From a virus, in the IMG/VR virus record IMGVR_UViG_3300024348_000104, positions 1 through 40,410 of that record: 40,410 nucleotides of DNA; one strand, written 5' to 3'. The notes below the pieces were generated by a model. That model saw nothing but the letters and a program-made list of their open reading frames with translations, searched no databases and was not told the origin of the DNA. The translations under genes were made by a program, and so were the position numbers. Of this stretch, positions 1 through 40,410 are shown in pieces. Numbering within the stretch: the first letter of the stretch is position 1; the number at the start of each line of letters is the position of its first letter.

Positions 1-337
1 GAACGATTACTGGAGCAAAATAGCGTGTTTTTGGAGAAATTTTGTTAGCTAAAGTCCAATCATCTTTGTCAGCTGATTTTCTTAATCCCTTAGCGAAACC
101 TGTAATTGGGTCCTCTTCACCCCAATTAGATAAAGCCAAAATTGGTCCCTTAGAAAACCCATAATGCATTTGGATTTCTCTTAGCGGCCACTCTTTTCTA
201 AACTTGTTTGGGATAATTCTAATCTGGTATTTACCTGCTTTAGGTTTCCAGAAGATCTTTGTGTAGTCGATTTTTTCACGACCGGCGCCTCTGTTGGCGT
301 TTGCTTCAAGCTTTTGCTTGACGAACGATAAGTCCAT
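1..337 (-). CDS. gp32-like single-stranded DNA-binding protein (N-terminal part)
   Basis: The frame starts with ATG at 337 and stays open to the window edge, so the first 112 codons are present and the C-terminus is missing. The protein begins MDLSFVKQKLEANANRG. It continues with DYTKIFWKPKAGKYQIRIIP, then HYGFSKGPILALSNWGEEDP and later KTRYFAPVIV. That layout (short basic N-terminus, a W-P-x-x-G-x-x-x-x-R-I-I-P strand, an aromatic H-Y-G segment, then K-T-x-Y-x-A-P-V-I-V) is that of the OB-fold core of T4 gp32-type proteins. By family knowledge it would coat ssDNA during phage replication, recombination and repair. The zinc site and acidic tail of gp32 cannot be checked here. The leader has two tandem hairpins followed by an unpaired A/U-rich stretch, which suggests autogenous translational control. 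Family call by motif reading only. Confidence 0.75.
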   Translation of the reverse strand, partial: MDLSFVKQKLEANANRGAGREKIDYTKIFWKPKAGKYQIRIIPNKFRKEWPLREIQMHYGFSKGPILALSNWGEEDPITGFAKGLRKSADKDDWTLANKISPKTRYFAPVIV

Positions 338-360
338 GTTTGTTTGTTTTAATTGTAAGT

Positions 361-395
361 CGTTCTATGAACGGAATATTATGAATCTATGATTC
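361..395 (-). promoter_or_regulatory. Tandem hairpins in the leader of the gp32-like gene
   Basis: Two perfect 5-bp inverted repeats with the same 3-nt loop lie 23-58 bases before the ATG: bases 361-373 (CGTTC / GAACG on the coding strand) and 383-395 (GAATC / GATTC). Downstream of them the message is A/C-rich and unstructured (ends AAAACAAACAAACATG). T4 gp32 represses its own translation by binding a structured element and then an unstructured A/U-rich leader, and this layout looks analogous. The function is inferred. Confidence 0.4.
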
Positions 396-434
396 TTTTT
401 TATGACCTCAAAACTTATTTCAACAAGTGTTTTT

Positions 435-851
435 TTACTTATTAAAATCTATTATTTTATGAATCGCCGTATCTAACCTGCGTAGGCTAGGTCCGTCTGT
501 TAATAATATGCAATTTTTGTAATCGTTCCAATTAACAATGAAACTCTTATCTAATGTACCACCATTCAAATCCTTAATTAAGGTATTTAAAGCATTAATG
601 GTATATAATGTATTTGATTCTTTCTTTCTATGTAATAAGATAGTATTGGCCATCGGCGCATCTTGTACATTGCCCGAGTCAATATTGTAAGTACACATTA
701 ATTCATCGCTCTGTGGTGATTCAAGAATAAAGATCTTATTGAATAGAATAGCGTAACGGCGATTTATAGTGTTTACTGTATTTTCCAAATCCAGTGGAGT
801 TGTGAATGTACAGAATAATTTGTTCAAGTCTAGTTCGTTTAGTTGTTCCAT
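435..851 (-). CDS. Hypothetical protein, 138 aa
   Basis: I do not recognise this family. The protein is soluble, of mixed charge, with no signal peptide or membrane segment. It opens MEQLNELDLNKLFCTFTTP and has a central TILLHRKKESNTLYTINALN segment, followed by NWNDYKNCILLTDG. Its start codon lies 9 bases after the stop of the polymerase-like gene, and the gp32-like gene follows 97 bases later. It therefore sits in a small replication-type cluster and was probably co-transcribed with both. The intergenic bases read TAA-ATATTTATT-ATG, so a copy of the late motif sits almost on the start codon. A role in DNA replication or transcription switching is possible from context only. Confidence 0.7.
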   Translation of the reverse strand: MEQLNELDLNKLFCTFTTPLDLENTVNTINRRYAILFNKIFILESPQSDELMCTYNIDSGNVQDAPMANTILLHRKKESNTLYTINALNTLIKDLNGGTLDKSFIVNWNDYKNCILLTDGPSLRRLDTAIHKIIDFNK

Positions 852-860
852 AATAAATAT

Positions 861-2147
861 TTATAGTTTCTCCAAACCGTGGTACGATTGGCCTTGTTTA
901 ATGGTTACGGGATATTCCAATACGTCAACTATCTGTTGAATTAAATCTTTATCTTCTTCACTATAATCGAATAAAAACGCATCATAAGTATACAATACTA
1001 ATTTTGTTTTCTTACCTTCTAATAAATTAAATACCAACCCTAATAATTCAACATTGGTTGAGGTTTCATTACTCTGCACAACATAGTTAAATAACTTTGT
1101 CTTTGATATGCTTTCGTCGGGTATAAATATTTTATTCTGTGTTTTAAATGATTTTCCATATTGGTACGTGTCCCACATATCATCTGTGTATGCAAGTACC
1201 TTTTCAAAGAATGGTTTAGACTGATATTCCGACCAAACGCCACCATATAATTGCTTAAATGTTAATTCTTTTGCCTCTTGTTGTGATACACCCAGCACAT
1301 AACCTAAATATTCATATGTGTTTTTATCTTTTGGAAAATCAAACCCAATCATCTCACCAATTAATCGTGGGTGATATCCCTGGAAATCGATTTCAATGAA
1401 TTTATCGTTTTCTGGTTTAAAACATGCGCGTTCGCCATCATCTTTATGTAAAGCTGCGAAATTCACGCTATTGAATGTATTAGATGGGCGAGAGGTTGTG
1501 GTATATAAATTATATTGAGTGTATATTTTACTGCGATTTAAATTAAACTGAGGGTTATGCAACTTACCTCGATAATAATCAATAAAGCAGTTTTTATCAA
1601 CCGCTATGCCGTTTTTTTCAATATTATAAAACACATTTGACGTGCGGAAATTATTAAATTGAAATGTTGTGTCGCTCAGTGAGTATTGTTTAATAACGGG
1701 CCATGCTAATTCATATATAGCCTCACACATTTCATAATGTTTGCTAATAGGAATTAAACAGTTGACGTTAGACAACGCACCATGTAAGCTGTAGTAGTAG
1801 CTTATACAGGCATTATCTAACGCCTTTATGTCAACATGCTCTATAAAATTAACATCAAATAATTTATCTGAATTTGGGTACCAATGCAATGATTGCTTTT
1901 TATCTAATACCCATATTTTACCTAGACCATCTAACCAATTAAATACTTTATCTTTGGTTAATGAAAGTGACTCGTTATGATTTAAACATAGTATGTATCC
2001 CTTCTTACTATGAATGGGTCTAACATAAATTAGACTTAACTCAGTAAGTGCGGGGTGAAAATTGTTGCTATTAGGGATAAATCTAACGAAACAATCCTCG
2101 AATGATAATTGTGATAGTTGAGAAGATTTCTCAATAATATAAAACAT
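861..2147 (-). CDS. Reduced family A DNA polymerase-like protein
   Basis: This 428-aa protein has the motifs of family A (Pol I) polymerases in order. A TSRPSNTFNSVNFAAL block at about 218-232 corresponds to the TGRLSS..PNLQNIP region. Motif A is IEIDFQGYHPRLIGEM at 251-266 with catalytic D254. The O-helix matches K-x3-F-x3-Y-G exactly (K293, F297, Y301, G302). Motif C is TYDAFLF with D389. Residues 1-160 look like a worn 3'-5' exonuclease fold without its acidic residues. Differences from active enzymes: the O-helix Arg is Gln (289) and motif C HDE is YDA. Both metal-binding aspartates are kept, so activity is possible. It is much shorter than usual phage Pol I proteins (550-850 aa). It lies directly after the baseplate genes and has its own host-like promoter. 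It could be a repair or accessory polymerase, or a non-catalytic relic. Confidence 0.7.
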   Translation of the reverse strand: MFYIIEKSSQLSQLSFEDCFVRFIPNSNNFHPALTELSLIYVRPIHSKKGYILCLNHNESLSLTKDKVFNWLDGLGKIWVLDKKQSLHWYPNSDKLFDVNFIEHVDIKALDNACISYYYSLHGALSNVNCLIPISKHYEMCEAIYELAWPVIKQYSLSDTTFQFNNFRTSNVFYNIEKNGIAVDKNCFIDYYRGKLHNPQFNLNRSKIYTQYNLYTTTSRPSNTFNSVNFAALHKDDGERACFKPENDKFIEIDFQGYHPRLIGEMIGFDFPKDKNTYEYLGYVLGVSQQEAKELTFKQLYGGVWSEYQSKPFFEKVLAYTDDMWDTYQYGKSFKTQNKIFIPDESISKTKLFNYVVQSNETSTNVELLGLVFNLLEGKKTKLVLYTYDAFLFDYSEEDKDLIQQIVDVLEYPVTIKQGQSYHGLEKL

Positions 2148-2165
2148 AACCTTTTTTTGTGACCT

Positions 2166-2196
2166 TAAATATAAGATAAAATCTTGCCTTAAACAA
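2166..2196 (-). promoter_or_regulatory. Host-like promoter before the polymerase-like gene
   Basis: On the coding strand TTG (2196-2194) is followed after 20 bases by TATATTTA (2173-2166), which lies 18 bases before the ATG at 2147. This fits the Bacteroidota/Flavobacterium pattern TTG-N17-23-TAnnTTTG except for the last base. It is followed by AGGTCACAAAAAAAG, which resembles a stretch in the leader of the gp32-like gene (395-408). Sequence pattern only. Confidence 0.45.
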
Positions 2197-2644
2197 GTTC
2201 GTCTTGAAGGTAAAGTTTTATTCCAGGCATTTTCTTATTGGCCTGTTCCACTTCATTTATATTAAAGAAACCATTAGCTGTAGGGCCTTGTGAATACACA
2301 TTAAATGTTAGTGCTATAGTTTGGTATAAAGGATTATCTTTAACTTTATTATAAGTAGTGCTATCTATTTCTTTTAAATAAATAGGAATGGTATTGATAT
2401 ATTTAATAAAATATCTTAATGTATATTCTTTTCCATCAGGAATAAAAACATAATTACTGATTTTGTTGTTGCTAACTAAACTAGATATTAATTTTAAAGG
2501 TTTAGAAATACCGGTATATACTTTTCCAGGATATGCTTTACCTCGTAATTCACAATAATATCCTGTATAAGGGATAAAGTTAGAGTCAACATATTTTTCT
2601 CCCATTGTGTATTTTACTTTAACTAAATTTTTAGGTGCTCTCAT
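2189..2644 (-). CDS. Hypothetical protein of the baseplate cluster, 151 aa
   Basis: I do not recognise a named family. The protein starts MRAPKNLVKVKYTMGEKYVD. It has a middle part with GYYCELRGKAYPGKVYTG and ends NKKMPGIKLYLQDELV. There is no signal peptide or membrane helix. Its ATG overlaps the stop codon of the hub gene by one base (TAATG), so it is probably translated by coupling with the hub and made in related amounts. Its place right after the hub-lysozyme gene suggests a baseplate or hub accessory protein. This is inferred from context. It is the last structural gene before the replication-type genes. Confidence 0.75.
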   Translation of the reverse strand: MRAPKNLVKVKYTMGEKYVDSNFIPYTGYYCELRGKAYPGKVYTGISKPLKLISSLVSNNKISNYVFIPDGKEYTLRYFIKYINTIPIYLKEIDSTTYNKVKDNPLYQTIALTFNVYSQGPTANGFFNINEVEQANKKMPGIKLYLQDELV

Positions 2645-5600
2645 TATACATATTTTGCATTTTTATTCCAAACACTACCTGCATCTTTAATTTTTATTGC
2701 ATCCCAGTCAGCCGTAGATATATTAGATGGTTTTAAAACTCTAGCTCCATATCCATTCCACTTTTCATACCATAGTTTTCCAAAAGCTTCTGCTGTAGTA
2801 GCACTTTCAAATCCTTTTCGTTTAAATGATGCAACCTTTTGAGATATAAAAGAATCAAAATCTTTAAAAGATATAAAAGCTTTAAATAATCCTGTTCCTC
2901 CTTCCTTTGCTACAACATAACCATCATGGATGGAAGCATCAAATTTCCAACCCCCAGCGGTAATATCAAATCCCCCTAGGTTCCAGTTAAATCCTTTAAA
3001 ATTTTGTTCAATTTGTACTGTTGCTAATATGGCTTGTGCTAATGTTTTTCCATATTTCTTTGATAATTTTGGACCTTCCACTGCCGGATTTATTACGGTG
3101 CTATTAAATGCCACTTGTTTACCTTCCCAACCTTTATTTAAATTTTTATCAGTATATGGTTGTTTAAGACCACCTACTAAATTTCCACCTTTACCTGTTG
3201 TAATATTTGCAGTAGCACCTGTTACTTTTCCAGTTTTATCTAAAGTAACTTCAAATAAATCTGTTTCTTTACCATCTGGTTCTTCTAATATAATTGTTTG
3301 ACCTTCTAATTTAGTAACCCAACCACTATCATTAACGGTATGTCCTACCCCAGTTAAAATATATCCTAATTTTCTACCAACACCTGTATCTGCATCAGTT
3401 TTATATCCTCTAGGAAGTAAATCTGGATGGATATTAAACATATGTCCTATAATTAGGTTTGATATACCATCTATTTCTAAAGATAATTTTGTAGGAATAA
3501 TTGCTTTAAATTTAATTGGGTTTTTAGATAATGCTCTAAAAATTGCTATAATATCTCTAAGAGCACCTTCATATTTGCTTGCTTCATTAAAATCAAAATC
3601 AGCTTCAGTACCACCCATTTCCTGGATGAATTCATATATTGGTGTTAGGTTGGTTAGTAAGTTTTCTAGTTGAATATCTTCATTATCATCAGCACTTGTT
3701 GTATTCATAGCATTCATTTTAGGCTTTAAACGGTCTTTTACACCCTGGTTGAATCCAACCATAGTATCATTTTCTAGACCTAATTGCCCCCCACCTGTTT
3801 GAGCACCTATTGCTACTATAGAAGATTGTTCAGAGAATATTTGTGATTCTAATGAATAATTTCTTACTGTAGATTTTAAACCATTATATTTTCCTGTTGG
3901 TGTACCATTTTCTGAGTAGAATGTAAACATATTATTGTATGCCTCCTTTTTTGATTGGGCATCTACAAAATTGATGTCTATAATTCTAGCTACACTATCT
4001 ATAGGATCAACATGTATGTCAAAATTATTTACATTACCCGTTGCTGTAGATATATCAGATAGTATTTTTTTTAAAAAATCATATAAATTGATATTATTTT
4101 TACCAGTTTTATCACTTTCTTCTAATCCAGAATCTTTACAAGCTTTTAATAAATAACGTATATTAAGATATATATTTCCTATTTGTCCTAATCCTGCTTT
4201 ACAAGCCGGGTCTGATGTTCCATTAGTATCAGATACAGAAAATGGTTTTAAAGTGCTAAACCAACTAAGATCATCATCCGCATCTTCTTGTTTTTCCTTT
4301 ATTTCTTTTGTTTTTTGTTCAACTTTAATTTGATTTAGTATTATTTCTTTCTTTTTATCTACTATACCTAATTTAAAGCCTTTTTTGATTGCGGGGAAGT
4401 ATTCTTCTATATTACTTTCTGTGTATAAATAGTCAAGGAAATCATAAAGTTCTCCTGCTGATGGTTTTGATGTATTGCCGTTTAATGAAGGTTGCCAAGT
4501 TGTAACAGAAGATGCAGGACCCATACCCCCAGATACGGCTACAGTTACTTTTTCAACTTTTATAGCTAATTCATATTGTCTTTGTAATTCAGCAGCAGCC
4601 TTATCATCACTTATTCCTGCACTTTTACAAGCACTAAAATAATTTTGAATTAACCATTTAGCTGCGTCTTCATCTTTTGAACCAGCACTATCATTCAATA
4701 CATGGGGTATAACAGCATTTATAGTTGCTTTAGCTGTATTTTCACAGGGTGTTAAAACTCCATTCCAGGTAACATTAGCATCAACTTGTTTTCCAATATC
4801 ACCAACTTGTGGTTCTGGTGTTGCTGCAGATCCGGTTGGAGTTATAGTTTCAGGTAATTTAAAAGCTCCCCAAACATCGTTTCTAATTAAACAAACTGAA
4901 GGATCTACTGATATTTGTAGTGGGTGGCATAAACTTAATAGGTAAGGAGATGATTGATTTTTTAAATCATCAGAAGTTATTTGGTTATTAGGGTATTTTC
5001 TATCACTAATAGATACACCTACAATAGGTTTGTTTCCACCTTCAGCTACTATACCTACTGTTAAGTGATTATTAATTAATTTACATAATGATTCTAATGT
5101 TATCCATGTTTGGCTATCACTTGTTCCTAATTCTTCATCGTCATCTGTATCATTATGGTATTCAATATCCATTGATAGTAAATCATATGATACACCGAAT
5201 TTATCAGTTTTAGTAAAAATAGCAGCTTTATTATCTGAAGGTACTGAATTCCAAAGTTCATATAGTAAACCTGATAGGAAGTTTCTTTTAAAGAATTTTT
5301 CTCTATCATCGGCGGTACCAGCATAGGCGGAGTCTACTATTTGTAAATATCCCTGTGTTTGGAGGGTAATCAGGGATAGGTTAGCAGCAGAATAATTTAT
5401 TTTTAATGATTCTATTAATTCACCAATGGAAATTAAAGTTGTACTACAATCATATCCTCCATCGGGTCTTGCTGACCATTTATAATTTTTAATAATACCT
5501 AAAAAACCACCATAGTTACCTTGTGCTTTTTCTTCTTCTTTAAACAATTGTTGAAATACATTTTGATAATCTTTACCTTTAAGGTTACTATCAAATATAT

Positions 5601-6111
5601 CAAATGATGAGATGGATGATACTAAATTACCATCGTTGTTAATATAAGGAGTCCAACCCCATTCTAATAATACAGAGTATCCAGGTCTCATATAAAGTAA
5701 TTCTAAATCTTCTAATTGAGTAATATCCCAACAGTTAAAATTTATTGTTACTTCTCTTAATGAACCATAAGCTCCTTTTGATTTAATTTCAACACCTGTA
5801 ACACCGGGCATTGGTCTAATACCATATTGGTGTGTTTTACCACTCGGTGTTTGTAATGAATATGCATTTTCAGGTCCGGATCCCACACCACTTCTTAACT
5901 TTCCATTATATAAAGCACCACCCATTAAAATATAATTTTTAGCTAATGATCCACCGTCTTCTTTAACATCAACGGATGAAGACATTCTCAACCAAGCTTT
6001 TCTACCATTAAGGTAGGTTAAATCTGTTAAGTTACGTCTAGCAATAGCTTCACCTCTTTTAATGAGCTGATTCTTAATAACTGGTGGGAAGGATTCTTTA
6101 AATATAGACAT
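2644..6111 (-). CDS. Baseplate hub protein with C-terminal lysozyme-like domain
   Basis: This 1155-aa protein seems to combine a tail hub with a cell-wall enzyme, as T4 gp27/gp5 do with separate chains. The N-terminal third has hub-like segments, such as GVTGVEIKSKGAYGSLREVT and a following LEWGW motif near 150. A second hub-like part near 870-950 includes LSLEIDGISNLIIGHMFNI and GYILTGVGHTVNDSGWVTKL, which resembles gp27/late-control D proteins. Residues about 1005-1115 look like a FlgJ/GH73-type glucosaminidase: KYGKTLAQAILATVQIE with candidate catalytic E1035, then NWNLGGFD and an AF.SF..F...... helix region. The fold call for this domain is moderate. An insert at about 600-640 is highly charged. 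It would sit at the tail tip and locally degrade peptidoglycan at injection. It lies 4 bases after the LysM protein gene. Confidence 0.75.
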   Translation of the reverse strand: MSIFKESFPPVIKNQLIKRGEAIARRNLTDLTYLNGRKAWLRMSSSVDVKEDGGSLAKNYILMGGALYNGKLRSGVGSGPENAYSLQTPSGKTHQYGIRPMPGVTGVEIKSKGAYGSLREVTINFNCWDITQLEDLELLYMRPGYSVLLEWGWTPYINNDGNLVSSISSFDIFDSNLKGKDYQNVFQQLFKEEEKAQGNYGGFLGIIKNYKWSARPDGGYDCSTTLISIGELIESLKINYSAANLSLITLQTQGYLQIVDSAYAGTADDREKFFKRNFLSGLLYELWNSVPSDNKAAIFTKTDKFGVSYDLLSMDIEYHNDTDDDEELGTSDSQTWITLESLCKLINNHLTVGIVAEGGNKPIVGVSISDRKYPNNQITSDDLKNQSSPYLLSLCHPLQISVDPSVCLIRNDVWGAFKLPETITPTGSAATPEPQVGDIGKQVDANVTWNGVLTPCENTAKATINAVIPHVLNDSAGSKDEDAAKWLIQNYFSACKSAGISDDKAAAELQRQYELAIKVEKVTVAVSGGMGPASSVTTWQPSLNGNTSKPSAGELYDFLDYLYTESNIEEYFPAIKKGFKLGIVDKKKEIILNQIKVEQKTKEIKEKQEDADDDLSWFSTLKPFSVSDTNGTSDPACKAGLGQIGNIYLNIRYLLKACKDSGLEESDKTGKNNINLYDFLKKILSDISTATGNVNNFDIHVDPIDSVARIIDINFVDAQSKKEAYNNMFTFYSENGTPTGKYNGLKSTVRNYSLESQIFSEQSSIVAIGAQTGGGQLGLENDTMVGFNQGVKDRLKPKMNAMNTTSADDNEDIQLENLLTNLTPIYEFIQEMGGTEADFDFNEASKYEGALRDIIAIFRALSKNPIKFKAIIPTKLSLEIDGISNLIIGHMFNIHPDLLPRGYKTDADTGVGRKLGYILTGVGHTVNDSGWVTKLEGQTIILEEPDGKETDLFEVTLDKTGKVTGATANITTGKGGNLVGGLKQPYTDKNLNKGWEGKQVAFNSTVINPAVEGPKLSKKYGKTLAQAILATVQIEQNFKGFNWNLGGFDITAGGWKFDASIHDGYVVAKEGGTGLFKAFISFKDFDSFISQKVASFKRKGFESATTAEAFGKLWYEKWNGYGARVLKPSNISTADWDAIKIKDAGSVWNKNAKYV

Positions 6112-6115
6112 AACA

Positions 6116-6415
6116 TTATTTGTAGTTTAAATCATCAAACATTTTTAATACAGCACCTAAATCTGTTGGTATTCTTAATTGAGTACCTGGTGTAAGGAAC
6201 ATAGATCCTTTATTTATATTATTATTAGCCGCTGATATAATCCACCAATGTTCTGGGTTCTTATAGTAAGTGTAAGCTAATAAGTCTAATCTGTCTCCTA
6301 TTGTTGTGATGACATATACATCATATTCCGATAAAGGAATATTTGGGTATTTCTTTAACTTTAGGTATTTTGTACCTGTTGGTTTTTGTGTAATATCTTT
6401 TGTTGTATATCTCAT
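6116..6415 (-). CDS. LysM-domain baseplate protein (gp53 / tail protein X type)
   Basis: This 99-aa protein carries a LysM-like core at about 32-82: VITTIGDRLDLLAYTYYKNP, then EHWWIISAANN and a closing PGTQLRIPTD strand. The G-D-x-L-D-x-(I/L)-A-x-x-x-Y-x-x-P-x-x-W-W-x-I-x-x-A-N pattern is typical of the small LysM proteins of contractile tails (P2 gpX, T4 gp53). These clamp baseplate and hub parts together or bind peptidoglycan at the tail tip. It sits between the two largest baseplate genes, which agrees with that role. The leader reads ATATAAATAATG, without Shine-Dalgarno. Confidence 0.8.
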   Translation of the reverse strand: MRYTTKDITQKPTGTKYLKLKKYPNIPLSEYDVYVITTIGDRLDLLAYTYYKNPEHWWIISAANNNINKGSMFLTPGTQLRIPTDLGAVLKMFDDLNYK

Positions 6416-6446
6416 TATTTATATTATTAAATTACCACCCATTGCG

Positions 6447-9242
6447 CTAAGGATTTAATAGAGATGATGATTTTCCAGTAAGACCTGTTAAACCAAAAGG
6501 ATTAACTGAGTTAAATTTATTTTTTGAAGAAAATGCTGATTTTCCAGTAAGACTTTGTATACTAAAAGGATTAGCTGAGTTAAAAATGTTCGTAGAAGAA
6601 ATTTTATTTGTAGGAAGACCTATTAAATTAAAAGGATTAGAAGAAGTAAAAATATTAGGTTTAGACAGATTTCTTAATGTAAATTTTTCATATAATTTTT
6701 GTTCACTATCTCCTTTAGTTAAATCTTTTTTAGGAGATGGATCTACTTTAGATTCAGTTTTACCAAACAAATACCCACCCTTTTTAAATTCAGGTAATGC
6801 CTTACCAATAATCGTAAAGCTGAATTGGGCGTTCAAATACATTGCTAATCCCAAATCTATATCCCAAGAAGAGGTATCAGGTATATCAAACGAAATTGAT
6901 GTTAATATCCCTGGTTCTCCTATTAGATAACTACCTAATGTTATTGCCGTTATTATTCCTCCTAATCTATTATCAGTACTATATTTTCCCGCTAAAACTG
7001 ATTGCAACTCACTTAACTTTGAATGGTTTTCTAATAATTCAACTGGATTAAAACATGGAATTTGTAAGCTAAAACTTACATCTCTTTTAGTTTCGGTGAA
7101 TGTATAAAAACTTTCTGACCTACCCACATATTTTATTGGGTTCCAGGTTGCTGTTGCACCATATTTAAACCCAGACATATATGCTGAGAAGAATATACTG
7201 CTTAAATTTGTAGCATCGAATGGATTAATAGAGTTAAAATGTACACTCATTATACCGGGGTCAAATCTCTCAAAATTAGATACTTTTAATTCTCCGTTAA
7301 AGTAAAATCCCCTTTTAGAATTTCTATCTATAGTTATTTTTTGTGTTGTATCTAAATCTTGTACTGACTTAGCTGATTCATCATCATTACCAAATTGACT
7401 AACCATTGACCCAGACTTATAGAGTTTTTCTAGTCTATTTTCTTTTTCAAAACCTTTAACATTTATAATTGAAGCCTTAACTTTTTTTCCATTTCCACCA
7501 GTTCCAACAACAACATCCTGTAATGATTTACCTTTTACTTGAGAATAATCTTGCAAATTCTCTTTTAGAAATTTTTCAAGGTCTGCTTGTTTTCCTTTAA
7601 AAGTTATTGTTTTATTAGTTCTTGGATCTGTTATATTTGTATCACCCTGAATTGTAGTGTCTTTTTGTCTTTTTATTTCTCTTATTCCACCAATATAAGT
7701 TGGGTCTTCATCTTTATATTTAAATACTGGGTTACTCCCACTAACCACTAAATCCATCTCCTTTTTTATTACTTGGAATTTATCAAAGGGAGCAGATATA
7801 ATTGGATTTACCTTTGGAACGTGACCAGTTCCAAAACTGTTGGTATCATCAAAAAGCCAAATGTGAGGATCTGTAGTAATATTCCCATCACCAATTGCAT
7901 TTTGTAATATACTTGTTGGGGTGTCGGTACCATAGAAAAAATCATCGGGTTGAGTTTTTCTTGACAATGCATTAAATTGGTCATCTTCTGGTACATTGAC
8001 TGTAATTAAAGGCCAAGGGGAAAGTGGAGCAATTGTTGCACCGGTAATGCTAGTGGTAAAACTACCGCTAACATTAACATGTTTACTTGAATCTGTTAAT
8101 GGATTAACTGATAGACTGCCTAAAATTGTCGCATTCCTCGCATTATTAAAGGCGTCATCAATCTTTATTTTGTCTTCAGTAAAATTATATCTATTAATAA
8201 TAGTTCTTCCTATACCATATACTGAGTTAGGACCACCAGTATAACTATCAATAGTTAAAGTGGTAGTATCTAATGGAGTTCTGTTAAAACTAGTACGATA
8301 AAAACTAGAACGTTCAAATGGGGGTGGAGGTGGAGAATATGGAGTGACCGATATACGTTCATATTTAGAACGAGTAAATTTAAAACCTTCAGTTTTAGCT
8401 CCTTGTCTTGTGTTTTGATTTACAGATCTATTATCTTGTCTTCCCTGTTTATTAATATCTTTATTATCTTTTTTATAGGTTTTGGTAAGTAACCTATTAA
8501 ATTTTCTTACCGTCTTACTCTCATTCCTATTAATCTCCCTACCCATTTGATTAAGATCTCTGTTGGCTTGTCTTCCAGTTCTATTAAGATCTCTATTAGC
8601 TTGTCTTTCGTTTATATTGTTAAGTCTATTAGTTCTTCTTGCTTCTTTTAAGTTAAATTGTTCACTAATTTCAGTTTTACCATCTCCTAAATGAAATTTA
8701 TTTCTTAAACCAACTAATCTGTTACTTTCAGAATCTATAACACCATTACCATTTTTATTATTTTCAGTTACTACACTTAAATACTTAGTATTATCATCCA
8801 TTACAGGCAATAAGCCATGTCTTACTAAATGACCACCAAATGCATTAAGAGGAACTTGAGCGATTGTGTTAATACCTAAATTATAGATACGAGTTGGACC
8901 TACACTACTTAAAAACCCAGTAGCGCCTTTTTTAGCTTCTAATCTAGGATTAGATAACTGTAAGCCTACTTGTTTAATTAAGAATAATGGTCCTTTTGGT
9001 AAATCTTTAAAGAATTTACCTATACGAAGTGTATCAACTGCAGCCGCGTTTAATGCTCCTACAGCTCCACCTCTAATTAAACCATCATCAAATTTAGTAA
9101 GTCTAAGTCTAGTGAAAGGTTTATCAATGTCTTTTAATTCAACCTTCATATAAGGCTGCCTGCTGCTACCTCCGTCTGAGGTATCATTACCATACTTTAA
9201 GCTACGAAACTTAGTAGCGTTTAGTTGTTTAATTATAGGCAT
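6447..9242 (-). CDS. Large baseplate structural protein, 931 aa
   Basis: I recognise this as a baseplate-type protein by context and by its C-terminal half. Residues about 690-850 contain SAYMSGFKYGATATWNPIKY, a SLQIPCFNPVELLENHSKL segment and ITLGSYLIGEPGILTSISFD. They end with a FTIIGKALPEF strand. This is like the tube-initiator or baseplate proteins of T4-type phages (gp48/gp54 region), though I cannot name the exact family. Residues about 205-275 are a basic, Asn/Arg-rich low-complexity repeat (units such as RQANRDLN and REINRNES). The last 90 residues hold three imperfect copies of an (S/N)xNPF-x-(I/L)-x-x-L unit followed by a T-G-K-S type spacer. The charged repeat may bind other baseplate parts. 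It lies between the TMP cluster and the LysM protein gene. Confidence 0.7.
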   Translation of the reverse strand: MPIIKQLNATKFRSLKYGNDTSDGGSSRQPYMKVELKDIDKPFTRLRLTKFDDGLIRGGAVGALNAAAVDTLRIGKFFKDLPKGPLFLIKQVGLQLSNPRLEAKKGATGFLSSVGPTRIYNLGINTIAQVPLNAFGGHLVRHGLLPVMDDNTKYLSVVTENNKNGNGVIDSESNRLVGLRNKFHLGDGKTEISEQFNLKEARRTNRLNNINERQANRDLNRTGRQANRDLNQMGREINRNESKTVRKFNRLLTKTYKKDNKDINKQGRQDNRSVNQNTRQGAKTEGFKFTRSKYERISVTPYSPPPPPFERSSFYRTSFNRTPLDTTTLTIDSYTGGPNSVYGIGRTIINRYNFTEDKIKIDDAFNNARNATILGSLSVNPLTDSSKHVNVSGSFTTSITGATIAPLSPWPLITVNVPEDDQFNALSRKTQPDDFFYGTDTPTSILQNAIGDGNITTDPHIWLFDDTNSFGTGHVPKVNPIISAPFDKFQVIKKEMDLVVSGSNPVFKYKDEDPTYIGGIREIKRQKDTTIQGDTNITDPRTNKTITFKGKQADLEKFLKENLQDYSQVKGKSLQDVVVGTGGNGKKVKASIINVKGFEKENRLEKLYKSGSMVSQFGNDDESAKSVQDLDTTQKITIDRNSKRGFYFNGELKVSNFERFDPGIMSVHFNSINPFDATNLSSIFFSAYMSGFKYGATATWNPIKYVGRSESFYTFTETKRDVSFSLQIPCFNPVELLENHSKLSELQSVLAGKYSTDNRLGGIITAITLGSYLIGEPGILTSISFDIPDTSSWDIDLGLAMYLNAQFSFTIIGKALPEFKKGGYLFGKTESKVDPSPKKDLTKGDSEQKLYEKFTLRNLSKPNIFTSSNPFNLIGLPTNKISSTNIFNSANPFSIQSLTGKSAFSSKNKFNSVNPFGLTGLTGKSSSLLNP

Positions 9243-9257
9243 CCCTTAATTGGTTTA

Positions 9258-9554
9258 TTAGTAACGACCTTCTGTTGGACCTAAATCGTTATATTTACGA
9301 CCTTTCTTTGATTTGTATTGAGTTGCACGTGGGTTACGTGGAGCTTTTGGGTCTAATTCATCTAATGTAGATTCTTTTCTAACTTTAGAAGAACCATTAA
9401 AATCAACTAATTTAACTTGTGGGTCTGTATGTACTGAATACTGATTGTGTAATTTATCAGTTACGGTACCTGCAAAGTATCCAAATTTGTTAGCTGCTAA
9501 TCCATTAGCGGTTAAGCCTAATTTGCTTGTGTTTTTTTGATTGATAATCGCCAT
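9258..9554 (-). CDS. Hypothetical small structural protein, 98 aa
   Basis: I do not recognise a family. The protein is basic and hydrophilic. It begins MAIINQKNTSKLGLTANGLA, has FGYFAGTVTDKLHNQYSVHT in the middle, and ends with a Lys/Arg/Pro-rich tail (DPKAPRNPRATQYKSKKGRK and then PTEGRY). Such disordered basic tails are common in minor baseplate or tube-adaptor proteins. A strong copy of the late motif lies 27 bases before its ATG, so it is probably the first gene of the baseplate transcription unit (9554 down to 2189). Its position between tape measure and baseplate genes supports a structural role. The function is inferred only. Confidence 0.7.
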   Translation of the reverse strand: MAIINQKNTSKLGLTANGLAANKFGYFAGTVTDKLHNQYSVHTDPQVKLVDFNGSSKVRKESTLDELDPKAPRNPRATQYKSKKGRKYNDLGPTEGRY

Positions 9555-9581
9555 TTTATTTTAATTTAAAATTGTCTATGT

Positions 9582-9590
9582 ATAAATATT
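9582..9590 (-). promoter_or_regulatory. Candidate late promoter (ATATTTAT motif)
   Basis: The coding strand reads AATATTTATACATAGACAA. The ATATTTAT core ends 27 bases before the ATG at 9554 and is followed by the GACAA box seen at other copies. It would drive the baseplate unit just after the tape measure gene. Confidence 0.5.
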
Positions 9591-9593
9591 TGA

Positions 9594-12335
9594 TTAGGCT
9601 GTTTTATAACGGCCGTTCATGTTTTGTGTTGTACCTACCTGCACGCTGTCCATCATCACTATACCTTCTTTATTGATTAGTTGGTCGATAGCTGATTTTA
9701 CTTCGTTCATTACTGCTACTAATGGTGATAAATCAATATTTACAGCACCACCACCGCTACTTTCCCCACCAGTTAAATTAGTACCTACTTTAATTTTACC
9801 ATCAGCACCATACATTGCTTTATCATTTGGATCTAATTGAACTGATCCAAACCCTCCAGACATTACTGGTCCTTTGCTTGGGTCAATTACCCCGTCTTTC
9901 ATAGCATATCCGGCCAAGGCACCCATAACTGCTGCTATTCCTGCAATAATTGCTACAGCACCTATACCTAAAGTCATAGCAGATGCTGTTGCTACGGTTG
10001 CTGTTGCTGTTGCTCCAGAAATAGTAGCTTCTGTACTTTTTAATCCTATTACTCCTGGTAATATCGCTAGTTCTCTTGTTTTAGATATTAATCCCATTTT
10101 AGAAAGTAGAGCTTTGCCTCTTTCAACAATCATTTCTTTTAAAGCATAACCATATGCAAATGTTCTAGTTAATAGTGATTCCTTCTCTAATGCTGAGCCT
10201 AATGTTTTGAATGATAATTTTTCTCCTTCAGTAGCTAAAGATATTGCTGCTTGGGCATTGCCAAATGTGGTTGCTGTATTTTCTGCTATTTTGCTTGTTA
10301 AAGAAGCTGCTTGATATCCTGCTTTTCTACCCATTAATGATGCTGAAAGACCTTCAGTCACTGCTATTGCTTTACCTATTCCATTTATAGCCATCATTGT
10401 TCCGTAAATACCTAAAAATAATCCTCCAATATATTTAAGAGGAGTAGCCATATAATTAATTATATTTAAGGCTCCACTTAATAAATCTAAGAACGAACCT
10501 AAAGGACCTGCTAATAAATCACCTACAATTCTTTGTAACTTTTCCATAGCAGCATTAAACTTATCTTGAACACTTTGTCTTTCAAGAGCTTGTGCGGCTT
10601 CATCTGCATTTATTTGGGCTAATGACTTACCAGATTTAACAGCTTCCTCTCTTTTTCTTAATTGTTCTGATAATTTATCTGATGTTGTTCCTAAAGCTTG
10701 AGCATAAGCATTTTGTGCTAATACATTCATTTTAGAAAACTTAGCAGCAGTCATACCTTGATTAGCTAATTCTTGAGCTACACCAGCCATATCACCTTGT
10801 AATGCTAATGCTCTAGCTCTTTCTAAATTTAATGCTTGGCCTGTTAATAATTCTGCTTTTAATTCATTTTCAATAGATGATTCAAAATTCAATAATGAAT
10901 CTGCTTGTGATTTGGTATCTTCTAATGTAGTACCTAATGCTTTCATAGCCACTACAGCCTTAGCTATACGTTCAGGATTATACCCTAAATTAGCAGCTAA
11001 CTGACCTGATACTTTAACAGCCTCGGCCAATGTTGATCTAAAATCAATACCAACTCTAAGTTGATTTCTTGCTGTTGTTAAACCTCTAACAAATGATCTA
11101 TAAGTTTCTTCAGATGATTTACCTGATAATACAGCATATCTTTGAACTTGAGCTGCTTCATCTGCTTGTAACCCAACTTGTTTAGTTAATTTAATCTGAG
11201 TTGTAAGTTGGTCAGCTGTAAATTCGTATGCAAATCCTGTTGCTTTAACTAATTCACCAAAGGCTAGAGTTAAAGAAACTGTATTTACATTTATATCTCT
11301 GGAGGCATTTTGAATACCAACCATTCTTTCTCTAAAAGCATCTGCTCTATCAGCCCCATATCCTAATGACTTTCCTAATTTTACTGCTTGGTCGTTTGCA
11401 GTTAAAGCAGCATTTATAAAAAAGCCAATTACTGCTTCGGGAGATTTTAAATTGTCATAGAGTCCCTTTGCTAATACTGAGGCTCCTTTTAGTCCTATTT
11501 GTAATCTGTTAGTAAATGATGTTGATTTTTTACCACTAGCTTCCATTAAAGCTGCTAATTTTTCCATTTCATCTACAGCCTCACCAGCATTAAGATATTG
11601 ACCTATCCCTGGTAATTTAGATAGAGATTTAGTAATTCCTCCTAATAATCCAGTTGATTTTTCTATTTGTTTTCTTATTTTTAGATTTTCTTCTAAAAAT
11701 GCTATTTCTTTTTTCTGGGCTTCTATAAGTTCTTTGCTTTCTTTAATAGTTTCACGAGCAGTTTTTACTATGTTTTTTTCTTTATCTAATTGGTCTGTTA
11801 GACTTTTAACATATTTTTCTTTATCACTATTTAATCTTTGATTTTCTCTAATTTGATTTTGAAATTGTTGGGCAATATCTCCTCTTCCTCTTCTTAAGGC
11901 TATTTGCTTTTGAATTTCTAATTCTTGAGTATTTTCATCTAACTCATTAATTTTCTTTTTATTTTTTCGAATTTCATTATCTAAGTCAAGAGCTTTTTTT
12001 AAAGCTTCTTGTTTTTGAATCATTAATTTACTTTCAAGAGATAATTTACCATTAATGCTTGATGAAAAAGCATTCTGAGCTTTAGCTGCATTGTCTTGAG
12101 TTGCTGCTATTTGTTTAGCTAAATCTTTTGATTTAATTTGAAATCCTAGATATTTGTCAGCATTTGCTGATATGTCTTGAGATAATTTTTGTTGTTGTTT
12201 AACAGTGGCTAAGTATAGTTTTTCATCTTCCCCAATTTCTTTTAGAAGTTTTTTACGTGTATTTACTGTTTCTATTATTTTATTAGATAGATCAAGTAAT
12301 CGTTCACTGTTCTGTATATCATCAATTATAGCCAT
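9594..12335 (-). CDS. Tail tape measure protein
   Basis: At 913 aa this is the typical long tail protein that sets tail length and is ejected before DNA. Residues 1-225 are almost pure heptad-type coiled coil (many K/E/Q/L, for example NEIRKNKKKINELDENTQEL). The centre is Ala-rich and helical. Hydrophobic segments lie at about 625-665 (GPLGSFLDLLSGALNII and YIGGLFLGIYGTMMAING) and 795-825 (AMTLGIGAVAIIAGIAAVMG). The C-terminus has the DGVIDPSKGP...GGFGSVQLDP pattern common at the end of such proteins. Position supports the call: it follows tube and tail chaperone genes and precedes the baseplate genes. Using the usual 1.5 angstrom per residue, the tail would be near 137 nm; this is an estimate. 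It has its own late motif. Confidence 0.88.
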   Translation of the reverse strand: MAIIDDIQNSERLLDLSNKIIETVNTRKKLLKEIGEDEKLYLATVKQQQKLSQDISANADKYLGFQIKSKDLAKQIAATQDNAAKAQNAFSSSINGKLSLESKLMIQKQEALKKALDLDNEIRKNKKKINELDENTQELEIQKQIALRRGRGDIAQQFQNQIRENQRLNSDKEKYVKSLTDQLDKEKNIVKTARETIKESKELIEAQKKEIAFLEENLKIRKQIEKSTGLLGGITKSLSKLPGIGQYLNAGEAVDEMEKLAALMEASGKKSTSFTNRLQIGLKGASVLAKGLYDNLKSPEAVIGFFINAALTANDQAVKLGKSLGYGADRADAFRERMVGIQNASRDINVNTVSLTLAFGELVKATGFAYEFTADQLTTQIKLTKQVGLQADEAAQVQRYAVLSGKSSEETYRSFVRGLTTARNQLRVGIDFRSTLAEAVKVSGQLAANLGYNPERIAKAVVAMKALGTTLEDTKSQADSLLNFESSIENELKAELLTGQALNLERARALALQGDMAGVAQELANQGMTAAKFSKMNVLAQNAYAQALGTTSDKLSEQLRKREEAVKSGKSLAQINADEAAQALERQSVQDKFNAAMEKLQRIVGDLLAGPLGSFLDLLSGALNIINYMATPLKYIGGLFLGIYGTMMAINGIGKAIAVTEGLSASLMGRKAGYQAASLTSKIAENTATTFGNAQAAISLATEGEKLSFKTLGSALEKESLLTRTFAYGYALKEMIVERGKALLSKMGLISKTRELAILPGVIGLKSTEATISGATATATVATASAMTLGIGAVAIIAGIAAVMGALAGYAMKDGVIDPSKGPVMSGGFGSVQLDPNDKAMYGADGKIKVGTNLTGGESSGGGAVNIDLSPLVAVMNEVKSAIDQLINKEGIVMMDSVQVGTTQNMNGRYKTA

Positions 12336-12353
12336 AGTATTATATTACATCAT

Positions 12354-12361
12354 ATAAATAT
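12354..12361 (-). promoter_or_regulatory. Candidate late promoter before the tape measure gene
   Basis: The coding strand reads TATATTTATATGATG, with the ATATTTAT core 18 bases before the ATG at 12335. It begins inside the T-tract of the preceding terminator, so terminator and promoter are fused. Confidence 0.5.
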
Positions 12362-12385
12362 AAAAAGCGCCTATTTCTTAGGCGC
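12361..12385 (-). terminator. Rho-independent terminator after the tail chaperone genes
   Basis: A perfect 7-bp stem, GCGCCTA / TAGGCGC, with a 5-base loop lies at 12367-12385 and is followed on the coding strand by TTTTTA. The TAG stop codon of the downstream chaperone frame is inside the stem. It would separate chaperone and tape measure transcription. Confidence 0.8.
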
Positions 12386-12643
12386 TCTTGTTGAATATGT
12401 AGGTTTTGATACGTTTGGTGTTAGTGGTTTTGATGATGTTTTTGTTTTATTTTCAAGCTGTTTATTTTGTTTTTCAACAGCTTCTTTTTCTTCTTCATAA
12501 AACTTTTTCATCTTATGGAACGTAAATCGACGCAACCATATAGGCATATTGTATACTGTATTCCAATCATATCCACCTTTACCATGAAATACTATTTCAT
12601 GGATTTGGTCAAATATTATAGGTCTATTTTCCTGAGTCAGGCC
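12371..12643 (-). CDS. Frameshift extension of the tail assembly chaperone (GT-like)
   Basis: This frame is open from 12658 down to the TAG at 12371 and is in the +1 frame relative to the gp26-like gene that it overlaps. From the shift site it reads GLTQENRPIIFDQIHEIVFH, then GKGGYDWNTVYNMPIWLRRF, then a Lys/Glu-rich helix and a Thr/Ser/Pro-rich tail ending STRAPKK. The first ATG is deep inside (12547, the M of NMPIWLRR), and no ATG, GTG or TTG lies before it. The protein-like composition before that ATG shows the true product starts earlier. A 7-T run (12644-12650) in the overlap allows a shift of the gp26-like frame into this one, giving a fusion of about 334 aa. Phages commonly make tail chaperones this way just before the tape measure gene. 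The alternative is an ordinary small gene starting at 12547 (58 aa). Confidence 0.65.
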   Translation of the reverse strand, partial: GLTQENRPIIFDQIHEIVFHGKGGYDWNTVYNMPIWLRRFTFHKMKKFYEEEKEAVEKQNKQLENKTKTSSKPLTPNVSKPTYSTRAPKK

Positions 12644-13376
12644 AAAAAAAGTTAACTCCTACCGGAATAGAAATGCCCTCCTCTACATCTTCATGAAAAT
12701 AAGTCATATCAATATCTGGTTGGGTTTCTACATAATATTCGCGCAATGCTCTAGCATCTTTTGCTGTTAATCCATTATCAACAAAATCACGAATAGTTGC
12801 TAATTCTCGTTTACCATTAACTGATGTGATCATGTGTTTTAAACGAGTAGTCACTTCAAATGAAGCTTGTGGTGTAATTTTCTTTAAACCTTTAATTTCA
12901 GCATCGATTGCTTGCTCATCACCGTGCGTTAATAATTTAAACGTCACTGCGTTTCCTGACAATGGCATTGTAAATTCAAATTCATTTTTACCTTCTTCAA
13001 ACAATGAATAATCAACCTTTTTTTCTTTCAATGTTGATAAATCAACTGTGATTGTTTCTTCAGCGCCTGTAGACGGATTAAAATATCTAAATGGGTATTC
13101 AGCACCGTATCCCAAGATACGAGCACCTAACAGAATTGCGTTTTTATCGCACACTAATATATCATTAAAATTAACTGGTGTTACTATTAATGATTGCATT
13201 ACTCTGTTGAGTACTGATCCGTCTTTAATATAATTAGCATTAGTAAGAATATCTTCTTCCTTAGCTGTCATATATTTCATTTCAATTTCACCTTTAGAAA
13301 GTGGTGAGTCTTTTGGATATAATAATCCTTTTGAAGGTAACGAAACCGTTTCGGTTGGCATTTTAAATTCGCTCAT
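12624..13376 (-). CDS. gp26-like baseplate/tail assembly chaperone
   Basis: The 250-aa protein resembles the T4 gp26 (T4_baseplate) family. It starts MSEFKMPTETVSLPSKGLLY and continues with EIEMKYMTAKEEDILTNANY and ILVCDKNAILLGARILGYGA. The K-G-(E/x)-I-E-(M/x)-x-(Y/x)-(M/L)-T-A-K-E-E-D-I-L-T block and the D-K-N-A-I-L-L-x-A-R-I-x-G-Y-G block are the family's conserved parts. Its place between tube and tape measure is the classical place of tail assembly chaperones, and gp26-type proteins probably do that job in this lineage. The message ends AAC TTT TTT TGG near the stop, a slippery run leading to the extension frame. Late motif 23 bases before the ATG; terminator in the gap before it. Confidence 0.75.
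   Translation of the reverse strand: MSEFKMPTETVSLPSKGLLYPKDSPLSKGEIEMKYMTAKEEDILTNANYIKDGSVLNRVMQSLIVTPVNFNDILVCDKNAILLGARILGYGAEYPFRYFNPSTGAEETITVDLSTLKEKKVDYSLFEEGKNEFEFTMPLSGNAVTFKLLTHGDEQAIDAEIKGLKKITPQASFEVTTRLKHMITSVNGKRELATIRDFVDNGLTAKDARALREYYVETQPDIDMTYFHEDVEEGISIPVGVNFFWPDSGK
12644..12650 (-). other. Slippery T7 run, candidate programmed frameshift site
   Basis: On the coding strand the gp26-like frame reads AAC TTT TTT TGG. A +1 slip of the Phe-tRNA on the seven T gives TTT TTT GGC and continues into the open extension frame; a -2 slip reaches the same frame with one extra Phe. The -1 frame ends at once in TGA. A homopolymer sequencing error (true length 6) would give one continuous gene instead. 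Confidence 0.55.
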
Positions 13377-13399
13377 ATAACATTTTTATTTGTGTATAT

Positions 13400-13407
13400 A
13401 TAAATAT
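13400..13407 (-). promoter_or_regulatory. Candidate late promoter before the gp26-like gene
   Basis: The coding strand reads GTATATTTATATATACACAAA. The core lies 23 bases before the ATG at 13376 and directly after the terminator T-tract. Confidence 0.5.
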
Positions 13408-13409
13408 AC

Positions 13410-13441
13410 AAAAAAGAAAGACGTCTGCATAAGCAGACGCC
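13410..13441 (-). terminator. Rho-independent terminator after the tail tube gene
   Basis: A perfect 7-bp stem (CGTCTGC / GCAGACG, 13422-13439, 4-base loop) is followed on the coding strand by TTTCTTTTTT. It would end the abundant sheath-tube transcript before the chaperone gene. Confidence 0.85.
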
Positions 13442-13466
13442 TTAAGGAAAAGAAATATGAAGGGAA

Positions 13467-13952
13467 TTAGAAATTCAATACGCAATAATCCATAGCAATA
13501 GTAACTGATAAGTTAACTGCTGCTTCACTAGACCAATCGTATTCACCAAAGTTTGCAGTTTTTACATATGCACCTTTGATTACCCATTCGCTAACTATGT
13601 CACCTACTGGGCCTAATACGTTTAGTACTAAATCTTTTTTATAAAAATCAGAATAACCATCACGGCCAGTTACTGATTCGTGAGCCAAACGAGCCCATTC
13701 CATTACTGCTTGAGCACCGCTCGGAGTGATTGGGTCATATAATTCTAAAGTCATGTCTTGCCACTTAACCTTACCTTTTACTTTACGGTAAACGTTAATG
13801 TGATCTAAGATGATTTCACCTGCGTCAAACTGAGGAGACGCTGCTTTTTTGATCAAATATGCTGGAATACCATCTACATACATGATGAAACGGTTTTGCA
13901 CCTTTGGTTCGAAAGCGGTGAACATTATTTGGTTTGCATCTAATACAGCCAT
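13467..13952 (-). CDS. Tail tube protein (gp19-like)
   Basis: The 161-aa protein has the size and pattern of T4 gp19-type tail tube proteins. It includes EPKVQNRFIMYVDGIPAYLI near the start and KKAASPQFDAGEIILDHINV, followed by RKVKGKVKWQDMTLELYDPI. It ends with strands of the NFGEYDWSSEAAVNLSVTIA type. The N-R-F-x-(M/V) plus (W/x)-x-D-(M/I)-T-(L/V) strands build the beta barrel ring that stacks into the tube inside the sheath. It follows the sheath gene directly, the standard order, and a terminator closes the pair. A late motif lies 23 bases before the ATG, so tube may be transcribed above the level of the sheath. Confidence 0.9.
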   Translation of the reverse strand: MAVLDANQIMFTAFEPKVQNRFIMYVDGIPAYLIKKAASPQFDAGEIILDHINVYRKVKGKVKWQDMTLELYDPITPSGAQAVMEWARLAHESVTGRDGYSDFYKKDLVLNVLGPVGDIVSEWVIKGAYVKTANFGEYDWSSEAAVNLSVTIAMDYCVLNF

Positions 13953-13975
13953 TTTATGTTAAATTTTGTCTATTA

Positions 13976-13983
13976 ATAAATAT
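13976..13983 (-). promoter_or_regulatory. Candidate late promoter before the tail tube gene
   Basis: The coding strand reads AATATTTATTAATAGACAAA. The core lies 23 bases before the ATG at 13952 and carries the GACAAA box. Confidence 0.5.
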
Positions 13984-13998
13984 TATTGTTTATAACTC

Positions 13999-15711
13999 TT
14001 ACGCTGGGAATGTTGCCCCAGTTGGTAATACTGTGAAATCCAACACAATGAATTCTGCTGTTTTGCTTGGTTGTAAAAAGATTTGACCAACTAATTGGTT
14101 TCTATCGATTACATCCGGTGTATTATTTGAATCATCCATTACCACTTTGTAAGCATACAAACCTTGACGTTGTACTACTGATTCTAAGTAAGGATTAGCT
14201 ATACTCATGAATCTGTTTCTTGTAGCTGCTGTATTTTGTTCAAATACTAATGAACGACCTACTTGACCTAAGAAACCTTTTAATGTGATTAATAAACGAC
14301 GAACATTGATTCTATCTAATGAAGTTGACTTCTTTTGTAATGTCTTTTGACCAAACGCTACAACACCTTCTCCAGGGAATGAAGCTAGTGGATTAATGTT
14401 TGTATCATATAAAGTATCGCGATCATCTTGAGATAATCTTCTTTCAGCACGTAATACTGATCCAATTCCACCGCGGTTTAAACCTGCTGGAGCGAACCAT
14501 TCTGCACCAACTTGATCGTTGAATGCGAATACACCACCCATTACTACTGATGGAGGACACCATACAGCCTTACCTAAGTTAGAACTGAATAATTGTACCC
14601 AAGGGTAATAAGCAGCTCCGTAACTTGAACCATTAGCAGCAGAAGCTGTAACAGCAGCAGCTACGTTAGCACCGTATGCTGTAGTATCGATAATTGCCAT
14701 TGAATCACCTCTACCTTCACAAACTGCAACTACGTCATCTGAGATTGAACTTAAAGAACCAGTACCTAATGTAACACCAGGAACTAATAATAAGTTAAAG
14801 CTATAATCGTCTTTGTTTGTTAATAAAGTTAAAGCAGCTGTATAATCAGCAGCAGCAAATCCTTGACATTCTGTAGCTGCAATATCGTTTGCTTCAAAGA
14901 ATGTAGCAGCTCTGCTTGTTGCAGCAACACCACCACTGAATGAACCACTAGCTGTTGTTGGTAAAGATCCACTATATGTTAAAGTTTTATAGTTTCCGTT
15001 ATTATCGATTGAATCGATAGTATTAGTTACAGATTTAACACGAACATATGAAGAACCACCTTGGAAGCTACCTGAAATTTCTACTAAGCCTTTTGAACTA
15101 TTGTAAACAGGTTTTGTATCACCAATTACACGAGAAATGTAGTTTGGTTGAGATGGGTCTAATGACAAGTTTGAGAAAGATTCTAAAACATTTTTGTTGT
15201 TTGTATTGTCATCACCACGACGAACTAATAATGTAAATGTACCTTTTGTAGCACTTACATTAGTTACTTCCCAACGTACATTCTCTGTTGTACCATTTGC
15301 TAAAGCACCTGATACTTCAGAACCACTATTGTTTGCGATATCGCCCCAATAAGTTGATTCTAATACGAAAGAATTTGTACCTGCTGTAATAGATGTTACA
15401 GATGAACTTGCATAAGTGTTATAAGAAGAACCACTGATGATTTTTGTTACTAGTAATGAGTTTCCACCGTTGTTGAAGTACTCTTTAGCAGCTAATGAAG
15501 TAAAATATTCATAGTAGTTACTACCACTCTTAAATATATCACCAAAAACTGATAAATATTCACTATAAGATGTCACTAATGTTGGTGCTAAAGGATTACC
15601 TTTAACTGTAGGTCCAACAATAGCAGCTCCAACTTCTTGAATACCTCTTTGTACTAAACTCTTATCGTTTTCGCGAGTGAAAACGCCAGGAGAGATAATT
15701 TTTTCTGCCAT
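13999..15711 (-). CDS. Contractile tail sheath protein
   Basis: The 570-aa protein is a clear sheath. It starts IISPGVFTRENDKS, the usual P-G-V-(Y/F)-x-x-E motif, followed by QEVGAAIVGPTVKGNPLAPT, SYSEYLSVFGDIF and AAKEYFNNGGNSLLVTKI. The conserved C-terminal core has WFAPAGLNRGG, then LASFPGEGVVAFGQKTL, SLDRINVRRLLITLKGFL and LVGQIFLQPSKTAEFIVLDF. The middle (about 120-280) is the variable, surface-exposed insertion with Ser/Thr/Gly-rich strands. It polymerises around the tube and contracts at infection. It heads a sheath-tube pair and has a late motif 38 bases before the ATG. Confidence 0.95.
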   Translation of the reverse strand: MAEKIISPGVFTRENDKSLVQRGIQEVGAAIVGPTVKGNPLAPTLVTSYSEYLSVFGDIFKSGSNYYEYFTSLAAKEYFNNGGNSLLVTKIISGSSYNTYASSSVTSITAGTNSFVLESTYWGDIANNSGSEVSGALANGTTENVRWEVTNVSATKGTFTLLVRRGDDNTNNKNVLESFSNLSLDPSQPNYISRVIGDTKPVYNSSKGLVEISGSFQGGSSYVRVKSVTNTIDSIDNNGNYKTLTYSGSLPTTASGSFSGGVAATSRAATFFEANDIAATECQGFAAADYTAALTLLTNKDDYSFNLLLVPGVTLGTGSLSSISDDVVAVCEGRGDSMAIIDTTAYGANVAAAVTASAANGSSYGAAYYPWVQLFSSNLGKAVWCPPSVVMGGVFAFNDQVGAEWFAPAGLNRGGIGSVLRAERRLSQDDRDTLYDTNINPLASFPGEGVVAFGQKTLQKKSTSLDRINVRRLLITLKGFLGQVGRSLVFEQNTAATRNRFMSIANPYLESVVQRQGLYAYKVVMDDSNNTPDVIDRNQLVGQIFLQPSKTAEFIVLDFTVLPTGATFPA

Positions 15712-15749
15712 AGTATTTTTTAGTTAAATTGATTTGAATTGTTCTGACA

Positions 15750-15757
15750 ATAAATAT
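15750..15757 (-). promoter_or_regulatory. Candidate late promoter before the sheath gene
   Basis: The coding strand reads GAATATTTATTGTCAGAACAA. The core lies 38 bases before the ATG at 15711, the longest spacing among the copies, and the ACAA box is present. Confidence 0.5.
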
Positions 15758-15783
15758 TCGGAGAAATACGTAACCGCCTAGCC

Positions 15784-16047
15784 TTACGCTAGGATCTCAC
15801 CAGTTTGTACATCTAAAGTTCCTTCCCCATAAGTTTCACGAACCTTAATAAGGAATTCATTCTGGCGCGTTTCGGCTGATCTTATATCCGCGTATAGCTC
15901 CGTTAATTCCTGATCCATTAGTTTTAATTGATCTTCTAATTCGTGTTTGTTATATTGTAACTGCCCAATTTCAAATATTGTATCTGAATATTGTTCGCGC
16001 ATTGCGATAAGTTCTGCTAATTCCTGTTCTGTTAATTTCTTATTCAT
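15784..16047 (-). CDS. Small coiled-coil protein, 87 aa
   Basis: No named family is recognised. Nearly the whole chain is predicted helix with heptad spacing: TEQELAELIAMREQYSDTIF, then GQLQYNKHELEDQLKLMDQE. A short tail follows (YGEGTLDVQTGEILA) that looks like the end of small phage chaperones. It starts one base after the stop of the Zn-ribbon gene, so the two are coupled, and it precedes the sheath gene. It may help folding or assembly of a tail protein; this is inferred from position only. Confidence 0.75.
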   Translation of the reverse strand: MNKKLTEQELAELIAMREQYSDTIFEIGQLQYNKHELEDQLKLMDQELTELYADIRSAETRQNEFLIKVRETYGEGTLDVQTGEILA

Positions 16048-16048
16048 A

Positions 16049-16276
16049 TTATTGTTCCCATTTATGTTTTGGACAGCTTTCTTTTATTGGACTAAATACC
16101 TTTTTAGCTAATGGACATCCACAAGCATTGCAATACCAAAATTTCATTATGTCTTGATGTGTTTTGTGTTCACAACCATCACATACTACTAATCTATATT
16201 CTGCTTTTGCTTTTTGTTCTGGGGATGGATTTTCTGCTGCTATCCAGGCTTTGCCTATTTCTACTAACTTATTCAT
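16049..16276 (-). CDS. Small zinc-ribbon protein, 75 aa
   Basis: The protein has two close Cys pairs, CDGC at 32-35 and CNAC at 49-52, the second followed by GCPL. There is a further Cys near 68 in the SCPKHKW tail. This is a zinc-ribbon pattern. The N-terminal 25 residues form a basic helix (KLVEIGKAWIAAENPSPEQK). Zinc ribbons of this size in phages may bind nucleic acid, or bind host proteins. I do not know its role. It is separated from the upstream gene by a terminator, and only one base separates it from the coiled-coil gene. Confidence 0.75.
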   Translation of the reverse strand: MNKLVEIGKAWIAAENPSPEQKAKAEYRLVVCDGCEHKTHQDIMKFWYCNACGCPLAKKVFSPIKESCPKHKWEQ

Positions 16277-16289
16277 ACAACTTAACTTA

Positions 16290-16316
16290 AAAAAGAAAAG
16301 CCCCTGAATTAGAGGC
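16290..16316 (-). terminator. Terminator between the 156-aa and Zn-ribbon genes
   Basis: On the coding strand GCCTCT-AATTC-AGGGGC (one mismatch) is followed by TTTTCTTTTTT. No late motif lies between it and the Zn-ribbon gene, so partial read-through is needed to express the latter two genes. Confidence 0.75.
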
Positions 16317-16341
16317 TATTTCTTCGTTTTATATAGAGGGA

Positions 16342-16812
16342 TTAGTCTTCAACTTTAATCAATTGAAAGAATGTTTGATAGTTGCCTTCTGTTTCTACAT
16401 GAGCGAAATCGCTGATGTTGAAAGGCTTATATTCTAACTCTCTTTCTTGACTTAATAAGTCGTTGTATTCCTTTTGAAATTCAAAGAAATCTTGATTTGA
16501 TTCTGCTTTGAATTTTGGATTACCTTCTTCGTCGACACCATCTTCTACTTTAGTAGATGGAGACAGTTGGTAACCACCGTTTTCGTCTGTTGAACCATAC
16601 TTCATAATTAATTCATCACGAAGTTTATTAATTGATTCTTTTTCAGAAGTCAATCTTTTATTTAAATCAGTGATCCAATACTTAGTGATCATGTTAAGTT
16701 TTTCACTTAATAGACCTTTAGAAATTGTTTCACCTGTTTGTTGGTTTACTAAACCATTAATTTCAGCTTCGAGATTTAAAAACTCGAATAATTTTAGACT
16801 AATTTTTTCCAT
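16342..16812 (-). CDS. Phage protein of unknown function, 156 aa, DUF1617-like
   Basis: The acidic helical protein starts MEKISLKLFEFLNLEAEING. It has a coiled-coil stretch (LNKRLTSEKESINKLRDELI) followed by MKYGSTDENGGYQLSP and then FKAESNQDFFEFQKEYNDLL. The helix, then (K/R)YG-x-x-(D/x)-E-(N/D)-G-G-x-x-(I/L), then F-x-x-(E/x)-x-x-x-L-L layout resembles small proteins of DUF1617 type known in many tailed phages. That link is a guess by pattern. It lies between a membrane protein gene and a terminator. The leader AAGAAAGAAAGTT-ATG is A/G-rich, the closest to a weak ribosome site in this region. Confidence 0.75.
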   Translation of the reverse strand: MEKISLKLFEFLNLEAEINGLVNQQTGETISKGLLSEKLNMITKYWITDLNKRLTSEKESINKLRDELIMKYGSTDENGGYQLSPSTKVEDGVDEEGNPKFKAESNQDFFEFQKEYNDLLSQERELEYKPFNISDFAHVETEGNYQTFFQLIKVED

Positions 16813-16826
16813 AACTTTCTTTCTTA

Positions 16827-17057
16827 TTATTTAATATTTGTTTTTTTCTTTGGAGCTGCTGCTTGTTTTTTGGGAGCCTTTGCTTTAGCTTCTTTTACGA
16901 CTTCTTTTACTTCTTTAACAACTTCTTTAATTGATTCGATTTTTGATTCAATTGCATCAGGAATGTTGTTGTTGTTAGCGTCAGCAATTTTACCCTTTTT
17001 CATTAAGAAGTAAGTAATAGTAGCTGCGATTAATAAACCTACGATAATAATTAACAT
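16827..17057 (-). CDS. Small membrane protein with EF-hand-like loop
   Basis: The 76-aa protein has one membrane helix at 2-18 (IIIVGLLIAATITYFLM) and then basic residues KKGK, so the N-terminus is probably outside. Residues 26-37 read DANNNNIPDAIE, matching a D-x-N-x-N-x-I-P-D-x-x-E calcium-binding loop of the EF-hand/dockerin type. The rest is a Lys/Glu helix (EVVKEVKEVVKEAKAKAPKK) and a Lys/Ala/Pro tail. It may be a lysis-related or envelope-anchored protein; role unknown. A strong late motif lies 22 bases before the ATG, so it is transcribed late. It opens a unit of four genes ending with a terminator after the next gene. Confidence 0.75.
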   Translation of the reverse strand: MLIIIVGLLIAATITYFLMKKGKIADANNNNIPDAIESKIESIKEVVKEVKEVVKEAKAKAPKKQAAAPKKKTNIK

Positions 17058-17079
17058 AATTAAATTTTTTTGTTCGTAT

Positions 17080-17087
17080 ATAAATAT
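17080..17087 (-). promoter_or_regulatory. Candidate late promoter before the small membrane protein gene
   Basis: The coding strand reads ATATATTTATATACGAACAA. The core lies 22 bases before the ATG at 17057 and the ACAA box is present. Confidence 0.5.
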
Positions 17088-17112
17088 ATAACAAAGTCCA
17101 AAAACCGCAATC

Positions 17113-17343
17113 TTATAAAGAAGAAAGACGAGTTTCTACTTCTTGACGAACTGCTATAAATACTTCTTCTGTTGATGTTTCAATAACATTGTTAGCTAAA
17201 TCATCAGCTATTTTATCATAAAATGGAGCTGGTGCAATAACACGCATGAAGCACTCAATTGGTTCATTTACTAATGTAATTACTTTTTTAGTTTCACTGT
17301 CTACTAATAAGTAAATTTGTTTTCCTTTGTAATAATTTATCAT
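17113..17343 (-). CDS. Small hypothetical protein, paralogue of the 77-aa protein at 31442
   Basis: The 76-aa protein starts MINYYKGKQIYLLVDSETKK and ends EVFIAVRQEVETRLSSL. The start, the charged D/E-x-E-x-K-K-x turn, the following hydrophobic strand and the final helix match the 77-aa protein encoded at 31442-31675 (MINYYLRPDQAIIKIDEENK). Both are small acidic proteins placed right after a fibre or structural gene, so they may be paired assembly factors. The family is not recognised. The leader is A-rich (AAAATAAAAATTT-ATG) and there is no own promoter motif. It is co-transcribed with the Cys-rich gene upstream. Confidence 0.75.
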   Translation of the reverse strand: MINYYKGKQIYLLVDSETKKVITLVNEPIECFMRVIAPAPFYDKIADDLANNVIETSTEEVFIAVRQEVETRLSSL

Positions 17344-17361
17344 AAATTTTTATTTTATATA

Positions 17362-17757
17362 TTAAGGGGTACAACCAAAACATGCATTATAATAACATGG
17401 GTCTACAGATCCGCCACAACCACCACCACAATCACAATAGTAAGGCCATGATTCATATCCACAAGTCGCTGAATTGTATTCTATTAATGTATTATATGTT
17501 CCACAGTTACCATCTGCATAAGTATAATATAAAGTCGTTCCAGTACAAAATGATTCAATATATGTTTCATCTGCTTGACAACTAGAACAAGCTGTTACCG
17601 CTGTAATCATGCCAGATGAGTTAATGGAATATACGTTAGTTCCATCAGATATCCAACCAGTACTTACAGGAACTGTTTTTTTATCATCTGTATACAGATA
17701 ACATCCATATATTAGTGTAGAGCAAGTACTATTAAAAGATAAACACTGTGTAGCCAT
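17362..17757 (-). CDS. Cys-rich small structural protein, 131 aa
   Basis: This 131-aa protein has about 14 cysteines and many Tyr, Gly, Thr and Ser, with no signal peptide. It includes CSTLIYGCYLYTDDKKTVPV, then a CSSC pair and CDCGGGCGG near the end. A beta-strand fold with disulphides or a metal cluster is likely. A phage structural protein with this many Cys is unusual. The DDKK...TGWISDGTNVYSINSSG part reads like an exposed fibre-tip or receptor-contact domain. It follows a protein with a Cys-rich tail (CACCNGGGGC), so the two may be linked by disulphides. The function is inferred from the neighbourhood of fibre genes. Confidence 0.75.
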   Translation of the reverse strand: MATQCLSFNSTCSTLIYGCYLYTDDKKTVPVSTGWISDGTNVYSINSSGMITAVTACSSCQADETYIESFCTGTTLYYTYADGNCGTYNTLIEYNSATCGYESWPYYCDCGGGCGGSVDPCYYNACFGCTP

Positions 17758-17772
17758 AATTTTATTTTTATT

Positions 17773-18582
17773 TTAACAACCTCCTCCTCCGTTACAACAA
17801 GCACAATCTCCTTGTTGTACATCATTAGCCGCTATACAAGCAATACTTGGTGAATATGAACTATAACATAGGTCATATTGGTATCCTATTGCTGAATACG
17901 CTTTAATATAGTAGTCTGTATTTGCTTGAACAGTAAAAGTATAAGATAATGATGCAAGGTTAGCAGAGTGAGATTCAGGTTTCCATAAAGATTGGTTATA
18001 AATTAATGTGCCATTTGCAGTTATTTCTAAAAATCCATATCCATCACGATTCCATCCCCAGTTTGATGGAGCTGTTTCAATAGTATCTCTACCAAAATTA
18101 GCTTGAATAGCCATAACACTTCCTACCCAAACATTAGCATTCATTTGAGGAGAATATTGTGGTCCTCCAAAAAACAAGCCATTTAAAGGAGGACTATTAT
18201 TTGGATCTAATACTAATGATGATCCATTAACTTGACCAAATAAGTCTACATTTAAATAATCAACTCCCGCTACTTGTTCCATTTCAAATAATATTGAATT
18301 TTGGGTTGGTAAAGGATTTATATAATTCCAATTACATGTAAGCCATGGTGATGGACCCACTTGATATTGTCCTCCACCTATTGACCAAGTACTAGCAGGA
18401 ATAGATGGAAAATAGGGGTCTTGAGGACCTGTTCTAGCATATACTTTACTAGCAACTTCAGCACGAGTTAAACATCGATTGATAGCAGGAATGGTTTGAC
18501 CCGGTCTTAACCCAATCAAATTTTCATTCACCATCGCCTGGAGTTCATTTCCTGTTATCTGTAAATTTCCACTTCTGCCCAT
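17773..18582 (-). CDS. Hypothetical fibre-associated protein, 269 aa, Cys-rich C-terminus
   Basis: I do not recognise a family. The N-terminus, with MGRSGNLQITGNELQAMVNE and RPGQTIPAINRCLTRAEVAS, is followed by a beta-rich part typical of virion surface proteins. The latter includes GYGFLEITANGTLIYNQSLW and TFTVQANTDYYIKAYSAIGY and looks like a carbohydrate-binding-type sandwich. The end is CACCNGGGGC. Its ATG overlaps the stop of the collagen-like fibre gene (TAATG), so translation is coupled and the product probably attaches to that fibre, for example as a tip or adhesin. This is inferred from gene order. Confidence 0.75.
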   Translation of the reverse strand: MGRSGNLQITGNELQAMVNENLIGLRPGQTIPAINRCLTRAEVASKVYARTGPQDPYFPSIPASTWSIGGGQYQVGPSPWLTCNWNYINPLPTQNSILFEMEQVAGVDYLNVDLFGQVNGSSLVLDPNNSPPLNGLFFGGPQYSPQMNANVWVGSVMAIQANFGRDTIETAPSNWGWNRDGYGFLEITANGTLIYNQSLWKPESHSANLASLSYTFTVQANTDYYIKAYSAIGYQYDLCYSSYSPSIACIAANDVQQGDCACCNGGGGC

Positions 18583-20834
18583 TATTTAGATTCTAATTCT
18601 TTTATTCTAGCTTCTAATTGTTGAATTGCTTTTATTAACACACCTACTATTGAAGCAATATCCATTGCATTTTTCTTTGGAGTAGATAATTCTACTGGAG
18701 TATCTTCTGCAATGAAACCAATATGAGGTATTTTTTCTTTATCATCCTTATAATTAAATGTTACTATATTAACTTGATTTAATAGAGCTAAAGCATCAAT
18801 ATTAAAAGGAATAATATTATTTTTTAAATATCGAGATGAATTCTGCCAGAAACCACCAGCTTCAATAATATCTCCATTTACTCTAATCTGTGAGTTTGTA
18901 GTAGCTCCGGTTGAAGTACCATTACTAATCAATAATCTATCAGCAGTTGATGGTGAAATTGCATTAAATCCAGGACCTGTAGGGCCTTGGTTACCTTGTG
19001 GGCCTTGGTTGCCTTGAGGGCCTGCACCTGTTGGACCTTGATTACCTTGATTACCAGTACCTGTGGGACCTTGGTATCCTTGTGGGCCTTGATTTCCTTG
19101 AGGACCATCACCTGTAGGGCCTTGACGGCCTTGAGGGCCTGCATCTCCAGTACCTGTAGGGCCTTGATTTCCTTGAGGACCAGCTACTGTTGAACTAGGG
19201 CCTGTAGGGCCTTGACGGCCTTGAGGGCCTGCTGTTGTAGAATCAGTACCTGAAGGGCCTTGACGACCTTGAGGGCCAGCTGTTGTTGAATCTAAACCAC
19301 TAGGGCCTTGACGACCTTGTGGACCCGCTACTGTTGAAGCATCGCCTGTTGGGCCTTGACGGCCTTGTGGACCGGCCACTGTTGAAGCATCTCCTGTAGG
19401 GCCTTGACGTCCTTGATCGCCTTTTGTTCCTTGTATTCCTTGAGGGCCTTGGTTGCCTTGATCGCCTTTTGTTCCTTGTATTCCTTGAGGGCCTTGGTTG
19501 CCTTGTGGGCCTTGGTTACCTTGTGGGCCTTGAAAACCTTGGTCGCCTTTTGTTCCTTGAATACCTTGTGGGCCTTGGTTGCCTTGAGGGCCTTGGACTC
19601 CTTGTATGCCTTGTGGGCCTTGGTTGCCTTGCGGGCCATTTGGACCTTGGTTGCCTTGAAATCCTAAAGGACCTTGGTTACCTTGAGGGCCATTTGGTCC
19701 TTGATTGCCTTGAGGGCCATTTATTCCTTGTATTCCTTGAGGGCCTTGATTGCCTTGATCTCCTTTTGTCCCTTGAGGGCCTTGAATACCTTGAACAGAC
19801 ATGTCTGTTGAAAAGTTCCATGTTCCTCCACTTCTTAAATATAACTTTCCATAATCAGGATCTGATTGAGATAAACTGCCCCCAACCAAACCAAATTGTC
19901 CCTCGGGACATGAATTATCAGCTAACAATAAAGCTACTGAGTTATATATTTGATAAATTATAAATCCTTGTCCTGTTATTCCTTGGTAGCCTTGGTTACC
20001 TTGAGGGCCTTGTACTCCTTGTGCTCCATTACCTTGAAAACCTTGGAAGCCTAAAGGACCTTGGTTGCCTTGTTGTCCTGTTGGACCTTGATTACCTTGA
20101 TCTCCTTTTGTCCCTTGTATTCCTTGAGGGCCTTGGTTGCCTTGAGGACCTTGGTTGCCTTGAAGTCCAGTTGGACCTTGATTGCCTTGGTTGCCTTGAA
20201 AACCTTGGTCGCCTTTTGTTCCTTGGATGCCTTGTGGACCTTGGTTGCCTTGTTGTCCTGTTAAGCCTTGGTTACCTTGAAGGCCTTGGTTGCCTTGATT
20301 ACCTTGAAAACCTGTTGGGCCTTGGTTGCCTTGATTACCTTGAAAACCTGTTGGGCCTTGGTTACCTTGATTACCTTGAAAACCTGTTGGGCCTTGATTA
20401 CCTTGATTACCTGTAGGACCTTGATTTCCTTGATCGCCTTTAGCACCTTGATCGCCTGTATATCCTTGAGGGCCGAGTGGGCCTTGATTACCTTGATTGC
20501 CTGTAAATCCTTGATTACCCTTAATACCTTGAAGTCCTTGCGAGCCAACTTCACCTTGTACACCTATTGGGCCTTGGTTGCCTTGAGAGCCAACTACACC
20601 TTGTATACCTATTGGACCTTGAACGCCTTGAAGACCTAATGGACCTTGATTGCCCTGTGCACCTACGGGACCTTGAACACCTTGAGAACCTGTAGTTCCT
20701 TGAGTGCCTTGAAATCCTTGAGCGCCATTTGATATTGTGATTGCTGCTATGCTACCACTTAGTGACGTCCAGTTAGTGTCCATTTCCTGCCAGGTAAGCG
20801 GGCGTCCTAAAGTTGATCTTAAAGATAAAGCCAT
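18582..20834 (-). CDS. Collagen-like tail fibre with S74-type chaperone, 750 aa
   Basis: The N-terminus RSTLGRPLTWQEMDTNWTSL is a common virion-attachment start of phage fibres. Residues about 36-286 and 348-620 are Gly-X-Gln triplets (GNQ, GPQ, GIQ, GTK-GDQ). They are split by a 60-residue module (287-347) that is nearly identical to one in the 1443-aa fibre. The second tract has 16-aa units GPQGRQGPTGDASTVA and variants. The end, from about 666 (NSSRYLKNNII) to 750 (AIQQLEARIKELESK), fits a peptidase S74 chaperone with a trimeric coiled coil. Its cleavage site is SSR instead of SDxR, so self-cleavage may be lost. The late motif lies 22 bases before the ATG, and a terminator ends the preceding gene just upstream. 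Confidence 0.88.
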   Translation of the reverse strand: MALSLRSTLGRPLTWQEMDTNWTSLSGSIAAITISNGAQGFQGTQGTTGSQGVQGPVGAQGNQGPLGLQGVQGPIGIQGVVGSQGNQGPIGVQGEVGSQGLQGIKGNQGFTGNQGNQGPLGPQGYTGDQGAKGDQGNQGPTGNQGNQGPTGFQGNQGNQGPTGFQGNQGNQGPTGFQGNQGNQGLQGNQGLTGQQGNQGPQGIQGTKGDQGFQGNQGNQGPTGLQGNQGPQGNQGPQGIQGTKGDQGNQGPTGQQGNQGPLGFQGFQGNGAQGVQGPQGNQGYQGITGQGFIIYQIYNSVALLLADNSCPEGQFGLVGGSLSQSDPDYGKLYLRSGGTWNFSTDMSVQGIQGPQGTKGDQGNQGPQGIQGINGPQGNQGPNGPQGNQGPLGFQGNQGPNGPQGNQGPQGIQGVQGPQGNQGPQGIQGTKGDQGFQGPQGNQGPQGNQGPQGIQGTKGDQGNQGPQGIQGTKGDQGRQGPTGDASTVAGPQGRQGPTGDASTVAGPQGRQGPSGLDSTTAGPQGRQGPSGTDSTTAGPQGRQGPTGPSSTVAGPQGNQGPTGTGDAGPQGRQGPTGDGPQGNQGPQGYQGPTGTGNQGNQGPTGAGPQGNQGPQGNQGPTGPGFNAISPSTADRLLISNGTSTGATTNSQIRVNGDIIEAGGFWQNSSRYLKNNIIPFNIDALALLNQVNIVTFNYKDDKEKIPHIGFIAEDTPVELSTPKKNAMDIASIVGVLIKAIQQLEARIKELESK
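18970..19790 (-). repeat. Collagen-like repeat tract, fibre C second part
   Basis: About 270 residues of Gly-X-Y triplets, with Q in most Y positions. Includes five tandem 48-base units encoding GPQGRQGP(T/S)G-x-x-S-T-(V/T)-A. Strong nucleotide repeats make this a likely site of recombination or copy-number change. Confidence 0.85.
19791..19973 (-). repeat. Fibre insert module, copy 1 (FIIYQ...MSVQ)
   Basis: This codes for a 61-residue domain starting GQGFIIYQIYNSVALLLADN and ending GGTWNFSTDMSVQ. Copy 2 lies at 30648-30830 and differs at only about five residues. Confidence 0.85.
19974..20727 (-). repeat. Collagen-like repeat tract, fibre C first part
   Basis: About 250 residues of Gly-X-Y triplets, including repeats GNQGPTGFQGNQ in tandem. 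Y positions hold Q, T, K or I. The GTKGDQ unit recurs in most collagen tracts of the window. Confidence 0.85.
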
Positions 20835-20856
20835 AATTTTTTTAAATTTGTCACGT

Positions 20857-20864
20857 ATAAATAT
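20857..20864 (-). promoter_or_regulatory. Candidate late promoter before the 750-aa collagen fibre
   Basis: The coding strand reads CATATTTATACGTGACAAA. The core lies 22 bases before the ATG at 20834, directly after the terminator stem, with the GACAAA box. Confidence 0.5.
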
Positions 20865-20890
20865 GAAAGGGGATGATCACTCATCCCCTT
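20865..20890 (-). terminator. Terminator after the 154-aa structural protein gene
   Basis: A perfect 10-bp stem (AAGGGGATGA / TCATCCCCTT, 20867-20890) with a 4-base loop is followed by only three T and then the late motif. It would separate the two units, with a weak T-tract. Confidence 0.7.
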
Positions 20891-20914
20891 CTAAAAATAT
20901 ATATTAATATCTAA

Positions 20915-21379
20915 TTAACAATCCTGGTAGCTACCTGTACCGAACACTTCATCAACCTTTTCTTTTAATTTAGCATAACCAAATTCGAAAATGTTTGCTT
21001 CTTCTACTGCAGTAAAATCTGGGATCATGTACGTTACACTTTCAGAAATTGTTGTTTCTACGTTAGTGTAAGTAATACTTCCTGATTCACCAATGCTTTG
21101 AGAAGGCATGCTTACTGTTCTGTAAATAACACTTTGAGATGGAACTCTTAAATCAACGTATAAGTTATCACCAATTTGTTGGTTACGAGCTACTGCTCCA
21201 CCCATTCCAGGACCTGGATATAAGTTAGATGAAGAATTTGCTGCTTCAGTGTCTAAATACAACTGTGTTTGGAAATTTGCATATCCACCTTTTTGAATGT
21301 TATAAGTAGTAATACGAAGATATGCTTCGCTTGTGATACCTAAATCAGTACCAATTTGTTTTGTAATTTTGATTGCCAT
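20915..21379 (-). CDS. Hypothetical virion protein, 154 aa
   Basis: No named family. The start at 21379 (MAIKITKQIGTDLGITSEAY) is chosen because a late motif and A-rich leader precede it. A longer frame to 21442 would overlap the 2OG dioxygenase gene. The protein is beta-rich and hydrophilic (TTYNIQKGGYANFQTQLYLD and QSVIYRTVSMPSQSIGESGS) with a C-terminal helix DFTAVEEANIFEFGYAKLKE. This type (short, MAIKIT... start, near fibres) is often annotated as a structural or fibre-related protein in T4-like phages. Its own promoter and terminator make it a single-gene unit, expected to be expressed strongly. Abundant decoration or tail protein is my best guess. Confidence 0.75.
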   Translation of the reverse strand: MAIKITKQIGTDLGITSEAYLRITTYNIQKGGYANFQTQLYLDTEAANSSSNLYPGPGMGGAVARNQQIGDNLYVDLRVPSQSVIYRTVSMPSQSIGESGSITYTNVETTISESVTYMIPDFTAVEEANIFEFGYAKLKEKVDEVFGTGSYQDC

Positions 21380-21400
21380 TTTATGTTTTTTTTTACGTGT

Positions 21401-21408
21401 ATAAATAT
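21401..21408 (-). promoter_or_regulatory. Candidate late promoter before the 154-aa gene
   Basis: The coding strand reads TAATATTTATACACGTAAAAA, touching the stop codon of the upstream dioxygenase gene. The core lies 21 bases before the ATG at 21379. Confidence 0.5.
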
Positions 21409-21998
21409 TAGCGATAATGTTCTCCCCCAAGCCACAACACAAATGATCTACGAGTTCCCACAGTTACTGGTGAAACACGATGCATCATGTATGAAGGGAA
21501 TATAACTACTGTACCTTTGCCGCGTGGTGCCGTGATAGGTTCTTTACCTCCTTGCCAAATATCCAAATCACCACCTTCATATTCGCTAGGATCGGATAAT
21601 TGGACTGTAATAGACACTTTACGGAGCGATAACATCCCAGGTCCAATGTCTTGGTGCCAAATGTAGTGACCACCTTCTGAAGCGTAGTATTCAGTGTATT
21701 GTATTTGTTCTGGCGCTGAATATAGGTCAAATCCCCATAAAGCATCATTTGCTTCAACAGCCATGTCCATTAGTTTACTGTATAACCAATCCCATCTTAT
21801 ATTTTGTGGGACCCATTTAATAGAAGATGAACGTGCTTCTTTATTTTCACCACCAATAGTGGTGGCTTCTACAAAATCAATATCATTCACATCTCTATAA
21901 ATTTTATTTAATTCTTCTTCATTAAACCCATTATCAAAATAGTAATAGTTTTGAAGATCAACATGTTTCTTTGAAAATAAATAACCTGTTTGTACCAT
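21408..21998 (-). CDS. 2OG-Fe(II) dioxygenase (PKHD / prolyl hydroxylase type)
   Basis: The 196-aa protein has the double-stranded beta-helix motifs of 2-oxoglutarate and iron dependent hydroxylases. H115-x-D117 lies in GGHYIWHQDIGPG, a distal H173 in SYMMHRVSPVTVGTRRSF, and R183 (TRRSF) is the 2OG-binding residue. Between them is the strand GGDLDIWQGG. The H-x-D ... H ... R set is complete, so it should be active. The length suits PKHD-type enzymes, which are common in T4-like phages. It is the last gene of the enzyme cassette and lies beside collagen-like fibre genes, so hydroxylation of Pro or Lys in fibres is possible. Other targets (host protein, ribosomal protein) are also possible. Confidence 0.9.
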   Translation of the reverse strand: MVQTGYLFSKKHVDLQNYYYFDNGFNEEELNKIYRDVNDIDFVEATTIGGENKEARSSSIKWVPQNIRWDWLYSKLMDMAVEANDALWGFDLYSAPEQIQYTEYYASEGGHYIWHQDIGPGMLSLRKVSITVQLSDPSEYEGGDLDIWQGGKEPITAPRGKGTVVIFPSYMMHRVSPVTVGTRRSFVLWLGGEHYR

Positions 21999-22011
21999 TG
22001 TTTATATTTTA

Positions 22012-23049
22012 TTAGTAATTTGATTTTTTAAGTACAATATCGATATATTCATCAATATTCACCGGAGGTAATTCTTCGTTTGTTAAAATTCTTTCTTTAA
22101 TAGTTTCTTTTGGTTGCTTTGACCAAAACGCATGGTGAATTTCAGTTTCAAAGAATATGTTGTGTGATTCCAAGTCAGTAAATGCTTTTGATGCTCTACA
22201 TCCTAAACAAAATTCTTCACGAGGAAATAAAAATCCATATTTGCAATTTATAACTGAATTGGTTTTAAATCCACATCCTTTTATATCTTCAATTGCTTTT
22301 TCAAAATCAGTACCATATTGCCAATGGTCACAATGAACAAAGTTTCCAAATTTTAATGCAGCTGAGCCTAATTGTTTTCCTAAACCCGATGATTGTATTT
22401 CTGCTTGCCCCCAATATGGATTACCTTTTAATTCCATAGGTTCTCCAGCTTCATCGTAATATTCTTTTAATGGGAAAATTCCTACATCAAAATGTTTTTG
22501 ATTTCTACGGACAGTTGGGTTATTACCATATTCTCTTTCATTTAGAAAGAAAAATTTATCAGTTTCTTGTTTAATATTAGATTGCTTTATCCAATAACCA
22601 TATCCAAACTGTCTATCATCTACATCATGTAAGAATCTACGTAATTGTATTTGGTCTATTTCATTATTAGTTTCTAATAATTCTAAACAATCCATTAACC
22701 AAGTTTTATCAAATCCACTTATAGATTGTGGTAATGTAATCCAATCCCCTTCTAAAAAGAAAGAATATTCGTATAATTTTAAATGTTCGTTTAATTTGTT
22801 TATACCGGGACCTACACCTAAATTTTTGCCTTCACAAAATAAGTGAAAATTTACCTTATGACCCCATTTATCAATCATCTCATTAATTGAGCTTATAACA
22901 GGGCTATCATGACCACCATTAAAATATATAAACCAATTTACACCTTCTGGAACTATGGTGTTTTCTAAAAAACTATTAACTGTATCTATAAAATATTCAC
23001 CTCGCTTAGGTGCATCATGTGTTAAAGTTCCTATACAGAAATTTTCCAT
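22012..23049 (-). CDS. Glycosyltransferase-like (GT-A) protein, 345 aa
   Basis: The protein looks like a GT-A fold sugar transferase. It opens MENFCIGTLTHDAPKRGEYF, then WFIYFNGGHDSP (Rossmann-like strand), CEGKNLGVGPGINK (the N-L-G-x-(G/x)-x-(G/A)-x-N segment of family 2 enzymes) and YSFFLEGDWIT with an acidic E-x-D at 100-102 instead of DxD. Residues about 265-285 hold a Cys cluster (C-x-Y...PREEFCLGCRASK) of unknown role, perhaps zinc. It stands in tandem with a methyltransferase and two more glycosyltransferases. The family-level name is uncertain; the fold call is fair. Gap to the next gene 4 bases. Confidence 0.75.
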   Translation of the reverse strand: MENFCIGTLTHDAPKRGEYFIDTVNSFLENTIVPEGVNWFIYFNGGHDSPVISSINEMIDKWGHKVNFHLFCEGKNLGVGPGINKLNEHLKLYEYSFFLEGDWITLPQSISGFDKTWLMDCLELLETNNEIDQIQLRRFLHDVDDRQFGYGYWIKQSNIKQETDKFFFLNEREYGNNPTVRRNQKHFDVGIFPLKEYYDEAGEPMELKGNPYWGQAEIQSSGLGKQLGSAALKFGNFVHCDHWQYGTDFEKAIEDIKGCGFKTNSVINCKYGFLFPREEFCLGCRASKAFTDLESHNIFFETEIHHAFWSKQPKETIKERILTNEELPPVNIDEYIDIVLKKSNY

Positions 23050-23053
23050 AATC

Positions 23054-23608
23054 TTATTTTACTTGTTTAATCCAGCTTGTATCTTTAAATGTTTCATTTG
23101 GTATTCCAATAGTTTCTAATATACCATCTATAACTCCTTGCCAATTTTTATGAAAATCATGTCCACCAATAAATCCACCTTTATTGATTATTGGAAAATA
23201 ATTACGAATATCTTTTTTAATCTGATCATAAGTGTGTAATCCATCTATATAAATAAAATCAAACTTTTGTTCAATTAAATCATCAATAGCATCATCAGAT
23301 GTTTTGTGAATATGTTGTATATTATCAAAAGGAAGGATTGTATTATTAAATACTTTATGAACGTCAGTTAACTCCATATAGTTACAAGTGATATCATTTG
23401 GATCATAATCATTCATAAATGGATCAATAGCAATTACATTTTTAAAATGTTTTGCAAATATAATAGTAGACTCACCAGCATAAGAGCCAATTTCTACCAT
23501 TGTCATATTTTTAGTATCACTATGTTTTTGTATATGTGTAATTAAATCTTCTAATCCTTGTGAATAATACCCATCTCTCATTTCAAATAAATGTTCTTTA
23601 GTATTCAT
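23054..23608 (-). CDS. Class I SAM-dependent methyltransferase
   Basis: The 184-aa protein has the SAM-binding motif VEIGSYAGEST at 38-48, an acidic end of strand 2 (AIDPF at 60-64), and a middle FDFIYIDGLHTYDQIKKDI with GGFIGGHDF near 140. The Y-I-D-G-x-H-x-Y motif belongs to the Methyltransf_24 type, usually found in sugar and glycan gene clusters. It probably methylates a sugar or a sugar-linked group. It sits between two glycosyltransferase genes with short gaps (4 and 9 bases), so it works with them. Nothing missing in the core. Confidence 0.85.
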   Translation of the reverse strand: MNTKEHLFEMRDGYYSQGLEDLITHIQKHSDTKNMTMVEIGSYAGESTIIFAKHFKNVIAIDPFMNDYDPNDITCNYMELTDVHKVFNNTILPFDNIQHIHKTSDDAIDDLIEQKFDFIYIDGLHTYDQIKKDIRNYFPIINKGGFIGGHDFHKNWQGVIDGILETIGIPNETFKDTSWIKQVK

Positions 23609-23617
23609 GTATATTGT

Positions 23618-24265
23618 TTATAAATTAGTATATTTTTGTTGTAATTTTTGTATTACTGAATGGAAATAATGTACTTCTACCTGAAGTTGTGGTTCATATG
23701 GTCTGCTGGTTTTGCTTAATTCACCTGTTGCTTTTAAATTTTTAATATTATAAACTTTACGTTTAAAGAAATCTTTATTTAACCAATATAACATATCATC
23801 CCCAAAATATATTTTTAAATCTGATGGGATTATTTCGTAGTGTGATTTAGGCATTATCATCATACAACCAAATCCTAAACTGCGGCAAGTAGCATCTTCC
23901 AATTCCCAAATTTCATCATCAACATTCAGCGTTTGAGTGAGGTTTCTGTTGGCATCAAATCCTATCATTCCGTATTCGGGAAAACGGGAGATATTATTAA
24001 ATAACGTTTTTAAATTAATTGTTATGTCGTCGTTTAATAAACATATAGTATCATTTTTAGCTAAAGATACACCTAAATTCCAGGCGGGGTTTACAAATAT
24101 GTTTTCTGTTTGTCTAACAAATGTAACACCTTCTTCATTATAATCACTGTTAGCATTATCTATAATAATTAATTCAGCTCCTTCAACTTGACTATATTTG
24201 AAATCACGAATGGTTTCATAAATGCAATCTGATTGCCACAATGTTGGGATAATAATACTAATCAT
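23618..24265 (-). CDS. Family 2 glycosyltransferase, 215 aa
   Basis: The N-terminus MISIIIPTLW and ELIIIDNANSDYNE are the nucleotide-binding part of GT-A family 2. TENIFVNPAWNLGVSLAKND with CLLNDDIT (N78-D79-D80) is the classical N-x-G-x-x-x-A ... N-D-D pattern, and the acidic pair binds the metal and sugar nucleotide. The rest is a shorter C-terminal part than usual, including LGFGCMMIMPKSHYEIIP. The sugar donor cannot be told. It overlaps the 604-aa glycosyltransferase by 8 bases, so the two are co-translated. Confidence 0.88.
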   Translation of the reverse strand: MISIIIPTLWQSDCIYETIRDFKYSQVEGAELIIIDNANSDYNEEGVTFVRQTENIFVNPAWNLGVSLAKNDTICLLNDDITINLKTLFNNISRFPEYGMIGFDANRNLTQTLNVDDEIWELEDATCRSLGFGCMMIMPKSHYEIIPSDLKIYFGDDMLYWLNKDFFKRKVYNIKNLKATGELSKTSRPYEPQLQVEVHYFHSVIQKLQQKYTNL

Positions 24266-26072
24266 TATAAATGTAATTTACGTAGTTTTCACCATCACCA
24301 AACCTACTTTCAGCTGATAATGGATTGTTTGGATTGTGATTGTAAGCATAATCTTCAACTCCTAATTCTTCAAAGCGTTTTGCAATTCTATCATTATAAT
24401 GATACATAATCGATCTTACTCTACGTTGAATATCAGCACGAGATAAATCGTGTGTGTTTTGTCCTGTATGGTTATTATATATGAACTGAATGTAACCTAT
24501 TTTTGGTATTTTACATATTCTAGTGTGTAAGAATGTTCTTACTACTAATTCATAATCATCTGCAATAGCTAAATCTCTATTATGTCCGCCAATAGCGAAA
24601 TATGTATCTCTTCTCCAAGCACGAACGTGGTTTGGTACACCCACAATATGTCTTATTGTTTTTGGATTAATATTTTGAGTGATTGCTACATCCCATTCAC
24701 GACCTCTATATGTTTCTTTTCTATATTTACCATACCCAAAAGCAAATCCATCATCGTATGTTAATGATTCCCAATTTTCATTTAATTCAACACTATCATT
24801 AAAGAAGAAACCTGCGTCTGGATATGCTTTAGTAGCATTAATTAAATCCATTGTACAGTTATCAGTTAATAAGTCGTCATGATCTAATTCTGCTAATAAG
24901 AATCCTCTTGTTAAACAAGCGGCTCTGTATTTTGATTCACCAATAATTCCTCCTGTTTTTTCTCTAAAATCATATACTTTTACTCTTGAATCTCGTCTAG
25001 CTATTTCTTCAGCTATTTTAAGTGTTTTACCACCATCAGATGAATCATTTACTAATACCCATTCCCAATCCTCATACGTTTGTTCAAGTAATGAACGATA
25101 AGTACTCCATAATTTATCTCCAGTATTATATATTGGTGTAAAGTATGATACTAAATGCTCATTTGATGCAGTTAATATTTGGTTCATAGCTACGTTATAA
25201 GCTATGTCACCATTATCAGTAGTATCTTCTTCAACATTAAGCCATCTTTTTCTTACCTCTAATGGTTGGCAAGCTAAATTAGGAAACTCTCTAAAATGTT
25301 TACCAACAGTAATAATTGAATCCGGTTTAAATGATGTCAATGTACTTTCAATACTAATATCATTTGGTGTATATAATACATTTAAACTAGTATCCTCATA
25401 TCCTAAATGTTTAATACTTTCTAATTCTGATTGGCCATTAATATAAAGTACTTTAGGCACTTTTGCTTTTTTAACTGGTGTTAAACGATTATAATAACAC
25501 AGTTCAGAATGAATAAAATGAAATTTATCTGGGAATTGTTTATATAAATTTTCTATAAATACACCATCACCACAATATCCACCTTCATATTTTCCTTGTG
25601 TGTATAATGATTGTTTAATAACGTATTGAGCTGAGTCTATATGTCTTAATTTCATGTGTTCAGGACCTACTTTTCTAACATCCAGACCTGTAAAATCTCT
25701 TCCATCAATGCGCTGTTCATAAACGAAAGCCTCTTTATCAGAATTTGCTTCTATTTCCTTTTTGATTGTATCATAGAAAGAATGATGAACATAATTGTCA
25801 TCATCTAATATTACAATATAAGCATCTTGAAATAATCCGTCTATAATATCATTTAATTGAGGATATAGATAATCAGATCCATCTCCTTTTACAAAGTGAA
25901 ATTTAGTAGTAGGACCTTGCAATTTATTTAGTATTTCAGCATCAATATCTTTTAATGTTGTTGTATCAAAGATAATATGCCAATATACAACTACAGAGGT
26001 TTCAAATATTGTTTTTTGAATTGTTAATAAGTTCTGTGGGCGCGTACAACGCGTTAATATGTGTATTACCAT
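24258..26072 (-). CDS. Two-domain glycosyltransferase, 604 aa
   Basis: Two GT-A domains are visible. The first (1-200) starts MVIHILTRCTRPQNLLTIQK and has the acidic site VILDDDNYVHH (D90-D92), then GGYCGDGVFIENLYKQFPDK. The second (about 305-545) is a clear family 2 enzyme: VSYFTPIYNTGDKLWSTYRS, then LEQTYEDWEWVLVNDSSDGG and the metal site LLAELDHDDLLTDN (D397-D400). It ends with a GGHNRDLAIADDYELVVRTF region. A bridge at 205-300 may be a small domain. Two active sites suggest it adds two sugars in order, like bifunctional collagen hydroxylysine or polysaccharide enzymes. It overlaps the next gene by 8 bases and the upstream dioxygenase by 7. Confidence 0.88.
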   Translation of the reverse strand: MVIHILTRCTRPQNLLTIQKTIFETSVVVYWHIIFDTTTLKDIDAEILNKLQGPTTKFHFVKGDGSDYLYPQLNDIIDGLFQDAYIVILDDDNYVHHSFYDTIKKEIEANSDKEAFVYEQRIDGRDFTGLDVRKVGPEHMKLRHIDSAQYVIKQSLYTQGKYEGGYCGDGVFIENLYKQFPDKFHFIHSELCYYNRLTPVKKAKVPKVLYINGQSELESIKHLGYEDTSLNVLYTPNDISIESTLTSFKPDSIITVGKHFREFPNLACQPLEVRKRWLNVEEDTTDNGDIAYNVAMNQILTASNEHLVSYFTPIYNTGDKLWSTYRSLLEQTYEDWEWVLVNDSSDGGKTLKIAEEIARRDSRVKVYDFREKTGGIIGESKYRAACLTRGFLLAELDHDDLLTDNCTMDLINATKAYPDAGFFFNDSVELNENWESLTYDDGFAFGYGKYRKETYRGREWDVAITQNINPKTIRHIVGVPNHVRAWRRDTYFAIGGHNRDLAIADDYELVVRTFLHTRICKIPKIGYIQFIYNNHTGQNTHDLSRADIQRRVRSIMYHYNDRIAKRFEELGVEDYAYNHNPNNPLSAESRFGDGENYVNYIYND

Positions 26073-27001
26073 TCTACGTCAAAGAAAAATAGGTGAAAAA
26101 ATCTAGCATTTTCGATTGCATCTCCGAAATAGCCGGTTGCTGCGTGTATTGATTTTGAATCAAACATAACTAATCTATTATAAACATTTGCAACAGTATC
26201 TACTACTTCATATGTTGAGGAATCATAGAAGTTCATATTATTACTTAATCCTTTAAAAGTATTGTAATAATCGTCACCTTCAGTTTTATCAAATCTAGTA
26301 GCGCCTGTAATTTTGCTTTTATAGGTAGCAGTACCTGTTTGTAAAGGTGCATCTGGTGTTAAATATACCATGGCCGCGTACGTTTGAGAATCAACGTGAT
26401 ATACAATTGGATCCTGAGATGTGCAGTATTGGAATACTCCATTTGCATATGACTCATAATTCCAGTTTGTAATCTTCTTTCCTAAAATCTCTTCAAATTT
26501 TTCTTTAGTACCATCTAAAATAAATCTATCTGAACTGCGTTGTCCTTTATGATATCCTGATGGGTTAAAATCTAAATTATTTATTGCATATTCTCTTACC
26601 CATGATGGGTTTTTGTAGAAATTATCTACTACTATAATACCTTTTTTAGAAGTTTCATTGAATCCAGTATTAAATACTATCCATTTTTCAAATGTACCAA
26701 TAAAATTTACTACGGAATTATCTTGTAATACAAGCCCAACGGGCTTGTCTATGTCTTGTTTTCTGATAGTAAGTTTAAATCCAACTTCATCAGTTGGGAT
26801 TGTAGGATAAAATTCCTTTACATCCGGTCTTGATTTAAATACAGGATAGTGAGGTCTATTATCAATAAAAAATGAACCTACAGGTTGCATTATGTGTGAT
26901 ACCCATCCTGTAACTATGTAGTTGAATTCGTCAGATGTTACTGTATCAACACACCACAGCACGCCATCAACATTAGTTAAATGATTAATATGATCTGCCA
27001 T
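26066..27001 (-). CDS. 2OG-Fe(II) dioxygenase with N-terminal beta domain, 311 aa
   Basis: The C-terminal part (about 120-311) has iron-binding H202-x-D204 in IVYHVDSQTYAAMVYLTP, a distal H286 in FDSKSIHAATGYFGDAIENA and R300 in ARFFHLFFF. This is the set of a prolyl-hydroxylase-like enzyme. The N-terminal part (1-110) has VTGWVSH, SFFIDNRPHYPVFKSRPDVK and TDEVGFKLTI, similar to the beta-sandwich with an R-P-D-V ... F-P motif often placed before glycosyltransferases. It heads the six-gene enzyme cassette, is the first gene after a host-like promoter, and overlaps the two-domain glycosyltransferase. So hydroxylation and glycosylation are linked genetically. Collagen-like fibres are the likely target (inference). 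Confidence 0.82.
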   Translation of the reverse strand: MADHINHLTNVDGVLWCVDTVTSDEFNYIVTGWVSHIMQPVGSFFIDNRPHYPVFKSRPDVKEFYPTIPTDEVGFKLTIRKQDIDKPVGLVLQDNSVVNFIGTFEKWIVFNTGFNETSKKGIIVVDNFYKNPSWVREYAINNLDFNPSGYHKGQRSSDRFILDGTKEKFEEILGKKITNWNYESYANGVFQYCTSQDPIVYHVDSQTYAAMVYLTPDAPLQTGTATYKSKITGATRFDKTEGDDYYNTFKGLSNNMNFYDSSTYEVVDTVANVYNRLVMFDSKSIHAATGYFGDAIENARFFHLFFFDVEW

Positions 27002-27017
27002 AAACTAATTATTTAGT

Positions 27018-27049
27018 CAAATATACGACTAATAAATTAAATAACCAAA
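27018..27049 (-). promoter_or_regulatory. Host-like (Bacteroidota) promoter of the enzyme cassette
   Basis: On the coding strand TTTG (27049-27046), 20 bases, then TATATTTG (27025-27018), then 16 bases to the ATG at 27001. This is an exact match to the Bacteroidota consensus TTTG ... TAnnTTTG. It is not the late motif, so the cassette may be transcribed by unmodified host polymerase. Confidence 0.6.
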
Positions 27050-27050
27050 C

Positions 27051-30000
27051 TTATTTATTATCTACCAAATATGATATTTGTGATTTTAATTCTTCGATTT
27101 GTGTTTGTTGTTCTTTGATTGCTTCGATTAATAACGGAACAATTTTTTCATACTTAACTGTTAAGAAGTTTTCACCTGATTTAGAAACTCCTTTATCATT
27201 ATCAAATGGAGCTAGTCTTACAGCCTCAGGTAACACTACTTGAACGTCTTGAGCAAACACACCAGCCTCTCTTATTTCCATATCTGGTTCCCACCCATGT
27301 TGTCTACCTAATTCATTCCATTGGTAAGTCATACCATTTAATGAATTAACTTTTGCTAAAGCATTTTCAATTGGTTGAATGTTGTGTTTTAAACGTTTAT
27401 CAGAGGCATATGCTATAATGTCATAATAACCTCTCATATGATTGTCACCATCTCCTATAGAAGCTGTTATTGTAGCAAAATCTGAGTTGTTATAAAATCT
27501 TATACCATTATAACTGTAGTGTGCTCCTAATTTAATACCTGTATGGAAAGCTATATGTAAATCGGGATATGGATGAGACCATCCTCCTGTTTGACGAAAT
27601 ATAGCATAACTATAATCAACACTAGGGTTCCAAAATATTCCGTATGGGTGATCAACATCAACAGTATATCTATTTCTTAAATAATATGTATTAGCAGCAT
27701 AAAATGAAGGTGAATCTCCTGTACCAACACTTTGATTAATTGTATATGCTGTAATATTACCTGCTGTTGAAGCATATGAAACTGATTGTCCACCTATGTT
27801 ACCAGAATGTATCATTTCTACCCAACTTCTTGGAGTTGCCCATGAACTTCTCCAAAAGAACCTATTATCAGCTTCACCAGCACAAGCCATTTGATATCCA
27901 TATACATTAGTATTATTCTGATGATTATAATGAGCTACTTGGTGACCTACATAGTGGCTTGAACCACCCGGTGCGTTACCTGGTGAACTCCATGAATCAA
28001 TAAACCCAGAACCCCAGTTAGAAAACATTACATTAAAATCAGTTTGACCATAACCCATCGTACCATTACGATAATTTGCAGAACCACCATATCTACTAGC
28101 ATATGGGGAATTAGCAGACATTGGGTTCATATCATTGTAAGCCATAGTAAATGCACTTAACTTAAGTAAGTTAGATGTACCATTAGGATCTAAATAATAT
28201 CCTGTATCTTGTTGATCATAGAAGATATTAGCTCTCATAGAACCTATAACAAGTAGATCTCCACTAGGATTTATCCCACCAACTGTTTGACCTGCTTCTT
28301 CAGAATAAAAATGGAATGATTGTGTTCCTATTAATTGACCACTCGTTCTTTTACCTACATACCACCCACTACCAGTACCACCAATATAACGAACCATTGC
28401 TTCATATCCATTACCTGGATTTATTGTAAGATATTTATGACTCGCTCCTGTTATGTTTATAGGTGTAGTATTTGCACCAATCCAACCAATATAACTAGCA
28501 TCATTAACACTATTACCATTTAGATACATAGTACCATACAACCAGTTAGTACTTTGAGAATAAATACCTGCTGGGTGGTTTGATGCTTCTCCTGTTCCTC
28601 CTACGTTACCACTTCCTCTATATGATGTTGCAAAAATGGTTCCATCACTAGATCTTATTTGTACAGCATCACAAGAGTATACTGGAGAACTAGCTCCACT
28701 AAACCATCCAATATTGTAACGAGTTCCATCTACTCTTCCTGAATTATGGGTTACTGTAGCAGCATTCCCACTTATATTTGTTTGGTCTCCTGTATTTGTT
28801 CCTGATAAATTTGCTCCTGATATATTACCACCAGCTGAAATAGCTCCGTTAGCTCTAATTAGTCCATTTGTCCAAATACCTAGCCCAATAACAGTAGCAA
28901 CGACACCAGCATTTGAAACTGCCATACAATGCTGAAGTAGGTATCCTGTATTAAGTTGACGCCCTGAATAGTCGTATGACCAAGACACTCCATAAAAGTT
29001 AGCTAAAGTACCACCAGCTCCAAGTACGTAAGCCGGTCCCATTGCGAAAAAACCCTGATGTACATCTGGGTTATAAACACCTACTAATCCATATCCTGCG
29101 CCCCCCGTATTAAGTGTAAAGTTAGTAGCTGATTGCTGCCCTGTTGCTGTAGCAGCATTACCAGATATGCTAATTCCCCAAGTACCACTATTATATACTG
29201 CTGCATATCCATTTACATAAGTTGTAGCAGGTAATCTAACAGCAGCACCACTTGTTGTACCATCAACAGTATTTACATATAAATCAGCCCAAGCGTTTAA
29301 TGCATTATTATGAGCAAATACACCTGCTATTGAAGCATACGTTCCTAAAAAAGCTGCTTTGTCTGATGTGGAGTTTTTAGATAATATTCTACCTCGCCAT
29401 GCTGCACCTGTTCCATTTTCTTGGTTTACTACTCCATCTTGGAGTGCTGTAAAAAATCCACCTGTTGCAGTAACTGAACTTGCAAATGTAGCACTACCAT
29501 CACTGAATATAGTTAAATTATGTCTAGAAGCTGTGTTATCATAACACATGTAAAATCTATTATCACCAACACCCATGGAAAAAGTTCTAGCCGTTCCTCC
29601 ATTATCACCTCTAAGATTTATTACACTATATCCAGTTCCATACATTGATAGTTGAGTGGTAGTAGAAGCATTACCCCATGCTGTATTTATTGGAGATGTA
29701 TTATTAAGACCAACACTACCTCTGAAAATAGCAGAAGTCGTTGAGTTAAAATCTGCATAATATGTAGTATCGTTAGAGTCATAGAATATAGGAGCTCTAA
29801 AAGAAGTTGGAGCTAATACATATCCACTTTCTCCATAATAAATTTGTAAAGCTCCATAACCACCACTACCAGCATTAGTATGAGTAGTAAAGTTATAAGC
29901 TAGTCCATTTGCTCCTTGAACTGCAGACCAAGCACGAGACATAAAAGTCATCGTACTATAGTCCGTATTAGTTACACTGTTAAATCTAATTTGTGTAGCA

Positions 30001-31382
30001 TCTACTGCTTGTAAATTTGTTGCTGTATAAGAAGTTGAACCTGCTGTTCCTTGAGCTCCAGTATTACCTTGCGGACCTGCTACACTTGAAGCAGCACCAG
30101 TATTACCTTGCGGTCCTAAATTACCTTGAGGGCCTGTTGGGCCTTGATTTCCTTGAGCACCATTGGTACCATTAGTACCATTTGTACCATTTGTACCTGC
30201 AATTCCTTGAGGGCCTGTTGGGCCTTGATTGCCTTGAGCACCGTTTGTTCCGTTAGTACCATTAGTACCAGCTGTACCTTGCAAGCCGGTAGGTCCCTGG
30301 TTGCCTTGAGCACCATTTGAACCATTTGTTCCATTAGTACCAGCTGTACCTTGTAATCCTGTTGGGCCTTGGTTGCCTTGGAAACCTGTTGTACCAACTG
30401 TTCCTTGAATACCTGTAGGACCCTGATTACCCTGAGTACCTAATGTACCTTGAATACCTGTAGGACCCTGATTACCTTGTGCTCCTGTTATGCCTTGTAA
30501 ACCAGTAGGTCCTTGATTGCCTTGAGCTCCAGTTGTTCCTTGTAACCCAGTTGGGCCTTGATTTCCTTGTTGTCCTGTAATACCTTGAAATCCAGTAACT
30601 CCCTGCTGTCCTGTAGCTCCTTGAGCTCCAGTATTTCCTTGAATACCTTGCACAGACATGTCTGTGGTGAAAGACCATGTTCCACCACTTCTTAAATATA
30701 GTTTACCGTAGTCAGGATCTGATTGTGAAAGTGAACCTCCTACTAATCCAAACTGTCCGTTTGGACAAGATGAATCAGCTAATAATAAAGCTACGGAATT
30801 GTATGTTTGATAGATTATGAACCCCTGACCTACTATACCTTGATAGCCTTGGTCGCCTTTAGCGCCTTGGGTTCCTGTGGTACCTTGTGTACCTAATGTT
30901 CCTTGTATGCCTTGAGGGCCTTGGTTGCCTTGTGGGCCTTGGTTGCCTTGATTTCCTTGCGGGCCTTGGTTGCCTTGATTACCCTGTGGGCCTTGGTTGC
31001 CTTGTGGGCCTTGGTTGCCTTGATTTCCTTGCGGGCCTTGGTTGCCTTGATTTCCTTGCGGGCCTTGGTTGCCTTGGAAACCTTGTATTCCTTGAGGGCC
31101 CTGATTTCCTTGAGAACCTTGAATACCTTGAGGGCCTTGATTGCCTTGAAAACCTTGTATTCCTTGTGGGCCTTGGTTACCCTGAGGTCCCTGGTTGCCC
31201 TGCGGTCCTTGATTACCTTGATTGCCCTGAGAGCCTCTTGAGGTATAATATATCTCTCCAGTACTTTCATTAAGTACCAGATACTTGTTTAATGAACCTG
31301 ATGTGTCTTGTGGAACTACAGGTAGCTTAAAACTACCTGATACTTCTAATGAACCTGTAACTAGTGCGTTGTGTATTCTCAT
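27051..31382 (-). CDS. Collagen-like tail fibre with S74 chaperone, 1443 aa
   Basis: The first 50 residues (MRIHNALVTGSLEVSGSFKL) are a short beta segment. Residues 50-184 are Gly-X-Gln collagen-like, 185-245 the insert module shared with the 750-aa fibre, 246-447 a second Gly-X-Y tract (with GTNGTNGTNGAQGNQGPT). The rest is beta-structured fibre with repeats typical of phage fibres (FYDSNDTTYYADFNSTTSAI, FYDQQDTGYYLDPNGTSNLL, ISGNAATATG). The S74 chaperone begins near 1327 (SDKRLKHNI) and includes EAGVFAQDVQVVLPEAV and a coiled coil AIKEQQTQIEELKSQI. The SDxR cleavage serine is kept. It is a receptor-binding fibre candidate. The late motif lies 25 bases before the ATG. The enzyme cassette follows. 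Confidence 0.9.
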   Translation of the reverse strand: MRIHNALVTGSLEVSGSFKLPVVPQDTSGSLNKYLVLNESTGEIYYTSRGSQGNQGNQGPQGNQGPQGNQGPQGIQGFQGNQGPQGIQGSQGNQGPQGIQGFQGNQGPQGNQGNQGPQGNQGNQGPQGNQGPQGNQGNQGPQGNQGNQGPQGNQGPQGIQGTLGTQGTTGTQGAKGDQGYQGIVGQGFIIYQTYNSVALLLADSSCPNGQFGLVGGSLSQSDPDYGKLYLRSGGTWSFTTDMSVQGIQGNTGAQGATGQQGVTGFQGITGQQGNQGPTGLQGTTGAQGNQGPTGLQGITGAQGNQGPTGIQGTLGTQGNQGPTGIQGTVGTTGFQGNQGPTGLQGTAGTNGTNGSNGAQGNQGPTGLQGTAGTNGTNGTNGAQGNQGPTGPQGIAGTNGTNGTNGTNGAQGNQGPTGPQGNLGPQGNTGAASSVAGPQGNTGAQGTAGSTSYTATNLQAVDATQIRFNSVTNTDYSTMTFMSRAWSAVQGANGLAYNFTTHTNAGSGGYGALQIYYGESGYVLAPTSFRAPIFYDSNDTTYYADFNSTTSAIFRGSVGLNNTSPINTAWGNASTTTQLSMYGTGYSVINLRGDNGGTARTFSMGVGDNRFYMCYDNTASRHNLTIFSDGSATFASSVTATGGFFTALQDGVVNQENGTGAAWRGRILSKNSTSDKAAFLGTYASIAGVFAHNNALNAWADLYVNTVDGTTSGAAVRLPATTYVNGYAAVYNSGTWGISISGNAATATGQQSATNFTLNTGGAGYGLVGVYNPDVHQGFFAMGPAYVLGAGGTLANFYGVSWSYDYSGRQLNTGYLLQHCMAVSNAGVVATVIGLGIWTNGLIRANGAISAGGNISGANLSGTNTGDQTNISGNAATVTHNSGRVDGTRYNIGWFSGASSPVYSCDAVQIRSSDGTIFATSYRGSGNVGGTGEASNHPAGIYSQSTNWLYGTMYLNGNSVNDASYIGWIGANTTPINITGASHKYLTINPGNGYEAMVRYIGGTGSGWYVGKRTSGQLIGTQSFHFYSEEAGQTVGGINPSGDLLVIGSMRANIFYDQQDTGYYLDPNGTSNLLKLSAFTMAYNDMNPMSANSPYASRYGGSANYRNGTMGYGQTDFNVMFSNWGSGFIDSWSSPGNAPGGSSHYVGHQVAHYNHQNNTNVYGYQMACAGEADNRFFWRSSWATPRSWVEMIHSGNIGGQSVSYASTAGNITAYTINQSVGTGDSPSFYAANTYYLRNRYTVDVDHPYGIFWNPSVDYSYAIFRQTGGWSHPYPDLHIAFHTGIKLGAHYSYNGIRFYNNSDFATITASIGDGDNHMRGYYDIIAYASDKRLKHNIQPIENALAKVNSLNGMTYQWNELGRQHGWEPDMEIREAGVFAQDVQVVLPEAVRLAPFDNDKGVSKSGENFLTVKYEKIVPLLIEAIKEQQTQIEELKSQISYLVDNK
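30040..30647 (-). repeat. Collagen-like repeat tract, fibre B second part
   Basis: Gly-X-Y triplets with many GPT, GLQ, GAQ and GTN. The tandem GTNGTNGTNG blocks differ in number between copies, a sign of slippage. Confidence 0.85.
30648..30830 (-). repeat. Fibre insert module, copy 2 (FIIYQ...MSVQ)
   Basis: This codes for a 61-residue domain starting GQGFIIYQTYNSVALLLADS and ending GGTWSFTTDMSVQ. Copy 1 is at 19791-19973. Protein sequences are nearly equal, while many third codon positions differ. Confidence 0.85.
30831..31236 (-). repeat. Collagen-like repeat tract, fibre B first part
   Basis: About 135 residues of Gly-X-Gln triplets, mostly GNQ and GPQ, including several copies of GPQGNQGNQ at DNA level. 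Confidence 0.85.
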
Positions 31383-31407
31383 TATATTATACCGGGATTA
31401 TTCTGGT

Positions 31408-31415
31408 ATAAATAT
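31408..31415 (-). promoter_or_regulatory. Candidate late promoter before the 1443-aa fibre
   Basis: The coding strand reads CAATATTTATACCAGAATAA. The core lies 25 bases before the ATG at 31382. A weak inverted repeat (ATACC / GGTAT, 31387-31411) overlaps the motif edge. Confidence 0.5.
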
Positions 31416-31441
31416 TGTAAGAATAATGTTATAATTGATAA

Positions 31442-31675
31442 TTAAATCCCGCTTATAAATGATTTAGCTTCAGCTAAAGCAACATTAAATGCTGTTTCAT
31501 CACTAGGAACTAAACTTCCACTACTAGCCATGTTGATCATATTATTAACATATTCAACGTTAGTTGTATATCCAATAAATTTATGTGTCCCTATAGTAAG
31601 TACATTAATAGCTATTTTGTTTTCTTCATCAATTTTGATGATTGCCTGATCCGGTCTTAAATAATAATTTATCAT
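31442..31675 (-). CDS. Small hypothetical protein, paralogue of the 76-aa protein at 17113
   Basis: The 77-aa protein starts MINYYLRPDQAIIKIDEENK and ends VALAEAKSFISGI. The first 27 residues share start, charge pattern and hydrophobic spacing with the protein at 17113-17343. It is acidic, without membrane segment. Each copy follows a structural gene by about 18 bases and precedes a late-motif gene, so this may be a phage-specific fibre assembly factor family. The function is unknown. The leader is A-rich with no ribosome-binding site. Confidence 0.75.
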   Translation of the reverse strand: MINYYLRPDQAIIKIDEENKIAINVLTIGTHKFIGYTTNVEYVNNMINMASSGSLVPSDETAFNVALAEAKSFISGI

Positions 31676-31692
31676 ATTTTATTTTGTTGTTT

Positions 31693-32178
31693 TTAACAAG
31701 GTACAAGATCATTGTAGTAAGTAATACCTGTAGTATAATTTTGATTACCACTACTTGTTGGTGTAACTGACCAATATTCATTGTTTCTATATTCACCGTT
31801 ACAGTTTACTCTTGTTCCTGAATATACACTAATAGATCCACAAGAGGCTCCTGAGTATATATAAAAAACTTCTTGCATATAACCTCCTAAATCTCCATAC
31901 CAATTCATAGTCACTGTTAATGTTGTGTTTACAGCAACTGCTGTTGTGGCACAAAAAGTATAATAGTTACCACAACCACAATAGCTTGGCATGTATGCTA
32001 CAACATCAACATTAGAGGCTGCTGTATAACTATAAAATTCACTCATAGCATCCGGTGTAGATTTACTCGCATTAGAACTAAGTGTTCTTAGACTATAGGT
32101 AGATCCAAATCCACCATTGTTTACCTGCTCGTTTCGTATTTGTGATATGCTTATAGCTCCGCTACTTTGTAATGCCAT
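31693..32178 (-). CDS. Virion protein with shared N-terminal module, 161 aa
   Basis: The first 55 residues (MALQSSGAISISQIRNEQVN and LRTLSSNASKSTPDAMSEFY) match the first 55 of the LamG-like protein at 32375, with only a few changes. This I-S-(I/L)-x-x-I-R-N-E-Q module is a typical phage tail or fibre anchor. The C-terminal part (60-161) is a separate beta domain with six or more Cys: PSYCGCGNYYTFC, YSGASCGSISVYSGTRVNC and the final C. So one anchor carries two different heads in two genes, a sign of modular exchange. It likely sits on the tail or fibre surface. The role of the head is unknown. Confidence 0.8.
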   Translation of the reverse strand: MALQSSGAISISQIRNEQVNNGGFGSTYSLRTLSSNASKSTPDAMSEFYSYTAASNVDVVAYMPSYCGCGNYYTFCATTAVAVNTTLTVTMNWYGDLGGYMQEVFYIYSGASCGSISVYSGTRVNCNGEYRNNEYWSVTPTSSGNQNYTTGITYYNDLVPC

Positions 32179-32190
32179 GATTATAAATAT

Positions 32191-32364
32191 TTATTTAAAA
32201 CTTAATACTGGTGGTGTAATTATCACAGTGTCCGCTGGAGGAGTATACATTTGAATATTAGGTATAGAATACTTAGTATTATTTACTATTGTATAAAATG
32301 CTACTCCTATTAATAATATACTTAATAAAGTTCTTATTAAAGGTTTAAAATCAATTGTTATCAT
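32191..32364 (-). CDS. Small single-pass membrane protein, about 57 aa
   Basis: The frame could start at 32415 or 32385, but these lie inside the stop region of the upstream gene. I choose ATG 32364 (MITIDFKPLIRTLLSILLIG), which comes 10 bases after that stop with the A-rich leader AAATAACAAT. One membrane helix covers about 9-27 (LIRTLLSILLIGVAFYTIV). The rest (PNIQMYTPPADTVIITPPVL) is Pro/Thr-rich and probably outside. Possible roles are lysis accessory or spanin-like partner, not supported further. It lies between two genes that share an anchor module. Confidence 0.6.
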   Translation of the reverse strand: MITIDFKPLIRTLLSILLIGVAFYTIVNNTKYSIPNIQMYTPPADTVIITPPVLSFK

Positions 32365-32374
32365 ATTGTTATTT

Positions 32375-33250
32375 TTAATATCCATATCTTGCTTTAGTCG
32401 CATTGTATATTGCATCTATTCCTGTAGTTCCAATATCTGAAGTATAGCCAGCAGCATAACCATAATAGCCATCTATCCAGTTGTTATATCTTAATCCCAT
32501 TGAAGGACCATAGACATCTTGAGTAGATATTCCACCTATTGTAGCAGAATTTGTATATCTAGTTCCTCCCATATAAATATCTGTTGAACAAACGCTACCA
32601 TTATATCTTAATGCTGTTAAATACCAAGTATTATAAGCAAAAGCTGGAAGTGTACTACCAAAATCTGATACTACTGCCCCTGCTCCAAAACGTTCTACAA
32701 AGAATCTTTTAGGAGATTCATTAGAAATATTTATTTCATACCCATAAGGATTTTGATCTGAAGAAAATATACCTGGATAAGTACCACCACCATGTGAAGA
32801 CAATTTAAGCCAAGCTACCATAGTATGAGCTTGTGTTCCATTAAACTGAGCTGTGTTTACTAATCTTACAGAATATTGTGCTCCACCTCCATTAGCTAAA
32901 TTTAGTGTACCTGGAGCCGTAGCACTATATCCATTTATAGTTGTTGCACTACCTTTACCAGTTCCTGTTACAAAAACTCCATGATTACTATTACCACTTA
33001 AGTCAGTAATCTGACTTCCTGCATTTGAATAATTTGCAGTAGCTGAAAAGTCAAATAACATAAAAGGAGAACCATACTGATAATAAGATGCTGCACTATA
33101 TCCATAGAATTCATCCATACCATCTGGTGTAGATTTACCTGCATTAGAACTAAGTGTTCTTAAGTCATAAGCAGAAGCAAATCCACCATTATTTACTTGT
33201 TCATTTCTAATATCTGCAATGCTTATTGGGCCTGATGATTGTAGTGCCAT
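32375..33250 (-). CDS. Virion protein with anchor module and LamG-like domain, 291 aa
   Basis: The N-terminal 55 residues (MALQSSGPISIADIRNEQVN then STPDGMDEFYGYS) are the anchor module shared with the 161-aa protein. Residues about 65-285 look like a laminin G / concanavalin A type sandwich: LFDFSATANYSN, QITDLSGNSNHGVF, GTQAHTMVAWLKLSS, FAYNTWYLTALRYNGSVC and GPSMGLRYNNWIDGYYGYAA. The D-L-S-G-N-x-N-H-G motif is typical of LamG domains. These bind sugars, so it may help attach to host surface glycans. It starts 5 bases after the stop of the 1640-aa fibre gene, so it is co-transcribed with it. Confidence 0.85.
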   Translation of the reverse strand: MALQSSGPISIADIRNEQVNNGGFASAYDLRTLSSNAGKSTPDGMDEFYGYSAASYYQYGSPFMLFDFSATANYSNAGSQITDLSGNSNHGVFVTGTGKGSATTINGYSATAPGTLNLANGGGAQYSVRLVNTAQFNGTQAHTMVAWLKLSSHGGGTYPGIFSSDQNPYGYEINISNESPKRFFVERFGAGAVVSDFGSTLPAFAYNTWYLTALRYNGSVCSTDIYMGGTRYTNSATIGGISTQDVYGPSMGLRYNNWIDGYYGYAAGYTSDIGTTGIDAIYNATKARYGY

Positions 33251-33255
33251 AGATA

Positions 33256-36200
33256 TTATTTTTGAGACTTTAATTCGTCAATTTCTGCTTTTAATTCTTT
33301 GATTGCTTCGATTAGTATACCAACTATGTTGCCGTAGGCTACACTTAACATTCCATTACTATCTTCACTTACTACTTGAGGTAATATTTGTTGTATTTCT
33401 TGTGCAATAACACCCGTATTTTGAGATTTATCTTCGATATCAGTACGGTTATAATATACACCTCTTAATGCTAATGTTTTTTCTAAAGCATTATCAATAG
33501 TAACTATATTTTCTTTAACACGAGCATCTGAGTATGCAGTTACATTACCGGATGCTGTAAATGATCCAGCAGTACTAACATTACCGTTTTTATATAATCT
33601 AAGAACATTATCTATTTGAGAACCACCATTATTACAACCAAATACTAAATCATCTGATGAATCAAATCCTACATAACCAACATACCAGTTACCATCATTG
33701 TTACCTCGTTCACGTCTCCATCTTAAACCACCCCAAGTTGAAGTTGAAGGCATAGTAAATGCTAACCCTTCTGCCCAAGAAGCTGACTGAGGAGATATTG
33801 AGATATTATTTCCAAAACTAACTGAACCCCCACCACTATAAATTGTTGGTGTAACTAAGTAACTATTAGCATAAATTATACCAGTAGCTCTCATATTACC
33901 TCTTACATCTAATTCATAAGAGGGCGAGTTAATAGTTGGATATGTTCCTAAACTACCAATGGCTACACCAGTTTCTGTCATTCTCATAACAGTTTTACCT
34001 TGATAACCTGCTATACCATTGTGAGGATTATAGTTTGTATTACCATAAGCCGTATTAGACATACCAAAATCTAATCTACTACCATTACCAGAAGTACCTA
34101 TAAGCCATTGTCTAGCATCTAATCCGTTAAATACAAATTGAATTGTAGGTCCATGGTTTGTATTACTAGTTTCTGTATGATCTAATACTAATGCAGGATA
34201 AGCCCCTCTAGCATATATTATAGGACGCTTATTAGCATCAACTAATGTATAAGGAGTTGATACATTACCATCTAATCCAACAATAAATCTTGTACCATTT
34301 GCACTATCCCATCTAAAACCACCAATTGTTGTATCATTAGAAACAAAATTTATATTTCCAGATGATGTAGACATTGACAATGTACTAGAAGCGTATACAC
34401 CACCTCTACTCCAAGCTGCCCCAAGTCTAACTTCACCTGTATAGCTTTCTGGATTAGTTATAAATAAATTTCTTGTACTACCAAAAGTCATATCTACTCC
34501 ACCACTATTGCCAAATTTTATAGTGTTAGTATATGAAGTAATGAATAAATCTCTTGAAGAACTTTCAATTCTATTATAAGTACCATCCCAATATCCTATT
34601 ACTAAACCAGGAGCATTAAATCTAGTACTAGTTGTAATGGCATTATAAGTAACATCGTCTGTAGTTCTTACATATTGATTCATGTTCCATGCATATCCTG
34701 CATTACCTGTATGCAATATTGTCCACCACGGTGTAGACCAAGTACCTGCATATCCTGATCTCCATACTAAATTAGTTTGTCCAGCATGTCCTGCAGCTAT
34801 TTGCCACATTGTGTCTGATGCTGCTAAATGAAGGACAGGTGCATAAGTCGGATTACCACCAGCACTATTTTCATTTCTTATTACTCTTGAATATCCGCTG
34901 TCTATATTTGTAGAGCCGGTACCTAAAAATGTAGTATTTAATCCAGCTACTGTAGCTGCACTTGTAATATAATTTGAACCATTAGTTAGTTGATTGTTGT
35001 TTGTTGGAATAGTAGGTAAATTACCTGAATGATAAATAGTTTGGTTTTTCCATGTTAATGTATTGTATCCTATTGCAAGTCCATTAGCAGCAGTTGCACT
35101 AGCTACACCATATCCAGCTGTAATGATTGCAAATTCAGATTGAGAACCATCTGTATCAGCAGCTAGAGTAAAAGTTCCAAAGCCCTGAAGTAATCCATAA
35201 GATAAAGCAGTTGGTTGACTATTTGCAGCCGCTGTTACTCCACTACCCATTAATATAGCTCCCGTCATTGTACCACCAGAGAGTGGTAAAGCATAAGAAG
35301 AATAATTAGCAGTATGTAATACTAAATATCCACTATCAGTAGCATAAAAATTTCCATCTGCATATACATCAATAACCCCACTTGATGAACTAAATCCAAA
35401 TCTACTATTACCTCCAGTAAATGAATACCCCGGGTATCCCCCACCCCCTGCCCAAACACTTGTACTAAATAAATAACTTGATGAATTACCTAAAGCTAAG
35501 GTTGGAACATCTAATGCTTTATATGAAGTAACACCATCAGATTTAAAACCCATTATTTTTTCCCAACCTGATGAATAAATTCCAAATGCTCTAGCAGAGC
35601 TAAAATGTATACCCATTCCATATCTTCCAAATACACCTTGTGTAGAAGAAGCTTTTATAATTCCTTCATCCCACCCAGTATCCACGGGACCAAACCTTAC
35701 TAAAGGCCACTGAACAGTATCTGTGTTTGTAAACCCAAATTGAAAATACCCACCAGCATTTTGATAGTAATTAGTACTAGTTATAGTACCAAGTCCAGAA
35801 ATATCATTACCATTCATAGCTATACTACCATTTGCTTGCATTCCTCCATTTATAATTTGAAGTACTGGGGATGCTGCTAAAGGTCCTGTAGGGTAAGCTT
35901 GGTTATAAAATCTAATACCTCCATAAGCACTATGAGCTGAAAGAGCAAGACCTGTATGATAACTAAGTGTCCATGGATAATATCCCCCAATTGCTGTTGC
36001 TCCGCTAGCAGATGTAGATTGTCCTATACCGTACCAACTATCTGGCGTGTTTCCCCAACCATATGCTGTAGTAGCATTTCCAGTTAAATTACCAATAAAA
36101 TTACCTGAGTTAATGGTTAATCCAGAGGCATTCATGGTCATAATTCTAGTCCAATCACCACCCCCAGTGCCACCATTGTTTCTCCAAAATGAAAATTCAC

Positions 36201-38178
36201 CTGATGTTGAATCTATTGCGGTGAATGGAATTTGTGTACCACTCCCGTCTAAACCCGTCCACCAGACTGATGTAGATGAACCATTGCCTTTAAATGCTAC
36301 TGATCTGCTGCTTGTTCCTTGACCAAATATAGCACCAAAATCTGCAGATTGAGTATTTCCGGCCCAATATATTGTATTAGAAGTAACTCCTGCTGTACTT
36401 AAGTATCCTGTAGTTCTTAAAGTACCATATAGATCAAGTAACATTACTTGAGTATTTCTTCTATACCATTTATAAGTGTAATCTGTATTAAACCACATTG
36501 TTTGTGATTCTATACCTATAGTATAGTCTTGAGTATTATCAGGATTATCGTATAGTTTGATTCTAGTACCTTGGTCTGAAGTGTTAGGAGCGCCTACACT
36601 AGATACATTAAATGTTAATATACCAGTCATTGTACCACCAGAAAGTGGTAAAGCATATGAACTATAGTTACCAGCATGTAATATAACACTAGAGTCAATA
36701 GTTGGGGCACCACCATTAGGAACAGTCATTCTTGCTGTGAACGTAGTACCATCATAATATCCAAGTCTCACACCATTTCCTGAGTTATGAGCATGTACAT
36801 TAGTATAAGCTGCACTGATTCCCATACCATATCTACCACTAGCTCCCATTTGTATAAGTCCCATTACTTCAGCACTATTGCCTATTGTTATGTTTCCATA
36901 TATGGTAGCATTACCATTAGCTACATTTAATGTTAAAACATCAACTGCAATTTGTTCACTATAATGAATGTGATTATTAGATGAAAGATTTTCTCTCATT
37001 CCAATAAACCACTTATTAGTAGTAGCAGTAGCATAATAAATACCGTTATAGTTAGTAACAGCATCTCTATTTAATATTAAACCTGTTGTATTTTTATTAA
37101 TAGTTAAAGTACCGGTCATTGTATCTCCGGTCTTAGCTACAGCATTTAAAGAGCCTGCTGATCCTTGTGGACCTTGAGTTCCAGTACCAGTAGCACCTTG
37201 TATTCCTTGAGGACCTTGGTTACCCTGAGCTCCATTAGTACCGTTTGTACCATTTGTACCTGCAGTACCTTGTATTCCTTGCGGACCTTGATTACCTTGG
37301 GCTCCATTAGTACCATTCGTTCCGTTAGTTCCATTTGTACCAGCTGTTCCTTGAATACCTTGTGGGCCTTGGTTGCCTTGAGCTCCGTTTGTTCCATTAG
37401 TTCCTGCTGTACCTTGAATACCTTGAGGGCCTTGGTTGCCTTGGAAGCCTTGAAAACCTCTATCGCCCTGTGGTCCCTGATTGCCCTGTGGGCCTTGATT
37501 TCCCTGTGGGCCTTGGTTGCCTTGAGCTCCTTGAACACCTTGAGGGCCTTGATTTCCTTGGGCTCCTTGAATACCTTGAGGACCCTGATTTCCTTGTGGT
37601 CCCTGATTACCTTGAGGGCCTTGATTTCCCTGTGGGCCCTGATTTCCTTGAGCTCCTTGAATACCCTGAGGGCCTTGGTTGCCTTGAGCACCTTGGATAC
37701 CCTGAGGTCCCTGATTGCCTTGAGCTCCTTGTATGCCTTGTGGGCCTTGATTTCCTTGAAAGCCTTGAACACCTTGAGGGCCTTGGTTGCCTTGAGGTCC
37801 CTGATTTCCTTGCGCGCCTTGGGAGCCTTGAATCCCCTGTGGGCCTTGACGCCCTTGGAAGCCTTGAGTTCCTTGAGTTCCTTGAGTACCCTGAGGGCCT
37901 TGGTTGCCTTGAGGTCCAATAGCTGGAACTCCATTTACTAATACTGAACCACTAACACTTACTATTCCAGTAAATACGTGAGTATCATCATTTGAATCAC
38001 CAAACTTAGTTGAACCGCTTTCATATAGTATTGAAGAAGAAACATACTCTGTACGAAATTCTTGTGCAATTAAAGTGCCTTGCACTGTTAAATCTCCTGT
38101 TATAGAACCTGATCCTTCAACCGCTATACCAGAGGGAGTTAGAAGGGAGGCGAGGATTGTATTTTTACTTTTGGCCAT
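33256..38178 (-). CDS. Giant collagen-like tail fibre with S74 chaperone, 1640 aa
   Basis: Residues 1-87 form an N-terminal beta part (SGSITGDLTVQGTLIAQEFR, VFTGIVSVSGSVLVNGVPAI). Residues 88-345 are Gly-X-Y collagen-like, mostly GPQGNQ/GIQGAQ. A fibre shaft follows with repeats KTGDTMTGTLTI, then two copies of YSSYALPLSGGTMTG (about 500 and 960), known from phage fibre repeats. Residues near 1550 start the S74 chaperone (SDARVKENIVTIDNAL), with TGVIAQEIQQILPQVV and the coiled coil AIKELKAEIDELKSQ. The cleavage serine is kept. It is likely the main long fibre carrying receptor-binding strands. The leader is A-rich and carries no clear late motif copy. The protein is larger than most phage fibres. 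Confidence 0.92.
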   Translation of the reverse strand: MAKSKNTILASLLTPSGIAVEGSGSITGDLTVQGTLIAQEFRTEYVSSSILYESGSTKFGDSNDDTHVFTGIVSVSGSVLVNGVPAIGPQGNQGPQGTQGTQGTQGFQGRQGPQGIQGSQGAQGNQGPQGNQGPQGVQGFQGNQGPQGIQGAQGNQGPQGIQGAQGNQGPQGIQGAQGNQGPQGNQGPQGNQGPQGNQGPQGIQGAQGNQGPQGVQGAQGNQGPQGNQGPQGNQGPQGDRGFQGFQGNQGPQGIQGTAGTNGTNGAQGNQGPQGIQGTAGTNGTNGTNGTNGAQGNQGPQGIQGTAGTNGTNGTNGAQGNQGPQGIQGATGTGTQGPQGSAGSLNAVAKTGDTMTGTLTINKNTTGLILNRDAVTNYNGIYYATATTNKWFIGMRENLSSNNHIHYSEQIAVDVLTLNVANGNATIYGNITIGNSAEVMGLIQMGASGRYGMGISAAYTNVHAHNSGNGVRLGYYDGTTFTARMTVPNGGAPTIDSSVILHAGNYSSYALPLSGGTMTGILTFNVSSVGAPNTSDQGTRIKLYDNPDNTQDYTIGIESQTMWFNTDYTYKWYRRNTQVMLLDLYGTLRTTGYLSTAGVTSNTIYWAGNTQSADFGAIFGQGTSSRSVAFKGNGSSTSVWWTGLDGSGTQIPFTAIDSTSGEFSFWRNNGGTGGGDWTRIMTMNASGLTINSGNFIGNLTGNATTAYGWGNTPDSWYGIGQSTSASGATAIGGYYPWTLSYHTGLALSAHSAYGGIRFYNQAYPTGPLAASPVLQIINGGMQANGSIAMNGNDISGLGTITSTNYYQNAGGYFQFGFTNTDTVQWPLVRFGPVDTGWDEGIIKASSTQGVFGRYGMGIHFSSARAFGIYSSGWEKIMGFKSDGVTSYKALDVPTLALGNSSSYLFSTSVWAGGGGYPGYSFTGGNSRFGFSSSSGVIDVYADGNFYATDSGYLVLHTANYSSYALPLSGGTMTGAILMGSGVTAAANSQPTALSYGLLQGFGTFTLAADTDGSQSEFAIITAGYGVASATAANGLAIGYNTLTWKNQTIYHSGNLPTIPTNNNQLTNGSNYITSAATVAGLNTTFLGTGSTNIDSGYSRVIRNENSAGGNPTYAPVLHLAASDTMWQIAAGHAGQTNLVWRSGYAGTWSTPWWTILHTGNAGYAWNMNQYVRTTDDVTYNAITTSTRFNAPGLVIGYWDGTYNRIESSSRDLFITSYTNTIKFGNSGGVDMTFGSTRNLFITNPESYTGEVRLGAAWSRGGVYASSTLSMSTSSGNINFVSNDTTIGGFRWDSANGTRFIVGLDGNVSTPYTLVDANKRPIIYARGAYPALVLDHTETSNTNHGPTIQFVFNGLDARQWLIGTSGNGSRLDFGMSNTAYGNTNYNPHNGIAGYQGKTVMRMTETGVAIGSLGTYPTINSPSYELDVRGNMRATGIIYANSYLVTPTIYSGGGSVSFGNNISISPQSASWAEGLAFTMPSTSTWGGLRWRRERGNNDGNWYVGYVGFDSSDDLVFGCNNGGSQIDNVLRLYKNGNVSTAGSFTASGNVTAYSDARVKENIVTIDNALEKTLALRGVYYNRTDIEDKSQNTGVIAQEIQQILPQVVSEDSNGMLSVAYGNIVGILIEAIKELKAEIDELKSQK
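37155..37917 (-). repeat. Collagen-like repeat tract, fibre A
   Basis: About 255 residues of Gly-X-Y, with tandem GPQGIQGAQGNQ units in the middle and GTNGTNGTNGAQ blocks at its downstream end. The GTKGDQ unit seen in the other fibres is absent here. Confidence 0.85.
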
Positions 38179-38208
38179 TGTGTTATTGCTTTCTAATTTT
38201 TATTATTT

Positions 38209-40410
38209 TTATGTATAAACTACTACTATATCATCTGGATTTACTTGATATCCATTACCACAACCAATATCAATTGTTAATATTGGGTGTATAAATGTTC
38301 CTCCTGAAAAAGTCCATGTAGCTCCTTGAGTATCACCTGTTTGTGAACCTGCTACAAAAGTCATAGTTAAGCCAGTTCCAGCATTGATTGAATTTACATG
38401 GGAACTTATTCCTGGGTTAGAATAATATCCTCCAGCCGTATGATGAGAACCACCAGCTGATGCTAATTTAATATCATAGGTTATAGAACCCCATGATGTT
38501 TTATTAAAGTGAACTTTAATTTGTGTGTATGATCCATTTTGACCATAACAAGTAATAGCTCTTCTATATGTTTGACTATTATTTGATACTAAAATTGGCC
38601 CACCAACATGTAGTCTAGCATCTGGACTTGGAACTCCTAAACCTAATCTACCATTACCTAATAAACTAAATGTTTCTCCCGCTGATACATAACTATACCA
38701 TCTAAATGCACCTGTATTTTCAAAGTTTAAGTGCATTCCAGTTGCAGTATTATTGGATGCAACTAAAGCGATTGTTGATAAAGTTCCAGAACTAGTTAAA
38801 CCAAGAGTAGCTCTTGAGCCTGCTATTTTTAAAACAGGTGATCCAAAAGTAACATCAGAAAAATTATCTGTACCAACACCAACATTACCATTAGTACCAT
38901 TAATTACTATACCTAAGTTAGCTCCTCTTAAATGTAAATCTGCATATGTTGATCCAGTTTGTTTGTATGAAACTATTTCAGATGCTGTACCATTTGATTG
39001 TATTACAACTCCAGTGCTAGTCATGTCAAAAGCCGCTTGACCCATTACATGAAAAGTTCTAGCAGGAGCAAGAGTTCCTATACCAAAACTACCATCTCCA
39101 GTTATTCTTACTTTTTCAGTTGCATTTGCAGTTGACGTTGCAGCAGTAAATAAACCTAAATCAGTTCTATTTGAATATCCTGTACCTGCTACAGCAGCAA
39201 TACCTGCCCATTTATATGGTTCACCATCACTACTTAATTTAAGTTTTAATCCAGTACCATATCCGGTAGCAGCACCATTACCTTCATTTCTAATTGTTTG
39301 CCCCCATAAAACTAGATTTGATGTAGCATCCGCTCCGGCATACACATCTAATTTTGCTGATGGACTACTATGACCTATTGCAACATTACCACCAACAGGA
39401 TTAATATACACAGGTATAGATAAAGCAGAGTTAATATAAACTGCACCACTTGTAGTTACTAAATGTAAATTACCATTACCAATTATTGCATCAGAATATG
39501 CTGCATATGTTCCACTTGCAGCACCACCAACATTTACATTATAAAATCTACTCCATAACCCGGTAGTTACACTTGAACTAAATGTAGCTGCTCCGGCAGC
39601 AGTTAAAGTTAATGGTTGTATCCAAGCAGAACCATTATAATGATAAAAATTTAATGACAATGTTGCACTCATTTGTTGAATCCATTGTCTTGAGTTTGTT
39701 GTTTGAGATAAAACTAAATAAGGACCTGATCCAATTGTATCTGAACCATCTCTAGATACACCTAGATAAGATGCTGATGATACAGCACCCGAGAAACTTG
39801 CATTATAATTATTATCAATAGTCATTCCACCAATCCAAGAATTGTTTGAATCTGATAATCCTATTCTAGCATATCTTGATGATGTTGAATTATCAGAAAC
39901 AATTTGAACTACTCCTCCATACCCACCACCCCATAAAGATCTAATAGTTCCTTGAGAATATGTATAATTCATATTACCAGTAACTGTTATTGGGAAATTG
40001 AATGTAGCGGCTCCTGCAGATGAAATTGTAAACGATGTAGTACTCCCATTCACAAATTGTGTAACATTAGCAAGAGTAGCATGACTTGCACCATATATTT
40101 TAATATAGCTTTGACCACCAATATTAGATATTCCGGTTCCACCAGCTGCTGTTCCACCATAAATAAATGGATTGGCTGCTGATAAAACTAAACTTGAACC
40201 AACCGAAACTTCTCCACTAAATGTAGCGTTTCCTGTAGTTTGTGCTATTATTAATGGATTTGTTCCTGCAGTTACATCACTAACTACAAGACCACTAATT
40301 CCAGAACCTATACCTGTACCAAAACTAAAAGTATTAAATGTACTTCTTATTAGTGTAAAATGCCCACCACCATAGTTGATTGAAAGAGGACCTGTTAACG
40401 TTCCTCCAGC
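38209..40410 (-). CDS. Tail fibre, C-terminal part (partial at window edge)
   Basis: The frame stays open from the stop at 38209 to the window end, so at least 733 residues are present and the true start lies outside. An apparent GTG at 40053 is an internal Val, with protein-like sequence before it (QSYIKIYGASHATLANVTQF). It has many fibre-type repeats: GNVAIGHSSPSAKLDVYAG, FGIGTLAPARTFHVMGQAAF, NGRLGLGVPSPDARLHVGGP, plus GNATFSGEVSVGSSLVLSAA near the edge. G-x-(V/L)-G-(I/V)-G-x-x-x-P-x-x-x-(L/F)-x-V repeats are typical of long phage fibres. The C-terminus, ending VNPDDIVVVYT, lacks an S74 chaperone, unlike the other fibres. It precedes the 1640-aa fibre by 30 bases. Confidence 0.88.
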   Translation of the reverse strand, partial: AGGTLTGPLSINYGGGHFTLIRSTFNTFSFGTGIGSGISGLVVSDVTAGTNPLIIAQTTGNATFSGEVSVGSSLVLSAANPFIYGGTAAGGTGISNIGGQSYIKIYGASHATLANVTQFVNGSTTSFTISSAGAATFNFPITVTGNMNYTYSQGTIRSLWGGGYGGVVQIVSDNSTSSRYARIGLSDSNNSWIGGMTIDNNYNASFSGAVSSASYLGVSRDGSDTIGSGPYLVLSQTTNSRQWIQQMSATLSLNFYHYNGSAWIQPLTLTAAGAATFSSSVTTGLWSRFYNVNVGGAASGTYAAYSDAIIGNGNLHLVTTSGAVYINSALSIPVYINPVGGNVAIGHSSPSAKLDVYAGADATSNLVLWGQTIRNEGNGAATGYGTGLKLKLSSDGEPYKWAGIAAVAGTGYSNRTDLGLFTAATSTANATEKVRITGDGSFGIGTLAPARTFHVMGQAAFDMTSTGVVIQSNGTASEIVSYKQTGSTYADLHLRGANLGIVINGTNGNVGVGTDNFSDVTFGSPVLKIAGSRATLGLTSSGTLSTIALVASNNTATGMHLNFENTGAFRWYSYVSAGETFSLLGNGRLGLGVPSPDARLHVGGPILVSNNSQTYRRAITCYGQNGSYTQIKVHFNKTSWGSITYDIKLASAGGSHHTAGGYYSNPGISSHVNSINAGTGLTMTFVAGSQTGDTQGATWTFSGGTFIHPILTIDIGCGNGYQVNPDDIVVVYT

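Follow-up and report, generated by a model that had tools for sequence, protein, structure and literature searches.

The G/GT chaperone of phage lambda coats the tape measure protein through its G part and brings in tube subunits through its T part (PMC5009743). A review of 2016 described G-T frameshifting as conserved "except T4" (PMC5009743). Tail assembly chaperones (TACs) of T4-like phages were identified by Vladimirov, Gautam and Davidson (Virology 2022), as cited in PMC10274946 and PMC12846349. According to the account of that work in PMC10274946, in some T4-like phages a short gene and a long, fused one take the place of a frameshift; polyT −1 signals are reported for TAC-N genes of T4-like phages in PMC12846349. 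With regard to shifts in the other direction, a +1 shift was considered "very likely" for the TAC of the haloarchaeal myovirus HSTV-2, and the +1 site of prfB, the gene of release factor 2, is CUU_U, or UUU_U in a minority of species (PMC5009743).

The locus described here is probably of the same TAC-N/TAC-NC type as lambda gpG/gpGT and has the same position between the tube and tape measure genes. It differs from that system in that its shift would be +1 instead of the usual −1, and in that its chaperone belongs to the T4 gp26/gp51 family (PF12322). In T4, gp26 and gp51 are two divergently oriented paralogous genes, whereas here there is a single gene with a probable frameshift, the long form having a C-terminal extension that matches that of gp51. 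With prfB the locus would share the P-site slip from YUU to UUU or UUC, at a shift site of the form YUU_U. Unlike in prfB, where the A site holds a stop codon, the A-site codon of this lineage is UGG (137 of the 148 loci; three others have TAC or CTC), and the lineage has no conserved Shine-Dalgarno stimulator; the chaperone gene is not homologous to prfB, and autoregulation is not known for it. Since conserved stimulators are missing, the likeness to prfB is confined to the slip itself. The likeness to HSTV-2 would lie in a +1 shift at the equivalent gene position. A reading of the sequence alone (hereafter the sequence-only reading) had proposed that the locus would tie T4 gp26-type proteins to the G/GT mechanism. 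Going by the papers that cite Vladimirov et al. (2022), this tie had already been published, and the locus represents a known system in a conserved +1 version. That study may already include some of the lineages considered here. What appears to be new is an RF2-like +1 shift at YUU_Y conserved over a large environmental lineage.

Arrangement of the chaperone locus

The sequence analyzed, referred to as the window, is the whole of positions 1 to 40,410 of IMGVR_UViG_3300024348_000104 (40,410 nucleotides). The phage has a contractile tail. All elements of the locus lie on the minus strand. The zero-frame gene (12624 to 13376, with its TAG stop at 12624-12626) encodes TAC-N, a gp26-like protein of 250 aa that matches PF12322 and phrog_150. 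Upstream of it is a tail tube gene (13467 to 13952; phrog_4542 tail tube, 1e-23), and the adjoining downstream gene encodes the tape measure protein (9594 to 12335, matching at 1e-37 the protein so annotated in Flavobacterium phage immuto). The overlapping frames thus sit between tube and tape measure genes, as is typical of the TAC-N/TAC-NC layout.

Near its end the zero frame reads AAC TTT TTT TGG CCT GAC TCA GGA AAA TAG. The slip site, TTT TTT TGG, occupies 12642 to 12650, with the P-site TTT at 12645-12647 and the A-site TGG at 12642-12644; the run of seven T within it (12644-12650) is as the sequence-only reading gave it. A −1 shift at this site reaches a TGA two codons on, and for this reason only a +1 or a −2 shift leads into the open frame. 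In the window the +1 frame has no stop between a TAG 17 nt 5′ of TGG and another at 12371-12373, and the part of it that follows the site (12371 to 12643; 90 codons and the stop) encodes the T domain. The expectation of a protein-like second frame of about 90 residues with a late first methionine was borne out, the earliest ATG being codon 33 past the shift. Joined to TAC-N, this frame gives a protein of 334 aa, TAC-NC, which is the length that had been anticipated.

Terminator-like hairpins flank the gene on both sides. One lies between the tube and TAC genes (13418 to 13443), and a similar hairpin is present in 73 of 130 relatives and in 0 shuffles; the other lies at the end of the T frame, ahead of the tape measure gene (12363 to 12389), with similar hairpins in 89 of 129 relatives and, again, in 0 shuffles. 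These hairpins suggest that the chaperone gene may be metered separately, between the abundant tube protein and the scarce tape measure protein. A terminator is annotated at the equivalent place beside the chaperone gene of SP-15.

The slip site and the second frame among relatives

The relatives comprise 80 metagenomic loci from a first round and 78 more at 54-88% identity; 148 distinct loci, isolates included, were analyzed for the slip site, and it should be noted that related loci are not independent observations. The +1 layout is present in 80 of the 80 first-round loci, one of which has an indel earlier in gp26 (L031; about 10 codons before the slip site, inside the first frame, and probably an assembly error). 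Isolates with the +1 arrangement are immuto, Mel-JY01, RM378, SP-15, LIS04 and GXN1. Scans with the single proteins of XacN1, SP-15 and RM378 brought zero new relatives, and bacterial genomes, when scanned, yielded no more than two matches, each 15 residues long and chance-like.

TTT YTT TGG is kept in 137 of the 148 distinct loci, and several of the 148 lack the 7-T run (CTT TGG, CTT TAC, CTT CTC). The +1 variants are TTT CTT TAC (L149 and L154), TTT CTT CTC (L166), TTT CTA (LR756508), TTT TTT CAC (SP-15), TTT TTT AGT (LIS04) and TTC TTT CGT (GXN1); all of these non-TGG sites have the form YUU followed by Y. The two codons that precede TGG are TTT in 136 of 136 loci and then TTT in 130 or CTT in six. 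TTC, which accounts for 17% of the other Phe codons of the gene, occurs at these two codons in 0 of 136 loci, and by codon entropy both are the least variable among 77 degenerate columns, the minimum of the gene. Tryptophan, and with it TGG, is almost absent elsewhere in the gene in the 136 loci. Dual coding does not explain the conservation of the slip codons, since translation has not yet entered the +1 frame at that point. Across the family, the closest +1-frame stops lie 11 nt 5′ of TGG and the closest zero-frame stops 9 nt 3′ of it; the change of frame is therefore confined to about AAC TTT TTT TGG CCT. In XacN1, RAS14 and probably LR756511 (L087, L090, L091) the second frame lies in −1, not +1, the sites of XacN1 and RAS14 being GCT/AGT TTT TTT AT.

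The second frame matches proteins of annotated phages, namely Microcystis phage Mel-JY01 (3e-13), the Flavobacterium immuto phages (3e-12) and LR756508, an uncultured jumbo phage (6e-5), at an identity of only 31-43%, and each match immediately follows a first-frame homologue. Over the 27 codons from the overlap to the first common ATG, dN/dS is approximately 0.16 (3,800 pairs from 136 distinct loci). By these comparisons the second frame is under purifying selection from just past the slip, and its conservation is far beyond chance. With respect to site and second frame, assignment to the TAC-N/TAC-NC frameshift systems rests on conservation, selection, and the positions of starts and stops.

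Runs of seven T are classic sites of error; the locus might really be a simple fusion gene split by a sequencing or assembly error in the homopolymer, and the sequence-only reading had asked for a sequencing error there to be excluded. However, 136 distinct contigs and the genomes of several isolates have the same frames, and loci without the homopolymer (TTT CTT TGG, CTT TAC, CTT CTC) change frame alike; an error of this kind is ruled out by relatives that lack the 7-T run yet keep the frame change, and we assign it a negligible probability. A −2 ribosomal slip, or transcriptional slippage on the T run, would arrive at the same frame in the 7-T sequence of the window, and the sequence-only reading had left +1 and −2 side by side. 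Here the relatives with CTT TGG, CTT TAC, CTT CTC, TTC TTT CGT and TTT CTA speak for the former: they have no long T run, re-pairing after a −2 slip is poor at their sites, and a +1 move from YUU to UUY always works. Because the homopolymer-free relatives re-pair well only by +1, the +1 slip is favored over the −2 half of the earlier proposal. A −2 slip and transcriptional slippage are together quite unlikely, although in the window itself −2 keeps a small formal probability.

It could also be argued that the second frame is a separate gene, re-initiated from a start of its own, given that a TTG start is annotated in Mel-JY01 and a late start in immuto, and that some earlier ATG, GTG or TTG is available in the second frame of 72 of 136 loci. 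In the other 64, however, such a codon comes no sooner than 29 codons after the slip, well into the conserved region; the position of the start is not conserved, and the common internal ATG lacks a Shine-Dalgarno sequence in 118 of 120 loci. Moreover, the slip site is exactly where conservation of the +1 sequence sets in, and re-initiation leaves the conservation of TTT YTT unexplained. Selection ahead of the first ATG, the absence of early starts and the missing Shine-Dalgarno sequence make a separate gene very unlikely indeed. Neither a six-T version of the run nor a homologue in which the second frame has a conserved start of its own and no slippery site was found among the 148 relatives. 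The comparative evidence thus strongly supports the original proposal of a programmed frameshift in a gp26-type chaperone between tube and tape measure genes.

Kinship with T4 gp26 and gp51

The first frame scores 26.4 bits against PF12322, above the curated cut-off of 24.5, and matches phrog_150 at 1.1e-10. T4 gp26 (208 aa; 215.6 bits) and T4 gp51 (249 aa, with an extra C-terminal segment; 177.5 bits) are both full-length members of PF12322. Fusing the two frames extends the phrog_150 match of the window from profile positions 10-209 to 10-264 of 282, into the part of the profile that only gp51 fills, and the match of LR756508 reaches position 273 of 282. Against the gp51 family, a profile built from the fusion proteins of nine phages reaches 1.3e-7, and the match runs up to the very end of gp51 with the T domain included; the profile of the window group was not significant against gp51 or gp26 alone, only the more diverse one being so. 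The T domain by itself matches the gp51 C-terminus weakly (P 0.008; 2 of 150 column shuffles are equally good), and the commonest weak matches of single T-frame sequences are to the tail assembly chaperone and gp51 (baseplate hub assembly catalyst) families. Judged by these profile comparisons, the T frame is the counterpart of the C-terminal extension that separates gp51 from gp26, a link drawn from the more diverse profile and from the longer phrog_150 match, not from the T domain by itself. In immuto, Mel-JY01 and RM378 this C-terminal domain is mis-annotated, since the long form has been split or missed there.

TAC-N and the T domain were modeled as two separate parts. The AlphaFold (AF2) model of the first frame has a pLDDT of 90.8, and a comparison with 898 PDB chains ranked YqbN first (Z 5.6) and the HK97 tail assembly chaperone second (Z 4.2). 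Neither Z is high enough to be relied on by itself, and both matches span residues 1-95 only. The specificity of these low-Z model matches is, in our opinion, supportive. The T domain is predicted to be helical with moderate confidence, and a fold search with its model gave nothing significant (best E 0.04).

Proposed mechanism and its implications

Taken together, the observations are best read as a two-form tail assembly chaperone, TAC-N plus TAC-NC, made by a +1 slip, to which we assign a probability of about 0.92. We infer from the comparisons above that ribosomes shift here, that they do so infrequently, and that the products act as chaperones. Towards the 3′ end of the gene, a small fraction of the ribosomes would probably advance by a single base, most likely through P-site +1 slippage at YUU_Y. 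Most ribosomes would finish at TAG and release TAC-N; in a minority, the peptidyl-tRNA-Phe on the UUU before UGG would move forward one base and pair with UUU again at UUU_U (or, in some relatives, with UUU at CUU_U and with UUC at CUU_C). GGC CUG ACU would then be read, yielding TAC-NC with its putatively helical T domain. If the parallel with lambda gpG/gpGT holds, the tape measure protein would be coated by many copies of TAC-N and a few of TAC-NC, whose T domain would recruit tube subunits.

At the loci of the relatives, RNA structure 3′ of the site has a mean z of only about −1, and the consensus fold is empty. A 9-bp hairpin 42 nt 3′ of TGG, whose pairs recur in many loci, was rejected: it coincides with the codons for HEIVFHG and breaks when these residues change. 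Analogously, a conserved upstream Shine-Dalgarno sequence was not found, SD-like sequences being present in 33 of 130 loci. Conserved 3′ structure and Shine-Dalgarno both being absent, the site therefore has no known booster of its rate beyond itself.

We put it at slightly better than even odds that in a widespread T4-related environmental lineage, which includes Flavobacterium phages, such a minimal +1 signal (YUU and then a sense codon, in most cases UGG, for which no stimulator is known) sets the ratio of TAC-N to TAC-NC. If so, the T4 gp26/gp51 family holds +1, −1 and two-gene answers to one stoichiometry problem, the two forms being supplied apparently by +1, by −1 (XacN1, RAS14 and probably LR756511) and by the two genes of T4. 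Several routes within one family would make it a natural setting in which to test the evolution of tail chaperone stoichiometry, and the slip site itself would be the natural equivalent, at a sense codon, of the frameshift of release factor 2.

Elsewhere in the window, on the minus strand, are fibre proteins with collagen-like G-x-y repeats (18582-20834, 27051-31382 and 33256-38178), accompanied by 21408-21998 and an endosialidase-type chaperone; 18582-20834, the sole fibre gene scanned, matches Pfam Collagen at 1.4e-65. A 2OG-Fe(II) oxygenase-like gene (PF13640) adjoins the collagen-like fibre genes, and its product might hydroxylate the fibre proteins. A cluster of glycosyltransferase, methyltransferase and DUF6445 genes (22012-27001, minus strand) lies within the same tail fibre region.
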